From positions 124,001 to 188,000 of the forward strand of contig JACOUO010000008.1 in assembly GCA_016177845.1 (NCBI GenBank): 64,000 nucleotides of DNA, written 5' to 3'. The DNA is from Deltaproteobacteria bacterium (GTDB lineage: Bacteria > Desulfobacterota > GWC2-55-46). The stretch's first letter is position 1. Each line of letters opens with the position of its first letter. This document shows, piece after piece, positions 1-64,000 of the stretch. Made by a program: the position numbers and the translations under genes. The notes beneath the pieces were generated by a model that saw only the letters and a program-made list of their open reading frames with translations, was not told where the DNA came from and ran no database searches.

Positions 1-555
1 GCAGGTTCCAGCGGCCTTTCCAGCCTCGCAGTCAACAGGACTGTCACCGACTATAACCGCCTTGTTTGGAGCAACCCCCAATGTATTTACGACCTTCTCA
101 ACAGGCTCGGGGTGAGGTTTTTTATTAAGGAGAGAATCCCCTCCCAATACCATCCTGAAATACCTGCTCAATTTTAATATATCGAGTATCTGCTCCGATA
201 AGCCGATTGGCTTATTGGTAACAATAGCCATCTGCTTGCCTTTATCCCTGAAAAACTCGATGGTATCTATCACCCCGGGGTATATATATGTCTTTACCAC
301 AAGGTGCCCTCCATAGAACTCAAGGAACTTGTTCCTTGCCTCAAGTATCCTCTCAGGGCCCTCATCAGGCATAAGCTTCTCAAGCAGCGGCTTTACTCCC
401 CAGCCGATATGCCCCACAATTTCATTGATATCCCTCTCCCTGTGGTCCATCGCAAGAAGCGTCCTGTTGGCTGACCAGGCTATGTCCTGGCTTGAATCAA
501 TGAGGGTTCCGTCAAGGTCAAAGATTATAAGGTCTGTCTCTATTATACGGCTCAC
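1..555 (-). CDS. HAD-family phosphatase, phosphoglycolate phosphatase-like (3' end outside window)
   Basis: Partial gene; the C-terminus runs off the left edge after 185 codons. The translation shows the HAD motifs in order: motif I DLDGT (residues 13-17), motif II VTNK near residue 110, a lysine/HPEP segment near residue 145, and motif IV GDSPVD (residues 170-175) close to the edge. The layout, with a helical cap between motifs I and II, is that of Gph-type phosphoglycolate phosphatases or pyrophosphatase PpaX, cytosolic enzymes that hydrolyse small phosphate esters. The start is taken as GTG at 555, preceded at about 10 bases by AAGGA; TTG codons further upstream in frame are possible. It is divergent from the thioredoxin-like gene at 697. 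The family is clear, the exact substrate is not. Confidence 0.8.
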   Translation of the reverse strand, partial: MSRIIETDLIIFDLDGTLIDSSQDIAWSANRTLLAMDHRERDINEIVGHIGWGVKPLLEKLMPDEGPERILEARNKFLEFYGGHLVVKTYIYPGVIDTIEFFRDKGKQMAIVTNKPIGLSEQILDILKLSRYFRMVLGGDSLLNKKPHPEPVEKVVNTLGVAPNKAVIVGDSPVDCEAGKAAGTC

Positions 556-619
556 GGTATCGGTATCCTTTTCATTCAATAAAATCAAGAGCCGTAGAGT
601 ATAACACAGCCGCAAACTA

Positions 620-647
620 TTGACAAATGCCAATAAAGTGACATAAT
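620..647 (+). promoter_or_regulatory. Sigma70-type promoter of the thioredoxin-TPR gene
   Basis: TTGACA at 620-625 matches the -35 consensus exactly and CATAAT at 642-647 matches the -10 at five of six positions, with a 16-base spacer. The predicted transcription start is near 654, immediately before or inside the Fur-box-like palindrome. Confidence 0.7.
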
Positions 648-654
648 TCTATTA

Positions 655-673
655 GATAATGAAAATCATTATC
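655..673 (+). promoter_or_regulatory. Fur box (iron-responsive operator)
   Basis: The 19-base palindrome GATAATGAAAATCATTATC differs at one position from the classical Fur consensus GATAATGATAATCATTATC. It sits just downstream of the -10 element, over the expected transcription start, 23 bases before the ATG at 697. Fur bound there would block transcription under iron-replete conditions, so the downstream gene is probably induced by iron limitation. Site and position are seen; regulation is inferred. Confidence 0.8.
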
Positions 674-696
674 AATCAGGGAGGAGGCGGTGACAG

Positions 697-1260
697 ATGT
701 CAAAGATTAGTTGGGTAGAAAACCTGGAAATAGCTCAGAAAGAGGTATTCAGGACAGGAAAGCTCGTACTGATGTTCTTCCATCATCCCGCGTGCGGAGG
801 ATGCAGAAAGACTATCGATATAACATTTGACGACAAGGATGTGCTTGAATTAATTGATAAAGAGTTTGTGCCTGTCTCATTTGTGGTTACAGAGGCGCAG
901 GATGTGACGGCAAGATACAAGGTGGAATGGACTCCCACTTTCATTATTGCTGACGCTTTCGGAAATGAACTTGAACGCTGGGTGGGCTATCTGCCGCCTG
1001 AGGATTTTATTTCACAGGTTCATCTCTCGGAAGGTCTTGCGGCTTTTCACAGGAACAATTTTCCACAGGCCGAACACGCCTTTGAATGGATAATAGACAA
1101 TAACCCCGACTCGGAGATCGCCCCAAAGGCAAGGTATTACATGGGTGTGACCCTTTACAAGGAAACGGGAGACCCTGCTCACCTTACCCGCACCTGGGAA
1201 GCGATGAATAAGAGATATCCGGGTCATTTCTGGACAAAAAAGGCATCAGCATGGTCGTAG
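697..1260 (+). CDS. Thioredoxin-fold protein with C-terminal TPR-like region
   Basis: 187 residues. The N-terminal half is a thioredoxin fold with a CGGC redox motif (Cys33, Cys36) and the cis-proline in WTPTF (Pro80). From about residue 107 the protein becomes helical and resembles one or two TPR repeats (an AAFHRNNFPQAEHAF-type segment), a combination seen in YbbN/CnoX-like or soluble thioredoxin-family proteins. No signal peptide is seen, so it is probably cytosolic. The ATG at 697 follows a GGGAGGAGG ribosome binding site. It is monocistronic: a Fur-box promoter lies upstream and a strong terminator downstream. Iron control of such a protein suggests a role in redox handling under iron limitation or oxidative stress; its partner is unknown. 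Confidence 0.8.
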   Translation: MSKISWVENLEIAQKEVFRTGKLVLMFFHHPACGGCRKTIDITFDDKDVLELIDKEFVPVSFVVTEAQDVTARYKVEWTPTFIIADAFGNELERWVGYLPPEDFISQVHLSEGLAAFHRNNFPQAEHAFEWIIDNNPDSEIAPKARYYMGVTLYKETGDPAHLTRTWEAMNKRYPGHFWTKKASAWS

Positions 1261-1285
1261 CCTCCTGATGTTCCTGATTGGCGGC

Positions 1286-1315
1286 CCCCGCCCGCAAAGG
1301 GCGGGGTTTTTCTTT
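1286..1315 (+). terminator. Rho-independent terminator
   Basis: Perfect 8-bp stem CCCCGCCC/GGGCGGGG (1286-1293, 1299-1306) with a GCAAA loop, followed by a T-rich tract. It ends the thioredoxin-TPR transcript. Confidence 0.9.
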
Positions 1316-1416
1316 GCCTTCTTTACGCCCTCAAAAAAAGCTCTCTTACCTTTACAATCATTACCTCTTTTGATATTCTATCCTGAAGCTTAATTCACCT
1401 TATAAAACAAGGTTCT

Positions 1417-2220
1417 ATGTTAGTAAGAAAGCCCTGTGTAGCAGGGAAATTCTATCCGGGCGACGAGAAAACGCTTAAGGCCTCGGTTGATAATTTCCTC
1501 TCCCACAGCCCTAAGGAAACGGCAAAGGCCATCATTGCCCCGCATGCGGGTTATGTCTATTCAGGCGGGGTTGCAGGTTTTATATATTCATGCGTCCATA
1601 TGCCCGATGATGTTATACTCATCGGCCCTAACCACACGGGACTTGGCAAAAAGGTATCGGTAATGGCGCAAGGCGCATGGGATATGCCCCTTGGCAAGGT
1701 CAATATAAATAAAGAGCTTGCCGAAGAGGTCATCAGTTCCTCCGCCCTCTTTTCAAAAGACAATGAAGCGCACCTGCTTGAGCATTCCCTTGAGGTACAG
1801 CTCCCTTTCATCTACAGCCTTAATAAGGCCTCAAGGATAGTGCCGATAACAGTTATGCAGGCAACCATTGCCCAATGTGCTGAGATGGGCAAGGCCATTG
1901 CAGGCGTTATCAGCAACTACGGTAAAGAGGTGCTCATCGTCGTAAGCTCTGACATGAACCATTACGAGTCAGAGGCTGCTACAAGGGCGAAAGACAGGCT
2001 TGCCATAGACAAGGTGCTGAAACTGGATTATGCCGGCCTTATCAGGATTGCCGATGAGAACGATATCTCGATGTGCGGGCTGCTGCCAACGGCGATTGCG
2101 ATTGCCGCGGTAAAGGCGCTTGGCGGAGTTGAAGGAAGACTGGTAAAGTACTCGACTTCAGGAGAGGTCAACGGGGATTACAGTCAGGTCGTAGGCTATG
2201 CCGGAATGCTTTTGAAATAA
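1417..2220 (+). CDS. amrB: AmmeMemoRadiSam system protein B (MEMO1 family)
   Basis: 267 residues, the usual family length. Characteristic segments are PHAGYVYSG near residue 42, GPNHTGLG near residue 72, HSLEVQLPF near residue 127, SDMNHYE near residue 185 and the CGLLPTAIA block near residue 227. These conserved His, Asp and Cys residues make the metal-binding pocket in MEMO1-like proteins, which are related to extradiol dioxygenases. In many prokaryotes the gene accompanies AMMECR1 and a radical SAM gene (the AmmeMemoRadiSam trio), but neither partner is next to it here. The ribosome binding site is weak (AAGG, 9 bases before ATG). The biochemical role of the family in bacteria is unsettled. 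Confidence 0.85.
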   Translation: MLVRKPCVAGKFYPGDEKTLKASVDNFLSHSPKETAKAIIAPHAGYVYSGGVAGFIYSCVHMPDDVILIGPNHTGLGKKVSVMAQGAWDMPLGKVNINKELAEEVISSSALFSKDNEAHLLEHSLEVQLPFIYSLNKASRIVPITVMQATIAQCAEMGKAIAGVISNYGKEVLIVVSSDMNHYESEAATRAKDRLAIDKVLKLDYAGLIRIADENDISMCGLLPTAIAIAAVKALGGVEGRLVKYSTSGEVNGDYSQVVGYAGMLLK

Positions 2221-2259
2221 CCAATAAAAAAATTATTAATATATTCAAGGAGGCTTATT

Positions 2260-3666
2260 TTGACCGTACGCACACGATTCGCACCGAGCCCGACAGGCTA
2301 CCTCCACATAGGTGGCGCGAGGACCGCGCTTTTTAACTGGCTTTTCGCAAGGCACCACAACGGAAAATTCATCTTAAGAATTGAGGATACCGATGTAGCA
2401 AGGTCCACAAAGGAATCCATACAGGCTATACTCGACGGCATGGAATGGCTTGGGCTTAACTGGGACGAAGGCCCGTTCTACCAGAGCCAGAGATTTGACG
2501 AATACAGGAAGCACGCCAATATCCTTTTGGAAAAGGGCGTATGCTATAAGTGCTATTGCACGCCTGAAGAGCTTGAGGCAAGAAGAGAGGCCGCTCTAAA
2601 GGAAGGCCGCCCCCCCAAGTATGACGGAAGGTGCAGGGACAGGGCTGATGAGCCGAACATGCCCTATGCGGTAAGGTTCAAGGTCCCTCCGGGCACGACT
2701 ATCGTAGATGATGTCATCAAAGGTTCCATTACCTTTGACAACTCTTCTATCGAGGACCTCATCATCCAAAGGAGCGACGGCACTCCCACATATAATTTCT
2801 GCGTTGTCATCGATGATGTCACAATGGACATCACCCATGTAATAAGGGGAGACGACCATATCAATAACACCCCCAAGCAGATACTCATCTACAGAGCGCT
2901 TGGGCATAAGCTACCGATATTTGCGCATCTGCCCATGATACTCGGCTCAGATAAAACAAGGCTCAGCAAACGCCACGGCGCAACCTCTGTAATGGCGTAT
3001 AAAGATATGGGGTTCCTGCCCCATGCCCTTGTCAATTACCTCGCAAGGCTTGGCTGGTCTTTCGGAGACCAGGAGATATTCTCACTCAATGAGCTTATAG
3101 AAAAGTTCTCACTTGAAAGCGTAGGCAAGTCTTCAGGCGTATTTAACCCTGAAAAGCTCCTTTGGCTGAACCAGCATTACATAAAAGATACCAAGTCCGA
3201 AGACCTTGGAGAGCTCATGCTCCCATTCCTTAAGGAACACGGCATCAGCGCAGAGGCAGACCCAAGGCTTCCTGCCATAATCACGACACTTAAGGAGCGC
3301 GCAAAGACAATTAAGGAGATGGCGGACAGCTCAGTCTTTTACTTCAGGGAAAAGATAGAATACGACCCCAAGGCAGCGCAGAAGTTCCTGCTGCCCGAAA
3401 ATATAGAGCTTTTTAATACCCTGCTTGAAAAGATGTCAGGCGTAGCTGACTTTACCGCGCACAGCCTTGAGGCGGCCTTTAACTCGATACTTGAGGAAAA
3501 AGGCCTGAAGCTCGGAAAGCTTGCCCAGCCATTAAGGGTTGCCCTTACGGGTGGCACCGTAAGCCCCGGCATCTTTGAGATGCTTGAGGCAATGGGCAGG
3601 GAAATGGCTGTCTCAAGGGTCAAGGATGCCATTGACTATATGAAAGAAGTGGCTGCAAAGGCCTAA
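2260..3666 (+). CDS. gltX: Glutamyl-tRNA synthetase
   Basis: 468 residues, class I aminoacyl-tRNA synthetase. The HIGH-type motif is at residues 10-20 ([10 protein letters not shown]), the KMSKS-type motif is KTRLSKRHG at 232-240, and Cys98, Cys100 and Cys125 correspond to zinc ligands of the bacterial enzyme. It charges tRNA-Glu in the cytosol; whether it also charges tRNA-Gln cannot be judged from this window. The start is TTG at 2260, chosen because AAGGAGG lies 6 bases upstream and the protein then begins directly before the TRFAPSPTG motif. It is 39 bases downstream of the MEMO-family gene and may be cotranscribed with it. Confidence 0.97.
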
Positions 3667-3812
3667 ACCCATTATTTTTTACTTAAAAGTGTTATTTGCT
3701 TGACTTGGCAAAGGAAAGTTGGGTAAATAATTGTTTGCGATGGTTAAAAGGACAACTCTGCCCTTTTTCCGGCTAACCCATAAATTCATCAGCAGATTGC
3801 AAGGGATACTTT

Positions 3813-5231
3813 ATGTTCAAAAAAGTGCTAATCGCCAATAGGGGAGAAATTGCGACAAGGGTAATCAGGGCTTGCAAAGAGCTTAATATCCCTACAGTTG
3901 CCATCTATTCAGAAGAGGACGCTACATCCCTTTATGTAAAAAAGGCTGATGAATCCTATATGGTCGGCCCGGGCCCCATCCAGGGTTATTTGAATATACA
4001 CAGGCTCGTTGACCTTGCCACAAAGGTCGGAGTGGACGCGATACACCCAGGCTACGGCTTTTTATCGGAAAACCCAAGATTTCCGCTTCTTTGCGAAAAG
4101 AAGGGGATTACTTTCATCGGCCCTTCGAGCAAGACAATCGCTGATATGGGCGATAAGGTAATGGCACGCCGCATGATGATGAAGGCGAATGTGCCGATAC
4201 TCCCCGGAACTGAGAATTCGATTAAGGATGTTGACGAAGCCGTGGAGTATGCCGAAAAAATCGGCTATCCCATTATGATAAAGGCCTCAGGCGGAGGAGG
4301 CGGCAGGGGCTTAAGGGTCGCCCGCAACAAGGAAGAGCTTATTGCCTCTATCAGCACCGCAAAAAAAGAATCAGCTGCGGCATTCGGGGTCTCAGAGGTA
4401 TTTCTTGAGAAATTCCTTGAGAAGCCCCATCACATAGAGTTCCAGATATTGGCTGACAAATACGGCAATATAGTCCATCTCGGAGAGAGGGACTGCTCTA
4501 TACAGAGAAGGCATCAGAAGCTTATTGAAATTACCCCCTCCCTTATACTTGACGACGACCTTAGAAAGAGGATGGGAGAGGCCGCGATAAAGGCCGCAAA
4601 AGCCGCAGATTACACAAACGCGGGGACAATTGAGTTCCTCGTTGACGATAAGAAGAACTTCTACTTCCTTGAGATGAACACAAGGATACAGGTCGAGCAC
4701 CCGATTACCGAAGAGGCTACGGGCATTGACCTTGTAAAGAAACAGATAGAGATAGCCGCAGGCAAGCCGCTTGGCTTCACGCAGGAAGATGTAAAGATAA
4801 ACGGCTTTGCCATGGAGTGCCGTATCTGCGCCGAGGACCCGAAGAACAACTTCTTCCCCTCATTCGGCAAAGTCACCGCGTATTATTCACCGGGCGGTAT
4901 CGGCGTAAGGATAGACGGCGCCATATATAAGGACTTTATTATACCGAGCTGCTATGACTCCCTTGTTGTAAAGCTCATCGCAAAGGGCTCCACATGGGAA
5001 GAGACAGTGAACAGGATGCACAGGTGTCTTGACGAATTCGTCATAAGGGGCGTTAAGACTACCATTCCGTTCCTCAAGAACATTATGAAAGACCCTGATT
5101 TCAAGGACGGGAACTTTGACACGGGTTACATTGACAGGAAACCCGAACTCATGGATTACGATGAATACGGGGAGCCTACGGACCTTGTAGCCGCAATAGC
5201 CGCGGCCATAGCCGCGCACCACGGGTTCTAA
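3813..5231 (+). CDS. pycA: Pyruvate carboxylase subunit A (biotin carboxylase)
   Basis: 472 residues. The N-terminal biotin-carboxylase fold starts with KVLIANRGEIATRVIRA; the ATP-grasp glycine-rich loop is KASGGGGGRGLR near residue 155; the catalytic EMNTRIQVEHP segment is near residue 287. It carboxylates the biotin of the B subunit with ATP and bicarbonate. The following gene encodes a carboxyltransferase with its own biotinyl domain, so this is the two-subunit pyruvate carboxylase (pyruvate to oxaloacetate, anaplerosis) rather than AccC of acetyl-CoA carboxylase. The C-terminal tail is unusually rich in alanine and isoleucine. ATG at 3813 follows AAGGGA. Confidence 0.92.
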   Translation: MFKKVLIANRGEIATRVIRACKELNIPTVAIYSEEDATSLYVKKADESYMVGPGPIQGYLNIHRLVDLATKVGVDAIHPGYGFLSENPRFPLLCEKKGITFIGPSSKTIADMGDKVMARRMMMKANVPILPGTENSIKDVDEAVEYAEKIGYPIMIKASGGGGGRGLRVARNKEELIASISTAKKESAAAFGVSEVFLEKFLEKPHHIEFQILADKYGNIVHLGERDCSIQRRHQKLIEITPSLILDDDLRKRMGEAAIKAAKAADYTNAGTIEFLVDDKKNFYFLEMNTRIQVEHPITEEATGIDLVKKQIEIAAGKPLGFTQEDVKINGFAMECRICAEDPKNNFFPSFGKVTAYYSPGGIGVRIDGAIYKDFIIPSCYDSLVVKLIAKGSTWEETVNRMHRCLDEFVIRGVKTTIPFLKNIMKDPDFKDGNFDTGYIDRKPELMDYDEYGEPTDLVAAIAAAIAAHHGF

Positions 5232-5252
5232 CTGATTTGTACGGAGGCTAAA

Positions 5253-7163
5253 ATGCCGAATAAAAGCAAAAATACAACAACTGCCGCTAACCTCAATACC
5301 AAGGCTGAAGGCAAGACTGGGTTCAGGACAAGGATCACTGATACAATCCTCAGGGACTCCCATCAGTCGCTGCTTGCCACACGCATGAGAACAGCTGATA
5401 TGCTTGAGGTAGCTCCCCTTCTCGATAAGGTCGGCTACTGGTCTCTTGAAGTCTGGGGCGGCGCTACTTTTGATTCATGTCTGAGATTCCTTAAGGAAGA
5501 CCCGTGGGAAAGACTTAAGACATTAAGAAAAGCCCTGCCCAATACAAGGCTTCAGATGCTTTTAAGGGGCCAGAACCTTGTTGGCTACAGGCATTACTCG
5601 GATGATGTCGTAAGGAAGTTCATTGAAAGGTCAGCAAAGAACGGCATCGATGTATTCAGGATATTCGACGCCCTCAATGACATAAGGAATATCGAAGTGG
5701 CTGTAAAGGCCGCAAAGGATGTCAAGGCAACCGTTGAGGCCACAATATGCTACACCACAAGCCCTGTGCACACCCACGAAGCCTTTGTGGAGATGGCGCA
5801 GAAGCTTGTAAATATGGGCGCTGATACCATATGCATAAAAGACATGGCGGGCCTCCTGACGCCTGGCGCTTCATTTGACCTTGTAAGCAAGTTAAAACAA
5901 AAGATTACTCTTCCCATTCACATACATTCGCACGATTCGTCAGGCCTTGCGTCCATGAGCTATTTAAAGGCCATCGAAGCGGGAGCGGAGATAATCGATA
6001 CCGCCATCTCAAGCCTTGCTTCAGGCACCTCGCAGCCTCCTACGGAAAGCATCGTAGCCGCGCTCAGGGGTACGCCCTATGATACAGGTCTCGACCTTTC
6101 GCTGCTTGCAGAGATAGCCGACCACTTCAGGGCAGTAAGGAAGAAGTACAAAAGATTCGAGAGCGAATTTACAGCCATTAATACAAAGACCCTGGTTGTC
6201 CAGATACCGGGCGGAATGATATCAAACCTTGCCAACCAGCTCAAGGAACAGAACGCCATCGACAAGATGGACGAAGTGCTTGAGGAAATACCAAGGGTAA
6301 GGAAAGACATGGGGTACCCTCCCCTTGTCACGCCTACAAGCCAGGTCGTAGGAACACAGGCTACCCTCAATATCCTTATGGGTGAGAGGTATAAGGTAAT
6401 CACAAGCGAGACAAGGAACTATTTCAAGGGCCTTTACGGCAGGCCTCCGGGGCCCGTTGACGAAGAAGCCCGCAAAAAGGCCATTGGTGATGAAAAGGCG
6501 ATTACCTGCCGTCCCGCTGACCTCCTTGAGCCTGAACTTGATAAGCTTATCAGGGACATTGACGGAAAGGCAAAGACCATTGAGGACATACTCTCATACG
6601 CGCTCTTCCCGATAGTCGCCCTTGAGTTCTTCGAACAGCGCGAAGCAGGCAAATTAGAGCCTGAGCCGCTTGAAGACCTTAAAGAAGCCGAAGTAACGAC
6701 CGAAGGCCACATGGTGCCGCACCTCGCCCCCAGTGAATTCATCGTAACAGTTCACGGCGAATCATACAGGATAAAGGTTGCGGGCGCAGGCCACAGGGTT
6801 GAAGGCAAGAGGCCGTTCTTTATATCGGTTGACAACCGCCTTGAAGAAGTGATGATAGAGTCTTTGACAGAGGTCATCCCCACAACAGCGGGCGAGATAG
6901 AAAGGCCTTCGATAACACAGTCGTCAAGGCCCAAGGCAAGGAAAGAAGGCGATGTGACCACACCCATTCCGGGCAAGGTCACTTCAATTAAAATAGCCGT
7001 AGGCGATAAGGTCTCGGAAGGCGACACAGTGCTGACCGTTGAGGCCATGAAGATGGAAAATGAAGTACACACACCCATCAGCGGCACAGTTAAAAAGATA
7101 CTTGTTAAGATTGGCGATTCCGTAAACCCGGATGAGACACTCATAGAGGTTGAAAAGGAATAG
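5253..7163 (+). CDS. pycB: Pyruvate carboxylase subunit B (carboxyltransferase plus biotinyl domain)
   Basis: 636 residues. The DSHQSLLATRMRT segment near residue 36 marks the HMGL-like TIM-barrel carboxyltransferase and its metal site. A PYC/OADA domain follows, and the C-terminal biotinyl domain carries EAMKMEN with the biotin lysine at about residue 600. It transfers the carboxyl group from biotin to pyruvate. The same architecture occurs in the oxaloacetate decarboxylase alpha subunit, but the immediate upstream biotin carboxylase subunit and the lack of membrane beta/gamma subunits favour pyruvate carboxylase. It starts 21 bases after pycA with a GGAGG site. Its stop codon lies inside the stem of the downstream terminator. 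Confidence 0.92.
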   Translation: MPNKSKNTTTAANLNTKAEGKTGFRTRITDTILRDSHQSLLATRMRTADMLEVAPLLDKVGYWSLEVWGGATFDSCLRFLKEDPWERLKTLRKALPNTRLQMLLRGQNLVGYRHYSDDVVRKFIERSAKNGIDVFRIFDALNDIRNIEVAVKAAKDVKATVEATICYTTSPVHTHEAFVEMAQKLVNMGADTICIKDMAGLLTPGASFDLVSKLKQKITLPIHIHSHDSSGLASMSYLKAIEAGAEIIDTAISSLASGTSQPPTESIVAALRGTPYDTGLDLSLLAEIADHFRAVRKKYKRFESEFTAINTKTLVVQIPGGMISNLANQLKEQNAIDKMDEVLEEIPRVRKDMGYPPLVTPTSQVVGTQATLNILMGERYKVITSETRNYFKGLYGRPPGPVDEEARKKAIGDEKAITCRPADLLEPELDKLIRDIDGKAKTIEDILSYALFPIVALEFFEQREAGKLEPEPLEDLKEAEVTTEGHMVPHLAPSEFIVTVHGESYRIKVAGAGHRVEGKRPFFISVDNRLEEVMIESLTEVIPTTAGEIERPSITQSSRPKARKEGDVTTPIPGKVTSIKIAVGDKVSEGDTVLTVEAMKMENEVHTPISGTVKKILVKIGDSVNPDETLIEVEKE

Positions 7164-7190
7164 CAGGCACTCCCTGCTATTCCTTTCTTT
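7154..7190 (+). terminator. Terminator of pycAB
   Basis: Perfect 14-bp inverted repeat (7154-7167 with 7173-7186) around a 5-base loop, followed by CTTT. The TAG stop of pycB (7161-7163) is embedded in the left arm. The AEC permease ATG is only about 10 bases beyond the right arm. Confidence 0.8.
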
Positions 7191-7195
7191 CCCAC

Positions 7196-8074
7196 ATGCC
7201 CATTCTAAAAGTCCTTTCCGTAGTTTTTCCTGTTTTTTGCATCATAGGCTTAGGTTTTCTGTTCGCAAGGTTTAAAAAGATAAGCCTTGAGCCTATCATA
7301 GAGATACTCCTTTATCTTACTATCCCTGCCCTCGTCCTCTCATCGCTTTCAAGAAAGCCGCTGGTGACTAATGACCTCACTATCGTCTCTTTTGCTGCCT
7401 TTGTGGTGGTAATAGGAACAGGGTTTTTAAGCTTTCTTTATCTTACAATCATCAAAAGGCGCGACCTGAAGGGCTTTTACCTTCCGACCATGTTCATGAA
7501 CTCAGGGAACATGAGCTTTCCTCTGGCGCTCCTTGCCTTCGGGCCTGACGGACTGACGGTTGCCATACTCTACTACATTGCGATAAGCCTGATGGTCTAC
7601 TCCCTCGGCATCTACATAGCAAAGGGCAAAGGCGGGTTTTCAGAGATATTCAAGCTGCCCCTTATCTACGCCTCCGTTACCGGAATAACCTTAAACCTTG
7701 CGGGAATGCAATTGCCTGCCCCGATACTGACTACGGTTGATATGCTTGGGGCTGCCACAATACCCATCATGCAGGTGAGCCTCGGCTACAGGCTCTACTC
7801 TGCCAAGCTCACGGAACCTGCCATCTCTATCGCAGGATCTGTCATAAGGATTGGCGGCGGAATAGCAATAGCATACCTTGTGGTAACTCTACTTGGCATA
7901 GAAGGGCTGAACCATAAGGTCATTCTGCTTTCTTCAGCAATGCCTGCCGCAGTAATCAACTTTGTCGTAAGCCACAGGTATAAGCTTGACAGCGACCTTG
8001 TAGCCTCAATGATAGCCGTCAGCACCCTCGTAAGCGTCATTACCACGCCGATACTCCTGATGTTCATAATGTAG
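7196..8074 (+). CDS. AEC-family (auxin efflux carrier-like) permease
   Basis: 292 residues, almost entirely hydrophobic, with roughly ten predicted membrane spans and the SGNMSFPLALLAFG segment typical of the AEC/BASS superfamily near residue 105. Bacterial members export or import small organic anions such as malate or malonate. Following pyruvate carboxylase, a dicarboxylate substrate is plausible but unproven. The ATG at 7196 has no visible Shine-Dalgarno sequence because the upstream bases are the pycB terminator; translation may be leaderless or inefficient. An alternative start would have to lie further inside the first membrane helix. Confidence 0.8.
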   Translation: MPILKVLSVVFPVFCIIGLGFLFARFKKISLEPIIEILLYLTIPALVLSSLSRKPLVTNDLTIVSFAAFVVVIGTGFLSFLYLTIIKRRDLKGFYLPTMFMNSGNMSFPLALLAFGPDGLTVAILYYIAISLMVYSLGIYIAKGKGGFSEIFKLPLIYASVTGITLNLAGMQLPAPILTTVDMLGAATIPIMQVSLGYRLYSAKLTEPAISIAGSVIRIGGGIAIAYLVVTLLGIEGLNHKVILLSSAMPAAVINFVVSHRYKLDSDLVASMIAVSTLVSVITTPILLMFIM

Positions 8075-8137
8075 CGCGGTCTTGCCTGAGGATTGCCTCC
8101 TGTGTTATCTTTGTCTCCTGATTTCAAGAGGGGCAAA

Positions 8138-9106
8138 ATGGCACAGTTAAGGTCTGTTATTTTATTTTCAGTTCTGTTCTGCGCGTTGATTCTGTCTTGC
8201 GCTGTCTCCGCAAAGGAGATCTCGGAGTACAGGAGCATATTCAAGCCGTTCCATGACAAGTCAGGCAAATTAAAGATAGCCATTCGTTCATTGCGCCGCA
8301 GTTCTATCCCCAGCCTTGTTATATTAGACCCCTACAAATTCGAAAATTCCGTTATTGAAGAAAGCTCGGTTGACCTCTCAAAAAGGATTGATGTAAAAGA
8401 GTGGAAGGCTACACCCTTCATAAAGGCCCTGTATCGCTATACTCAGCCTGAAAATAAGCTTCAGAACAGCGGCCTTGTTGCGGGGCTTAACACAAAAGGG
8501 CTCTTCCTTACGGTTGACATGTGCCCATCCACTAAAGAGTTTGATAAAGACCTCTTCGCATCCACTATCGAGCTTCCAGCGAATAAAAATATGCCTGTGC
8601 CTGTCGCTATTGCCGTAAGCGGGCTATGGATAGAGAAGCACAGGGATGACTTTGAGTGGGTGCTGGCAAAGGTAAAGGACGGAAAACTCGATGTGACATG
8701 GATGAACCATTCCTACTCCCACCCGTATGACAGCAAAAGGCATATTGAAGAGAATTTTTTATTGACCCCGGGCGTGGATTTCGAAAGAGAGGCGCTGGAG
8801 GAAGAGGCTCTGCTTCTGGAAAATAATATAACGCCGTCCCCGTTTTTCAGGTTTCCGGGGCTTGTATCTGACAACCATCTGCTTGAGAAGTTAAGGGGGC
8901 TTTCCCTCATCCCCATAGGGGCTAACGCATGGCTTGCAAAAGGTGAAGAGCCTAAAGGCGGCTCAATCATCCTTGTGCATGGGAACGGCAATGAGCCGCT
9001 TGGGGTAAAAAGCCTGATAGAGTTCTATGATTCGAATAAAGAGGAGTTTACGAACGGAAGCCTGATACTCTTGCCTTTGAAAGATGCGTTTAGAGGGGGG
9101 AAGTAA
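8138..9106 (+). CDS. Exported polysaccharide-deacetylase-like protein, divergent metal site
   Basis: 322 residues from the ATG at 8138, chosen because AGAGGGG lies 5 bases upstream and a signal peptide starts immediately (hydrophobic stretch to about residue 24, probable cleavage after AVSA). An ATG-less extension to 8093 is less likely. The NodB-like core shows TVDMCPS in place of TFDDGPS, MNHSYSHP (H-x3-H type), FRFPG and a final LVHGNG. The first Asp (catalytic base) is kept, but the second Asp, usually a metal ligand, is replaced by Met. The protein may be a degenerate or specialised deacetylase, or non-catalytic. It overlaps no neighbour and follows the AEC permease by 63 bases. Confidence 0.7.
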   Translation: MAQLRSVILFSVLFCALILSCAVSAKEISEYRSIFKPFHDKSGKLKIAIRSLRRSSIPSLVILDPYKFENSVIEESSVDLSKRIDVKEWKATPFIKALYRYTQPENKLQNSGLVAGLNTKGLFLTVDMCPSTKEFDKDLFASTIELPANKNMPVPVAIAVSGLWIEKHRDDFEWVLAKVKDGKLDVTWMNHSYSHPYDSKRHIEENFLLTPGVDFEREALEEEALLLENNITPSPFFRFPGLVSDNHLLEKLRGLSLIPIGANAWLAKGEEPKGGSIILVHGNGNEPLGVKSLIEFYDSNKEEFTNGSLILLPLKDAFRGGK

Positions 9107-9167
9107 GGATTGAGTTCACCAAATTCCTAAAAAGATGAGCTGTTATAGTAGGGGATTTTACAAAACA

Positions 9168-9193
9168 GATTGCTTTACTCCGTTCGCAATGAC
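9168..9193 (-). repeat. Short intergenic palindromic repeat, GTCATTGCGA type
   Basis: Reads on the minus strand as GTCATTGCGAACGGAGTAAA followed by GCAATC, with GATTGC/GCAATC complementarity at its ends. Its appearance is that of a dispersed short palindromic repeat; no second copy is seen in this window. Confidence 0.5.
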
Positions 9194-9214
9194 AACTCTC
9201 CTGTTTCAATTATT

Positions 9215-9287
9215 GTCATTCCCGCGAAAGCGGGAATCCATTACGCCTTTAAATACCGGATTCCCGATAAAGACATTCGGGAATGAC
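9215..9287 (+). repeat. 73-bp REP/MITE-like palindromic element
   Basis: Terminal inverted repeats GTCATTCCCG (9215-9224) and CGGGAATGAC (9278-9287) enclose two internal hairpins: CCCGC-GAAA-GCGGG at 9221-9234 and CCCG...CGGG at 9264-9281. Inner GGAATCC and GGATTCC segments are also mutually complementary, so the whole element can fold as one long arm. There is no coding capacity. It resembles small non-autonomous elements scattered between genes in many genomes. Confidence 0.65.
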
Positions 9288-9392
9288 GGCTTTGATTAGG
9301 GAGAGAGAGCGGGTATCAGTATCTATTAGCGAACGGATGCGATAGCGAAAAGAGCCGATGCCCCGAGCAGCGAAACCGCTGTTGGCAAAATT

Positions 9393-9432
9393 AAAAAAAG
9401 CACAATGCTTTGGCGGGCACAGCCCGCCAAAG
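9393..9432 (-). terminator. Terminator of the selB-selD operon
   Basis: Perfect 11-bp stem (9408-9418 with 9422-9432) and 3-base loop located 10 bases beyond the selD stop. On the minus strand it is followed after 8 bases by seven T residues (9399-9393). The gap before the T tract makes it weaker than canonical. Confidence 0.6.
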
Positions 9433-9441
9433 ATAATATGT

Positions 9442-10485
9442 TTACTCCACCCTTATCCTCCAGCCCTCTTCCCTTTCAACCACCCTGCCGATAACTGAAG
9501 GGCTGACGAATCTTTCCCTGAGCCTGCTCAAGAGCATCTCGGATTTTTCTTCTGCTACCGATATAAGAAGCCCTCCTGAGGTCTGAGGGTCAAAAAGCAA
9601 TAGTTCTGTGGCCTCGTCTATTGAGGATTCCACATCCCTCATGATAAAGCCTCTGTTGCCCATGAGCGTCCTTGGGCGGTTGGATTTTTTCTTAATCAAA
9701 TCAATCGCTTGAGGGAAAAACCTTATATCGGATGAACGGATTACAATATTCACGCCTGAGCCCTTTGCCATCTCCATCGAGTGCCCAAGGACCCCGTAGC
9801 CTGTAACATCCGTACAGGCATTGACGCCTACCTCAACCATTGCCTCTGAAGCTGATTTGTTCAAAGTCCTCATGCTTTCAAACGCAGCTTCGGCGTCATT
9901 TAACTTGATGCGGCCCGCTTTCAATGCGCTTGTAATGACGCCTACGCCAACAGGCTTGGTGAGGATAAGCACATCGCCCGGTCTTGCCCCGCTGTTTGCG
10001 GTTATCTTTGTGGGATTGACAAAGCCTGTCACCGAAAGCCCGTATTTGACCTCAGTATCCTCTACAGAATGCCCGCCAACAAGCAGGGCGCCTGCCTCGT
10101 TTATCTTATCCATGCTTCCCCTGAGTATCTCATTTAAAATACTTAAATCCAATACCTTGGGAAAGCATACGATATTCATGGCAAGCTTAGGCACTCCTCC
10201 CATTGCGTAAACATCGCTTAAGGAGTTTGCGGCGGCAATCTGCCCGAAGAGAAACGGGTCGTCCACTATCGGGGGGAAAAAATCAAGCGTATTTATGACC
10301 GCAAGCTCGTCTGAAATTTGATACACCCCTGCGTCATCGGCAGTGTCAATGCCTACAAGTAGGTTCTTATCTCTGGTAACGGGCAGCTGATGCAGGACCT
10401 GCATCAGGGCATCCTGGCCTAATTTGGCCGCTCAACCGGCGCAGCTTGCCCAGTCTGTCAGCTTTATTTTTTTACCCTCGTTCAT
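9442..10485 (-). CDS. selD: Selenide, water dikinase, itself a selenoprotein (in-frame TGA)
   Basis: 347 residues when the TGA at 10434-10432 is read as selenocysteine (residue 18). SelD makes selenophosphate from selenide and ATP for Sec-tRNA synthesis. The open stretch after the TGA starts only at an internal Met (10404) and lacks the catalytic N-terminus. Reading upstream from ATG 10485 (AGGAG 4 bases before it) gives LTDWASCAG-U-AAKLG, which places Sec exactly where SelD proteins have the catalytic Cys/Sec before a conserved Lys. The rest is typical: GIDTADDAG, SDVYAMGG, TDVTGYGVLGH and a late TSGGLL. It is last in the selB-ydcF-selD run. Automated calling would truncate it by 27 residues. 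Confidence 0.93.
10387..10434 (-). promoter_or_regulatory. Sec UGA codon and bacterial SECIS-like hairpin in selD
   Basis: The TGA is 10434-10432. Downstream in the mRNA a perfect hairpin, CTGATGCAG/CTGCATCAG (10407-10387), exposes GGUC at its tip. The tip reads UGCAGGUCCUGCA, close to the UGCAGGUCUGCA apical part of the E. coli fdhF SECIS that SelB recognises. About 32 bases separate UGA and GGUC, longer than in fdhF. Stem and loop are seen; SelB binding is inferred from this similarity and from selB being in the same operon. Confidence 0.75.
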
Positions 10486-10506
10486 TGGTCTCCTGAAAAG
10501 TACCTT

Positions 10507-11205
10507 CTATATATACCCGTGTATCCTGTAAAGCGCAAGCCCTGCGTACTCCCACATGACCTCATGGAAAAGATTGAGCCTTTCAAGGGCAGATGTACGC
10601 TCAGGGGTGTAGTCCGCAACAGGGGCAAACCCGCAGTCAAGCCCTGCCTTTTTCACAACAAGCGAAGCCCTTTTCATATGTGTCGCAGAGGTGACTACAA
10701 TGCACGACCTAAGCCCTCCCCTTTCCATGTAAGCCTTAGCGTTAATGATATTCTCATAAGTATTGGAGGACAGGCTCTCTGCCAGAGAATCCTTGTCAGA
10801 TATTCCAAGTAACCTTGCGGTATCATTCATTATTTCAGCTTCTGAGATTTTGCGGTCATTCGTTATGCCAGACGCAAAAGCCGTGTGCATAAGCTTTCTT
10901 GAGGGGTTTGTAATTGTAGAGCCCGTAAATATCAACTTTGAGGCAAATCCCTTTTTAAAAAGGAGCATCCCGCGGATAAGCCTTTCATTTGAAGAACTGC
11001 CGAGGACGCCGCTCCTGTAAGCGCCGCCCCCAAGCACCACGATAAGATCAGACCTCTTGAAAGACTCCGGCACGATGAGCCTTTTCGCCAGAATATTGGA
11101 GACAGGGGTATAGGCGATTGCAAGGATGAGTACGGTAAAGAGAACGCAGAAGCCGACAATGCCTTTTACAATAAATCTTACTGCCTTTTTAACGCCCTTC
11201 TTCAA
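10507..11205 (-). CDS. DUF218/YdcF-SanA family membrane-anchored protein
   Basis: 232 residues. One N-terminal membrane helix (about residues 12-32) is followed by the DUF218 domain: DLIVVLGGGAYRSG near residue 53, the NERLIRGMLLFKKG segment, and SSNTYENIINA followed by VVTSATHMKRA. YdcF/SanA/ElyC proteins act at the cell envelope in several bacteria, and YdcF binds S-adenosylmethionine; the reaction is unknown. The start is TTG at 11205 behind AAGGAG. It is inserted between selB (9 bases) and selD (21 bases), apparently cotranscribed. No link to selenium metabolism is established for the family. Confidence 0.75.
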   Translation of the reverse strand: MKKGVKKAVRFIVKGIVGFCVLFTVLILAIAYTPVSNILAKRLIVPESFKRSDLIVVLGGGAYRSGVLGSSSNERLIRGMLLFKKGFASKLIFTGSTITNPSRKLMHTAFASGITNDRKISEAEIMNDTARLLGISDKDSLAESLSSNTYENIINAKAYMERGGLRSCIVVTSATHMKRASLVVKKAGLDCGFAPVADYTPERTSALERLNLFHEVMWEYAGLALYRIHGYI

Positions 11206-11214
11206 AGGTACTCC

Positions 11215-13167
11215 TTACCTTAAAGTCCGTATGTCGCCTTGCCTCAATGTTACCCTTTCCTTGTCGAAATATTCAAGGATTTCAATGGCAAGCTTTCTTC
11301 CGCACCCAAGGAGGTCCCTGAACTCAGCGGCCCTGATGCTCCCTTTTGCCTTTATATGCTCAGCCATCTTATCTTTTGCCATATTCAGGGCAACACGCTT
11401 AAGAAAGCTCCCCTCTTTCAGTTTTACAAGAACGCCTGCCCTTTGGAGAAAGGCAAGCACCCGCTCAACCTCTTTCCTATCAAAAGGCAATTTTCGAATA
11501 TCCTCTATATTAGGCGGGGTGAACTCATCAGAGAAAAGCCCCATTATAGCATTCTCGACCTTTGACTCATCCCCCTTTGAAGCTAAGGTATGGCTCAAAA
11601 GGGATATCGCTGTGCCCTCTCTTTTAATAAGCCTCTCATTAATAAACTTATCGAGGGAGTATTTAAAAAACTCTATGGCCTTGCCTGCGTCAAGCCCAGA
11701 AAAGCTTTTTTTAAAGTCTTTTAAAATGGCATCTTCATTTAGCCCTGCCTCCATTGGCTTTTCCTTATGAAAGGCTGAAAGCTTATCAAGCATCTCTTTT
11801 TTAAAGGCTTCATGCCTGTTCTTATGGATTATGAACTCACCTGATTCAAAAAAGGCCTTTGAGGATTTCAAGGTTTCAGACAATTCCCCAACGGGCATAT
11901 TGAGCATCAGAGAAATAGTTTTTATGTATAGGCCAAGCCCACTTACAGGCAAAAGCTTAAGGAGCGTATCATCAAGACTTTCATCTGTGGATACTTGAGG
12001 GTTAACCCTGTTAAGCTTTGGCAAAAGCCATTTTGAGAGGTATGGGAACTCGACCACGCCTCCCCCGATAGTGGAGTTTACGGAAGGGTCCCTCAATATG
12101 AAACGGTCGCCCCGAAGCATTAAAAGAGGCTTTTTAAATATCAGCCTGCCGGAGATTTTCTCTCCGGGCATTGCCTCTTTCAGCCCCCCTGCAAAGTGGA
12201 CTTTTGCAAGCGTCTCTCCGGTAAGGTGATGGACTTTAAGAGTAGACCTGTTCTTTACAGGCGCTTTTCTGCCCTCGGCCTTGATGAACTCAAATGTGCA
12301 GTCAACAAAGCGGTTTCCCTCCAAAGAGGCATTGTCAGCAAAGGGCTTAAGCTCAGGGGTGGACAATAGAAAACCCCTCTCAATGTCCTTGTGGTTCACT
12401 CCGCTTATATTTACGGCTGCCCTTTGGCCTGATGAGACCGAATCGGTTGAGAGAAAAAGACTCTGTATGCCCCTGACCTTTACGCTTTGCCCTGTAGGGA
12501 AACATATCACCTCTTCGCCTTTACTGACAGAGCCTGAGGCAACTGTGCCTGTAACTACCGTGCCAAAGCCCTTTACGACGAATGAACGGTCAACAGGGAG
12601 CCTGAAAAAGCCTTTTTCAAGGAGTCTCTTTGTATCAACGGCAGTTGCTTTTATGAGTTCCTTAAGCTCAGGCAACCCCTTTCCTGTCAAGACAGAGGCT
12701 GAAAGGATGGGAGACCCTGTCAAATGAGTGGGGCTTATGAGGTCTTCTATTTCCCCTCTCACCTCAGTAATCCTCTCCAAACCGACAAGGTCTGACTTCG
12801 TTATTACGAAAATCCCCTTTTTAACTCCAAGGAGACGGACAATATCAAGGTGCTCACGAGTCTGGGGCATTACTCCGTCATCTGCGGCTATAACAAACAG
12901 GACAAAATCAATGCCGGTGACGCCGGCAAGCATATTTTTTATGAACCGCTCATGGCCCGGCACATCAATTAAAGCCGCCCTCATCTTGCCTGATGAGCCC
13001 TCAAGGTCGATATAAGCAAACCCGAGGTCAATTGATACCCCTCGTTTTTTCTCTTCCTTGAGCCTGTCCGTATCTATTCCGGTAAGAGCCTTTACAAGAG
13101 AGGTCTTGCCATGGTCGATGTGGCCTGCGGTGCCTATTATACAGGTTATATGTTCGATATTTGCCAT
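11215..13167 (-). CDS. selB: Selenocysteine-specific elongation factor SelB
   Basis: 650 residues. The N-terminal GTPase has [12 protein letters not shown] (12-23), DVPGH (68-72) and TKSD (123-126). EF-Tu-like beta-barrel domains follow, and the C-terminal third is helical with winged-helix repeats ending in an [24 protein letters not shown]-type unit. The length and this C-terminal extension separate it from EF-Tu. It delivers Sec-tRNA to UGA codons marked by a SECIS hairpin. First gene of selB-ydcF-selD. selA and the Sec tRNA gene are not in the window. Confidence 0.95.
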
Positions 13168-13248
13168 TTTTGGGTTTTTACGCTCTAATTGACGAGACTA
13201 TCTTCTAACATTTTCCTGAAATAAAATAAAGCAGCCGGTTGAAATCTA

Positions 13249-13277
13249 AAAATAGCCCCTAAATGCGAGTTTGTCCA
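13249..13277 (-). promoter_or_regulatory. Possible promoter of the selB operon
   Basis: On the minus strand TGGACA (13277-13272) and TATTTT (13254-13249) are separated by 17 bases, five and four matches to the sigma70 consensus. It lies about 80 bases upstream of the selB ATG in the divergent selB/hydrogenase intergenic region. Confidence 0.4.
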
Positions 13278-13392
13278 GAGCAGAGTTCCTTTTTCGTTTA
13301 AATTTTCTCGCTCTTTACATTTACAAAAAAATATTTTTATGTTAATATTTTACAAATAACTCAACTATTTAGCTCAAAGGAACTAAATTTTT

Positions 13393-14151
13393 ATGGAAAT
13401 GGAAAAACCCAAGGTAGCGTTCTTCTCTTTCACATGCTGTGAAGGCTGCCAGCTCATGGTCCTAAGCTGCGAGGATGAACTGCCGGATATCCTCAAACTT
13501 GTAAACATCGTCAACTTCAGGGAGGCAATGACTGAGAAGAGCGATGATTATGATATTGCCTTTGTCGAAGGCTCCATCAGCAGGAAAGAAGAGATCAAAA
13601 AGATCAAAAAAATCCGCAACAACGCTAAGATAGTGGTCGCTCTCGGCGCATGCTCTTCAACAGGGGGACTGAACTGCCTTAAAAACCGCTTCCCCATGGA
13701 AGATGTAAAGATGAGTGTTTACGGCAAAGAGGCTGAGACAAACTATAATGTAAACGACACGATACCTGCGCGGCCCATAGATTCTATCATACATGTGGAT
13801 TACTACATCCACGGCTGCCCCATACCCAAAAAGGAATTTCTCAATGTCTTCACCTCGCTCCTGCTTGGGAAGAGGCCTGATATCCCGAATCAGCCCGTCT
13901 GCGTAGAATGCAAGATGGCGGGGAATATCTGCGTGTTCGAGAAAGGCATGAGCTGCCTTGGCCCTGTCACAAGGGCAGGCTGCGATGCCATATGCGTCAG
14001 CTACGGCGCAATGTGCTGGGGCTGCAGAGGATATGTGGATAACCCCAATACTCAGTCGCATGGGGAGACACTGAAAAAATACGGGCTTACGGTAGAGTCC
14101 GTCATCAGGAAGTTCAGCCTCTACGGGAAATGCAAGCCTGAAGGCAAATAA
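13393..14151 (+). CDS. [NiFe] hydrogenase small subunit, group 3 type
   Basis: 252 residues, FrhG/MvhG/HydD-like. The proximal [4Fe-4S] ligands are visible as Cys16 and Cys19 (CEGC), Cys87 (GACSS) and Cys142 (GCP). Eight further cysteines between 170 and 211 (CVEC, C180, C188, C197, C201, CWGC) would hold two more [4Fe-4S] clusters. There is no Tat signal peptide, so the enzyme is cytosolic. It transfers electrons between the [NiFe] site of the large subunit and a partner. ATG at 13393 follows AAAGGA by 11 bases. The large subunit follows 113 bases later. Diaphorase, F420-binding or heterodisulfide-reductase-linked partners are absent, so the electron acceptor is unknown. Confidence 0.88.
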   Translation: MEMEKPKVAFFSFTCCEGCQLMVLSCEDELPDILKLVNIVNFREAMTEKSDDYDIAFVEGSISRKEEIKKIKKIRNNAKIVVALGACSSTGGLNCLKNRFPMEDVKMSVYGKEAETNYNVNDTIPARPIDSIIHVDYYIHGCPIPKKEFLNVFTSLLLGKRPDIPNQPVCVECKMAGNICVFEKGMSCLGPVTRAGCDAICVSYGAMCWGCRGYVDNPNTQSHGETLKKYGLTVESVIRKFSLYGKCKPEGK

Positions 14152-14164
14152 GCCTTCCCACAAC

Positions 14165-14184
14165 TTATCCACAGTTAATTCACA
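14165..14184 (+). other. Two tandem DnaA-box-like nonamers
   Basis: TTATCCACA at 14165-14173 is a perfect DnaA box; TAATTCACA at 14176-14184 matches at eight of nine positions, 11 bases apart in the same orientation. AT-rich DNA follows (14220-14257). They lie in the gap between the two hydrogenase genes, not near dnaA, so an origin is unlikely; DnaA-dependent regulation or chance are both possible. Confidence 0.45.
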
Positions 14185-14264
14185 GGGTGCATAACTCCTG
14201 CAACCGACAGTACCCTGTTTATATTTACCTTGTAATTTATTAAAAAATAAGAGAAAAACAGCCT

Positions 14265-15554
14265 ATGAAAAAAGATTTAAAGATCAAGGTCCACGAGATT
14301 ACCAGGGTCGAAGGGCACGGCAATATCGTAATCGATGTCAAAAAAGGCGAGATAAAGGAACTCAAGCTTGAGATAATCGAATCCCCCCGCTTTTTTGAAA
14401 TGATGCTAAGGGGAAGGCGATATGACGAGGCGCAGCACATCATGTCCCGCATCTGCGGGATATGCGCCGTAAGCCATACATCAGCCTCTCTTAAGGCGAT
14501 TGAATCGGCAATGGGCATAAATATATCGCGTCAGGCTACGCTTTTAAGGAAGCTTGCCTTTGACGGAGAAATGCTCCAGAGCCATATACTCCATCTCTTT
14601 TTCCTTGTTCTGCCTGACCTTGTGGGCGCAGGCTCCATTGTTCCGCTTCTTAGCTCGCACCCTGAGATGGCAAAAACAGGCCTTGAACTAAAAAGGCTTG
14701 CCAATGAGATCTGCGGAGTTGTTGGCGGGCGGCATATCCATCCGATTTCCCTGTTCCCCGGAGGCGTGTTGTTTACCCCCAAGGCAGATGACCTTAAAAA
14801 GCTCAGGGACGGACTTGAGGCATCATTTTCAGGGCTTGACGCGGCCCTTGAGATCCTGAAGACCAAACCTGCGCCAAACTTCTCCCTTGAACGGGAATTC
14901 ATCTCCCTTAAACAAAAGGGCGAGTACAGCTTCTATGACGGCGAGCCTGTATCAAGCGAGAATTATTCTTTTAAATCAGAGAATTACACGAAAAAGATAA
15001 AGGAATATGTAGTGCCGCATTCATCGGCCAAGCATTCCAAAACAGCGAACGGAACATTCATGGTAGGCGCACTTGCCAGGATAAATAACAACTTCAGGCA
15101 ACTTAAATCCAGGGCTCGCGCCGCCTCAATCGCGGGAGGCCTGAAACCTGTTTCATATAACCCGTTCATGAACAACCTTGCCCAGCTTGTCGAATGCTAC
15201 CACGCCACCGAGGATGCCATCAATCTCATAGACAAGCTCCTTGAGATAGGCCCGAAACCTGAACCCCTTAAAAAACCAAAAACACACGGCAGGGGTGTCG
15301 GTATCGTAGAGGCCCCGAGAGGTACCCTGTATCACGAGTATGTAATTAACAAGGACGGACTTATCGAGAAAGCGAACTGCATCATCCCCACAGCCCAGAA
15401 CCTGAGGTCTATCGAGGATGACCTTAGGGCTCTTGTTCCCACAATGCTCGACAGGCCCAAGGCAGAGATAAGCAAGGCTGTAGAGACCCTTGTAAGGGCT
15501 TACGACCCGTGCATCTCATGCTCCACCCACATCATGGATGTAAGCTTTATATAA
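14265..15554 (+). CDS. [NiFe] hydrogenase large subunit, group 3 type
   Basis: 429 residues. The N-terminal L1 motif RICGICAVSH has Cys64 and Cys67; the C-terminal L2 motif DPCISCSTH has Cys416 and Cys419. These four Cys ligate the Ni-Fe(CN)2CO centre where hydrogen is oxidised or formed. After the conserved His422 only seven residues remain, a short tail for the maturation endopeptidase to remove. Both catalytic positions are Cys, not Sec, despite the nearby Sec genes. No Hyp maturation genes or protease are nearby. The ribosome binding site is poor (AGAG, more than 10 bases before ATG). Confidence 0.9.
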   Translation: MKKDLKIKVHEITRVEGHGNIVIDVKKGEIKELKLEIIESPRFFEMMLRGRRYDEAQHIMSRICGICAVSHTSASLKAIESAMGINISRQATLLRKLAFDGEMLQSHILHLFFLVLPDLVGAGSIVPLLSSHPEMAKTGLELKRLANEICGVVGGRHIHPISLFPGGVLFTPKADDLKKLRDGLEASFSGLDAALEILKTKPAPNFSLEREFISLKQKGEYSFYDGEPVSSENYSFKSENYTKKIKEYVVPHSSAKHSKTANGTFMVGALARINNNFRQLKSRARAASIAGGLKPVSYNPFMNNLAQLVECYHATEDAINLIDKLLEIGPKPEPLKKPKTHGRGVGIVEAPRGTLYHEYVINKDGLIEKANCIIPTAQNLRSIEDDLRALVPTMLDRPKAEISKAVETLVRAYDPCISCSTHIMDVSFI

Positions 15555-15577
15555 TAAGGTGAGCTACCCGCACTAAT

Positions 15578-15607
15578 CCCGCCCCCTGCAAGGGCGGGTT
15601 TTTTTTT
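15578..15607 (+). terminator. Terminator of the hydrogenase genes
   Basis: 7-bp stem CCCGCCC/GGGCGGG (15578-15584, 15592-15598), 7-base loop and nine T residues. Confidence 0.92.
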
Positions 15608-15678
15608 GGCTAATATTAAAAATCCTTGTAAAATCGCGTATTACTGTTGTATATTTCAATGGAGTACTCGGCGGAATC

Positions 15679-15749
15679 CCGCATGCCAATCCAATGCGGA
15701 GCCATATAAAAGCAAACTGCCTTGCCGAAAATTCCCGCCTTTAAGGCGG
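15679..15749 (+). other. Structured leader upstream of the GAF-GGDEF gene
   Basis: Two hairpins are visible: CCGCAT/ATGCGG at 15679-15699 and CCGCCTT-T-AAGGCGG at 15735-15749. They precede the diguanylate cyclase ATG at 15802. I cannot fit the region to the GEMM c-di-GMP riboswitch consensus. Function unknown. Confidence 0.35.
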
Positions 15750-15801
15750 TGTAATTTAATTAGCTTCTTAATGCGTTTCGAAGGAGACCACCCCCTTTCC
15801 C

Positions 15802-16926
15802 ATGCGTATAAATATCGCGCCGAAACACATACTTGATAAGATCCTTGAAAGAAAAAAGAAGGAAGAGTACAGGCCTGATAATATCGACCTTAAGGATATG
15901 CTCAAGGAGATACTCTCCTGGGCCAACAGGTTCGTCCCTTCCGAATCCGGCTCCATACTCCTCGACGACCCTGTCCTAAATCTGGAAAAACAAAAAAAAG
16001 GCCTGCTTTATTTTGTAGCCTGCTTTGGCAAGGGCTCATCCTCACTCATTGAGACCACCCTGCCTGTTAACATAGGAATAGCAGGACAGACATATCTGAA
16101 CGGCAAGCCTTATATAAGCAAAAAGGTCCAGTACGACCAGCACTTCTACCCCGGTATTGACAAGAAGACCAACTTCGAGACCAAATCCATTATATGCGCC
16201 CCTATCAAGATAAAAGGCGTCACCATCGGCGTTCTGGAGCTTATAAACCGCCTAAACGGCATAGATTACGACAGGAATGACCTGACCCTTCTGAAGATAT
16301 TTGCGGAATATACCTCTACCCTCATCCAGAACTCGCTCGACGCCAAAAGGTTCGGCGAGCTCTCCATGAGGGATAATCTCACCGGGCTGTATAATGACAG
16401 GTACTTCTACGACCGCCTTACAAAAGAGCTCACAAAGGCGCTGCGCTACGGCACTGACCTTAGCCTTCTGTTCCTCGACCTCGACAGGTTCAAGGAAGTA
16501 AACGACAACCACGGCCACCTTGCCGGCAGCCGTGTGCTTACCGAGGTAGGCGCAATCCTTGTAGAGGGCATCTCAAGCGCCTCAGCTGCCGCCCGCTACG
16601 GAGGGGATGAATTTATAATAATAATGCCCGGGACAGATGTTCTGGAAGCTGCTGATTATGCCGAGAGCCTAAGAAAGAAGATAGAGCAATTCGTTTTTTT
16701 AAGACGATGCTATCCGGGCGGGGAACGGGCCTTAAAGATAAAGGGCCTTGTAACCAGCAGCATAGGTATAGCCGCCCTCAAGCATAATGTAGGAGTAAAG
16801 AGCAGTATAAAGGACGCAAGGGATACCCTGATAAAGCTGGCAGATGCCTCCATGTACAGGTCAAAGCAGGAAGGCAAGAACAGGGTTACCGTCTCTGATG
16901 TAAAGCCCTCCGCATTTATGTCCTGA
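15802..16926 (+). CDS. GAF-GGDEF diguanylate cyclase
   Basis: 374 residues, no membrane segment. Residues about 30-180 form a GAF-type sensor domain; the GGDEF domain begins at the DNLTGLYNDRYF signature (191-202) and holds an intact GGDEF motif at 267-271, so it should make c-di-GMP from two GTP. The product-inhibition I-site (RxxD) is absent: the two key positions are Ser258 and Ser261. The enzyme would therefore not be feedback-inhibited by that route. The AAGGAGA site is about 15 bases from the ATG, rather distant. The GAF ligand is unknown. Confidence 0.88.
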   Translation: MRINIAPKHILDKILERKKKEEYRPDNIDLKDMLKEILSWANRFVPSESGSILLDDPVLNLEKQKKGLLYFVACFGKGSSSLIETTLPVNIGIAGQTYLNGKPYISKKVQYDQHFYPGIDKKTNFETKSIICAPIKIKGVTIGVLELINRLNGIDYDRNDLTLLKIFAEYTSTLIQNSLDAKRFGELSMRDNLTGLYNDRYFYDRLTKELTKALRYGTDLSLLFLDLDRFKEVNDNHGHLAGSRVLTEVGAILVEGISSASAAARYGGDEFIIIMPGTDVLEAADYAESLRKKIEQFVFLRRCYPGGERALKIKGLVTSSIGIAALKHNVGVKSSIKDARDTLIKLADASMYRSKQEGKNRVTVSDVKPSAFMS

Positions 16927-16988
16927 AAACCTTTTCAACCCCTCTAAAAAACAACCTAACTCTTTGTTTTTCCGTTACTTTCCACGAC

Positions 16989-17017
16989 TTGACAGGAATT
17001 TTAGCCGGGACTATAAT
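16989..17017 (+). promoter_or_regulatory. Consensus sigma70 promoter of hsp20
   Basis: TTGACA (16989-16994) and TATAAT (17012-17017) are both perfect and 17 bases apart. The predicted start is near 17024, giving a leader of about 43 bases. No CIRCE operator or sigma32-type -35 is seen. Confidence 0.9.
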
Positions 17018-17066
17018 TTAAGTAGCATGGGATGAGGCGGATACCTGATTACCGGGAGGTGATATT

Positions 17067-17543
17067 ATGGCAGATATCAGAAAATGGGAGCCTTTCAGGG
17101 AACTTTCAACCATTCAGAGGGAAATGGATGACTTCTTCAGAAGGGTATTTGGAAGCCTGACCCCATCCGGCCTCTTCAGGAAAGAATTCAGAGGCGAATG
17201 GTATCCTGCTATTGATTGCTACATGAAAAATAACAATTTTGTTATCCATGCCGATATCCCCGGCGTGGATCCCAAAGATGTAGATATTTCAGTAGCCGGA
17301 AATGTCCTTACAATCAGGGGCACGAGAAAGGCTGACCTTGAGGAGAAGAGGGAAGGATATCTCTTCCACGAGACATCCTTTGGCGGATTCGAAAGGTCGC
17401 TTACCCTGCCGGAAGGCGTAGATGCTTCCAAGGTACACGCAACCTACAGGAACGGCGTAATTGAGCTGGTTATGCCGGCAAAGGCTGAGGCCCTTCCAAA
17501 GAAGATTAAAATCGAGCTTGAGGAAGGAAGAAAAGCCGCTTAA
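17067..17543 (+). CDS. Small heat-shock protein, Hsp20/alpha-crystallin family
   Basis: 158 residues. The alpha-crystallin domain spans roughly residues 47-148, with the DIPGVDPKDVDISVAGN segment, the LTIRGTRK strand and the conserved C-terminal GVIELVMPKAE-like strand. The N-terminus (FRELSTIQREMDDFFRRVFG) is the typical oligomerisation arm. It is an ATP-independent holdase that keeps unfolding proteins soluble. ATG 17067 follows GGGAGGTGA. It is monocistronic, between a perfect promoter and a strong terminator, so it is probably abundantly expressed rather than strictly heat-induced. Confidence 0.95.
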   Translation: MADIRKWEPFRELSTIQREMDDFFRRVFGSLTPSGLFRKEFRGEWYPAIDCYMKNNNFVIHADIPGVDPKDVDISVAGNVLTIRGTRKADLEEKREGYLFHETSFGGFERSLTLPEGVDASKVHATYRNGVIELVMPAKAEALPKKIKIELEEGRKAA

Positions 17544-17605
17544 AAGCCCTTCTGGTTTTTAGAAGGGAATAGAAATACAGGGCTCTACCCCATCCCGTAG
17601 ATACA

Positions 17606-17644
17606 AAAACCCCGTAAATCCAATTAGGTTACGGGGTTTTTTTT
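17606..17644 (+). terminator. Terminator of hsp20
   Basis: 12-bp perfect stem (17606-17617 with 17629-17640) around an 11-base loop, with eight T residues at 17637-17644. A further GC-rich hairpin without a T tract (CCCCGCC/GGCGGGG) lies near 17671-17686. Confidence 0.92.
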
Positions 17645-17763
17645 GCGATTTCAAAAAGAAGCGATTAACCCCGCCCTGGCGGGGATGTAAATAATGCGCT
17701 CTCCGCTTTCATATAGCCAGATTAAAAAAAAGATTATTTTAAAATTAAAAATATACGCCTGCC

Positions 17764-17792
17764 TTGACAAATCCGGCCTATTAAATTAGAGT
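17764..17792 (+). promoter_or_regulatory. Probable promoter of the 17823 gene
   Basis: TTGACA (17764-17769, perfect) and TAGAGT (17787-17792, four of six) with a 17-base spacer. The predicted start near 17799 leaves a short leader with AAGG before the GTG. Confidence 0.55.
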
Positions 17793-17822
17793 AGAAAGCT
17801 GATTTCATTAAGGCGTATAAAA

Positions 17823-19115
17823 GTGCTAAAACAATTACTTTTATTAATAATCATAAGCCTTTCCGTCGTAAGGCCCGCTTTCAGCACAGATAAGCCTATC
17901 CTGTACACCGATCTCATCAAGGGTGCTGACGGGAGCTATACAATTTCAGAGATTTCAGCCAAAGAAAATAAGATTGAGCTTACAACTCTTAAGCCTGTGG
18001 GCTTTGAGACAGGCAAATGGGACTGCTCAAAGATATTATTCGGGAAATACTACATTACGGATAACAAAAAATGTATTCCCGACGGCAGCCAGTTCAGGGC
18101 AGAAAGGTTCAGGCTTCTGCCAACAGTCTTTCTTGGGGCGGCTACCGCAGGAATATCCCTGGTGTTGGGGCTGACCGTACAGGAGAGCGTTTTCGACCAG
18201 GACCAGTTCGAAAAAGCCGTAAACCAGGCATTCGACAATTCAGGGCTTTCAAAAAACAGGGATAAGATAGTCCAATCCTATGAAAGGATATTTACGATGG
18301 GCGAGAGGTACAACGAGGACCTCTCTTTCATGCTCAGAAAATATACTGAAGAGTACAACCACTCAGTACCGCAGACAGACAAAATACTCATAGACGAATC
18401 AGGCCTGTACTCAAATGATATCCTTGTCGATGTTATCATAAAGACCAACAAGAACCATATCGCCATGATTCAGGCCCCAAAATACGAGTTTTCCTCTTTC
18501 TATGTAAGCCTTCCCGAATTTGACGAGAAGGTCAAGTCACTCGAAGAGTACTTCCACACAAGCAAAGCTGATTACGAAGACAAGCTCAGGAGCGCAAGCG
18601 CAACCTACAATGTAATATGCGGGCCTGATTACATGCCGCCTTATCACCTGCGCTACGAATGTCCGCCGATGATACCAAGAGAAACACTGAAGCCCTCACA
18701 ACTGACCGCTATAATAGAATCAAAGGACCTTAGTAATATTTTCCCGGGGAATTTTCCCCTTGAGAACGGCTCCTTTAAAGCCCTCTTCAACAGGGACCAG
18801 ATCACCATTCAGAACAAAGATAAAAACCTTAAGATTTTAAAGATAACACTTACCTACAACGGCAAGACCTCCTCCGTTGCTTTTGATAACGATTCCAGGG
18901 CACAGGAGCTTGCGCCCCTCGAAAAGAGGAACATCCCGGCTTCAAGACTTATGACCAAAGAGATTGAAAAGGCCTCCGAATACAAGGAAATGACTGTTAA
19001 AAAGGCAGCAAAAGAAAAATTGAGCTTCGGCTTGAGCATAGAATATAAGCTGGACAAAGGAGAGCTAAAGACCCTGTCCGATACAAGGGAATTCAGGGTT
19101 GAGGAATTGATGTAG
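17823..19115 (+). CDS. Exported or envelope protein of unknown function
   Basis: 430 residues from GTG 17823. I do not recognise a family. A signal peptide covers about residues 1-21 (LLLLIIISLSVVRPAFS). A second hydrophobic stretch at about 98-120 (LLPTVFLGAATAGISLVLGLTV) could anchor it in the membrane; from about 125 onward it is hydrophilic, with helical segments (SYERIFTMGERYNEDLSFML and FDEKVKSLEEYFHTSKAD regions). Cys residues occur at about 62, 78, 268 and 281, the last pair in CGPDYMPP...RYECPP, suitable for disulphides. The C-terminal 130 residues look beta-rich. It is monocistronic with its own promoter and is followed by convergent DUF488. Confidence 0.6.
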   Translation: MLKQLLLLIIISLSVVRPAFSTDKPILYTDLIKGADGSYTISEISAKENKIELTTLKPVGFETGKWDCSKILFGKYYITDNKKCIPDGSQFRAERFRLLPTVFLGAATAGISLVLGLTVQESVFDQDQFEKAVNQAFDNSGLSKNRDKIVQSYERIFTMGERYNEDLSFMLRKYTEEYNHSVPQTDKILIDESGLYSNDILVDVIIKTNKNHIAMIQAPKYEFSSFYVSLPEFDEKVKSLEEYFHTSKADYEDKLRSASATYNVICGPDYMPPYHLRYECPPMIPRETLKPSQLTAIIESKDLSNIFPGNFPLENGSFKALFNRDQITIQNKDKNLKILKITLTYNGKTSSVAFDNDSRAQELAPLEKRNIPASRLMTKEIEKASEYKEMTVKKAAKEKLSFGLSIEYKLDKGELKTLSDTREFRVEELM

Positions 19116-19129
19116 TGTGTAGTTGATTT

Positions 19130-19480
19130 TTATTTCTTCAGAAGCATCTCTTTAAGGATAATCCTATGGCAATGCTCCCCTTCCCTGCAGGTGCAAAGCA
19201 GTGTTATAACCTCTTTAGTCGATTTTATAATCCCTTTAAGTTCCTCTAAATGTGCGGTCTTTTCCTTTGACCTGAATTCATCAAGATAGCTTTTCCTGAA
19301 CTCTTCCCATGAAATCTCTTCTGCCTTCCACTTTTTTATCAAACCGGCCTCAGGGCCTAAATCCCTGAACCAATAATCCTTTTTTTCTTTTTTAATACCT
19401 CTTGGCCAATACCGCGTGACAAGGACCCTAATGCCGTCTTCTTCTGAAATCTCATCATAAATGCTTTTGGTCTTTATCAT
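19130..19480 (-). CDS. DUF488 family protein
   Basis: 116 residues, a full-length member of the short DUF488 group (YeaO-like): RVLVTRYWPRGIKKEK near residue 20, WFRDLGPEAGLIKKW near residue 39, and LLCTCREGEHCHRIIL near the C-terminus with Cys and His conserved. Cytosolic; its function is not established, although it often occurs with redox or heavy-metal genes. ATG at 19480 follows GGGAGG. It is separated from the dsrE-like gene by a bidirectional terminator and so is probably transcribed alone. Confidence 0.8.
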   Translation of the reverse strand: MIKTKSIYDEISEEDGIRVLVTRYWPRGIKKEKKDYWFRDLGPEAGLIKKWKAEEISWEEFRKSYLDEFRSKEKTAHLEELKGIIKSTKEVITLLCTCREGEHCHRIILKEMLLKK

Positions 19481-19563
19481 AATTAACCCTCCCAGACTAA
19501 AGGCCGCGCCTTACGCGTTAAATCAATTTTATATAGGTATGGGGAAATGGCAAACGGAAATAA

Positions 19564-19593
19564 AAAAAGGCCTCCTTTTCAGGAGGCCTTTTT
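19564..19593. terminator. Bidirectional terminator downstream of the dsrE-like gene
   Basis: 13-bp perfect stem (19564-19576 with 19581-19593) with a TTTC loop; A-rich on one side and T-rich on the other, so it works on both strands. It lies 10 bases beyond the stop of the minus-strand DsrE gene. Confidence 0.9.
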
Positions 19594-19603
19594 CAGATGA
19601 ATT

Positions 19604-20032
19604 TTAGATATAAAGGGTTTGGTCAGCTTCCTTCACAAGCTGCAGGAAGGCTACAAGCCCCATGCTGCAGTCAACAGCGTCTATCAGCTCATTACGGGCG
19701 ATATTGAGCACAGCCATTGAGCCTGTGCAGGCATATATCTTAAGCCTGCCGAATCTCTTGGCTATGTCTATCATCTCGCTGATGCTGTCGAGGGTGCCCC
19801 TGTTGAGGTTCTTCTCTATTTCCTCTTTGAAGCTGGCGGCCTCCCCTTCTATCACGACCTTGTCCGTATTGCCCTTCACAAGACGCTTTAAAGCGCCGTA
19901 GCTGAAAAATATATGCACTTCCCCGCCTGTGGCAAGCACGACATTGGTTATGGACATTGCCTGAAAAACCCTGTCGTAAGAGCCTGAGTGCAGGAAGATG
20001 CAGTACCTGTAAGGTTTTTTGGCCTCTGTCAT
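19604..20032 (-). CDS. DsrE/DsrF-like sulfur-relay family protein
   Basis: 142 residues with the DsrE fold: an N-terminal FLHSGSYDRVFQAM strand-helix, VHIFFSYGALKRL, and a KIYACTGSMAVLNI segment with Cys102, the position of the sulfur-carrying Cys in DsrE-like proteins; Cys122 follows. Such proteins carry persulfide sulfur between enzymes in the cytosol. It starts 4 bases after the hemerythrin gene, so the two are cotranscribed. It is the DsrE-like (peroxiredoxin/YeiE-type) branch, without DsrF/DsrH partners here. Sulfur-carrier function is inferred from the family. Confidence 0.75.
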   Translation of the reverse strand: MTEAKKPYRYCIFLHSGSYDRVFQAMSITNVVLATGGEVHIFFSYGALKRLVKGNTDKVVIEGEAASFKEEIEKNLNRGTLDSISEMIDIAKRFGRLKIYACTGSMAVLNIARNELIDAVDCSMGLVAFLQLVKEADQTLYI

Positions 20033-20036
20033 GGGC

Positions 20037-20519
20037 TTACTTCCTTATTGTGTCTGCCCACTCAAGAAGCGGCACGCCTGCTTCACGGGCTTCTGCGAAC
20101 CTGTTGCCAAGGTTTTCCATTTCCTGGGCATTGAACCTCTCGGAAAGGATGGCAAGGCCGTCGCAGTTGCTTACATGGATCAAGAGCTGCATTGCGGCGT
20201 TTGAGGCATCCTGTGATTCCTGGTCATTGAGCTCGTCTTTTGCCAGAAGTGAGGCACAGACCTTTGCGGTTTCAATGACATTGTCATGCTCTTTTACGAG
20301 CTGATCGACATATTCGCCAAGGAATGAGCGAAGCGCCGGGTAAAGGTATTCTTCTTCATATCTGAAGTGAGGCCCTGTGAGCACATTCAAGGTGCCGAGT
20401 ATCTCGCGAGCCTTTTTTACATTTTTATCCCTGAGGGCTTCCGTAATTTCAAGAATGCCGTCACGAACCTTTCTATGGTCTTCCCTGAACTCCGCTATGG
20501 GGTCTAACTTTGCTGCCAT
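20037..20519 (-). CDS. Hemerythrin (HHE) domain protein
   Basis: 160 residues. The four-helix-bundle ligands are visible as EFREDHRKVRDG, GPHFRYEEEYLYPAL (His plus E-E-Y), KEHDNVIE and LLIHVSNCDG, which would bind a di-iron centre. Such proteins bind O2 or NO, or repair iron-sulfur damage (YtfE/RIC-like). ATG 20519 is preceded by a strong AAAGGAGG. It is first in a two-gene unit with the DsrE-like gene. A membrane b-type cytochrome follows downstream, so a role in oxygen or nitric-oxide defence is plausible. Confidence 0.85.
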   Translation of the reverse strand: MAAKLDPIAEFREDHRKVRDGILEITEALRDKNVKKAREILGTLNVLTGPHFRYEEEYLYPALRSFLGEYVDQLVKEHDNVIETAKVCASLLAKDELNDQESQDASNAAMQLLIHVSNCDGLAILSERFNAQEMENLGNRFAEAREAGVPLLEWADTIRK

Positions 20520-20663
20520 GTTTGAAAATCCTCCTTTATATGAATGGAATTATTTTCAGTAGCCTGAAAAGGCTTGCCGATGGATTTTTAATTTTCACAT
20601 GGATTTAACTGAAAAGTCAATTGCAGATTAATGGAAATGGGTCAAAAAAAAGGAAACGGGGCT

Positions 20664-21401
20664 TTATAACTGCTGGTCTGTCTTTTCTTTTATCTCTTCC
20701 GAAAGTTCTTTTATCTCTTCCTCGTCAAAGAACTTCCTGCCGCTTATCATGCTGGAAACAAGCCCCCTCCTCTCGACCACATCATGCAGGGCCAAGGCAG
20801 CAAAATGAGCGAGCATAAAACCGATTATCACCGCAGCGCCTATCAAATGAAGCCATAATACCCACTCAGGAAACCCTTCAGCGGAGGTCTGGGCCGCACC
20901 ATTGGCAAGCGCATTAATCGCGTGAGCCGCACCCTCTCCGTGAGTATGGGCATGCTCTTCTCCGTGAAGAAAAAACATAGACAGGCCGCTTAATGCCTGA
21001 GTAAACCCAAATGTAAAAAGCGCAATATCCGCAAGGCCTGCCAAAGGATTGTGGCTGAAGTAAATCGGGGCCTTTCCCTTAAAGCCGGAAAGGTAGTATC
21101 TCATGGTTGCGATGCCAAGCTCGCGCTGCTTTTTATTAAGCGGCGCAACATCCCGCCAGTTTGATGTCTTTGAGCCGAAGAAGAGATAAATCAGCCTTGA
21201 TGCTATTCCGGCCCCGAAGACAAACCCTATCGCCACATGGGTATCCATTACAAGGTCGGTGCTTTCTTCAGGTATGTGCAGGAATTCGGAAAACAGGATG
21301 AACAGACCGAGGGGTATCAAAAGAAGAACAGATAAAGCGATAGTCCAGTGAATGACGCGCTGGGCTCGTGTCCATACGAATATAGGACGGTATACAGACA
21401 T
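20664..21401 (-). CDS. Membrane b-type cytochrome, cytochrome b561/FdhI-like
   Basis: 245 residues with four to five membrane spans. His18 (RVIHWT), His55 (DTHVAIG), His185 (LHLIGAA) and His199 are placed within helices as in di-heme b561/formate dehydrogenase gamma/Ni-hydrogenase cytochrome b proteins, which pass electrons to or from quinone. A loop at 146-160 is His-rich (HGEEHAHTHGEGAAH), possibly metal-binding. The C-terminal tail is acidic, then Lys-rich. It directly abuts the stop of 21402-21815, so the two are cotranscribed. The partner oxidoreductase is not in the window. Confidence 0.8.
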   Translation of the reverse strand: MSVYRPIFVWTRAQRVIHWTIALSVLLLIPLGLFILFSEFLHIPEESTDLVMDTHVAIGFVFGAGIASRLIYLFFGSKTSNWRDVAPLNKKQRELGIATMRYYLSGFKGKAPIYFSHNPLAGLADIALFTFGFTQALSGLSMFFLHGEEHAHTHGEGAAHAINALANGAAQTSAEGFPEWVLWLHLIGAAVIIGFMLAHFAALALHDVVERRGLVSSMISGRKFFDEEEIKELSEEIKEKTDQQL

Positions 21402-21815
21402 TTATTTGACCGCTCTTATACTTATGACGCCTACACCCATGAGAAGCATAACGCTGATTATCAGGAAAGCTCCCACAGGGGCAAGGTGCAGGACAAAATT
21501 ATTTAAGCCGAATCCCGTCATATACATTACGCCTGAATGGAGTAGCGCCCCTGCTATCATGAGGAGCGAGACTGTTTTTGAGAACCAGTCAACAAAAGGC
21601 AGACGGCATAAGAAATACCCTGCGACTACATTGAGAATCGAATCTATATTTGCCTGCAGCAGGGCGCTTGCCAGGGCTGCTCTCTGTGCCCCGGTCAAAG
21701 AAAGCCCGGTAATCCCGTCAACGAGGCTGTCAGCCAGATAAAGCCCTGTCACAGTCGTGACAAGGAGATAGAAAAAGCCGAACGCCATATTTTTTCTGCC
21801 GATCGCGTTATCCAT
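21402..21815 (-). CDS. Small membrane protein, unknown
   Basis: 137 residues with about four predicted membrane helices (residues 9-29, 45-65, 76-97, 107-133). No recognised family; there are no conserved redox Cys and only two His. Its stop codon touches the start of the b-type cytochrome, so it is probably an accessory or anchor subunit of the same membrane complex. ATG at 21815. Confidence 0.6.
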   Translation of the reverse strand: MDNAIGRKNMAFGFFYLLVTTVTGLYLADSLVDGITGLSLTGAQRAALASALLQANIDSILNVVAGYFLCRLPFVDWFSKTVSLLMIAGALLHSGVMYMTGFGLNNFVLHLAPVGAFLIISVMLLMGVGVISIRAVK

Positions 21816-21844
21816 AGCTGCCTGATTCTAAATGATTTTTACGG

Positions 21845-23836
21845 CTATGAAGGTAAGTTTAGCATCCTTCTATCATCTGTCAACTGCTCCTTCCAATACT
21901 GTTTTGTAAATTTATAAAATACGCAGTCAAACTCTTCTGACCCGTCATCATCTGCTATGGCATAAGGCTTTATATTCTTATGCACCTTGGAGAAATATGA
22001 AAAATTATTTTTATCATCAACAAAATCCGCAAAATAGATTACTTCCAGTTCAGGGTTGAAATAAAAGAGGCGCTCAAGGTAACCTGAAAGCTTAAGCGGA
22101 CTGCCGTAATTCGTAGAGCTTCCGTCCTTGAAATCAAAGATAATCTTGATCTGATTATTCGTGTACCAGTCTATTGTGTTGAACAGAGGCAGACTCCTGC
22201 CGACTTTAGAATCTTCGGGTATGGTATAGACAAGGGCAGCCCTGTAATGTCCATTTTCCTTAAGAGGCGCATCATTCAATAGGAACTCCCCCGCTTCTTT
22301 GTATGACCTTCCATAATAGTGGCCGTAAAAGAGCTTGAAGTACATGTTTGAGGTTTTATCGGCAATATACTTGCCGAATATGTTATCCCTGCTGAATTTC
22401 ATCTGTTCAAGGGTTGTCGCAAGCGTAAGGATTAAAATCAATATGGAAACAGAATATCTGGATCTTGAGCAATAGGATAAAAGTGAGGCAATACCTATAA
22501 CGCCGTAAGCGGCGAAAAAGTACGGAAGCGGAAGTATATATATCCTTCTGATATTATAGTAATCAGGGCCAAGGCTTATGAAAGGGGCTGCAGCTATGAC
22601 CAGCCATATCAAGGGATAAATAAAAAAGAGCGAGAGCTTTTCGCTCTTTCGGATTTTCGTTATTAACTCTATTATCATGGAGGCCACGCCTGCAAAAAAA
22701 AGGAACCTGATACCCGCCGGGAAAGACATCCGAAAGTAGTCAAAATAAAGATGCTTTAGTGCAGTAAAATCAAAAAATGAAGTCTTTGCAAAGTCTTTGC
22801 CGACGAATTCGAACATGGATGTCAGCACAGACATATAGACGGGGATACCGAAGATATTAAGCTCCTGCCCGATAAACCTTGCAAGAGGCCTGCCTCCGTA
22901 ACCGCCGGCAGGATAGGCGTCTATGAAATATCCGAAGCTGTGCTTAAAATAAAAATAATCCATCTGAACTATCAGATCAAAATAAGAGAGAAGCGCTGTT
23001 GTAATCGCAAGGAATAGGACTGAAAGAAGGAACTTCCCTGAAGGGCGTTTTTTTATGTATAAGGGAATGGCTGCCAACGGCATCGCAAAAAAGAGAAAGC
23101 CGCCGATATTCTGAGCAAGAAAGGTCGCCTTTATCAAAAGGTAAATATAGGTATAGGCAGGGAGAGCGAAAAGAAAAGAGATTAGAAAAAACAGCCTCTT
23201 TACCAAGCCAATTTCTTTTCCTTCATTTTTGGCCGCAATAAAGAATACAAAGGAGCAGATAATATAGAACGGCAACAGCAGGAGCGAGTAGATGGCCTGA
23301 AAACAACCGACTGAATACAGTACTGCCCCAAGTGTAATGCGTTTAACGGATGAAGTCTCAAGGCCGGTGAGAAAATAATAGAGGCTTCCTACATTCAGGA
23401 AAATCGCAAATGACAGGTCAGGAATCGTATATATCTGAATCAGGTGAATCGGCGCAAGCCCGACCAGCACAGAAAAAACAAGCCCGAAAATCTCTCCGTG
23501 AAAATGCCTTCCAAGCTTGTAGCAGGCAAAGGCAGTCAGTAAATGAAAGATGGCAGCGGGCGCTTCCATGGCCAGGTCCCCCGGGCCAAGCACAAGCATG
23601 AACAGATAGGCGATGTATGAAAAAATAGAGGACGGCACATGATAATGAGAACCGAGATAAAAATAGATTTTAAATTGTTCCAACAGTTTAAGGGCAAGGA
23701 GATTGAAAAATTTGTTATCGTAATAATACCCGTAATACCTGTCTAAAGTAAAAACGAGAAGAATGGCAGGCAGGCCCAATATTACCGCGAGCCAGTATTT
23801 GGACATTATATTTTCAGCGGAGTTATTTGTATTCAC
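21845..23836 (-). CDS. GT39/ArnT-like membrane glycosyltransferase
   Basis: 663 residues, with 10-13 membrane spans in the first 480 and a soluble C-terminal domain. An acidic DRYYGYYYDNKF segment in the first extracytoplasmic loop is where GT-C enzymes carry their catalytic Asp. GT39/ArnT-type enzymes use polyprenyl-phosphate sugars on the outer face of the membrane. The start is a GTG at 23836 with only a weak site; Met11 (23806) is an alternative. It is last in the glycan cluster, 4 bases after the large GT-C-like gene. A similar pair sits at 37.7-42.9 kb. The substrate is unknown. Confidence 0.65.
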   Translation of the reverse strand: MNTNNSAENIMSKYWLAVILGLPAILLVFTLDRYYGYYYDNKFFNLLALKLLEQFKIYFYLGSHYHVPSSIFSYIAYLFMLVLGPGDLAMEAPAAIFHLLTAFACYKLGRHFHGEIFGLVFSVLVGLAPIHLIQIYTIPDLSFAIFLNVGSLYYFLTGLETSSVKRITLGAVLYSVGCFQAIYSLLLLPFYIICSFVFFIAAKNEGKEIGLVKRLFFLISFLFALPAYTYIYLLIKATFLAQNIGGFLFFAMPLAAIPLYIKKRPSGKFLLSVLFLAITTALLSYFDLIVQMDYFYFKHSFGYFIDAYPAGGYGGRPLARFIGQELNIFGIPVYMSVLTSMFEFVGKDFAKTSFFDFTALKHLYFDYFRMSFPAGIRFLFFAGVASMIIELITKIRKSEKLSLFFIYPLIWLVIAAAPFISLGPDYYNIRRIYILPLPYFFAAYGVIGIASLLSYCSRSRYSVSILILILTLATTLEQMKFSRDNIFGKYIADKTSNMYFKLFYGHYYGRSYKEAGEFLLNDAPLKENGHYRAALVYTIPEDSKVGRSLPLFNTIDWYTNNQIKIIFDFKDGSSTNYGSPLKLSGYLERLFYFNPELEVIYFADFVDDKNNFSYFSKVHKNIKPYAIADDDGSEEFDCVFYKFTKQYWKEQLTDDRRMLNLPS

Positions 23837-23840
23837 ATCT

Positions 23841-26800
23841 TTATTGTTTTCTATGGAACGGAGCTATGATTAAAAAAAGAAAGATACCTGAAAGCGCAGC
23901 CAAACTTGTCCATATACCTATCTTCTGTATAGTATTGGAATAATAAATAGTGGCCTTCGCACCCTCTTTCATCTCACCTTCTGGAATGATGAAGCCGTTC
24001 ATGAACATATTGGCGATAACAGGCTTGTACTCTTTGCCTTTTATCTCCATCTTCCATCCCGGGTAATTTGTCTCATTGAAAACTACAAAATCGGTCTTGC
24101 CTGATTCGAAGCTGTATGCGGAGGGACCTATCCTTTCATATTTTATATGCTCTGCCTCATTAGCATTGTTATCGGGTGTGGCGAGTGAGAACAGGTCAAA
24201 GTATATGCCTTTTGGGAGATTGGAAAGTGTGACGATATGCCTCCCCCGTGAAAGCTCGATTTCAGGCAAATTGAATTGCGCGGTCTTTTGAGAGAGAGAA
24301 CTGTAGCTCACCTCACCGATATCCCTGCCGTCTATCTGAACCTTTACCGCGCTACTTTTTTTAATATCTTCAAATCTTCCAAGCCTTAGGGAAGGCAGAT
24401 ATCTGCCATCGGAGCCTATTGTGACGGAACTTGAGGCAGTGTTGCCTGATACGGAAAATTTCCTGTAATTTGTAATATATGTGACTGCTTTATTTCTAAA
24501 TGAATCAAAAATGAGCGCTTCACCGGCAGTGATGTCATAGACATCCCCAATCGCAAATGAATCGAAGTAAACCGGCTTATCATCATTTACGGTAATCTCT
24601 ACATTGTGCGCGCCTTTTGGCAGAAAGCCTTCCCATACGGTCAACCAGTTAAAACCCGGGGTTTGAGATTGTGAAATAACGCCTCTTGCCTTGCCGTCAA
24701 CGGATACGGCCAGAGATGAGGCCTCCGGGCCTCCATAGGAACGGAGCATTACCCTTTGGATTCCATCCATATTTGTATCAAAATTATTTTTGATATGTGC
24801 GCCTTTTGACTTGGTTGTTATAGAGAAATCCTGAAATGTAAGCTCTCCAAAAAGAGAATTGCCGATTGAGTGGTCCTGCTGAGGGAAGGGCTGCTGGATG
24901 CCAAATGAGAAAAGGGAGAGATTCCAGTCTTTAGGCCCTGTTGGCTGAGGCTTTAAAAAAATCAAGTCCTTTTGCCTTATGAGCATATAAAGATCAAGCG
25001 CGTCAGTATTGTGCAGAACCAATTCATCTGATATCTTTTTCAGTTCATCAAGCCGGGATAGATTCTCTGATTGGGCGATAAATATCGGCGCAGGCTTCAG
25101 AGGTGTATTTTTGAATCTGTCAAGATTCAAAAGGTCATAGCTTTCCGTACCGCCAAGCACCATGAGAGGCCTTGCAGGGTATATCTCATAATTGCCGAAC
25201 GCCTTCTTATTCTCAAATATCGCCACATCTTTTGTCTGGGCAGTGTTAAGACTGAACCCAGGGTCATCTTTCAGCCTTTCATACATATAATAATATTCAG
25301 TGGTCAGAGCTGAATAATACTCTTCCATGCTCTCTTTTTTATCAAAGACAGACGGGATGTTGTACCCTTTGACATCAAAGGTCTTGTCCCTCATTGAGTG
25401 GAGCGTAGGCGTAATCACATATTTAAAACCGAATAAAGAGAGGAAATCACCAAGGTACTCTTTCCTGTGATAGCGCTCAAGGAGATCGACCTCATTTGGC
25501 AGCATCCTTGAGCCCAGAAGCATTGCGGTTGGGATTCCGCAGGTCTCAATCACCCTGCCTCTGTCTTTATTATTCTCATCAAGCCAATTCCAGACAAGAG
25601 GGAGATAGTCCGGCTGCTTTGCCGATATGAATGTCCAGTTATAATTATTGCCATAATACCTCGCGGCAAAAAGATACGGGAGGGTAAATACAGCTAATAA
25701 AATCCATTTGTATGACTGAGTTGCATTTTCAGACAACCTGAATCGTGAAATGCCGTTTTCCAATCTGCGTGCAATCCAGGTAAAGGTAATTGAAGAGAAT
25801 AGACAAAATACAAGAATGGCTGAGGTTATATAGGTGTATGGCGTCCTCGACATCCCGAAGAACGGGATATATTTTGATGCAAGACTGAAGATATCAGGCC
25901 TGCCGTTTATGCCAAGCGATATCTGGACAGAGAGCGCCGTCATTATCAAAAAGATGAGCGTAATCCAATTGAATCTTATTAAGAGAGAAACAGAAGCCAT
26001 CACAAACGGCACGATATATATTGACATGTAGTTCCATGCCGGGTATTCGCCGCCTTTGATAGGCGCCTGAAACCAAGGCCAATGCTGAAGGCTGAGCCCT
26101 GCCAATATTGACTGTGAATGCGAACCTATGTGGCCGTGGTCGACTTTAACAAGCTCTCCCGCCCCTTTTACCCATGAGGTCCTGAGATACGGATAATTAT
26201 CAGCAAGAGTCGGAAGCACTATGAATGCTGAGAGCATAAATGTTGCAATAATGACTACAGAAGTAATCGGAATAATCTTTTTAAAAAATATTCGGAATTC
26301 CCCCTCTACTGCACTTGAATAGAGTTCATGGAGCAGTACCATCAAATAAAAAAATGAATAAAATAGCCCGCCGATAAAAATATTTTGCGGATGGGACAGG
26401 AGTGAGTACGCCATCAGAAGGCTTAGCGCCAACGCGCTTTGATAACTCCTTTCCTTGATAGCCTTCAAGGTAAAAAGATAAACGAGCGGAGCCAACAAAT
26501 ATACGCCTGTATAATGCAGATAGCTCAGGAGGTGGCCGATATAAAAAGGGGTAAACATGTAAAGTGTAGCCGAAAAGGCCGCCGCAGCCTTATCCTCGAA
26601 TAGATGCTTTGAAAGAAAATACATCCCAAGGCCTGCAATGAGGAATTGCAAAACCTGCAGGATTTTAATTGATACTGCAAGATTATTAGTGAATGGGAAA
26701 AGAATGGCCTGTTCAAAGACATGGAAATTTGAGGCAAAGACCGCAATAGGGCCTGAATAAGTATCGCTCCACAGAGGAATCGAACCCCATTGGCTTACAG

Positions 26801-26981
26801 ACCTGACAAGCTCAAGCGTAAAATCATAATCGCCTTCAAAAGTGGCCTTGTATTCGCCTGTAATAAACTCATGAGGCACTCCTAAAAGCAGGTACCTGCC
26901 TGTCAGAAATAGAAGCGCCGCCAATATTAAAATCAGGGGAAAAGCATTTCCGCTAATAAATTTATTTATCTTAGAATTCAC
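23841..26981 (-). CDS. Large membrane protein, YfhO/PTPS-related GT-C-like
   Basis: 1046 residues. About 11-13 membrane helices fill the first 440 residues, a long extracytoplasmic region with at least two beta-sandwich-like segments follows (about 640-960), and one C-terminal helix ends the protein. An early FEGDYDFTLELVRS stretch holds candidate catalytic acidic residues. The layout matches YfhO-like and 6-pyruvoyl-tetrahydropterin-synthase-related membrane proteins, considered GT-C glycosyltransferases. GTG at 26981 follows AAGGACGA. It overlaps the radical SAM gene by 11 bases. Confidence 0.65.
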   Translation of the reverse strand: MNSKINKFISGNAFPLILILAALLFLTGRYLLLGVPHEFITGEYKATFEGDYDFTLELVRSVSQWGSIPLWSDTYSGPIAVFASNFHVFEQAILFPFTNNLAVSIKILQVLQFLIAGLGMYFLSKHLFEDKAAAAFSATLYMFTPFYIGHLLSYLHYTGVYLLAPLVYLFTLKAIKERSYQSALALSLLMAYSLLSHPQNIFIGGLFYSFFYLMVLLHELYSSAVEGEFRIFFKKIIPITSVVIIATFMLSAFIVLPTLADNYPYLRTSWVKGAGELVKVDHGHIGSHSQSILAGLSLQHWPWFQAPIKGGEYPAWNYMSIYIVPFVMASVSLLIRFNWITLIFLIMTALSVQISLGINGRPDIFSLASKYIPFFGMSRTPYTYITSAILVFCLFSSITFTWIARRLENGISRFRLSENATQSYKWILLAVFTLPYLFAARYYGNNYNWTFISAKQPDYLPLVWNWLDENNKDRGRVIETCGIPTAMLLGSRMLPNEVDLLERYHRKEYLGDFLSLFGFKYVITPTLHSMRDKTFDVKGYNIPSVFDKKESMEEYYSALTTEYYYMYERLKDDPGFSLNTAQTKDVAIFENKKAFGNYEIYPARPLMVLGGTESYDLLNLDRFKNTPLKPAPIFIAQSENLSRLDELKKISDELVLHNTDALDLYMLIRQKDLIFLKPQPTGPKDWNLSLFSFGIQQPFPQQDHSIGNSLFGELTFQDFSITTKSKGAHIKNNFDTNMDGIQRVMLRSYGGPEASSLAVSVDGKARGVISQSQTPGFNWLTVWEGFLPKGAHNVEITVNDDKPVYFDSFAIGDVYDITAGEALIFDSFRNKAVTYITNYRKFSVSGNTASSSVTIGSDGRYLPSLRLGRFEDIKKSSAVKVQIDGRDIGEVSYSSLSQKTAQFNLPEIELSRGRHIVTLSNLPKGIYFDLFSLATPDNNANEAEHIKYERIGPSAYSFESGKTDFVVFNETNYPGWKMEIKGKEYKPVIANMFMNGFIIPEGEMKEGAKATIYYSNTIQKIGIWTSLAALSGIFLFLIIAPFHRKQ

Positions 26982-28125
26982 TCGTCCTTAGCTCCTGTGC
27001 CGCGCGCAGCATCTCTTCCTGCGTCATGGGCTTTCTCTGAAACCTGCTTATCTTAAAGCCCTGCAGCATTCTTTCAGTGAATACGAAAGGGTCTCTGCAA
27101 AGATAAGTCACTTCAGGCCAGCATGCGTACATGCAGCCTGGGCATTTTGTGACGATATCGCGCATCTCTTTGATAAATTCGGCTGACTTGTACTGCTGAA
27201 TGAAATTCGAGCTGAAGATGGATTTATCGGTTTTAATATCCACGCACGGCAGAAATCTTCCCTCAGGACTGATGGAGAAGTAAAGAGTCGGGCTGTCGCA
27301 TTTCCAGTAAATTTTCCTGAATTTAAGAAAATCCGGGCTTTCTCTTAAAAATCTGTTCGAGTTATAAACAAGGTAACCATTCTTTTTCATTCTGAGCACA
27401 TCCGAATACACTGAATCAAGAAGGGAAAAATCATCAGAAGTAAAGGCAAAGTCAGGCGAATCTGTCCTGACTATGAATTCGCTGTCTGCTCCCCTTGCGG
27501 GCTTTGCGTCCGAGCCATTGCCTGACAGATGCACCGGTATAAGGGAAGCGTAGAAGCCGATTGCGGTGGTGAACTTTATCAGATTCGGTATCTCTTTCAG
27601 GTTGTATTTGGAAACCACTATGTTGATGCCGGAAATATTGCCCTTTAACGGCAGGTGTTTCGAGAATACGGAAAGCCCCCTGATGATCCTGAGCCATGAG
27701 CCCTCGCTGTTATTGATATTGTCCTGCTTTACCGGGTCAAGCGTGTCGAGTGATATTGTAACCTCTTTAAGCCCAGCGTTTACAAGGGCTTCAACACGCC
27801 TGTCAGTGGCAAGAGTGGCGTTCGTCTGCAATCTTACGGGAATCTTTCTTTTTGTGAATGCCTCAATAACCTCAGGCAGGTCTTTTCTCAAAAGCGGCTC
27901 GCCGCCCGTAAGCACAAGCACGCCTATATCAAGTTCACAGAGTATATCCGCGAGCTTTTCAATCTCGGTTATTGTCAGCTCGCGTTCGTCTTTCCTTGAT
28001 TCGACAGCCTGACACATCCTGCACTTAAGGTCGCACCTCTTGCTCACCGCGAATTGAACATATAAAGGCGTACTCTTTTTTACTGCGGATTTTACAAGTT
28101 TTATTTTTTCCTTTAAGTTGGCCAT
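26971..28125 (-). CDS. Radical SAM protein with SPASM-like C-terminal cysteines
   Basis: 384 residues. The CX3CX2C cluster motif is Cys31, Cys35, Cys38 (CDLKCRMC), followed by LTGGEPLLRKDL (SAM-binding GGE) near residue 73. C-terminal cysteines (WKC, LPC, KCPGCMYAC, LC) look like SPASM auxiliary-cluster ligands. Members modify peptides, tRNA or small molecules through a 5'-deoxyadenosyl radical; in a glycan cluster the substrate could be a sugar or lipid precursor. ATG at 28125 is 5 bases after the neighbouring radical SAM gene. No precise reaction can be assigned. Confidence 0.8.
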   Translation of the reverse strand: MANLKEKIKLVKSAVKKSTPLYVQFAVSKRCDLKCRMCQAVESRKDERELTITEIEKLADILCELDIGVLVLTGGEPLLRKDLPEVIEAFTKRKIPVRLQTNATLATDRRVEALVNAGLKEVTISLDTLDPVKQDNINNSEGSWLRIIRGLSVFSKHLPLKGNISGINIVVSKYNLKEIPNLIKFTTAIGFYASLIPVHLSGNGSDAKPARGADSEFIVRTDSPDFAFTSDDFSLLDSVYSDVLRMKKNGYLVYNSNRFLRESPDFLKFRKIYWKCDSPTLYFSISPEGRFLPCVDIKTDKSIFSSNFIQQYKSAEFIKEMRDIVTKCPGCMYACWPEVTYLCRDPFVFTERMLQGFKISRFQRKPMTQEEMLRAAQELRTSEF

Positions 28126-28130
28126 AGTTT

Positions 28131-29579
28131 TTATGAGATTACGTTTTTCCCTCCGCTTACAAAGAAGTACCCGACAACATACTGGGGGTGGATGCCGTCC
28201 CTTAAGCCTTTGACGAGATAATTGAAGAAATTCACAAAGAACATGAACTTTTGTTCTTTGAGCAATTTAAGGGTGCGGCGCGTCATAAAGTACATAAGAC
28301 ATTTTCTCCTGAAACGGCTTATCTGCTTGGGTGTAAGAGATTTTGTATAGACATTCGAAAGCTGATGAAGACTGTCTATCTTATCCCAGGTGTTGGTGTC
28401 TATCTTGCCGCCGAGCTCCACAACCTTCTGCGCGCCTTTTGTCTTTGGAAGCGGCCTGTATGTGAAGAAAATCGGCCTGTCCACTTTCAGCTCTTTTACA
28501 AGATTGAAGGTTTCCTGCATAGTGTCAATGGTTTCACCAGGCCCGCCGAGGATGTTATAACCTGTAACGGCTACACCCTTATCGTGCAGGAGCTTGAAAA
28601 CTTTTCTGTACTGTTCAGTTGGTATGTTTTTTTCATATACCTCTTTTCTTATCCTTTCATTCCCTGCTTCAATCCCTATTCGAGCTACTTTAAGGTTTGC
28701 AGCAGCAAGCATCTCAATGCGCTCTTCATCAATTGTGTCAGCCCTCGTGAAGCACGAGAAGGGCAGCACCTTCGACATGCCTATTTTTATGTATTCATCC
28801 GAAAAGTCTTTTACCCAATCCCTGTTGATTGAAAAGACCGGGTCAAATGTGTGCGCTACTTTCATGCCTCTGTCCCTGTATTTCTCCCACTGCTGCTTCA
28901 TCTCCCGTGCGTATTGCCTGGGGTTTCTGACCCTGAAGTGCTTGCCCGGTACAGCGTCTCTCATGGGAAACTCAGAGCAGTAAGTGCACGGGAAAGGGCA
29001 TCCTCGTGTGCCGATGAAATAGATAACGCCGTTGTAGAAGATGAATTTATCAAGGTCTTCCCAGAGGTCATAATTCGGAATGGGCAGGCTGTCAATATCC
29101 TGTATCAGCTCGCGCAGGGGATTCTTATAAACCTTCCCGTCCTCCTTGTACCAGAGGCCCTTGATGCCCTGCTTGCTCTTTCCGTCCCGTATCGCATTAA
29201 TGTACTCTGTAAGAGTATATTCGCCGTCGCCTATGCAGATCGCATCCACTTCTGGAACTGATATCGAGTCTTCCGGGCAAAGCGTCGGGTGATATCCTCC
29301 GAGTATTATTGGGAGCTTGTACTTAGTCTTAATCTCCTTGGCGATTTTCTTTGTGTACTGCATGAACATGGAGACGGTTGATATCCCGATGACGTCGGGC
29401 TTGAAGTCCTCGATATTTTTCCTGAGATGCTTCTGCCAGTCTCCCCTGTGATATGTAAAGTCAATTATATTGGCTTTATGCTCAGTCCTTTCATTGATGT
29501 ATGTTGCGAGATAGGTCATACCTATGTCAACAACCGATACATCACTTGAGAAGTTCGGGCTTATAATACTGATTTTCAT
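28131..29579 (-). CDS. B12-binding-domain radical SAM protein
   Basis: 482 residues. N-terminal Rossmann-like B12-binding fold (about 1-150; IILGGYHPT near residue 91) without the DxHxxG base-off motif, then Cys194, Cys198, Cys201 (CPFPCTYC) of the radical SAM barrel and a late EAGNERIRKEVY segment. The family includes cobalamin-dependent methylases (BchE, HpnJ/P-type relatives), so methylation of a sugar, lipid or aromatic is possible. ATG 29579 follows GGGAG. Confidence 0.85.
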   Translation of the reverse strand: MKISIISPNFSSDVSVVDIGMTYLATYINERTEHKANIIDFTYHRGDWQKHLRKNIEDFKPDVIGISTVSMFMQYTKKIAKEIKTKYKLPIILGGYHPTLCPEDSISVPEVDAICIGDGEYTLTEYINAIRDGKSKQGIKGLWYKEDGKVYKNPLRELIQDIDSLPIPNYDLWEDLDKFIFYNGVIYFIGTRGCPFPCTYCSEFPMRDAVPGKHFRVRNPRQYAREMKQQWEKYRDRGMKVAHTFDPVFSINRDWVKDFSDEYIKIGMSKVLPFSCFTRADTIDEERIEMLAAANLKVARIGIEAGNERIRKEVYEKNIPTEQYRKVFKLLHDKGVAVTGYNILGGPGETIDTMQETFNLVKELKVDRPIFFTYRPLPKTKGAQKVVELGGKIDTNTWDKIDSLHQLSNVYTKSLTPKQISRFRRKCLMYFMTRRTLKLLKEQKFMFFVNFFNYLVKGLRDGIHPQYVVGYFFVSGGKNVIS

Positions 29580-29614
29580 TTTCAGGCTCCCTCCGTATCT
29601 TTCATTTTTCTTTA

Positions 29615-31048
29615 TTAATTAGCCGCTGTTTTATTGTCATCGCCTTCGAATGCCTCTTCCTCCCTGGCAATTTTAAATATCTCGCTCCTGGGCATGCCTT
29701 CCGCGATATGCTTTGCGGCAAGGAAACCCATTTTTATGCTGTGGTCCATGTTGTTGTAGCGGTACAGCCCCTGCCTGCCTATTGGAAGCAAGTTCTCCAT
29801 TGAGTCTAAAAGCTCCGAGATCTTATTTACTTTCTGGTGATAGTCGAGAGTATAGATTGGATAGGCGTGAGATATCTTGGTGGTGAATTTATGAGTAATC
29901 TTCTCTCCATTGAGCAGCCCCAGATTCCGCAACTCATCACAGCATTTTTTAGTGAGGGTGTCTTCATCGGCGTTCCATGTCTCATCTCCTTTATTACAGG
30001 CAAGCTCAAGTATGAGAGAGGTTTTATCCGCAGGGGCGTTGTTCGGGCTCCAGTTCTTAGGCTCCTGGATCCTCATCACCTTAAATTTTACTTCAGGTAT
30101 ATATATCCATGTATTGTCGCTTATGCGTTCTGAGTCTATGAGTATATTGAGGAACCTTAAGCTTCGAAATCTCATCGAATTAGCAACATCAATATATTTC
30201 TGGTTCACCCTCGGCTCTATTGACCTGACGAATTCCGGCAGTGGTATTGTTGAGATAAAGGTATCTCCGGTCAGGCTCTTATCCTCTCCGTTCTGCCGAT
30301 AGACGATTTCCTTTATGCCCTTGCCATTAAGTTTTATATTTGTTACCGCGGAGTTCAGGTGTATCGTTCCGCCTTTTTCAGTTATTCTTTCCGCCATCCT
30401 GTCGCACATCCTTCCGATGCCGCCTTTTATCGGGTAGAAGAACTTTGTCGCGTATGTCTTAGGGGCATTACTTTTTTTCCCGAGCAGCCTAAGAAAGACA
30501 TCCCAGAGGTTCAGAAGTGAAATCCTCTGAGCCGCCCAATCCTTTGATATCTGAGAAGGATGCAGGCCCCAGAGCTTTTCTGAATAAGGGCCGAAGTAGA
30601 TGTTATAGAGACCTCTGCCGAACCTGTTCACGACCCAATCTTCGAGCGAGATTTCATTCGGTTTCCTGACCTTATTTTTCGTGGTCACGAAAACATAATC
30701 CATAAAACACTTGGCGGAGGTGACAGGGTTCATCTTTGCGATAAGGTCTTTTCCGGCAAGAGGGTAATAAAAATATTTCCCCTTGAGCCTTACAACACTT
30801 TTCCTCGGGCTCTCGTAAAGCTCCGGGCCCATCAGGTCTGTAATGTCATTTATCAGTTCCTGGTCTTTACTGATGAACCTATGCCCTCCAAGGTCAAAAG
30901 TATAATCCTTGAAGTAATAGCTTTTACATAGCCCGCCTACCCTTGAGTCAAGCTCTACCAGATCTACATGATAGCCTTTATCCGCGAGTTTCCAGCCGGC
31001 GCTAAGCCCGGCCGGACCTGCACCGAGGATAACTATCCTTTTCTGCAT
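29615..31048 (-). CDS. FAD-dependent UDP-galactopyranose-mutase/protoporphyrinogen-oxidase-like protein
   Basis: 477 residues from ATG 31048, chosen because AAAGGAGG lies 5 bases upstream; the ATG 21 bases earlier is followed by, not preceded by, that site. The dinucleotide-binding loop VILGAGPAGLSAGWKLADKG is at the N-terminus, followed by ELDSRVGGLCKSY and FDLGGHRFIS as in UGM-like and phytoene-desaturase-like flavoproteins. The YFGPYSEKLWG region fits the UGM-like group that modifies sugar nucleotides. Probable role: ring contraction or oxidation of a nucleotide or lipid-linked sugar. Confidence 0.75.
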   Translation of the reverse strand: MQKRIVILGAGPAGLSAGWKLADKGYHVDLVELDSRVGGLCKSYYFKDYTFDLGGHRFISKDQELINDITDLMGPELYESPRKSVVRLKGKYFYYPLAGKDLIAKMNPVTSAKCFMDYVFVTTKNKVRKPNEISLEDWVVNRFGRGLYNIYFGPYSEKLWGLHPSQISKDWAAQRISLLNLWDVFLRLLGKKSNAPKTYATKFFYPIKGGIGRMCDRMAERITEKGGTIHLNSAVTNIKLNGKGIKEIVYRQNGEDKSLTGDTFISTIPLPEFVRSIEPRVNQKYIDVANSMRFRSLRFLNILIDSERISDNTWIYIPEVKFKVMRIQEPKNWSPNNAPADKTSLILELACNKGDETWNADEDTLTKKCCDELRNLGLLNGEKITHKFTTKISHAYPIYTLDYHQKVNKISELLDSMENLLPIGRQGLYRYNNMDHSIKMGFLAAKHIAEGMPRSEIFKIAREEEAFEGDDNKTAAN

Positions 31049-31141
31049 ACCATCCTCCTTTGTATACATTTAAAAGACCTGTATGACCGAAATATCTGTT
31101 TATTCAGGCCGAAAAGTTCAAGCTGATTTTTACCGGATGAG

Positions 31142-32620
31142 TCAAGCCTTGCGTTTAATTTGCGCCTGCGAGGGCCTGATCAATGATGTGAGATAGAAAA
31201 AAACTCTTTTAAAGATATAGAACTTGTCATGGTGGGATACATCACGGCTGCCCTTTATTATGTGATAGAGCACCCAGATGATCTTGTCTTTGAGGCTTAC
31301 TTTTTTTAAACCCAGGTAATCAAGATGCTTAAGCGTTTCTCTTACAAGATCGTGCGGCAGAGTGTCCGTATAAACAGGCACCTCTGCCTGCCTTGCCCTG
31401 CTCTCCAATTCTTCAAAGTAATCCTCTTTGACTATTCCCCTTTCCCTGCATGTTTGATAAATAGCTGACCCCGGAAATGGCGTACATATGAAGGTCTGAA
31501 AGTAGTCGAGCTTATTCTGATTCTTCTCTATGAAGTTTTTTGTCTGTTCAAGGTCTTCTACATTTTCATCAGGCGTGCCTATAATAAAAGTGCCTAACAC
31601 CCTTAGGCCAGATTTATGAGTTACATCAATTGCCCTCTGATTGTCTTCGACACGAACCCTGTTCTGTTTCAGAATCCCAAGCACTCGGTCTGAGCCGCTT
31701 TCAAAACCGAACTCAAGCTGAACGCAGCCTGCTGATTTCATGAGCTTGAGCATCTCAAGATCCTGCCAGCCGATAAGATTTGCCCTGGCCTGCGCTGTCC
31801 AGCTTATCTTTTTCGAGAGCCCTGTTTTGATCATGTTGTCGCAGAATGTAAATACATTCTTCTTGTTGGTTATGAATGTATCGTCTGCGAAATACAGGGC
31901 CTTTGCCTTGAATTTATTCAGCAGCTCTTCAATTTCTGCAGCGCAGTATTCCCTTGAGAACTGCCTTACCTTTTTAAAGACAATGCCAACTCCGCAGAAT
32001 GTGCAATTATAAGGACATCCTCTTGAGCTGGTGATTGAAGTAACTCCGGCCTTGACCATTCCCCTTACGCCAAAGCTTAAGCCCAGGTAATAATCCATAT
32101 TAAACAAGTCCCTTGCCGGAAAAGGTATTGTATCGAGGTCTTCTATCTGGGCTCTCTTTTCATTCATCAGGACACTGTCCCCTTCGTTGAATGCTATGCC
32201 CTTTAATCTCCTCAGTTCGTCTTTTCCTGTGCCAAGAAAAGTATCGATTGCTTCAAGAAAAGTTGCTTCGCCTTCCCCAAGGACTGCGATATCGAATGAG
32301 CCCCTCTTAAGCGTGTTTACCGGGTCTGCCGATACATGTACGCCCCCGATCATCTGGTAAATATTTTTGTTCCATTGCCTTATATGATTTGAAAGCTCAA
32401 CAGCTTCTTTTATCTGCGGAGAATGCCCGGTAAAGCCGATTATCTCAGGGCTGAAATCCTGCACCGCTTTTTTGATATCAGCGCAGGTGTTGCCGTCTAT
32501 TATCCTGATGTCGTATTTATGCGCCCCGTATTTTCTTAGATACGCTGCGATATATCCGAGCCCCAGCGGCGGATAAGGGCCCTCCATCTTCGGGTTTATA
32601 AGTCCTATTTTTACGGGCAT
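31142..32620 (-). CDS. B12-binding-domain radical SAM protein
   Basis: 492 residues. B12-binding-like domain about 1-150 (MIGGVHVSADP near residue 90), radical SAM CX3CX2C at Cys202, Cys206, Cys209 (CPYNCTFC), then FADDTFITNKK and FGFESGSDRVL blocks typical of the family. The C-terminal 80 residues are helical and basic. ATG 32620 follows AGGAG. It is one of four such genes in the cluster; the reaction is unknown. Confidence 0.85.
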   Translation of the reverse strand: MPVKIGLINPKMEGPYPPLGLGYIAAYLRKYGAHKYDIRIIDGNTCADIKKAVQDFSPEIIGFTGHSPQIKEAVELSNHIRQWNKNIYQMIGGVHVSADPVNTLKRGSFDIAVLGEGEATFLEAIDTFLGTGKDELRRLKGIAFNEGDSVLMNEKRAQIEDLDTIPFPARDLFNMDYYLGLSFGVRGMVKAGVTSITSSRGCPYNCTFCGVGIVFKKVRQFSREYCAAEIEELLNKFKAKALYFADDTFITNKKNVFTFCDNMIKTGLSKKISWTAQARANLIGWQDLEMLKLMKSAGCVQLEFGFESGSDRVLGILKQNRVRVEDNQRAIDVTHKSGLRVLGTFIIGTPDENVEDLEQTKNFIEKNQNKLDYFQTFICTPFPGSAIYQTCRERGIVKEDYFEELESRARQAEVPVYTDTLPHDLVRETLKHLDYLGLKKVSLKDKIIWVLYHIIKGSRDVSHHDKFYIFKRVFFYLTSLIRPSQAQIKRKA

Positions 32621-32629
32621 TTTCTCCTC

Positions 32630-33610
32630 TTAATCCGGAGAAGCAAATCTCGGGATGCCGATTTTTTTAAATAACTCGAATTTACCGCTTTTCTTGCCCA
32701 TCCGCTTCATAATAACTCTGTCATCGACTCTTCTTTCAGTCTGTATCTTTTTTCTCAGTTTCAATGTTTCAGGCAGGTTTCCAATGTTCCACCAGTAAGC
32801 CTTAAGATAAGCAGAGAAAGCCACATTGAATTTTCCGATTAAAATAAACATAAGTATTTCGGCGAGGCTTATTGCGAGATATCTCGGCAATATCGTAATG
32901 AGCCTGCCTATACTATAATTTTTTAAAAGCGACCTGATGAGATTGCGTTCGCCTACATGCCTCTTCCAGATATTTGTCGTGTATCTGCCGTCGTTTAAAG
33001 AACAGAAGCTGTCATGAAGAAAAAAAGCGCCCGGCGCCACTACAACATCGTACCCGTAAACAAGAGTCCTCCAGCATATGTCCCTGTCTTCTCCGTACAG
33101 GAACATCTTTTCGTCAAAACCCCCAATTTCATCGAACACATCCCTTCTGATGAATATGGCAGCATCTACATATAACGGCTCACCTTCGCCAAACGGATAT
33201 CCATAAATATCACACGCTACGCCGCTGTTTATGATAGCCTTGCCATCGTAGGTCAATGTTGTGCATCCGCAGATACCTATCTCCGGCCTTGCCTCAGCGC
33301 TTTTGACAAGCTCTGAGATCATCTTTCCGTCTGCCTTCGTATCATTATTGAAAAAGAAGAGGTACTTACCTTTTGCTTCTTTTGCGCCTCTATTGCTTGC
33401 AATTGCAAGACCAAGGTTAGCACCCACATCAACTGCCTTGATATCAGGATACAGGTCTTTGACAAACTCAACGCTCCCGTCCTTTGAGCCATTGTCAACA
33501 AAGATAATCTCAATAGCTTTGTATTCACCTTTATAGAGCGAATCAAAACAATCTCTCAGGTAGTGCTTCCCGTTGTAATTCACAATTATTATGCTTACAA
33601 GCGGCTCCAT
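32630..33610 (-). CDS. GT2 glycosyltransferase, rhamnosyltransferase-like
   Basis: 326 residues from ATG 33610 (AGGGA 7 bases upstream); a GTG eight codons earlier overlaps the previous gene's stop region and has no site. GT-A fold: SIIIVNYNGKHYLRDC, FVDNGSKDGS, and FFFNNDT as the DXD-like metal site near residue 86; EDRDICWRT provides the conserved ED motif near residue 175. It transfers a sugar from a nucleotide donor on the cytosolic face. The C-terminus has hydrophobic and basic helices. Confidence 0.8.
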   Translation of the reverse strand: MEPLVSIIIVNYNGKHYLRDCFDSLYKGEYKAIEIIFVDNGSKDGSVEFVKDLYPDIKAVDVGANLGLAIASNRGAKEAKGKYLFFFNNDTKADGKMISELVKSAEARPEIGICGCTTLTYDGKAIINSGVACDIYGYPFGEGEPLYVDAAIFIRRDVFDEIGGFDEKMFLYGEDRDICWRTLVYGYDVVVAPGAFFLHDSFCSLNDGRYTTNIWKRHVGERNLIRSLLKNYSIGRLITILPRYLAISLAEILMFILIGKFNVAFSAYLKAYWWNIGNLPETLKLRKKIQTERRVDDRVIMKRMGKKSGKFELFKKIGIPRFASPD

Positions 33611-33614
33611 ATAT

Positions 33615-35042
33615 TTATCCCTGATTTGATGCACTTGCCATCCTAAGCTCTTTTCTTTTTTTTAAAAAAATATTTGAAAGTTTCCTAAGGGCAAATTTAA
33701 ATGAGTTATAATCTCGCATATAATCCCAGATAACCTTTGGCCTAAGATTAAACCTTAATATTGCCTGCTTTCTAAGCGCGTCCAATTCCTCTTTGCTCAT
33801 ACCTTCAGGCGAATATGCAATGTTGTCTGTAGATAGGGCTGACCAGTCAAAGTCTTCGGGTATTTCATTACTCTTTACAAGGAAGTGATAGCTTTCTGTT
33901 CCTGGCAGCGGGTGAAATGGCATAAAGCCCGCCCTGTAAAGCTTAAGCTCCATTGCGAAAGTGATTGTCTCCTCAATATCTCTTTTCTTCTCAGTCGGAA
34001 AACCAATTATAAAATAACCTATTGGCCTGAAGCCTGTCTTGTTCAGCAGTTCTATCTTTTTTCTTATTTCATCCTTTGAAAGCCCCTTTTTCATAAGCTT
34101 TAGAATTCTTTCGGAGCCGGATTCTATTCCTACCGCGACCCTCCTCGAAAAACCTGCCTTCCTCATAAGGGAAAGCACTTCTGCCGTGAGCGTATCAAGC
34201 CTGATACCGTTTGGAAGCTCAAAACTTATTTTAAGGCCCTCCTTGATAACGCTTGAGCAGAACTCCTTAATGTGGTCGTGCTTAAGCGTAATATTCTCAT
34301 CAAAGACTATGAACCTTTTTATGCCGTATGTTGAATTCAGAAGATTAATCTCTTCCATTATGTGTTTTATCGAGCGCTTGCGTATCTCTTTACCCGCTGT
34401 GATATGGGCTGAGCAGAATGTGCACGGGAAAGGGCATCCTCTTGTTGTGATAATACACGCGGTATTTTTTTGAATAAGGGTTCCTGATGACGCATATCTC
34501 TGAGGGTTCATCAAATCCCATGCGGGAAAGCCGAGCTTATCAAGATCTTTTTCGAATACCTGCGCATTCGAGATTATATTCTCGCCCGCGCGCCACATAA
34601 GCCCGGGAATCTCTTTTTCAGTTTTACAAAATTTGCCTGAAATGAAATCCATTAAAAGAGGTGCGCCTATCTCAGCCTCTCCCCTGAATCCGTAATCAGC
34701 CTCTCTGAAAAAAACCATCGCCTTCTCGCCAAGAGCAGAGGGATGTGGGCCTCCAATCAAAGTCACAACAGACGGATTAAGCTCCTTGGCAATCCTCAGG
34801 CACCGCTCTACTTCCTTAACCGATAAGGACCAAGAATTAATGCCGACAACATCGGGCTTCCATCTTTTCAGATAATCAGCAAACCCTCTAAAATCCAGGC
34901 GTTCGAGCACGCAGTCAAGTATCCTTACATCCTTATAGCCTGCCTTCTTCAACGCAGAGGCAATGTAGCCAAGCCCAATAGGCGGGAATTGGGCAAGGCC
35001 TGTGGAGCTATCTTTAACAGGGGCAACAAGAAGTATTTTCAA
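33615..35042 (-). CDS. B12-binding-domain radical SAM protein
   Basis: 475 residues. B12-binding-like domain about 1-145 (TLIGGPHPSALG near residue 95), Cys203, Cys207, Cys210 (CPFPCTFC), VGIESGSERILKLMKKG later. The start is TTG 35042 behind AGGAG. It is 4 bases upstream of the GT2 start at 33610, so the two are translationally close. Cobalamin-dependent chemistry is likely, but the lack of DxHxxG is usual for this family. Confidence 0.85.
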   Translation of the reverse strand: MKILLVAPVKDSSTGLAQFPPIGLGYIASALKKAGYKDVRILDCVLERLDFRGFADYLKRWKPDVVGINSWSLSVKEVERCLRIAKELNPSVVTLIGGPHPSALGEKAMVFFREADYGFRGEAEIGAPLLMDFISGKFCKTEKEIPGLMWRAGENIISNAQVFEKDLDKLGFPAWDLMNPQRYASSGTLIQKNTACIITTRGCPFPCTFCSAHITAGKEIRKRSIKHIMEEINLLNSTYGIKRFIVFDENITLKHDHIKEFCSSVIKEGLKISFELPNGIRLDTLTAEVLSLMRKAGFSRRVAVGIESGSERILKLMKKGLSKDEIRKKIELLNKTGFRPIGYFIIGFPTEKKRDIEETITFAMELKLYRAGFMPFHPLPGTESYHFLVKSNEIPEDFDWSALSTDNIAYSPEGMSKEELDALRKQAILRFNLRPKVIWDYMRDYNSFKFALRKLSNIFLKKRKELRMASASNQG

Positions 35043-35054
35043 AAAAACTCCTGC

Positions 35055-35996
35055 TTAAAAATTTAATGCGTGTCTGTTCCAGTCAATAAGTTCTTCAATC
35101 TTATCTTCCAATGTTGCTGTAGGCTCAAATTTAAGCAGTTGCCTTGCTGTTGAAATATCGGCTACTGAATCCTTGGGTTCACACAAGGGCATTGCCTGAT
35201 ATTCAGGCTGTATGCCCGGTTGCAATCTGTCGATAAGAATATTGGCAATATCCATGACCGGGGTGCCTTTGCCTGACCCGAGATTAATTACTCTATTATT
35301 TACAGGCTCATTCATTGCCTTGAAATTCCCGTCAGTTATATCTTCAACAAAGATGAAATCACGTATCTGATTTCCGGTGCCGAAGATTATGGGGCGCTCT
35401 TTCTGCAGGAGCTTTCGTATAAAAATAGTAATGACTCCTACATAGGGGGTAAAAGTCTGGCGTATGCCATAGGTATTAAAATATCTCAGCGTCACATTTT
35501 CAAAACCGTAATATTCTGACATCTGTCTTACATATTCTTCACCGGCAAACTTGCCTACTCCGTAAGGAGATATTGGAGCTATGACACTATCCTCTTTTAT
35601 GGGAAGCTCCGCATTGGAGCCATAAACTGCCATTGACGATGCATAGATGAACTTCTTTATCTTTGCCTTGCCCGCAGCCTTTAGAAGGTTAACAGTGCCA
35701 AGGACATTTGTTTGCGTATCATAAAAGATATCATCAAAGGAATTTCTTATGCTCACCCTTGCGGCATTGTGGAATACGACATCAACTCCATCGAGCGCTT
35801 TTTTCATAAGCGATGTATCAAGGATACTGCCCTCATGGAAAACAGCCTTAGCCGGAATATTGTTATGCGAGCCCATCGAAAGGTCATCAATAATCGAGAC
35901 ATCTACCCCTTCTTTTATGAGACGCTCGGCAATATGCGAGCCGATAAAACCTGCGCCGCCTGTTACAAGAGCTTTTGAATAATCAGCTTGCGGCAT
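35055..35996 (-). CDS. NAD-dependent sugar-nucleotide epimerase, GalE/UXS-like SDR
   Basis: 313 residues, extended [17 protein letters not shown] at residues 13-26 binds NAD; the catalytic Tyr-x3-Lys is YGVGK near residue 145, with TLRYFNTYG later. It epimerises or dehydrates a nucleotide sugar in the cytosol. Its N-terminus overlaps the nucleotidyltransferase gene by 14 bases. Substrate undetermined, perhaps the product of that enzyme. Confidence 0.8.
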   Translation of the reverse strand: MPQADYSKALVTGGAGFIGSHIAERLIKEGVDVSIIDDLSMGSHNNIPAKAVFHEGSILDTSLMKKALDGVDVVFHNAARVSIRNSFDDIFYDTQTNVLGTVNLLKAAGKAKIKKFIYASSMAVYGSNAELPIKEDSVIAPISPYGVGKFAGEEYVRQMSEYYGFENVTLRYFNTYGIRQTFTPYVGVITIFIRKLLQKERPIIFGTGNQIRDFIFVEDITDGNFKAMNEPVNNRVINLGSGKGTPVMDIANILIDRLQPGIQPEYQAMPLCEPKDSVADISTARQLLKFEPTATLEDKIEELIDWNRHALNF

Positions 35997-36942
35997 TTTC
36001 CCTCCAGTCGATTACTGAGCGGGTTGATATAAGGCTCCTTTTAATATCCTTGTCAGTATCAATGCTGACATTCGAGAGAATCACTGAATCGCTTATCTGT
36101 ATCGGGCTCATCACCTTTACATTATTGCCGATAACGGAATTGATGATTTTAGTGCCTTTCGGCAGGTGAACATTTTCACCGATCACATGGCCGTCAGGCA
36201 TCTTCTCAAGCAGTCTCAGATTGCACTCAAGAAGGTCCTCCGGAACAGTCACATTCATATCCCATTCAACTACATCCGCCACATGCACCTTATACCCGTC
36301 CTCGATTAATATCTGAATTGAATTTGTTATTTCGTACTCATCCCTGAGAGCGGTCCGCGGGGTCCTGCGGATAGCGTCAAAGATTGGCAGGTCAAAAAGA
36401 TATATGCCGCAGCCCTTCAGGTCATTAAACGTATATCTCGGCTTTTCAATAACCCGCTTTACTGCCCCGCTTCGATCCATTTGTATTGCGAAATTTCTCT
36501 TGATGAATTCAGGATTATTTTCCCGCTTCACTACAAGAACCATCGAGGAATTGCGTCTTCTGAAAGTTTCAATGAGTTCATTCAAATCCTTATGAAGTGT
36601 AAAAATGTCCCCAAGAAAAAGTATAAAGGGGCCATTGATGTGGCTCTCAAGCTGCCCTACCGCATGGGCTATCCCGAGCGCCTTTTCCTGCTCTATATAG
36701 CGGATATTTACGCCAAGGGAACTGCCGTTGCCAAAGTAATCTATTATCTTCTCCTTGAGATATCCGACCACGATGATGAAGTCCTTGATGCCGATAGATT
36801 TCATTGCCTCTATCTGGTATTGCATTATCGGCTTGTTGCAAACCGGCAGAAGAGGTTTCGGAGTATCAAAGCTCAGGGGCTTTATTCGTGAGCCAAGTCC
36901 TGCTGAAAGTATTACGCCTGTGATATCATCTTTTCTTTTCAT
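35983..36942 (-). CDS. Sugar-1-phosphate nucleotidyltransferase with beta-helix tail
   Basis: 319 residues. Nucleotidyltransferase signature GVILSAGLGSRIKPLSFDTPK near residue 8 (glycine-rich loop and Lys), FLGDIF as the metal site, ERVIEKP-like VIEKPRY in the middle, and a C-terminal left-handed beta-helix from about residue 250 (HLPKGTKIINSVIGNN). It makes an NDP-sugar, for example dTDP- or UDP-glucose, from a sugar phosphate. It lies between a GT2 and an epimerase and supplies the cluster with activated sugar. Confidence 0.82.
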   Translation of the reverse strand: MKRKDDITGVILSAGLGSRIKPLSFDTPKPLLPVCNKPIMQYQIEAMKSIGIKDFIIVVGYLKEKIIDYFGNGSSLGVNIRYIEQEKALGIAHAVGQLESHINGPFILFLGDIFTLHKDLNELIETFRRRNSSMVLVVKRENNPEFIKRNFAIQMDRSGAVKRVIEKPRYTFNDLKGCGIYLFDLPIFDAIRRTPRTALRDEYEITNSIQILIEDGYKVHVADVVEWDMNVTVPEDLLECNLRLLEKMPDGHVIGENVHLPKGTKIINSVIGNNVKVMSPIQISDSVILSNVSIDTDKDIKRSLISTRSVIDWRENAAS

Positions 36943-36950
36943 CTTCGCTC

Positions 36951-37685
36951 CTAAAGGGAATTCAGCAGCCCTTTTTTGAAAAGAATAGTCTTTAATTTCA
37001 AATACACCAGAAACGCTGACATCTGCATGATTGTCTTAACAGGCTTGAGCGCGCTTTGACCTGCTGCCCTTGAATAATGAGACACCCCGACTTCACTGAA
37101 GTTATGGCCAAGGTTCATAATCTTTATCATAATCTCGGAAGGCGCCTGATAGCCGGTTGATTCAATGTCGATTGCCTTTAAAACATCACTCCTGTAGAGC
37201 CTGAACGCGCAGTTTATATCCTTGAATTTTGCGCCGAACAGGACTTTTATCATTCCGTTCAGGCCTTTGTTGGCGAAAACCCTGAATACAGTATCACTTT
37301 TCTTTTTCCGGTAGCCTGTCACAACGGCAGTGCCATTGGCAGAAGGGCTTAAAAAATATGGGAGCTCCTTAATGTCAAACTGCCCGTCTGAATCTATCGT
37401 AACGATGTAGTCGCCGCTCGAGGCGTTTATTGCGCTTTTCAATGCCGCTCCGTAACCCCTGTTTACAGGGTGGTGCACGATTTTAAGGTTGGGAAATTCA
37501 GTGCACATATTTTGTAGCACCTCAAAAGTCCTGTCCCTGCTTCCGTCATTTGTAACGATTATTTCCCCACTGCAATTGATGGATGCAAGCGCTTCGCTAC
37601 AGGCCCTTACTGTTTTTTCAATATTGGCCTCTTCATTATATGCAGGCATGACTATGGAAAATGAGACTTCCTCAAGACCGTTCAT
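36951..37685 (-). CDS. GT2 glycosyltransferase, polyprenyl-phosphate mannosyltransferase-like
   Basis: 244 residues from ATG 37685 (AGGTG just upstream); a GTG two codons earlier is an alternative. FSIVMPAYNEEANIEKTV, TNDGSRDRTF and TIDSDGQFD give the DPM1/GT2 family with DXD-type metal binding. The C-terminal region has hydrophobic segments but no full membrane domain. Such enzymes make polyprenyl-phosphate sugars, the donors used by GT-C enzymes; the two adjacent large membrane proteins would be natural users. It overlaps the upstream gene by 14 bases. Confidence 0.78.
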   Translation of the reverse strand: MNGLEEVSFSIVMPAYNEEANIEKTVRACSEALASINCSGEIIVTNDGSRDRTFEVLQNMCTEFPNLKIVHHPVNRGYGAALKSAINASSGDYIVTIDSDGQFDIKELPYFLSPSANGTAVVTGYRKKKSDTVFRVFANKGLNGMIKVLFGAKFKDINCAFRLYRSDVLKAIDIESTGYQAPSEIMIKIMNLGHNFSEVGVSHYSRAAGQSALKPVKTIMQMSAFLVYLKLKTILFKKGLLNSL

Positions 37686-40600
37686 TTTCACCTATTTTTT
37701 TCTTCCTGGGATTTCTGACACCGAAATAAATAATCCCTGTTGCTGAAAAAAGAGAAGCCATTTTCGCGAAGTCATAGGCCTTTTGAGGGGCATATTCGAG
37801 ATTAAACTGCGCCTTTCCCTTGTCGTTAAAAACGAAACCGTTAGCAAATCCATTCACTCTGAGAGGCTCATATTTTTTACCGTTTATGTAGAATGCCCAA
37901 TCCCTGTCAAACGAATCATTGAAGACCATTTTTGAATCTTTTTGAGCAATTGCCCTTACCTGGTATTTCGCAGGATTCAATTTCTGAAACCAGACATCAG
38001 GCTTTGCGGCGTTTGAAAACACGCCCTTTTTCCTGACTAGTACTAAAGATTCATTCTCTATACCTTTTGCAAATCTGAATACATGGTCGCCGCGCTTCAT
38101 CAATTTAGCGCCGCTCCATTTATTGCACTCTTTGCTGGTTGGAAGGTAGATGCCTCCGACTGCAAGATCACCTTTATTGCCTATGCATTTTTTCTCAACA
38201 AGTCCGAAATTGCCTTTTAAGGTTGGAATCTGCAGATGGTTATACACGGCACTTTTTTCAAAAATTATTTCTACCCTTTTAAGCTTATGCGTGGCCGAAG
38301 AGGCAAACTTTCTTTTTACAAGCTCATTCAGATTGAAGCTGCCCTTAACCTCTTTCAGGTAGTTTTTTTCAATCTTTAAAGATTCTTCTTTAGTTCCGTC
38401 AAGGCCGATTTTAAGAATCACCTCAGATGCCTTTGCAAAATCCGGGAAAGCAAACTCGCTGTATTGCCCTATATCGACTGAGGGCAGCTCAATAGACGCT
38501 CTGGCTGCAACTTGACCCGGTTTTTCGAATTTCCATTTCGATCCTGCAAAACTATCTGCTTCTTCTCTTTTATACTGAACAGGAGTTAAAGAACTTGCCT
38601 CATAATCAACACTCCCCTTCAGGCTTAGAGAACCTGACCTGTCTTTGAAATTATCAAAAATATAAATCACCTCAAAATCTGCAGAGCTCATCTTGTCAAG
38701 CAGTGCCGCTTTTAGATTTTTGTATTCTGAAGCAGGTACAATCAGCAGGTCGCCAGTCGAGGCAAGAGTTGAATTTCTAAGCGCCACAGTATGTCTGCCT
38801 TTTTCCAGAAAGATAATCCCCTTGTTTGCCCAATTAAGCCCGTCTTCTGTCTCTTTCCCGATTATCTCAATGGAATCCAGAAAAATATTGCCCTTGCTGT
38901 TCTTTGCGAAAACAATGTATTCTCCCGAAGCATTCAGACTAAGTGAACCTTTGTCTTGATATGTGTACCCATAGCTATTTGCAAGAAGCTCACAGACAGT
39001 ATCAATATGATTGCTGTTAAAAAAGATCACCCCTTCGGCATTATTTAAAAATTTATTTGCCATTTCCGGATTTTGAGCATCCTTAGCCATCAGGAGAAAA
39101 GGCGTGTCCAGATGCCCCGTAAGGCTCAGCGCCGGAAAAGCGTTTTCATCTCCGTTTAACAGATAGGCTTTTGAAGCCCCTGTTAATCTTTGCTCATACT
39201 GATGATTTTCATACAACATAAGAGGCCCTATCTTTTTTTTTAAGCTAAAACCGTTTTTGTCCAGCAAAGACCCCGCATATTCATTGAAGTTGTATTCAGG
39301 CATTACCCATCTGTTAAAATCATCATGCAAAAGGACATAGCGCACATTGTAGAGCCCTAAGACCTTCCCAACATCACCGTATTTCCAATTCCAGAAGACT
39401 TTATTCAATGCTTCGACAGGGCGTTGATAGCGGATATAAACAGTGCCGCCGGGCCTGGATACAACCTTTGGAGCAGTAAGCAGTTCAAATGTAGGGTCCG
39501 GGCCGTTGTATCCCCATTTGGTATTTGCATCGTATACTTCGTAGGGAAAATATATCTTGGAATAATCTTGCTCAGACCTAAGCCACTCCTCAGCTTCAGT
39601 ATAATAAGGCGGTATCTTTTGATAGACTCCCGGTTCTCTGGCTGAACCTTTTTCCCGGAGATGGGAGCCTGTAAATACAGGCCAGGCATACAGGCTCGTA
39701 GTGAATAAGAGGCTGAATATAAAGAAACCTGCTAATATCTTCAAAACCACACGGGGCCGCAGTATCCATGCATCAGGCGATTTTTTACTTTCGTCAGCTT
39801 TAGAAGCCAGCATCCCGATTGAATACGCAAGAAGAGGCACAATAGCAAACAGCAGCAGGCTTGAGAACACCCTGTATGGCGCCCTGAAAAGAAAAAAACC
39901 CGGAATATTAAAGTAAAGCCACTCAAATAATTTTCCGAGCGGCTCATGGTTGCCTTTAGCCATGAAGATTGCAAATATGCTTAGTCCTGAGAAAAAGAAG
40001 ATATTCCTGTCATTTCTTGCCCTGCAAACGCTTATAAACGCTAACATTGGCAGAAGTATTCCAATCAATATGAGCAGAGGACTTTGATAAATAGACGGAT
40101 TAAACAACTCATCTGACGGCATATCAAACCAGAGATCAAGCCTTTCATTACGGAACACATTAAGGATCGAAGTGCCGCGGCTGTAGTAGCTTAAGATATC
40201 GAGATTATAAAAACCTTCCTGCACAAGGTCTTTTGAAGTCAGACCGAAATCAGTCAGGTAAATCAAATTAGGCACTATCCACCAGAGATTTACGAATGCG
40301 CAGACTACTGCTGTCTTGAACGAAAAAGACAAAATATGAAATAGCCGTTCCCGTGCAGAGACAGCCGCATGGAAAAGAATGAAGCCTGCCGTAACCATAA
40401 GAAGGGCAACAAAATCCGCAGGGTGTCCCTTTGTGGCAGCTATCGGGAAACTCAGGAGCGCGATAAGCATCGTGTATCTCCATTGTTGCTCCGGCCTTGT
40501 AAACGCCCTGTAAAGAAGCCCGATAAGAATTGGCAGCAAACCATATGTAAGAAGAGCCATCATATTGCCCCTGCCAAAATGCGCCATCACAGGATAGCTG

Positions 40601-41001
40601 AATGTATATAGGACCACACCGATAAGGGCTATGGCGCGGCAGTTTGGTTTTTCAGAAAAAATGGATTTGAGCATAAAGTACATCGAGAAGCCCTGGAGAG
40701 AAAATATTGAGACAAAAACTATTTTTTCGGCAGTATAGTAATCCAGGCCAATGATCACAGGTAAAGAGAACAGCAGATAGTACGGCATTGAAGATATCTC
40801 GTGAGATATGTCGTATCCTCCGGCCATCTTGTCGCTCCAGAGATAAAAACTTTTCTTAAGCGTATCAACAGGATTAAGATAGACGGCAAAATCAAAACCC
40901 GCTATCGCGTTGTAACCATCCTTAAACCAAAGCAAAGGCACAAGCCCGATAACGAATATCAGCGCAATGTCGAGATATGTATTTGAGTTAATCTTCTTCA
41001 T
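37672..41001 (-). CDS. Large membrane protein, YfhO/PTPS-related GT-C-like
   Basis: 1109 residues, paralogous in layout to the gene at 23841: about 12 membrane helices in the first 450 residues, an extracytoplasmic C-terminal half with several beta-sandwich-like segments, and a C-terminal helix. An early FDFAVYLNPVDTLKKSF stretch carries acidic residues. Start ATG 41001 shares an ATGA overlap with the preceding GT39-like gene, indicating translational coupling. Probably transfers a sugar from a polyprenyl-phosphate donor outside the membrane. Confidence 0.65.
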   Translation of the reverse strand: MKKINSNTYLDIALIFVIGLVPLLWFKDGYNAIAGFDFAVYLNPVDTLKKSFYLWSDKMAGGYDISHEISSMPYYLLFSLPVIIGLDYYTAEKIVFVSIFSLQGFSMYFMLKSIFSEKPNCRAIALIGVVLYTFSYPVMAHFGRGNMMALLTYGLLPILIGLLYRAFTRPEQQWRYTMLIALLSFPIAATKGHPADFVALLMVTAGFILFHAAVSARERLFHILSFSFKTAVVCAFVNLWWIVPNLIYLTDFGLTSKDLVQEGFYNLDILSYYSRGTSILNVFRNERLDLWFDMPSDELFNPSIYQSPLLILIGILLPMLAFISVCRARNDRNIFFFSGLSIFAIFMAKGNHEPLGKLFEWLYFNIPGFFLFRAPYRVFSSLLLFAIVPLLAYSIGMLASKADESKKSPDAWILRPRVVLKILAGFFIFSLLFTTSLYAWPVFTGSHLREKGSAREPGVYQKIPPYYTEAEEWLRSEQDYSKIYFPYEVYDANTKWGYNGPDPTFELLTAPKVVSRPGGTVYIRYQRPVEALNKVFWNWKYGDVGKVLGLYNVRYVLLHDDFNRWVMPEYNFNEYAGSLLDKNGFSLKKKIGPLMLYENHQYEQRLTGASKAYLLNGDENAFPALSLTGHLDTPFLLMAKDAQNPEMANKFLNNAEGVIFFNSNHIDTVCELLANSYGYTYQDKGSLSLNASGEYIVFAKNSKGNIFLDSIEIIGKETEDGLNWANKGIIFLEKGRHTVALRNSTLASTGDLLIVPASEYKNLKAALLDKMSSADFEVIYIFDNFKDRSGSLSLKGSVDYEASSLTPVQYKREEADSFAGSKWKFEKPGQVAARASIELPSVDIGQYSEFAFPDFAKASEVILKIGLDGTKEESLKIEKNYLKEVKGSFNLNELVKRKFASSATHKLKRVEIIFEKSAVYNHLQIPTLKGNFGLVEKKCIGNKGDLAVGGIYLPTSKECNKWSGAKLMKRGDHVFRFAKGIENESLVLVRKKGVFSNAAKPDVWFQKLNPAKYQVRAIAQKDSKMVFNDSFDRDWAFYINGKKYEPLRVNGFANGFVFNDKGKAQFNLEYAPQKAYDFAKMASLFSATGIIYFGVRNPRKKKIGENERS

Positions 41002-42869
41002 CCAAGCCTGTAAATTTTAATGATTGGGCCGGTATTACTGCCGTCAGGCGCAAATTCTTTAATCAACCGAGCCTTCCGGCTCCGCAGAAGCGGCTCGTAA
41101 AAATCCCGTGCCCTTTTATTGAGGTAGAATAAAAGGCCGAATTTCCCGTCATTGATATAAATATCAGACTGCCTGTTAAAGCTGAGCAGGTCTTCTTTGA
41201 AGAGGTAATTAAACTCACCCTTTTTTTCAGGGTCGTTGTCGAGTAGAAAATTTGTATATCCGTAGCTTGATATGATCAGATAATCCGCTCCCAGCTCCTT
41301 CAACTCTTCAACCGAACGAAAATTAAAAACGCTGTAAAGCTCTCTATAAACTTCTTTTGATGAGGCTGTCTGTTTTGCATTTGAATCCATGCCATCAGGC
41401 CAATTAGGAGCATCTGTCGTGTATATGACCGGAAGCATCTTATATTTTGGCTTGTCTTTTAAAAATTCAGAATACCCGGCCCTGATCCTCTCGGGCACTT
41501 TCTGTTCATAATATTTCAAGGCTTTGGGGTTTAATAGATTGTTAGGTATATCAGAGTAGACTGGAACCGCGAACTCATACCAGTCCATTGCGATTACAGC
41601 GCCCGCAGGCAAATTGATCTCAATCCAGTCTTTTGCATACAGCCTCGTATCAGGGCGTGATTTAAGCGCAGAGGCTTCGATGGAGCCTGCTACCGAAGGC
41701 AAGACAACTGCAATCACAGCGGCAATTGCAAGAGGCCTTCTGATTGCAAGCCGTGACATAAAATCCTCGGTGAACCTTGCAGCTAAAATACAGAGCACCG
41801 GAAATAAAGCGACAAAAAGATGCAGATACCTGATAGCCCAATCCCTCAAAGCGAGCATAAAGACAGCTGCATAGGACAAAAAGATCAAATCCTGCCGTGA
41901 GCGTTTCATTAAAGCGTAGGCTGCCCCGCATATCAGGACAAAACCAAGCACAGTTTCCTGCCTAATCATTTCTTTGGCGAACCAGCCGATAAGGCTCATG
42001 AACCCAGGAGTAAAAGGCTCAACGGAAGATATGCCGAGTTTAGCAACCTGTGAGAGCATCTTGAATTTTTCAAAAGACTCGCTGAATCTAAAGAGCCACG
42101 AAAGGTTGCCAAGCAGCGATACTATTAATAGAACCAAGACACCAACAGCCCTTTTTGAGAAAAATTCATAATTCAAAAGAGAGCCTGATTGCCGCAAGGC
42201 AAAGAACTGGCTAACTGCAAAAGGAACGAGCAGCAGCACTCCCTGAGGTTTCGTGGAGATAGCAAGGCCTGTAAATAAGAAGGCCAGTAAAGTATTCCTG
42301 TTAAATTCTCCGGATGAAAGGACAATGAAATAAAGAGCTGCAGCAGTGAAGAGCGCAAGGAAGATATCAGCTATGGCCCACTGTGAATGCTGTATGAGAT
42401 GAAACATGCCAAGCGAATATGCAAGCCCGATAAAACCTGCCCGTACTGAATAAAGCCGTTTACAGATAAAATAGGTACACAGGCCGAGCGCAGTGCCTCC
42501 GAACGCGCTAAGGAGCCTGCCAAGCAAAAATACCTTTGACTCACCTGTCAGGAACTTGAGCGCAAAATCAGCAGGACTTGAAAACCAGCCCAATAGCCTT
42601 CCCGTGGAAAAGTAGATGCCATTGACAAGCACAAGCATATACTTATGAAGTACCGGATAGGAGAACTCCTCAGGTATTGGGCTCATCCGCTCAGCCATTC
42701 CGAGGGCGTCAAGCACCTGCCTGTTCTCATCAGGGTGAAAGATGAAAGGCAGGCCATACCCTATCCCCCACAGGCGCAGAGCAAGCCCTGCGGCAAGGAT
42801 AGCCGCTATCATAAAGAAACTCGGGAAAGAAAATCCTGACGTAATATTTGAGTTACTGTTGTTTTTCAA
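40998..42869 (-). CDS. GT39/ArnT-like membrane glycosyltransferase
   Basis: 623 residues with about 11 membrane helices and a soluble C-terminal domain. The first extracytoplasmic loop has FIFHPDENRQ, matching the HPDE motif of GT39-type GT-C enzymes with a catalytic acidic pair. The start is TTG 42869, with AGAGG 9 bases upstream and inside the 3' end of the carbamoyltransferase gene. It is coupled by ATGA to the YfhO-like gene. Substrate unknown. Confidence 0.72.
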   Translation of the reverse strand: MKNNSNSNITSGFSFPSFFMIAAILAAGLALRLWGIGYGLPFIFHPDENRQVLDALGMAERMSPIPEEFSYPVLHKYMLVLVNGIYFSTGRLLGWFSSPADFALKFLTGESKVFLLGRLLSAFGGTALGLCTYFICKRLYSVRAGFIGLAYSLGMFHLIQHSQWAIADIFLALFTAAALYFIVLSSGEFNRNTLLAFLFTGLAISTKPQGVLLLVPFAVSQFFALRQSGSLLNYEFFSKRAVGVLVLLIVSLLGNLSWLFRFSESFEKFKMLSQVAKLGISSVEPFTPGFMSLIGWFAKEMIRQETVLGFVLICGAAYALMKRSRQDLIFLSYAAVFMLALRDWAIRYLHLFVALFPVLCILAARFTEDFMSRLAIRRPLAIAAVIAVVLPSVAGSIEASALKSRPDTRLYAKDWIEINLPAGAVIAMDWYEFAVPVYSDIPNNLLNPKALKYYEQKVPERIRAGYSEFLKDKPKYKMLPVIYTTDAPNWPDGMDSNAKQTASSKEVYRELYSVFNFRSVEELKELGADYLIISSYGYTNFLLDNDPEKKGEFNYLFKEDLLSFNRQSDIYINDGKFGLLFYLNKRARDFYEPLLRSRKARLIKEFAPDGSNTGPIIKIYRLG

Positions 42870-44604
42870 CTATAAAATCCTCTATGGCCAGCACATCTAT
42901 CCTTGTTGCAAGAAAACTCTTTATAGCATCCTGAGGCGATGAGACTACCGGCTCTCCCTTAAGGTTAAAAGAGGTGTTGAGTAAAAGCGGTATGCCTGTT
43001 ATTTTTTTAAACTCTTCTATCAGCCTGCGATATTTAGGATTTGCACTTTTATCTACTGTCTGGACCCTCGCAGTACCATCAACATGCGTAATTGCGGGTA
43101 CCTGCTGCGCCCGTTCGCTTCTCACATCTACTGCCAGCAGCATGTAAGGCGAAGGGAACCCGTTAAGATTGAAAAAAGTCTTTGCGTCTTCCTCAAGGAC
43201 AGACGGGGCGAAAGGGCGGAAGTGCTCCCTGTGCTTTACCCTGCTGTTGATAAAATCCTTCATGTCAGGCCGCCTCGGGTCAGCAAGAATGCTTCTGTTT
43301 CCCAACGCCCTCGGCCCGAATTCCATCTTTCCCTGAAACCATCCTATTACTTTTCCGCTCGCAATATGATTGGCTATGTGCGGAGTGATATCGTCATGGC
43401 GGACATATTTCAGATTTGCGGAATCGAGCGCGGACCTTACATCTTTATTAGAGTATTCAGTGCCCAGGGCCGCTGAATGGATGGCGTGCTTTTTGGGCAT
43501 TACCAGCTGATGATGATAGAGATGCAGCGCGCTGCCCAGTGACAAGCCCCCGTCTCCGGCATTGGGCTGGACAAAGACTCTTTTGAAAGGTGTATTTGCT
43601 GTCACCTTTCCGTTCATTACGCAATTGAGCGCAACCCCGCCTGAAAGGCAAAGGTCATCCCCGCCGGTTTCATTGTGAAGTAACTTTAAAAGATGGAATA
43701 CGGTCTCCTCAAGCATAAGCTGTAGAGATGCTGCGATATCCATGTGCTTTTGAGTGTAATCAGAGCCCGGCATTCTCGGAGGCCCGAAAAGCGAGTGAAA
43801 CTTTTTTGAAAGCCAGTCCTGATAGATAAAAAAAGACGCGGTAGTCGGATCGCCCCAATTGTCTATGAGCACCGGAAGATGAAAGGTGAAATAGTCCATA
43901 TCCATCTTAAAGCCCTCAGGCGTGAGTTTGACTATCTGCCTGAATTCATCCATGTACTTTGGTTTTCCAAATGAGGCCAGGGCCATTACTTTTCCTTCAG
44001 CCCCGAGTTCATGGAACCCGAGATGCTGCGTCACGGAGAAGTAAAGCATGCCGAGAGAATTCGGCCAGTATGTCTGTCCAAGCCTTCTAATGCTTGACCC
44101 GTCGCCGTATGAGAACGCGCAGGTTACGAAATCGCCTGAGCCGTCCATTGTAAGTATCGAGGCCTTTGTAAACGGAGAAGTGTAATATGAGCTTGCCGCA
44201 TGGGCATTATGGTGCTCCACCCTCTTTACCTTTGATGCTATCTTTTTCGGATCACCGCCAACTCTTTCAGCGAGGTCGTCAATGACATTCAACGGCCTGA
44301 GGATCCTCTGCCTCATGTAATTATGAAAATATCTCGGCCATGCCTTTACTGGAAATGTGTTCACGGCAAAAGCGAATTTCCTCCAGAGATTTACCTTGAA
44401 ATCGTTTGCTACTGAAATGTAGTCAACATCATCAAGCGTTATCTTGGCTTGCTCAAGGCAATGCTTTATCGCAAGCTCAGGGAAACCGGGTGAGTGCTTT
44501 ATTCTGTTAAGACGCTCTTCATCAATTGCGGATACAATTTCACCATCTACTACCAACGCGGCTGAAGCATCAGGGTGATATGAAGAAATCCCGAGGATAA
44601 TCAT
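42853..44604 (-). CDS. Carbamoyltransferase, NodU/TobZ/CmcH family
   Basis: 583 residues, usual family length. N-terminal Kae1-like ASKHA domain starts ILGISSYHPDASAALVVDG; metal-binding HHNAH is at His131, His132 and His135; LTMDGSGDF and LSGGVALNC follow. The C-terminal YrdC-like part contains FGPRALGNRSILADPR and PLLLNTSFNLKGEP. It transfers a carbamoyl group from carbamoyl phosphate via ATP to a sugar hydroxyl. In this cluster it probably decorates the glycan or its precursor. It overlaps the GT39 gene by 17 bases. Confidence 0.9.
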   Translation of the reverse strand: MIILGISSYHPDASAALVVDGEIVSAIDEERLNRIKHSPGFPELAIKHCLEQAKITLDDVDYISVANDFKVNLWRKFAFAVNTFPVKAWPRYFHNYMRQRILRPLNVIDDLAERVGGDPKKIASKVKRVEHHNAHAASSYYTSPFTKASILTMDGSGDFVTCAFSYGDGSSIRRLGQTYWPNSLGMLYFSVTQHLGFHELGAEGKVMALASFGKPKYMDEFRQIVKLTPEGFKMDMDYFTFHLPVLIDNWGDPTTASFFIYQDWLSKKFHSLFGPPRMPGSDYTQKHMDIAASLQLMLEETVFHLLKLLHNETGGDDLCLSGGVALNCVMNGKVTANTPFKRVFVQPNAGDGGLSLGSALHLYHHQLVMPKKHAIHSAALGTEYSNKDVRSALDSANLKYVRHDDITPHIANHIASGKVIGWFQGKMEFGPRALGNRSILADPRRPDMKDFINSRVKHREHFRPFAPSVLEEDAKTFFNLNGFPSPYMLLAVDVRSERAQQVPAITHVDGTARVQTVDKSANPKYRRLIEEFKKITGIPLLLNTSFNLKGEPVVSSPQDAIKSFLATRIDVLAIEDFIVEKQQ

Positions 44605-44631
44605 TCATACTCTCCTATGTATGGCTATTTT

Positions 44632-45627
44632 CTACACAGCGCCCTTTGCAATCCTCAACATGGTGTCCCTTCCTTTTGGCGTCGCTAAAATAATGTAGGT
44701 GTAAACAAATGTCTGCAGGAAACAAAGCAGCGGATGATAAAACCAGAAGATATTCCTATCCCTTATGCTCAAATAAACAGCATGGCTCCCTGATAAGATC
44801 GGATTAGTAGAATAAATGAGCCAGAGGATAAGCCTTGCCCTGAAGTTATCAACAAAAACCCAATTGGTATTTCTTGTGTCAAGCTTATCCAGGAAATGCT
44901 GTGAAAAATTTCTTTTCCATTTACCGACCCAGTCATTTACCTTTCCGACATGGTGGTGATAAGTAATCAGGTCCATGATATACGCAACTTTGTTGTTGCC
45001 CTGTTCTATCATCTGCTGAAACGCGTCATTATCACCAAGATAGCCGTGCTGTGCCCATATAGGCGAGATCAGCTCCCTTTTCAGCACCAAACCATTTGCG
45101 CCCCATACAAGCGGCTTATGCGGGTCTACCTTGAAGATAAAAGCGCTCCCTCTAATCCTTGTCGCAGCATCGTTAAGATAAGAGCTGATATTTTTATTCA
45201 TGAAAAATGTCATAGGGTCGCTCTGAATAAGTTCAAAGTATTTATTGATAGGCGGGTCGTTCAAACCTGATTTCAAAGGCCCCCATACGGCAGAGCACTC
45301 ATGGTCCTCGCTGAACGGCCTTGCGGCTTTTGTAAGCCAATCCTTTGAATGAAGCTCATTATCAGCCGCAAAAATCACTACAAGATCGCCATGCGCATGT
45401 TTTATACCGACCTGCAGGCCGTACTCTGCCAACTTTTTAGGATTTGGAAAAACCTTTGGCTCAAACTGCCGCGCAGTATCAATGGTTGAATCAGTGCAGC
45501 CGCCATCAAGCAATATGACTTCTACCTTATCCTGAGGATAGTCCTGGGCCCTTATGGATGCCAGACATGTCCTGATATGCATCTGCGCGTTGAAGACGGG
45601 TATTATGAATGAGAATGTCGGCTGCAT
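44632..45627 (-). CDS. GT2 glycosyltransferase
   Basis: 331 residues. FSFIIPVFNAQMHIRTCL at the N-terminus, LLDGGCTDSTID, and VIFAADNE in place of a classic DXD near residue 88; WGANGLVLKRE and GDNDAF later. A hydrophobic C-terminal segment (residues about 295-315) may attach it to the membrane. It is 6 bases from the DegT gene and is cotranscribed with the lipoyl/E1 group, so it may use the amino sugar made there. Acceptor unknown. Confidence 0.8.
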   Translation of the reverse strand: MQPTFSFIIPVFNAQMHIRTCLASIRAQDYPQDKVEVILLDGGCTDSTIDTARQFEPKVFPNPKKLAEYGLQVGIKHAHGDLVVIFAADNELHSKDWLTKAARPFSEDHECSAVWGPLKSGLNDPPINKYFELIQSDPMTFFMNKNISSYLNDAATRIRGSAFIFKVDPHKPLVWGANGLVLKRELISPIWAQHGYLGDNDAFQQMIEQGNNKVAYIMDLITYHHHVGKVNDWVGKWKRNFSQHFLDKLDTRNTNWVFVDNFRARLILWLIYSTNPILSGSHAVYLSIRDRNIFWFYHPLLCFLQTFVYTYIILATPKGRDTMLRIAKGAV

Positions 45628-45633
45628 TTATGA

Positions 45634-46809
45634 TTACCTGCCGTAAAATTCTTTTATGGTTTGGGCGACTTGCCTTATCTGGTCAAACCTTAGCTCCGGG
45701 AACATCGGAAGTGAAATTATCTCATCGGCATAATTCTCAGTTATTGGAAAATCGCCCCGCCTGTATCCCAATTCTTTAAATGCTTCCTGCAAGTGGTTAG
45801 GTATGGGATAATGAATGCCCGCCGAGATGCCTTTTTCAGAGAGGAAATCCTTTAACGCATCCCTCTCTTCTGCCCTGACAACAAAAAGATGAAAGACATG
45901 CGACTGCTCATCATCAGGCAAACTTGGCAGTTTCACCTCTGGGATACCGCTTAGGAACTCGCAATATCTCTTGGCGTGATTGGCCCTCATCAGGTTCCAT
46001 TTATCCAGAAATCTAAGCTTCACTGATAGAACTGCAGCCTGCATTGTATCAAGCCTGCTGTTATACCCTTTAGAGATGTGATGATATTTGGCTGTCTGGC
46101 CATAGTCCCTTAACATCTTTATTCTTTCTGAAAGTTCTACATTATTTGTCGTCACCGCGCCTCCGTCACCGAAAGCGCCCAGATTCTTTCCCGGATAAAA
46201 GCTGAACGCGGCAATGTCTCCGATAGACCCCGTCCTCTTCTTTGTGCCATTTTTTGAGTTATATACGGCCCCGTGAGCCTGGCAGGAATCTTCGACAATA
46301 AACAGGTTATGCCTTTTCGCTATCTCAGAGATTCCGTCCATATCAGCAGGAAGACCATAGAGGTGCACCGGCATTATTGCCTTTGTCCTTTTGGTTATCG
46401 CCTGCTCAATTTTTTTTATATCGATATTGTATGTACGCGGGTCAATATCTACGAGCACAGGTTTCGCCCCTGTGTATGATATTGCAAGGACTGTAGCTAT
46501 GAATGTATTTGCCTGGGTGATTACTTCATCCCCTTCTCCGAGACCCAATGCCCTGAGTGAGAGGTGAAGCGCCTCTGTGCCGGAGGCAACCCCTGCCGCG
46601 CATTGCACCCCGCAATAATCAGCGAATTCTCTTTCGAATTTTTTGACCTTTTCCCCAAGTATGAAATCGCATGAGCCAAGCACATCTTTTATGCCTGATT
46701 CAACCTCTTTAGATATCTCTGTCAATTGCGCCTTAAGATCTACGAACGGGACTTTGCCGGTTGCCGCACCTTCGATTTTTGCTTGCATTAATCTGGGATT
46801 TATTGCCAT
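45634..46809 (-). CDS. DegT/DnrJ/EryC1-type sugar aminotransferase (WbpE/WlbC-like)
   Basis: 391 residues from ATG 46809, which has GGAGG 5 bases upstream; a start eight codons earlier would overlap the E1 beta stop. PLP enzyme: [10 protein letters not shown] at the N-terminus, [34 protein letters not shown], and [16 protein letters not shown] with the PLP lysine. It transaminates a keto sugar nucleotide with glutamate. Directly downstream of E1 beta and near a Gfo/Idh dehydrogenase and an N-acyltransferase, it fits the second step of a 3-keto, 3-amino, 3-N-acyl route like WlbA-WlbC-WlbB or WbpB-WbpE-WbpD. Confidence 0.85.
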
Positions 46810-46826
46810 AACAACCTCCGATTGAC

Positions 46827-47810
46827 TCACCATGAAAGTGATTTTTTTACTCCCTCTATAATTGAGCCCTTGCTTGGCAGCACGAATCTTTCAGCCGTAA
46901 GTGAGGCTGGTATCGGCACATCAGCCTTTCCAACCCTTACGATTCGCCCGTCAATATATTGAAGACAATTCTCTATGACCTGACAAGCCACCTCAGCCCC
47001 AACTCCTCCGAATATACTTCCCTCTTCCACAGTTACGAGCCTTCCTGTCTTACTCACGGATTCTATTACAGTTTCAATATCCAGAGGCTTAATGCTCCGC
47101 AGATCAATAAGCTCAGCATCAATCCCGTCCGCCTCAAGGTCTGCCAGGGCTTCCTTTGCCAAGGCAACTCCGTATGAATGGCTGACTATCGTCACATCAC
47201 CGCCTTCTTTTATTACGCGCGCCTTGCCAAGCGGCACCTGCTTGCCGCTTTGAAGCTCAGCTTCCTCTTCCAGGTTATACAAAAGCTTATGCTCAACGAA
47301 AATCACCGGGTTATTGTCATATACTGCCGAAAGGAAGCACCCGTACGCATCTTCCACACTGCTTGGAGCGACTATTTTTACTCCCGGTATGCTCATGAAA
47401 AGATTTTCCATTGCCTTTGAATGGCTCGGCCCATAGCCTCTGTAACCGCCCGCAGGCGTTCTCACCACTATGGGGCAGGCTATCTGACCGCCGTACATGT
47501 AGTGAATATTTGCCGCGTGATTTATTATTTGGTCCATTGCAAGCGTCATGAAATCCATGAACATGATCTCAGTGATCACCCTATACCCTGTCATTGATAG
47601 GCCGACAGCAACCCCTGTGAAGCTGCCTTCTGAAATCGGGGTGGATATGACCCTTGTCGGATACTTTTTATAGAGGTCGGCTGATACTCCGAATGCGCCT
47701 CCATAAGCTGAGATGTCTTCTCCGAGGAATACAGTTTTCTCATCGCTTCCTAGCGCGTAGTCGAGCGCCTTATATATTGCCTTGCGGTAAGAGATCTTCT
47801 CTTTGCGCAT
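46827..47810 (-). CDS. 2-oxoacid dehydrogenase E1 component, beta subunit
   Basis: 327 residues from ATG 47810. The open frame extends to 47876, but the shorter start matches other E1 beta N-termini ([16 protein letters not shown]), gives the usual length, and has AAGGAG just before it. Even so it overlaps E1 alpha by 41 bases. Motifs: [46 protein letters not shown] and [15 protein letters not shown], then the C-terminal transketolase domain. With E1 alpha it forms an alpha2beta2 TPP enzyme that decarboxylates a 2-oxoacid and reductively acylates a lipoyl group. Found within glycan genes, not with lpd or a normal E2. Confidence 0.9.
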
Positions 47811-48741
47811 ATGCTCCTTCCAGTGCTTCTTCAACTCCGGGGTCTTCCCCTGCAACCGCAACTTCATAAGCGTCATCTACTGATGCCTTTATGGAGCGTT
47901 TGATAACCTCAATCTCACCCTGAGAGATAACCTCAAGGAGCTTAAGCTCCATTTTCGGTAATGGGTCTTTCTGTTTCCACGCGGCTTCCTCTTCTCTTGT
48001 CCTGTATAATCTTGCGTCACTCTTTGAATGCCCGCAGAACCTGTATGTCTTGGCTTCAATCAAGGCAGGCCCGCCGCCCTGCCGTATTTTCTCAGCTATT
48101 TTTTTCGTATTCTCAAAGACCCTTCCCGCATCCATTCCGTCAATTATCACGGAAGGTATTCCGAAAGACGCTGCCCTCAAAGCCACATCATCGAATTTTG
48201 AGATATCAGAAAACCTCGTTGACATGGCATACATATTGTTCTCGCACACAAAGAGGATTGGAAGATTCCAGATGGATGCCATATTGAGCGATTCATGAAA
48301 GGTGCCCTGATTCGATGCGCCCTCACCGAAGAAGCAGACCGCTATCCTGTCTTCGCCCGATAGTTTGATGGAAAGCGCGGCTCCCGCAGCAATTGGCAGC
48401 CCCCCTCCTGTAATACCGTTTGTGCCGAGAAAGTTGAGCTCCATTACGCAGAGGTGCTGTGTTCCACCCCTGCCCTTGCAGTAGCCTTCCCGTTTGCCAA
48501 GAAGCTCTGAAAAAATCTTTGTAATGTCCGCGCCTTTGGCAATCAGGTGCCCATGACCTCTATGGGTGCTTACAATGTAATCATCCTGCCGCAGCGCACC
48601 CACTACTCCTACTGCGGTTGCCTCTTGCCCAATGCACAGGTGCGTTGTTCCTCCGAGCAGCCCGCGGGAGAAGAGCCAGTCAACCTTTTCCTCAAAAAAC
48701 CTGATGGTAAGCGCCTTTTTATAAAATTCGAGTATGTCCAT
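47770..48741 (-). CDS. 2-oxoacid dehydrogenase E1 component, alpha subunit
   Basis: 323 residues, full length for PdhA/AcoA-type subunits. TPP site: GEGASNQGTFHESLN to ENN (the GDG-x~27-NN motif, with Glu for the middle Asp); HRGHGHLIAKG and KGRGGTQH upstream; a YRFCGHSKSD phosphorylation-loop-like segment later. With E1 beta it should decarboxylate pyruvate or another 2-oxoacid. Its partner E2 appears to be the lipoyl-acyltransferase fusion 18 bases upstream. It overlaps E1 beta. The 2-oxoacid cannot be told from sequence alone. Confidence 0.9.
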   Translation of the reverse strand: MDILEFYKKALTIRFFEEKVDWLFSRGLLGGTTHLCIGQEATAVGVVGALRQDDYIVSTHRGHGHLIAKGADITKIFSELLGKREGYCKGRGGTQHLCVMELNFLGTNGITGGGLPIAAGAALSIKLSGEDRIAVCFFGEGASNQGTFHESLNMASIWNLPILFVCENNMYAMSTRFSDISKFDDVALRAASFGIPSVIIDGMDAGRVFENTKKIAEKIRQGGGPALIEAKTYRFCGHSKSDARLYRTREEEAAWKQKDPLPKMELKLLEVISQGEIEVIKRSIKASVDDAYEVAVAGEDPGVEEALEGAYAQREDLLPQGNI

Positions 48742-48759
48742 TTATATTCCGTATATTTT

Positions 48760-49905
48760 TTATATTCCTCTAAAGCTCTTACCGATTATCTTTGCAGGGT
48801 TTCCGCTAACTACAACATCATCGGGGAAATCGCACATAACGGCTGAGCCCGGCGTTATGACCACATTTTTTCCGATCGTAACCTGCGAGTTTATGGAAGC
48901 CCCCACGCCTACAAGCACATTTCCCTCAAGCCTTACTATTCCTGATAAAGAACACCCCGGTGAAAGATGCGAATGGTCTCCTATGTGGCAGTCATGACTC
49001 ACAACTGCACCTGTATCGATAATGACTCCGCTGCCTACAAATGTGTCCGGCCCAAGGATACTGCCTGCCTCGACAAAAGCCCCGCTTGAGATAGTAACCC
49101 CGTCAGAGACAATCGCCCTTTTGTCTACAAGCGGCATCAACTCAATAAAAGGGGCCGCGCTTTGGATCTTCTCGATCAATTTTCTTCTGTACTCTGAGTG
49201 AAGAGAGATCACTATACTGTCCACCTCGCCCTTTGAGGCAAACTCCAAAAAATCCATCCAGCTGCCGAGGACCTTAAGCCCGAGCATTTCTTTATCCTTC
49301 ACAGCCCTGTTATCGTCGAACAGCCCGATAAGCTCATAACTGCCATAGAACTTAAGAAGCTCCTTTGCCTGCTTTGCCCCGAGCCCCGCGCCGTAGATAG
49401 CTACCTTTTTGCGGTTCAGGAATTCCTTAACAACCTTTTCATCAACGATGTCCGCCCCCGATGCAGCAGATATTTCAGCTATATCCAGTTTTAATTCAGA
49501 GCAAAGCCGCTTTGCCGCAGGCGTAGCCGCAACCTGCTTCCTGTGCGGTTCATTTTGTTTTTTTACGGTAGAGTTGAACAACTCCTCCCTTTTCTGCTCG
49601 TGATATCTCTTTTCCTTTTTCCGGGGCGCTGAGACCTTTTTTACATGTGTATCAATATCATCGTGCAAAGCCTCAGATAGTATTGCGACAGGCTCAGTGA
49701 ACTTTGCTTCATCCCCTGCCTTTCGAAATATCTTTCGCAGAAATCCGTCTGCCTCTGACTCAACTTCGAAGATTGCCTTTGAAGTCTCTACAAGCAGGAG
49801 CACATCGCCTTTTTTAATCCTGTCGCCTTCGCGGCTGCGCCATTCAACGATTTTACCGTCCTCTATGTTTGTGCCAAGTTTCGGCAGTATCACTTCATGT
49901 ATCAT
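48760..49905 (-). CDS. Lipoyl-PSBD-NeuD/PglD acyltransferase fusion (E2-like sugar N-acyltransferase)
   Basis: 381 residues with a most unusual order. Residues 1-77: lipoyl domain of E2 type, VETSKA with lipoylation Lys43. Residues 78-126: charged linker. Residues 127-163: peripheral-subunit-binding domain (TPAAKRLCSELKLDI to VVKEF), which in E2 proteins docks E1 or E3. Residues 166-240: Rossmann-type nucleotide-sugar domain (VAIYGAGLGAKQAKEL, LFDDN). Residues 265-375: left-handed beta-helix with SHDC (His304, matching the PglD general base His125) and HSHLSPG (His313). The E2 catalytic CAT domain is missing. E1 alpha and beta follow directly. Known: NeuD/PglD/WbpD enzymes use acetyl-CoA. Inference: here the acyl group arrives on Lys43-lipoate made by E1. 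Confidence 0.9.
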   Translation of the reverse strand: MIHEVILPKLGTNIEDGKIVEWRSREGDRIKKGDVLLLVETSKAIFEVESEADGFLRKIFRKAGDEAKFTEPVAILSEALHDDIDTHVKKVSAPRKKEKRYHEQKREELFNSTVKKQNEPHRKQVAATPAAKRLCSELKLDIAEISAASGADIVDEKVVKEFLNRKKVAIYGAGLGAKQAKELLKFYGSYELIGLFDDNRAVKDKEMLGLKVLGSWMDFLEFASKGEVDSIVISLHSEYRRKLIEKIQSAAPFIELMPLVDKRAIVSDGVTISSGAFVEAGSILGPDTFVGSGVIIDTGAVVSHDCHIGDHSHLSPGCSLSGIVRLEGNVLVGVGASINSQVTIGKNVVITPGSAVMCDFPDDVVVSGNPAKIIGKSFRGI

Positions 49906-49925
49906 CTATTCTCTCCTGCTTTTCT

Positions 49926-50954
49926 TTAAGCCCTTGCCCCAAGACGCGCGGTCTGGACAGGCGCGCCCTGCATCTTGAGCGATTCGTCCACAGCAAGCAT
50001 TGCTTTGACAACATCGAGCCCCATAAGCCCGTCTGACACAGGGTTTCTGTTATTGCTGACGCAATCTATGAAATGGAGGCACTGTTCTTTCAAAGGCTCT
50101 GTTGTCTCCACCCTGGGGCTCATGATATCTCCATCGCGCATAAGAAGCCTGAACTCGCCAAAGCTCTCCGCCTCGGTATCTTTGATAACGCCCTTGTCAA
50201 AGACCTTTACGCGTTCAAGGCTGTCGAGGTCATTGAAAGTTATCCGTCTGCGGCTACCCACAGCCACAACCTCTCTTACCTTATAGGGGTCTGCCCAGCT
50301 TACATGAATGTTTGCTATGACATTGTCCGGATAGCCGAGCGTGATAAACCCGACATCCTCCCTGCCGTTCTCAAAGAGTTTTACGCCCGTAGCGCTTACC
50401 CAATCCGGAGTCTTATCGAGCAGAAAATTAAAAATCGAGACATCATGCGGCGCAAGGTCCCATATGGCGTTTACATCATGCCTTATAGGGCCCATATTCG
50501 TGCGGGTTGCGTGAAGGTAGTAAATCTTTCCGAAGGAATCATCCCTTAAAAAGTTCTTCAAAGTCTTGATGCCTGAATTGAATATAAAAGTATGGCCGAC
50601 CATCAGTATTTTTTTCTTTGCTGCTGCAAGCTCTATCATCTCTTCGGTATCTTCTATGGTAAGGGCTACGGGCTTTTCAACAAGCACATGCTTGCCTGCA
50701 AGTAAGCACTTTCTTACCACCTCATAATGTTCAGCGGCAGGAGTAGCGACAACAACAGCATCGATATCAGGACAATTCAGTATCTCATTTATCGTCTTTG
50801 CGGCCTTTACTGTCGGAAACCTGTGCACAAGCCTTTTGAGGCTCAGTTCATCTTTGTCAAATGCCCAGTCAACCCTTGTTGATGTCAGCTCCTCGAATAT
50901 GCGAACATAATTCACGCCCCATCTTCCGCACCCTACTACGGCTACATTCATCAT
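49926..50954 (-). CDS. Gfo/Idh/MocA oxidoreductase, sugar-nucleotide 3-dehydrogenase-like
   Basis: 342 residues from ATG 50954 (GGGAG 7 bases upstream; Met at 50951 also possible). A longer frame to 51020 would run into the radical SAM gene and has no site. NAD(P) loop VAVVGCGRWGVNY, catalytic EKPVALT, and GPIRHDVNAIWDLAPHDVSI, the block seen in WlbA/WbpB-like UDP-GlcNAc(A) 3-dehydrogenases. It should oxidise C3 of a nucleotide sugar so the DegT enzyme can aminate it. 21 bases before the lipoyl fusion gene, same strand. Confidence 0.85.
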   Translation of the reverse strand: MMNVAVVGCGRWGVNYVRIFEELTSTRVDWAFDKDELSLKRLVHRFPTVKAAKTINEILNCPDIDAVVVATPAAEHYEVVRKCLLAGKHVLVEKPVALTIEDTEEMIELAAAKKKILMVGHTFIFNSGIKTLKNFLRDDSFGKIYYLHATRTNMGPIRHDVNAIWDLAPHDVSIFNFLLDKTPDWVSATGVKLFENGREDVGFITLGYPDNVIANIHVSWADPYKVREVVAVGSRRRITFNDLDSLERVKVFDKGVIKDTEAESFGEFRLLMRDGDIMSPRVETTEPLKEQCLHFIDCVSNNRNPVSDGLMGLDVVKAMLAVDESLKMQGAPVQTARLGARA

Positions 50955-50970
50955 TTCAGTTCTCCCGTCT

Positions 50971-52497
50971 TTAATTGCAATTTGCGTTAACGCCGGTTCT
51001 GCCGAACTTCGCTTTGCCATTTTTAAAATCCATCAAATGCCCCATCACCTTTCCGGCTGCCCTGAAAAAATACCTGACATCATCAGTATCCCTTACTGCC
51101 AAAAACCTCCTCAGTAAAAATTCAGGATTGAAGGCTGTGGAATAAATCTTCTGCACAAGATTGGGAACCTCAGATTCCGGATACAAGGTGTTTACTACAG
51201 AGCCCCTCATATCAAATGCGTCCCAGTCCTCTGTTGAAAGAAAACCGTTCTCCCTGCAATATTTGTATAGGGGCGTGCCCGGATATGGGATTACAATGGT
51301 AGCCTGAACTGTCCACGCAAGCCCCTTTCTCAAAAGCCATTTACCGAACTTTATTGTATTTAAAGCCTCTTCGTAGGTTTCCCACGGATAGCCGAACATT
51401 ATTGTTATGTGCGGATAAAGTCCTGCTGCCCTGGCATTCCTGCATGACTCAATGATTTTTTCAACGGTCACTCCCTTATCAAGCCTGTCAAGCGTGCCCT
51501 GATTGGCTGATTCAAGACCAAATAGGAGCAGCCTGAAACCGGCCTTTTTCATCAGCCTGTAATCTTCTTTTTTAACTGCTCCAAAGCGCATGTTGCAGTT
51601 CATCGATAATTTCCGGTTAAGGCCGCTCTCTATCATCCCGTTGCAGAAGTATCTCAGCCACTCCCCTACAGGGAATGTCCCTGTGTCATCCATGATCTCT
51701 TTTATCCCGTAATCAGCAGAGAGCCTGCTTACTTCTTCTAAAAGCGAATCAGGCTTTCTCACCCTGTATTTAGGGTAGAGTGTCGTCCACGAACAAAAAC
51801 TGCATTTTCCCCACCAGCAATCCCGTCCTGCCATTGTGTATGTTCCGGGAAGCTTTTTATAATTTCCGTTCTTCTCACTGTAGAGCCGCCATTTGGTAAG
51901 ATCACGGTCTATAAGCGGCAGGCCGTTTAAATCATGTTCCAGCCTGAACTCACCTGTGCTTTTTATCTCTTCTCCGTCCCTGTACCAGATACCCGGCTCA
52001 AGTTCTGTCCTGCTCCCGTTTACTTCTGAAAGGCTTCTGCAGATATTAAGGAGCAGAAAATCGTAATCTCCGCCTGTAAGCACGAAATCAACCGGGCTTT
52101 TCTCCATCGACTCACGGGGAAATGCCGTCACATGGTCTCCCATAAGGACAACAACAGGATTCCAATCAAATTTTTTAAGTTCTCTTACAATCTCCCAGTG
52201 CCTTTTGATGACAGGCGTTTTTGACTCTATCGCAATGAGAGCGGGCTTCTTATCCTTTATTCCATTCAACCATTCAGCATATGTCTTGCACTCGCTTATG
52301 GCATCATCCCAAATTACTTCAAAGCCGTTTTTCTTAAGCAGGGTGGCGGCAGACGCCGGCACAATGGGGTAGATATAAGTCGGGCTGTTAAACCATTGGA
52401 ACTGCCTGTTCTGAGTAAGCAGGGGCACACCAAAGCCGCTCTCAAGCGGCGGATACGAAATCGATATTTTTTTTATTCTTCTATCCGGCAACTTCAA
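50971..52497 (-). CDS. B12-binding-domain radical SAM protein with CX4CX2C
   Basis: 508 residues. B12-like N-terminal domain about 1-160, then Cys227, Cys232, Cys235 (CWWGKCSFC), which has four rather than three residues in the first gap; LFGLESANQGTLDRLDKG follows. This CWWGKC form is a variation of the canonical radical SAM motif. The start is TTG 52497; a second TTG two codons on (52491) has a better-spaced AGGGG and may be the real one. It overlaps the GT2 gene by 17 bases. Substrate unknown; located just before the Gfo/Idh and lipoyl fusion genes. Confidence 0.82.
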   Translation of the reverse strand: MKLPDRRIKKISISYPPLESGFGVPLLTQNRQFQWFNSPTYIYPIVPASAATLLKKNGFEVIWDDAISECKTYAEWLNGIKDKKPALIAIESKTPVIKRHWEIVRELKKFDWNPVVVLMGDHVTAFPRESMEKSPVDFVLTGGDYDFLLLNICRSLSEVNGSRTELEPGIWYRDGEEIKSTGEFRLEHDLNGLPLIDRDLTKWRLYSEKNGNYKKLPGTYTMAGRDCWWGKCSFCSWTTLYPKYRVRKPDSLLEEVSRLSADYGIKEIMDDTGTFPVGEWLRYFCNGMIESGLNRKLSMNCNMRFGAVKKEDYRLMKKAGFRLLLFGLESANQGTLDRLDKGVTVEKIIESCRNARAAGLYPHITIMFGYPWETYEEALNTIKFGKWLLRKGLAWTVQATIVIPYPGTPLYKYCRENGFLSTEDWDAFDMRGSVVNTLYPESEVPNLVQKIYSTAFNPEFLLRRFLAVRDTDDVRYFFRAAGKVMGHLMDFKNGKAKFGRTGVNANCN

Positions 52498-53455
52498 TCC
52501 CCTTTCGCTTTAAAAGCAGGCCCCTTATAAAATTGAACCCGTAGGTAATATGGGTCAGAAAAATACCTATGAATGTTATTACGCCTACTGTTATGTCCCT
52601 GTACGAAATGACAGCCATAAGCGAGGCTGTTAAAAGGGCCGCAAGGTATATGGAAAAAACCCCGCTCCATGCAATGAATGCGGTTTTAGAAACAACAGGT
52701 ACAAAAAAGCCCGCGATTATGAAAAGTAAAAAAAGACTTGGGATAAAATACCCCGCCTTCAATGAAGTATCGGGAAATGCCTTCACAAAATATCCTCTCT
52801 GAAGCGCATATCTTGATACCTGTTTCAGATGAGGCAGGAATAGCGGTCTTCTGTGATGATAGACAAGCACCTCAGGGTCATAGACTATCTTAAGCCCGAG
52901 TTTTTTTGTTATATCAAGGCAGAGCTTTGTATCCTCGCCCGGCCAATAGGCGGTATCAAAGCCGCCAAGCTCTTCAAAAACATCTTTTCTCACAAACAGG
53001 TTTACGGTCGGGAAATCATCCACATCCCTCCTGTACGAAGGGATATAGCGGTAGATATAATTCGAGCTTGTAAGCCTTGAGGAGAAGACCGCGCCTGAGG
53101 CCTTCTGGAGCTTTGAATTGTTGTACGGCGTCACGGCAGGACCTCCCACGGCAGCGACATTTTCATCCATAAAATGCGTTGCTGCATTTTTAAGCCAGTC
53201 ATGGCGGGGGTAAGCATCGTCATCGAGAAAAGCGAGTACCTCGCCTGTTGCGTGCCTTATCGCCAGATCCCTTTTCTCAGCAGGCCCTATAGGCCCTGTG
53301 GGAATTACCTTTGTATTGTGAAGCATAATCTCTGAGTCCTTGTCAGGATAAACAATGACTTCATAGTCATCGTAATCGAGCCTTCTTATATGCTCGTTTG
53401 ACTGCTTTATGTAGCCGTTAATTTCCTTTACAGGAATGATTATCGAAAACCTCAT
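52481..53455 (-). CDS. GT2 glycosyltransferase with C-terminal membrane segments
   Basis: 324 residues. RFSIIIPVKEINGYI, then EVLAFLDDDAYP as the DXD metal site near residue 80, and GGFDTAYWPGEDTKLC with the conserved ED. The last about 100 residues contain two or three hydrophobic helices (residues 237-256, 262-300) that fix it to the membrane. Probably adds a sugar to a lipid-linked oligosaccharide on the cytosolic side. ATG 53455. Confidence 0.8.
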   Translation of the reverse strand: MRFSIIIPVKEINGYIKQSNEHIRRLDYDDYEVIVYPDKDSEIMLHNTKVIPTGPIGPAEKRDLAIRHATGEVLAFLDDDAYPRHDWLKNAATHFMDENVAAVGGPAVTPYNNSKLQKASGAVFSSRLTSSNYIYRYIPSYRRDVDDFPTVNLFVRKDVFEELGGFDTAYWPGEDTKLCLDITKKLGLKIVYDPEVLVYHHRRPLFLPHLKQVSRYALQRGYFVKAFPDTSLKAGYFIPSLFLLFIIAGFFVPVVSKTAFIAWSGVFSIYLAALLTASLMAVISYRDITVGVITFIGIFLTHITYGFNFIRGLLLKRKGIEVAG

Positions 53456-53477
53456 TATCGCCCTCGTGAGCCAGAGA

Positions 53478-54551
53478 TTAAGCTACACTGTCCTGCAGCA
53501 CGCTCTTTTGCATCTCGTATATTTCCCTGATAATTAGCTCGCTGTCATATGCCTGCTTCCATTCAGGGTAATGCTTTTTGAACTTGTCCATCCCTGATAT
53601 CCACCAGATGTGGTCGCCTGCCCTGTTCCTGTCAATGTACTCAAAATAAAGTTTTTTGCCTGTTATCTGCATCGAAAGCTCGATTGCCTCAAGCATTGAA
53701 ATATTGCTGAATCTGCCGCCCCCGATATTGTAGACTTCGCCTGAGCGGGGTTTCTGATAAAAGTGGTAGAAGGCATTGATGAGGTCGCTTGAGTGAATAT
53801 TATCCCTGACCTGTTTTCCCTTGTAGCCGTATATCTCGTATTTCTTGCCTGTGATTACGCAGCGCACAAGATATGAAAGAAAACCGTGAAGCTTTGTGCC
53901 TGAATGCGCGGGCCCTGTCAGGCACCCTCCCCTGAAACAGGCTGTCTTAAGGCCGAAGTACCTGCCATACTCCTGCACAAGCACATCAGCAGCGACCTTT
54001 GACGCGCCAAAGAGGCTGTGCATTGACCTGTCAATGGACATGGTTTCATCAATGCCTTGCTGCCAGCGGTTATCAGGGTCTATTTCAAAACGGGTCTCAA
54101 GCTCAACGAGAGGCAGTTTATTCGGCAAGTCGCCATAGACCTTATTTGTCGAAGTGAATATGAACACAGCCTCAGGCGCATATTTCCTGTAGTTCTCAAG
54201 CATGACCTGTGTGCCTACCGCATTGACCGAGAAATCCTTGAACGGATCAGTCGCAGCCCAGTCATGCGAGGGTTGCGCCGCCGTATGGACTATAAGCGAG
54301 ATATCCCTGCCGTACTTTTTAAATGTCTCCTTGATCCCGTTATTATCGCGGATGTCAGCGTCGCAATGCGTATAGTTTGCATAGCTCTTTTCCAGTAGCA
54401 GCCTCATCCATTCTGTTGAGGAATCATCGCCAAAGAACTCACGGCGCATGTTATTATCAATGCCAATTACATCGAATTTCTTTTCACAGAAGAACCTGAC
54501 TGTTTCGGACCCTACAAGGCCCGCTGACCCTGTTACCAATACAACAGACAT
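53478..54551 (-). CDS. CDP-tyvelose 2-epimerase-like SDR (RfbE family)
   Basis: 357 residues. [18 protein letters not shown] binds [15 protein letters not shown] is the RfbE-family signature near residue 30; [14 protein letters not shown] and [17 protein letters not shown] follow. In the usual Tyr-x3-Lys site the Tyr is replaced by Phe: SLFGASK, Phe181 and Lys185. RfbE catalyses C2 epimerisation of CDP-paratose; the real substrate here is unknown. ATG 54551. Confidence 0.78.
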
Positions 54552-54568
54552 TTTCTTTCTCCTCAGTT

Positions 54569-55846
54569 TTATTCAAAACCAGCACCCGGCTCATCTGTCC
54601 TGCATAATCCGCAGTCCCTGAGCCTGTAATACTCCTGCCTGTCCCTGTACACGAGCCAGAGATTAAAGGCAGCTGTCAGCAGGAGCACCGCGGTTATCGA
54701 GATGAGCACTTCCTTGATATTCGAGTGGAACAGCGCTATCGCAGACACCATCAGAAGAGAGCCTGCGCCGAGTGAATAAATAAAACCTGTCTTGTTGCGG
54801 GCAAGGTTAAAACTTATCAGGATGCTCAGCACTGCCATGAATGACATGGCCGCACCGTAATATTTCAGGAACTCCGCAGCCTCTGAAAAACGCGCTCCGA
54901 AAAGGAGGCTGATAATCAGCTCAGGAACTAACGCAAAGACAAAAACCCCGGCTGAACACAAGCCTATTGCAAAGATAAGTGCCTTATCGAGGATTTTAAA
55001 AAAATCTCCGTTAATTGCATCTGCCTCGGTCACCATTGGAAAGACCGCAAGCGCAAATGAACTTGGCAGATAAAGCAAAGTCTTTCCAAGGACTGCCACG
55101 GATGAATAAAGCCCGGCTGCTTCAGGGGTAAAGTAGTGCTTTATCATGATGAGGTCGATATTTGAGAGGAACGCAAAGGCAACGGATGAGGCAAGCACAG
55201 GTACGCTATACTTAAATATCCCCTCATGCCTGAACGAAGCGGAGTTGCTGTTTAAATAAGCTTTCAGCGGCTTTAAAGTTATCAGGAAGATAAAGACGCT
55301 CGGCAGCACTGTTGCCGCAATCGCGCCGTTAAGCCCGAACCCTATAAGGATGAAAACAGCACCGAGTAAAAGCCTTAAGATTCCTCCAAGCCCGATACCC
55401 ACCCCCAGATAATAAAATCTTTGCATGCCTTGGAGCAGGCCAAGATTGACCGCCATGATAAATGAGCCAAATATCCCAATCGCAAGCAGCAGGACTGAAC
55501 TGATTTCAGCTACTCTTAGATAATCTTTAATGAACCAGCTAAGGGACATGAACAACAGGGCAGCAGCTATTGCCGCTGCGCCTATGCGCTTAAGAGAGCC
55601 TGCATAGAGAGAACCCATTGCAGCTTCCTTGTTTTTAACTGAATAGATGGATGAATATTTTGCCAGTACTATCATTATCGCCCCAGCTGGCAATGTTATG
55701 CTTGTCACTACTGATAAAAGGGCGTTCATCGTGCCGTAATCATCAAGGCTTAGCTGCCTGCCCATAAGGAACTGAAAGCAGTAATTTGAAAAGTTTCCTG
55801 CCATTGTGCATACGAATAATATTGACGCATTGCGGACGAGTGCCAT
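54569..55846 (-). CDS. Wzx-type oligosaccharide flippase (MOP superfamily)
   Basis: 425 residues with about 12 membrane helices distributed over the length, no soluble domain. [30 protein letters not shown] at the start is characteristic of polysaccharide transporters (PST group of the MOP superfamily). It would flip the undecaprenyl-linked repeat unit from the cytosol to the outside. No Wzy polymerase is obvious in the cluster. ATG 55846; 17 bases to the next gene. Confidence 0.82.
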
Positions 55847-55862
55847 TTAGTCCTTCTTTGGT

Positions 55863-56615
55863 CTATGTTTTTATCCTGTCGTAATATCTTAAGATGTGCA
55901 TCCGGTAAAAAATCGCAAGCGTGTCCATGCCTGTTGAGTATAGGTCACCGAAACCGATCCTGCCCCATTTTCTTGGCCTTCTGAAGTTAAGCACCACAGG
56001 GGCTTCCGTCACCTTGTAGCCGAGCCTGCTGGCGTTGACCAAAAGCTCCAGGTCATACGCAAACCTCTTGCACAGCACCTTGGGAAAAACCCTTGTAAGG
56101 ACCTCGTAGTTAAAGACCTTCAGCCCTGTCTGCGTATCTCTTAGAGGCAGATTGAAAAGCACCTTCAGAAAGAGCGCGTAAACCCTGCTTATTATTTTTC
56201 TTACGAGAGGATATTCCAGTTGGGATTTAGGATGGTGCTTTGAGCCGATGACTACATCAGCCCTGTTATTCCTCATTACGCGAAAGAGGGTGTGAAGCTG
56301 TGACGGATGGAGGTCAAGGTCTGAGTCGAGAAAGACTACATAATCGCCGGTGCTGTTCTTAAACCCCTCTTTGAGCGCGTTTCCTTTGCCGTTATTGAGC
56401 GAATAGTGGACGACCTTTACCTTCTCTATCTCTTCAGCGGCTTTTGAAGCCTCTTTGAAGGTATCGTCGGTGCTGCCGTCATCTACCACTATCACTTCGA
56501 AATCGCACTTGGTCTTATCAAAGACCTTGCAGGTCTCTTTGATATTTTTATAGATATGTCCGCTTTCGTTGTAAGCCGGCATTATGACCGATATCTTGCC
56601 TTTGAATAATTCCAT
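55863..56615 (-). CDS. GT2 polyprenyl-phosphate glycosyltransferase (DPM1-like)
   Basis: 250 residues from ATG 56615, favoured because ISVIMPAYNESGHI then starts 7 residues in, as in the family. The frame opens at 56690, but that 25-residue extension is Ser/Phe/Cys-rich and has no ribosome binding site; the chosen start also has only a weak one. VVDDGSTDDTF and FLDSDLDLHP carry the metal site. No membrane helix domain. It likely makes a polyprenyl-phosphate sugar used by the GT-C-like proteins. Confidence 0.78.
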   Translation of the reverse strand: MELFKGKISVIMPAYNESGHIYKNIKETCKVFDKTKCDFEVIVVDDGSTDDTFKEASKAAEEIEKVKVVHYSLNNGKGNALKEGFKNSTGDYVVFLDSDLDLHPSQLHTLFRVMRNNRADVVIGSKHHPKSQLEYPLVRKIISRVYALFLKVLFNLPLRDTQTGLKVFNYEVLTRVFPKVLCKRFAYDLELLVNASRLGYKVTEAPVVLNFRRPRKWGRIGFGDLYSTGMDTLAIFYRMHILRYYDRIKT

Positions 56616-56745
56616 AAACTCGGAATTGAGGTTTTTTTTAAAAAAAGCGCAATCAGTCGATGAGGGAAAACAGGTTGAGGATGCGTTCATGCTGGAATGA
56701 CGAGGTGGTTCGTGTTGGGGATGAATATTCGAGGTGTTTGTTTTA

Positions 56746-56769
56746 TATCAGGCTTTTCAAAGCCTGATA
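56746..56769. other. Intergenic hairpin
   Basis: 11-bp perfect stem TATCAGGCTTT/AAAGCCTGATA with a 2-base loop, without a T tract. It lies between the UXS gene and the DPM1-like gene; role unknown, possibly RNA processing or mRNA stability. Confidence 0.4.
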
Positions 56770-56839
56770 CGTCAATGTGATATCAATAGGGGTGATTCTC
56801 GGGATGTGATCTCTTTGATGTGGGGTTCGAGGTGTCGTT

Positions 56840-56870
56840 AAATGCGGGGCTAAGAAGCCCCGCATTTTTT
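56840..56870. terminator. Terminator after the UXS gene
   Basis: 12-bp perfect stem (840-851 with 856-867) and 4-base loop. It borders the stop of the minus-strand UXS gene; on that strand only three T follow, on the plus strand six, so termination is probably partial. Confidence 0.65.
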
Positions 56871-57820
56871 CATGCAATGCAATTGGCGTTATTTATCTTT
56901 GAGTTGAAGTACTCTATTGACCTTAAAAGCCCTTCTTCAAGGCCTATCAGCGGCTTCCAGCCGAGAGACTCCTTTGCCATAGCTATATCAGGCCGCCTTT
57001 GTACCGGATCATCCGGCGGAAGCGGCTTTTTAACGATATTCGAGGAACTTCCGGTAAGCCTCTTTACGATATTGGCAAGCTCCATTACAGTGAACTCGCC
57101 CGGATTACCGAGATTGACAGGCCCTATCAGGCTCTCGTTGTTCATCATCTTCATCATGCCTTCTACCATATCGTCAACATAGCAGAATGAACGCGTTTGC
57201 GTGCCCTCTCCGTAGATGGTGATGTCCTGGCCCCTTAAAGCCTGCACGATAAAATTGCTTACAACCCTTCCGTCGTTCTCAAGCATCCTCGGACCGTATG
57301 TGTTGAATATCCTGACTACCCTTATATCAACGCCGTTCTGCTTATAATAGGCAAACATCAGGGACTCAGCGCACCTCTTGCCCTCATCATAACATGAGCG
57401 CGGCCCTATCGGGTTGGCATGCCCCCAGTAGTCCTCGGTCTGCGGATGAACCTTAGGGTCACCATAAACTTCTGAGGTAGAGGCCTGAAGTATCCTCGCG
57501 CGGACCCTCTTAGCCAAACCAAGCATATTGAGTGCGCCCATTATATTGGTTTTTATGGTCTTGACTGGATTGTACTGGTAATGAACGGGAGAAGCCGGAC
57601 AGGCAAGGTTATATATCTGGTCGACTTCAAGCAGCAAAGGCTCAATGACATCATGCCTTATTACCTCGAAAAGCGGATTGTCCATCAGATGGGCAATGTT
57701 TTCCTTGCGGCCCGTAAAGAAGTTATCAAGACAAACGACTTCATTGCCATCTTTCAAAAGCCTTTCACAGAGATGAGACCCGATAAAACCGGCGCCTCCG
57801 GTTACAAGCACTCTTTTCAC
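56870..57820 (-). CDS. UDP-glucuronate decarboxylase (UXS)
   Basis: 316 residues. [19 protein letters not shown] binds [55 protein letters not shown] and SCYDEGKR (catalytic Tyr and Lys) are UXS hallmarks. It converts UDP-glucuronate to UDP-xylose with CO2 release, giving a pentose donor. GTG 57820 follows AAGGAGG by 6 bases. A paired upstream UDP-glucose dehydrogenase is not in the window. It is the second gene of the glycan run. Confidence 0.92.
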
Positions 57821-57899
57821 GCCCCACCTCCTTAAAACTTTTATATGAACTATTTTCTGCGGATGCGCCCCCGAAAGGGCTCAAAGATGCAATCTTTCA

Positions 57900-57941
57900 A
57901 TGAGGCCCTGAAAAGGTTAAAACAGTATTCAGGGCCCTCAT
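57900..57941. other. Imperfect hairpin downstream of DegT gene
   Basis: ATGAGGCCCTGAA pairs with TTCAGGGCCCTCAT, 13 bp with a single bulge, about 43 bases beyond the DegT stop; no T tract follows on the minus strand. Could be an attenuator or processing site ahead of the UXS gene. Confidence 0.4.
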
Positions 57942-57983
57942 CAATGCTTTACCTGCAGTTATGATCCGGGAATTTACAACTAA

Positions 57984-59108
57984 TTACTTCTTAAAAAACT
58001 CTGCGATACAGGAAACAACATACTTTTGTTCAGCTTCACGCAGCTCAGGATAAATAGGCAGGGCCAATGCTTCCTTTGCTGTCTTTTCCGAAACAGGGAA
58101 ATCTCCCTTTTTGTAACCAAGATATTTGAAACACTTCTGAAGGTGAAGCGGCATCGGGTAGTATATCTCTGTTCCTACTCCGACACTTGCGAGATAAGCC
58201 CTCAGCTCATCCCTCTTCTTGACCTTTACTACATACTGGTTGTAAACAGAGCGGTTCCCTTCCTGAATGAAAGGCAAAGTTACTATATCCGAAAGCCCTG
58301 CTTTCTCAAAGAGCCTGTCATATCTCTTGCCATTCTTTATCCTGGCTTCTGTCCAAGCTTCAAGGTACTTTAATTTTACACGAAGAATCGCGGCTTGCAA
58401 CTCATCAAGCCTGCTGTTTGTGCCTACTTCGTCATGAAAATACCTTACTTTGCTGCCGTGCACCCTTAACATCCTGAGCTTTTCGGCTAATTTCGGGTTA
58501 TCTGTCGTAAGCATGCCTCCGTCGCCGAAACACCCGAGGTTCTTTGTGGGATAGAAGGAAAAACATGACATATCCCCAAGCACCCCTGCTTTTTTACCCT
58601 TGTACTCAGCTCCTATTGACTGAGCGGAATCTTCTATTACAAGAAGCTTGTATTTCTTTCCAAGGGCTTTAATCGGGGCCATATCAGCGCACTGGCCGTA
58701 AAGATGAACGGGGATAATGGCCTTTGCGCCCTTTACACCCTTCTTTAGGAGTGCCTCTAAGCTGTTGGGGTCAATGTTGTAGGTCTGAGGATTAATATCA
58801 ACGAAGACGGGGATTGCGCCAAGCCTGGCTATTGCGCCGGCTGTTGCGAAGAAGGTAAACGGTGTTGTGATTACCTTATCACCGGGGCCTACCCCTGCGG
58901 CCATGAGGGCCAAGATGAGAGCGTCTGTTCCTGATGCGACGCCAACCGCAAATTTTGAACCGCAATATTGGGCTATTTCTGTTTCAAGCCCTGCTACATT
59001 CTTTCCTAAAACATAATGCTGTGAATCACAAACCGCCTGAACCTCCCTCAGTACCTCTTTTCTTATCTTTTTGTACTGGGAGGCCAAGTTTAAGAGCTGA
59101 ACCTTCAA
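57984..59108 (-). CDS. DegT/DnrJ/EryC1-type sugar aminotransferase
   Basis: 374 residues. VGVASGTDALILALMAAGVGPGDKV, VIEDSAQSIGAEYKG, FSFYPTKNLGCFGDGG with the PLP lysine, and the C-terminal YYPMPLHLQKCF block identify the family. It converts a keto nucleotide sugar to an amino sugar. Second DegT enzyme in the glycan region and its promoter-proximal gene; it is not clear which dehydratase or dehydrogenase feeds it. The start is TTG 59108, with AGGAG 7 bases upstream. Confidence 0.88.
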   Translation of the reverse strand: MKVQLLNLASQYKKIRKEVLREVQAVCDSQHYVLGKNVAGLETEIAQYCGSKFAVGVASGTDALILALMAAGVGPGDKVITTPFTFFATAGAIARLGAIPVFVDINPQTYNIDPNSLEALLKKGVKGAKAIIPVHLYGQCADMAPIKALGKKYKLLVIEDSAQSIGAEYKGKKAGVLGDMSCFSFYPTKNLGCFGDGGMLTTDNPKLAEKLRMLRVHGSKVRYFHDEVGTNSRLDELQAAILRVKLKYLEAWTEARIKNGKRYDRLFEKAGLSDIVTLPFIQEGNRSVYNQYVVKVKKRDELRAYLASVGVGTEIYYPMPLHLQKCFKYLGYKKGDFPVSEKTAKEALALPIYPELREAEQKYVVSCIAEFFKK

Positions 59109-59132
59109 AATCCGACTCCTATTCTTAAGTGT

Positions 59133-59160
59133 ATTATACGGGTTTCAAAACTGCTGTCAA
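59133..59160 (-). promoter_or_regulatory. Consensus promoter of the glycan cluster
   Basis: On the minus strand TTGACA (59160-59155) and TATAAT (59138-59133) are both perfect, spacer 16 bases; the predicted start near 59126 gives a leader of about 20 bases before TTG 59108. It is the best promoter found upstream of the 37-kb run of same-strand glycan genes. Confidence 0.85.
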
Positions 59161-59200
59161 TAGAATTCTTTATTAAAAGTTTACAATTGTCATTATTACT

Positions 59201-59632
59201 TTAAAATTTTGCGGCACTGCGCGGTTTTTCATCAATATCTTTGCGTATTTTATCAAGAATACCGTTTATAAACGCGCCTGATTCATCAGACCCGAACCTC
59301 TTTGCAAGCTCTACGGCTTCGTCTATTATTACCTTATACGGGATGTCTTTGCAATACTGAAGTTCATAGACTGCAACCCTCAGCACATTCCTGTCAACAA
59401 CAGCCATTCTCTCTATTGTCCAGTTCTCGGAATAACGCTCAATAGTTGAATCAAGCTTCCTGCGGTTATCAAGCACCCCGTGTACAAGCACTTCACAATA
59501 CCTGCGGGCCTCTGTGCCAGGGGCCAACTCTTCCATCTCAGCCTCAAAGCCTTCTCCCAGCGAGATATCGGCGATATCAACTCTATAAAGTACCTGAAGG
59601 GCTGTTTCCCTTGCTTTTCTTCTGATGTTCAT
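59201..59632 (-). CDS. nusB: Transcription antitermination factor NusB
   Basis: 143 residues, all-helical NusB fold: RRKARETALQVLYRVDI at the N-terminus, YSENWTIERMAVVDRNVLRVAVYEL and PYKVIIDEAVELAKRFGSDESGAFINGILDKI. It binds boxA RNA with NusE (S10) and prevents premature termination in rRNA operons. Last gene of the rib operon, 25 bases after ribH, an arrangement common in bacteria. Confidence 0.95.
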   Translation of the reverse strand: MNIRRKARETALQVLYRVDIADISLGEGFEAEMEELAPGTEARRYCEVLVHGVLDNRRKLDSTIERYSENWTIERMAVVDRNVLRVAVYELQYCKDIPYKVIIDEAVELAKRFGSDESGAFINGILDKIRKDIDEKPRSAAKF

Positions 59633-59657
59633 TTACCTTCCAGTGCTGCCATTCATT

Positions 59658-60134
59658 TTATTTTTTTTTGCCGATTGCCTTAAGCAGGTTCGCCATCTCT
59701 ATTGAAGTAAGGGCCGCGTCCCTGCCCTTGTTCCCGGCCTTTGTGCCAGCCCTCTCGATTGCCTGCTCGATGTTATCGGCTGTGATTACGCCGAACGATA
59801 TCGGGCATTCGAAATCAAGGGAGACCTTGGCAATGCCTTTTGCGGCCTCACCGGCTACATAGTCGAAATGAGGTGTGGCGCCGCGTATCACGCACCCTAC
59901 GCAGATAATACCATCATACTTTCCTGTCTTGGCGAGAGTCTTTGCTGCTACCGGCATCTCAAAGGCGCCGGGGACTTTTACTATCTCAATGTCATCATCG
60001 CCTACTCCGCTCCTTACAAGGGTATCAAGCGCGCCTTCAAGGAGCCTGCCTCCGATAAAATCATTGAACCTGCCTACGACTATTGCGAATTTGAGACCTT
60101 TGGCGGTAAGATTGCCTTCAACTATCCTCGGCAT
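59658..60134 (-). CDS. ribH: 6,7-dimethyl-8-ribityllumazine synthase
   Basis: 158 residues. [60 protein letters not shown] and [16 protein letters not shown] are the lumazine synthase motifs; His in the PHFDYV segment is the catalytic residue. It condenses the RibA-derived pyrimidine with the RibB product. Normally assembles into pentamers or 60-mers. Confidence 0.97.
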
Positions 60135-60167
60135 TTATTGCCTCCTCAAAATTTGTCTTTTTTGTTT

Positions 60168-61400
60168 TTATTTAGAGTTTTTCTCTTCAAAATCATCAAG
60201 ATTTGAGATGAGGTGCCCCATCTTCTCTTTCTTCACCCGCAGATAATTCACATTCCTGCTGTGCGGAACAGATTCTATGGGTACCCTGTCAACAACCTCA
60301 AGGCCGTAGCCTTCAAGGCCTTTAATCTTTTTCGGGTTGTTGGTGAGCATGCGCATCTTTCTTATCCCAAGGTCAAGGAGTATCTGCGCCCCTATTCCGT
60401 ACTCCCTGAGGTCAGCCTTGAACCCGAGCTTTTCATTTGCTTCAACAGTATCAAGCCCGGCGTCCTGCAGGGCATATGCCTTTATCTTATTGACAAGCCC
60501 TATTCCCCTGCCCTCCTGATGCATGTAGAGGAGCACGCCCTTGCCTTCTTTTTCGATAAGCTTAAGAGCGCCTTTTAACTGCTCGCCGCAGTCGCACCTC
60601 TCAGAGCCGAGCACATCTCCGGTAAGGCACTCCGAATGCACCCTTACCAGTATCGGCTCATCCGGGTTTATCTCGCCTTTTACAAGGGCAAGATGCTCAT
60701 GAGAATCTATGTCATTGGTATAGGCAATGGCCTGGAACTCTCCGCCATACCTTGAGGGTATCATAGCCTCAGCCACCCTGTGCACAAGGCGGTCTTTCTT
60801 AAGCCTGTACTCTATTATATCCGCTATGGTGACTATGAGAAGGCCGTGCTCTTTGGCAAATGCCTCAAGGTCGGACATCCTTGCCATGTTGCCGTCATCC
60901 TTCATTATTTCGCATATTATGCCTGCGGGCTTAAGCCCGGCAAGCCTTGAGAGGTCGACTGAGCCTTCTGTCTGCCCTGTCCTTACAAGCACTCCTCCGT
61001 CACGAGCCCTTAACGGGAATATATGGCCGGGGCGGGCAAGCTCATCCGGTTTAGCTCCGTCCCTGACAGCGGTAAGGATTGTAACAGCCCTGTCAGAAGC
61101 GGATATCCCTGTTGTTACGCCTTTTTTGCCGTCAACGGAGACTGTAAACGCGGTTCTGAAAAGCGATGTATTATCCGGCACCATGGGATGGAGGTCAAGC
61201 TCATCAGCCTTCTCTTCGGTGAGAGTAAGGCAAATAAGTCCCCTGCCGTATTTTGCCATAAAGTTAATGGCCTCAGGCGTTACCTTTTCAGCGGCCATGC
61301 AAAGGTCGCCTTCATTCTCCCTGTCCTCGTCATCGACAAGGATGACGATTTTGCCTTCCCTTATCTGCCTTAATGCCTCTTCTATTCTTTGTATGGACAC
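60168..61400 (-). CDS. ribBA: Bifunctional DHBP synthase/GTP cyclohydrolase II
   Basis: 410 residues. The N-terminal RibB domain (about 1-200) has [15 protein letters not shown] and [16 protein letters not shown]; the C-terminal RibA domain has the zinc site [19 protein letters not shown] and HQEGRGIGL. It makes both the four-carbon unit and the pyrimidine precursor of riboflavin. The start is GTG 61400 behind GAGG. Confidence 0.96.
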
Positions 61401-61444
61401 TGCGCTACCTCATTATTTGGAGCCGCTCAAGCGGCAATAAAGAA

Positions 61445-62086
61445 CTATTTCAAAAAACCATGCTCCGCTAAAAAATCCTCAGTTACGCCTTTTCCTTTAT
61501 CGGCCCTGAAGAACTTTTCAACATACTTGCCTATGATATCGGTTTCGATATTGACCCTGGCCCCTTCCTGTTTTGAAAGGAGTGTGGTGTGCTGTAAAGT
61601 ATGCGGGATGACGGCTATCTTAACTCCGTATGGCTCAAGCTCAGCTACTGTCAGGCTGATGCCGTCTATTGTAATGGAGCCCTTTTTGATAATCTGAGAC
61701 ATGAGCCCTTCAGGCACATTTATCTCAAGGTCCATTGAATCGCCCTTGGTAATTTTGCGCCTTATTGTGCCTATGCCGTCCACATGGCCTGACACCAGAT
61801 GTCCGCCCAGAGGCTTTGAGAGCGTAAGGGCAAACTCAAGGTTTACCTTGCTGCCGCCTTTCAGGTCGCCAAGGGTGGTGACCCTCATTGTCTCATCGCT
61901 TAAGTCAGCGGTAAAAGACCCGCCGCCAAGACCTGTAACAGTAAGGCAGGCTCCGTTTATGGCAATGCTGTCCCCAAGCTTAACGCCTTCAAGGACAGTG
62001 CCAGTATCAATGGTTATTCTACCAAAAGCACCCCTTTTTTCAATAGATTTTACGGTACCGAGGCTTTCTATGATCCCTGTGAACAT
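61445..62086 (-). CDS. ribE: Riboflavin synthase alpha chain
   Basis: 213 residues with two homologous lumazine-binding halves: MFTGIIESLGTVKSIEK with GDSIAINGACLTV, then KPLGGHLVSGHVDGIGTI with GSITIDGISLTV. It makes riboflavin by dismutation of two lumazines; the N-terminal MFTGI and the SGHVD block are diagnostic. 15 bases from ribD. Confidence 0.96.
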   Translation of the reverse strand: MFTGIIESLGTVKSIEKRGAFGRITIDTGTVLEGVKLGDSIAINGACLTVTGLGGGSFTADLSDETMRVTTLGDLKGGSKVNLEFALTLSKPLGGHLVSGHVDGIGTIRRKITKGDSMDLEINVPEGLMSQIIKKGSITIDGISLTVAELEPYGVKIAVIPHTLQHTTLLSKQEGARVNIETDIIGKYVEKFFRADKGKGVTEDFLAEHGFLK

Positions 62087-62101
62087 TGTTCTTTCTTTGG
62101 T

Positions 62102-63184
62102 TTAGTTTTTAAGGAGATTGCCCTCTATGAGCATATCGTTCCCAACTCTCTTAACTGATATTTTATCAAGCTTAGGGGCTTTACCCAAGTCCTTTATTCC
62201 AAGCTCGCCGATTGAAGAGAGGCCGTCGCCTCCGATAAGCATCGGCGCCATATACAGGTTTATCCTGTCAACAAGCCCCTTTTTAAGCAAAGAGGCGGCA
62301 AGCCTTGAGCCGCCCTCAACAAGCAGGCTTGTTACCTCTCTTTTGCCAAGCTCCTTTAAAACCCTCTTTAAATCCACCCCGTCTTTTGATGCAGGCAGCA
62401 CTACTACCTCAACACCCATACGAAGGGCCTCATCGATTTTCTTTTCAGAAGCCGCAGGCGTGGTAAAGACAATCGTGCCTTTTTGCCTGAATATATTCGC
62501 ATTAAGAGGTGACTGGAAAGAACTGTCAACTACCACCCTTTTTGGATTTCTGCCTTTTACAAGCCTTACGGTAAGTTCAGGGTCGTCTTTTAAAACAGTG
62601 CCGCTGCCTACCATCACGGCATCCGTAAGAGAGCGCGTCTTATGGACGAGTTTTCTTGCATCAACTCCTGTAATCCATTTTGACTCGCCTGCAGATGTTG
62701 CTATCTTTCCGTCAAGGGTTGACGCAAGTTTGAGTATTACGAAAGGTGTTTTTGTCGTGATGTATTTTAAATAAGGCTCATTGAGGCGTTTGCATTCTTC
62801 CTCAAGCACCCCTGTGATGACCTCTATTCCCGAGGCCCTTAGTATCTCTGTGCCTTTGCCGCATACAAGCGTATTGGGGTCCTGCATGCCTATGACTACT
62901 TTTTTGATTCCTGCGCTGATGATGGCGTCAGTACAGGGAGGGGTTCTCCCGAAATGGCAGCATGGCTCAAGGGTGACATAAAGAGTTGCGCCCTTGCCGC
63001 CTTTGCCAAGCTCAGAGATGGCAACCGCCTCAGCGTGAGGCAGCCCGGCTTTCCTGTGATAGCCTTCGGAGATGACCTTATTGTCTTTTACGATTACCGC
63101 GCCGACCGCAGGGTTCGGGCTTGTGCGGCCCACTCCCTTTTTTGCGAGCTTAATGGCAGCGCGCATAAATCTTTCGTGCGGCAT
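62102..63184 (-). CDS. ribD: Bifunctional pyrimidine deaminase/reductase
   Basis: 360 residues. The N-terminal deaminase has the zinc motif HAE and PCCHFGRTPPC; the C-terminal reductase (from about residue 148) has TLDGKIATSAGESKWITG and LLVEGGSRLAASL. It carries out the second and third steps of the riboflavin pathway. Its start directly abuts the nrdR stop, so the two are translationally coupled. Confidence 0.96.
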   Translation of the reverse strand: MPHERFMRAAIKLAKKGVGRTSPNPAVGAVIVKDNKVISEGYHRKAGLPHAEAVAISELGKGGKGATLYVTLEPCCHFGRTPPCTDAIISAGIKKVVIGMQDPNTLVCGKGTEILRASGIEVITGVLEEECKRLNEPYLKYITTKTPFVILKLASTLDGKIATSAGESKWITGVDARKLVHKTRSLTDAVMVGSGTVLKDDPELTVRLVKGRNPKRVVVDSSFQSPLNANIFRQKGTIVFTTPAASEKKIDEALRMGVEVVVLPASKDGVDLKRVLKELGKREVTSLLVEGGSRLAASLLKKGLVDRINLYMAPMLIGGDGLSSIGELGIKDLGKAPKLDKISVKRVGNDMLIEGNLLKN

Positions 63185-63649
63185 TTACTTATTCCTCTTT
63201 ATCTCTAAGAGGTCTTTCAACTCTGTCATAAACTCGTTTATGTCCCTGAAGTCCCTGTAAACAGAGGCGAACCTCACATAGGCGACTTCATCGAGTTTTT
63301 TAAGCTCCTCCATTACAGCCTCACCGACTGAGGAACTGAGCACTTCCCTTTCGCCTAAATCAAGGAACTTCACCTCAAGCCTGTTTACCGCCTTCTCAAT
63401 ATCTTCTACGCTGACGGGCCTCTTCTCACAGGCCTTTACAATGCCGTTAAATATCTTCGTCCTGTCAAAAGTCTCCCGTGTTCCGTCCTTCTTGATTACA
63501 AGGGGCAGCGTCTCTTCAACGCGCTCGTAGGTGGTAAACCGCTTGCCGCACTGAAGGCACTCCCTTCTCCTTCGGGTAGTGCTGCCGTCCTGGGAGAGGC
63601 GCGAGTCAATGACCTTATCTTCGATATATGCGCAAAATGGGCATTTCAT
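63185..63649 (-). CDS. nrdR: Transcriptional repressor NrdR
   Basis: 154 residues. Zinc ribbon with Cys3, Cys6, Cys31 and Cys34, followed by an ATP-cone ([20 protein letters not shown]). It senses ATP/dATP and represses ribonucleotide reductase genes through NrdR boxes. First gene of the riboflavin/nusB operon. Confidence 0.97.
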
Positions 63650-63729
63650 AAGGCAATATTACAAAAGAAATTCCTAAAAAACAAGAATAATTAAGGGCTT
63701 TTCAAATTTACACATCAGGAGCAGCGGGC

Positions 63730-63757
63730 AAAAAAAAGCCCCCTGTTGAAAGGGGGC
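63730..63757 (-). terminator. Terminator of the HU gene
   Basis: 7-bp stem GCCCCCT/AGGGGGC (63738-63744, 63751-63757) with a 6-base loop; on the minus strand it is followed by seven T residues. It lies 80 bases downstream of the HU stop. Confidence 0.85.
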
Positions 63758-63836
63758 GAAAATTCAGCTTTAGAAATGTCAGTGGTGTATCGGTCAACAA
63801 GACAGATTGAGCATTCGAGTAAGTAAGTTGAAGGGC

Positions 63837-64000
63837 TTATTTTGCGCCGAGTACTGCGTCTTTGCAGGCTTTCGCTACCCTGAACTTTACGACTTTCTTT
63901 GCGGGGATCTTTATTGCTGCGCCTGTCTGCGGGTTCCTTCCGGTCCTTGCTTTCCTCTTTACAAGGACAAGCTTTCCGATTCCCGGTATTGTGAAAGAAT
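63837..64000 (-). CDS. HU-family DNA-binding protein (5' end outside window)
   Basis: C-terminal 53 residues and stop are visible: FTIPGIGKLVLVKRKARTG followed by RNPQTGAAIKIPAKKV and FRVAKACKDAVLGAK. The beta-arm (RTGRNPQTG) that inserts into the DNA minor groove is intact. HU/IHF proteins bend DNA and compact the nucleoid. The N-terminal half lies beyond the right edge. Confidence 0.92.
   Translation of the reverse strand, partial: SFTIPGIGKLVLVKRKARTGRNPQTGAAIKIPAKKVVKFRVAKACKDAVLGAK

Follow-up and report, generated by a model that had tools for sequence, protein, structure and literature searches.

Within a surface-polysaccharide cluster, a single gene encodes an E2-type lipoyl domain joined, through a linker and a PSBD-like segment, to a nucleotide-sugar N-acyltransferase of the NeuD/PglD family, and this gene is accompanied by its own pair of E1 genes. 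The combination suggests the direct transfer of a keto-acid-derived acyl group to an amino sugar. It should be noted that E2 lipoyl arms pass their acyl groups to CoA, and that sugar N-acyltransferases draw theirs from CoA or ACP. That the lipoyl arm of the fusion supplies acyl groups to the sugar acyltransferase appears well supported by indirect evidence, i.e., by gene neighborhood, co-occurrence and retained residues. The window, by which we mean the whole 64,000-nucleotide stretch of DNA that was analyzed, contains this polysaccharide cluster between about 21.8 and 59.1 kb. The fusion and its neighbors are the following:

42853..44604, minus strand: NodU-type carbamoyltransferase, after the GT2 gene (Pfam; same order in L052)
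44632..45627, minus strand: GT2 glycosyltransferase, after the cassette (Pfam; same order in L052 and L053)
45634..46833, minus strand: DegT/DnrJ/EryC1/StrS aminotransferase, presumed maker of the 3-amino sugar acceptor (Pfam DegT_DnrJ_EryC1, 1.1e-119)
46827..47876, minus strand: E1 beta, whose called frame overlaps that of E1 alpha (Transket_pyr, Transketolase_C; NF006667)
47770..48741, minus strand: E1 alpha of a TPP-dependent 2-oxoacid/acetoin-type dehydrogenase, following the fusion after 18 bp (Pfam E1_dh, 1.9e-78)
48760..49905, minus strand: fusion gene, 381 aa, with a lipoyl domain, a linker, a PSBD-like segment and a NeuD/PglD-family nucleotide-sugar N-acyltransferase (Pfam, NCBIfam, homologues)
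49926..51020, minus strand: Gfo/Idh/MocA oxidoreductase, immediately upstream of the fusion and presumed to be a nucleotide-sugar 3-dehydrogenase (Pfam; NF040723; synteny)

Architecture of the fusion protein

The fusion occupies one intact frame of 381 codons, which begins with ATG and is preceded by the ribosome-binding site AGGAGAG; the extent that the first-pass annotation had given for this frame was exact, and the strand is minus. In Pfam, the protein matches Biotin_lipoyl at residues 4-76 (PF00364, 1.6e-15), PglD_N at residues 167-244 (1.3e-6) and Hexapep (8.6e-14). The catalytic domain of 2-oxoacid dehydrogenase acyltransferases (PF00198) has no match in any of the four fusions that we identified, and an E2 catalytic domain was likewise not found in the open reading frames scanned around the fusion inside the polysaccharide cluster, in agreement with the earlier claim that this domain is absent. 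The parts of the protein, all on the minus strand, are as follows:

49678..49896, minus strand: E2-type lipoyl domain, residues 4-76 (Pfam Biotin_lipoyl; PDB entries for the E2 of PDH)
49777..49779, minus strand: Lys43, predicted lipoylation site in VETSKA (invariant in all four fusions)
49579..49614, minus strand: conserved basic linker motif KRYHEQKREEL, residues 98-109 (alignment of the four fusions)
49417..49533, minus strand: PSBD-like segment, residues 125-163, degenerate and without the GTGxxGR loop (weak E3_binding, PF02817)
48790..49407, minus strand: NeuD/PglD/VioB acyltransferase domain, residues 167-372, a nucleotide-sugar-binding Rossmann part followed by a left-handed beta helix (TIGR03570, structural matches)
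48994..48996, minus strand: His304, predicted general base (aligned with PerB H141; by motif with Pcryo_0637 H142 and PglD H125)
48940..48942, minus strand: Gly322, predicted oxyanion hole, 18 residues past the base (spacing of Pcryo_0637 Gly160; invariant in the NeuDs compared)
48850..48855, minus strand: Thr351-Pro352, fusion-specific replacement of a Gly/Ala-x pair before Gly353 (alignment of the fusions with standalone NeuDs)

The N-terminal part of the fusion matches PDB chains of PDH E2 and of protein X, and the earlier assignment of an E2-type lipoyl domain is borne out by the Pfam match; Lys43, its putative attachment site, lies in VETSKA. Around Lys43, the residues Gly27 (K-16), Glu40 (K-3) and Gly54 (K+11) are invariant in all four fusions; lipoylation studies on the H-protein reportedly show that these three positions and Lys43 itself matter for lipoate attachment. 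The linker that follows carries the basic motif, in which K99, H102, K105, R106, E108 and L109 are invariant. A helix is predicted over this motif at residues 97-110, with low confidence owing to the low pLDDT of the model there, and KRYHExKREEL is a possible docking helix for E1 or for the beta helix. A peripheral-subunit-binding domain had been placed at residues 127-163, and a PSBD-like segment is indeed present there (125-163), with a two-helix pattern at a pLDDT of about 75-85; the segment is, however, degenerate. The E3_binding match to the fusion of the window covers residues 125-151 (5e-4), the corresponding value in L001 is 0.009, none was reported in L052 and L053, and PF02817 stays under its gathering score in all four copies. 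Because of this degeneration, docking of E1 or E3 through the PSBD-like segment is uncertain.

The C-terminal domain belongs to the NeuD family by every feature tested. NCBIfam NeuD_NnaD (TIGR03570) matches residues 167-372 over the full profile (1-202 of 202) with 163.6 bits versus a cut-off of 160.8; two of the other three fusions are also above the cut-off, and the copy in L053 is just below it, at 155.4. This part of the protein matches the PDB entries for Neisseria PglB, PerB, VioB and PglD. When modeled by itself (mean pLDDT 70), the domain has its best matches in 2npo, PglD, PerB, VioB and WeeI, with Z of about 14-15 over 175-202 residues; the rmsd of 11-12 A is probably due to misorientation of the two halves of the model. 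The full-length AlphaFold model is poor (mean pLDDT 60) and too weak to position the lipoyl arm, and a Foldseek search with it yielded no match under 1e-3.

His304 aligns with the catalytic His141 of PerB, the residue altered in 4eaa and 4eab. This alignment and the full-profile match agree with the first-pass annotation, which had described a nucleotide-sugar Rossmann domain plus a left-handed beta-helix acyltransferase. In Pcryo_0637, the general base is His142 (PglD His125), the oxyanion residue is Gly160, i.e., base + 18, Asp40 and Asp41 are located at the uracil and the ribose, and Gln178 (PglD Asn162) is located at the C2'-acetamido group, and a conserved proline of such relatives turns cis upon CoA binding (PMC8040287). 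Alignment and motif spacing to Pcryo_0637 give the counterparts His304, Gly322, Asp197/Asp198, Gln341 and Pro370, all of which are invariant in the four fusions. The pairing of Gln341 with Gln178 is presumptive and is based on the PglD spacing. His304 and Gly322 are present in all fusions and in all standalone NeuDs compared. One position sets the fusions apart: all four read TPG at 351-353, whereas every standalone NeuD covering this site reads [G/A]-[A/T/M]-G. By PglD spacing, T351-P352-G353 presumably corresponds to the Gly172-Gly173-Gly174 stretch of PglD, which probably contacts the pantetheine arm, and we therefore lean toward a location of Thr351-Pro352 near the presumed donor groove.

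E1 genes and sugar genes of the cluster

The genomic context, on whose E1 genes the first-pass annotation was silent, provides the fusion with a presumptive partner: E1 alpha and E1 beta genes adjoin it. E1 alpha scores 339.7 bits against TIGR03182, the equivalog of pyruvate dehydrogenase E1 alpha, which is under the cut-off of 393.85, and in alignment with human PDH E1 it keeps the catalytic His in CGHS. E1 beta scores 330 bits against NF006667, above the cut-off, and in the same kind of alignment keeps the TPP-activating catalytic Glu (TPISE) and the His (SHSK). Its conserved start is probably Met23, near 47810, judging from comparison with L001 and L053.

Among themselves, the cassette E1 alphas show identities of 64-76%. 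Compared to the canonical E1 of the same organism, which is encoded in a normal E1a-E1b-E2 operon whose E2 has PF00198, the cassette proteins show identities of about 30-34% (alpha) and 39% (beta). At another location, the genome encodes a dihydrolipoamide dehydrogenase (E3) above its curated cut-off. With E1s from plasmid operons of acetoin/PDH-like kind, the cassette E1 alpha shares 45-50% identity, and no gene that makes a 2-oxo acid accompanies the cassette. Given these relatives, the TIGR03182 score under the cut-off and the missing 2-oxo-acid-making gene, a common metabolite such as pyruvate is a plausible substrate of this E1. The genome has yet another E1 alpha (G000 C18:65677-66603), 39% identical to the cassette one; this type is widespread in the order and is separate from the canonical E1 on C5 (L051).

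On the sugar side, the best NCBIfam model for the Gfo/Idh/MocA gene is NF040723, UDP-GlcNAc 3-dehydrogenase (174 bits, below the cut-off), and the gene is syntenic in L052 and L053. The DegT aminotransferase is syntenic at all four loci, and its solved relatives include QdtB and WbpE, both of which are C3 aminotransferases. The families of the two genes fit a C3 dehydrogenase and a C3 aminotransferase, and neither gene reaches an equivalog cut-off. As the GT2 and the NodU-type carbamoyltransferase genes (42853-45627) also follow the cassette in L052, carbamoylation may be part of the conserved unit.

Several other features of the same polysaccharide cluster were observed. It has a second DegT aminotransferase at 57984-59108, 45% identical to that at 45634-46833. 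There are four B12-binding radical SAM proteins (28131-29579, 31142-32620, 33615-35042 and 50971-52497) and a further radical SAM protein at 26971-28125. Two very large membrane proteins, at 37672-41001 (1109 aa) and 23841-26981 (1046 aa), have weak GT-C / AftD-like or PTPS-related matches.

Conservation and rarity of the fusion

The fusion was found in 4 of 63 genomes of the class, representing four genera and two families, with 59-66% identity over the full length. In the three other genomes, this frame is likewise open, with identities of 66, 62 and 59% from one end to the other, and one of these fusions also turned up independently in a separate contig search. The union of the domains is thus conserved in homologues, and a frameshift or an assembly join between two genes, which the first-pass annotation had named as a possible refutation, is excluded: we give practically no weight to such an artefact, as the same in-frame fusion exists in four genomes and nothing was found in favor of an artefact.

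The gene order Gfo/Idh, fusion, E1 alpha, E1 beta, DegT is the same at the four loci wherever the contig reaches, and extends to the GT2 and carbamoyltransferase genes in L052 and to the GT2 gene in L053. In the direction of transcription, the fusion is immediately followed by the E1 alpha/beta pair at each of the four loci. Among 48 genomes of the order, the four with the fusion are precisely those with an E1 alpha of the cassette clade (identity of at least 65%), and the remaining matches are near 40%. The chance of this co-occurrence would be about 5e-6 if the genomes were independent, a figure that ignores the kinship of these related genomes. The four loci may reflect few independent events.

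Searches in five other phyla (about 1,090 genomes), several of which had no positive control, scored the best few candidates of each genome. At the thresholds applied, they revealed no fusion in the phylum of a Gallionella (299 genomes), of a Nitrospirales (296 genomes, with standalone NeuDs only), of a Longimicrobiaceae (289 genomes), of a Saprospiraceae (198 genomes) or of an Omnitrophota (9 genomes). With the same scoring of the best few candidates, two samples from the own phylum, of about 395 and 375 genomes, contained no fusion besides the copy of the window. There was no fusion in viral contigs, and no place in plasmids covered 80% of it. These searches indicate that the fusion is probably rare. 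Among the best few candidates per genome, the closest standalone NeuDs were those of the Nitrospirales phylum, and the standalone NeuDs examined had no adjoining E1 or E2-type lipoyl gene. One match, in G374, spanned residues 100-376 and was rejected as a fusion: it crosses five stop codons, and the open frame is an ordinary NeuD of 231 aa.

Donor of the acyl group

Compared to the NeuD/PglB/VioB family (PglD, PerB, the acetyltransferase domain of Neisseria PglB, VioB and Pcryo_0637), the fusion has the full NeuD_NnaD profile, the general-base His, the oxyanion Gly, the Asp-Asp nucleotide site and the GNPA tail, and differs in its N-terminal lipoyl and PSBD-like arm, in the Thr-Pro pair before Gly353 and in the dedicated E1 genes next to it. 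The known members of this family take acetyl from free acetyl-CoA. With the E2 proteins of PDH, OGDH and BCKDH, the fusion shares an N-terminal lipoyl domain with an ETxKA-type lysine hairpin, a flexible linker, a PSBD-like segment, which is degenerate in the fusion, and E1 alpha/beta genes in the operon; in contrast to them, it resides in a polysaccharide cluster and has a sugar N-acyltransferase instead of PF00198. Lacking the catalytic domain and having a degenerate PSBD, it is not an E2 by membership, yet its mode of action is probably that of an E2 as far as the acyl-lipoyl intermediate. In design, its closest precedent is, by analogy, the AcoC-type E2, e.g., L089 4985-6361, annotated as acetoin dehydrogenase E2 and composed of lipoyl, PSBD and alpha/beta hydrolase domains. 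It likewise combines a non-CAT head with neighboring AcoA/B-like E1 genes, although its head is an alpha/beta hydrolase, whereas that of the fusion is a nucleotide-sugar beta-helix acyltransferase. The functions of the cassette are also those of the WbpB/WbpE/WbpD (WlbA/WlbC/WlbB) pathway for 3-acylamino sugars, namely a Gfo/Idh 3-dehydrogenase, a DegT C3 aminotransferase and a beta-helix N-acyltransferase; WbpD/WlbB draw on acetyl-CoA and, unlike the fusion cassette, lack both a lipoyl arm and an E1. LpxA and LpxD, to whose models the fusion has weak profile matches, are beta-helix acyltransferases that use a protein-tethered (ACP) acyl thioester and thus offer a precedent for the way of working; their carrier is a separate phosphopantetheinyl ACP, whereas the carrier of the fusion is a fused lipoyl domain.

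Taken as a whole, the cassette could be a small machine of the 2-oxoacid dehydrogenase type, in which a nucleotide-sugar N-acyltransferase stands in place of the E2 catalytic domain. The Gfo/Idh enzyme and the DegT aminotransferase would generate a nucleotide sugar with a C3 amine, probably a UDP-HexNAc. E1 alpha/beta would use TPP to decarboxylate a 2-oxo acid, or to cleave an acetoin-like ketone, and, as we infer from conserved residues and linkage, would reductively acylate the lipoyl group on Lys43. The lipoyl domain, on its linker of about 45 residues, would swing to the active site at the subunit interface of a beta-helix trimer, where His304 would deprotonate the sugar amine, the amine would attack the acyl-dihydrolipoyl thioester, and Gly322 would serve as the oxyanion hole. 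The surface polysaccharide would in this way be supplied with an N-acyl sugar nucleotide, and the shared dihydrolipoamide dehydrogenase would re-oxidize the dihydrolipoyl arm. That E1 acylates lipoyl-Lys43 and that the same polypeptide then transfers the acyl group to a nucleotide sugar at its 3-amine is a reading that the sequence comparisons modestly favor. On the stricter proposal, that the N-acyltransferase takes the acyl group directly from its own acyl-dihydrolipoyl-lysine, loaded by the dedicated E1, and makes a sugar amide from a 2-oxo acid without CoA, our expectations are evenly divided. The group delivered in this manner is possibly of the glycolyl, propionyl or branched type, which is not normally available to such sugars as a CoA thioester.

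The first-pass annotation had proposed that the Lys43 arm donates the acyl group, directly or via CoA. The part of this proposal in which the arm feeds the acyltransferase gains support from the E1 pair adjacent to the fusion at all four loci, the perfect co-occurrence of the fusion and the E1 clade among 48 genomes, and the retained catalytic residues. As for the route, the characterized relatives PglD, PerB, VioB and Pcryo_0637 all use acetyl-CoA. The fusions retain the C-terminal GNPA motif with its CoA-responsive proline (PMC8040287 for the role of the proline), so that CoA may still bind and a CoA route is conceivable. In such a relay, lipoyl-Lys43 would give up the acyl group to CoA bound at or close to the beta-helix groove, or the canonical E2 would mediate this step; the NeuD domain would then use the acyl-CoA, and the arm would serve just to raise the local donor concentration. 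The canonical E2 and E3 of the genome are in keeping with this relay, which we consider credible but unlikely, given that the fusion lacks the E2 catalytic domain for shifting the acyl group from lipoyl to CoA, that a dedicated E1 and an arm would be superfluous were acetyl-CoA sufficient, and that the Thr-Pro change affects the presumed pantetheine groove in all four fusions. It is somewhat less probable again that the protein uses free acetyl-CoA in the manner of NeuD and PglD, with the lipoyl-PSBD part and E1 serving for docking or metabolic coupling, or being decorative. The complete NeuD domain, above the family cut-off, and the degenerate PSBD would suit such a protein, but Lys43 and the lipoyl signature are invariant among fusions that are 59-66% identical, the E1 catalytic residues are kept, and the co-occurrence with the dedicated E1 is perfect.

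Beta-helix NeuD proteins are trimeric, similar to the building blocks of E2 cores, and the fusion might be an alternative E2 that mainly supplies a different enzyme in the cluster with an acyl thioester, its beta helix being mainly a trimeric core like the E2 CAT domain. This is quite improbable, because the nucleotide-sugar and catalytic residues are all kept and genes for a C3-amino sugar flank the fusion at every locus. Between direct lipoyl transfer without CoA and the relay through CoA, we lean toward direct transfer, based on the Thr351-Pro352 change, the lack of a domain for acyl transfer from lipoyl to CoA, and the linkage to E1.

The first-pass annotation knew of no characterized enzyme with this architecture, and none was met in a full-text search of openly available papers, which yielded no description of a lipoyl-armed sugar acyltransferase. 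If direct lipoyl donation is true, lipoyl-lysine would be an acyl donor in glycan biosynthesis, a new donor chemistry. The design of the 2-oxoacid dehydrogenases would then be re-targetable by an exchange of its catalytic head, a possibility already hinted at by AcoC, and N-acyl sugars of keto-acid origin would be predicted.
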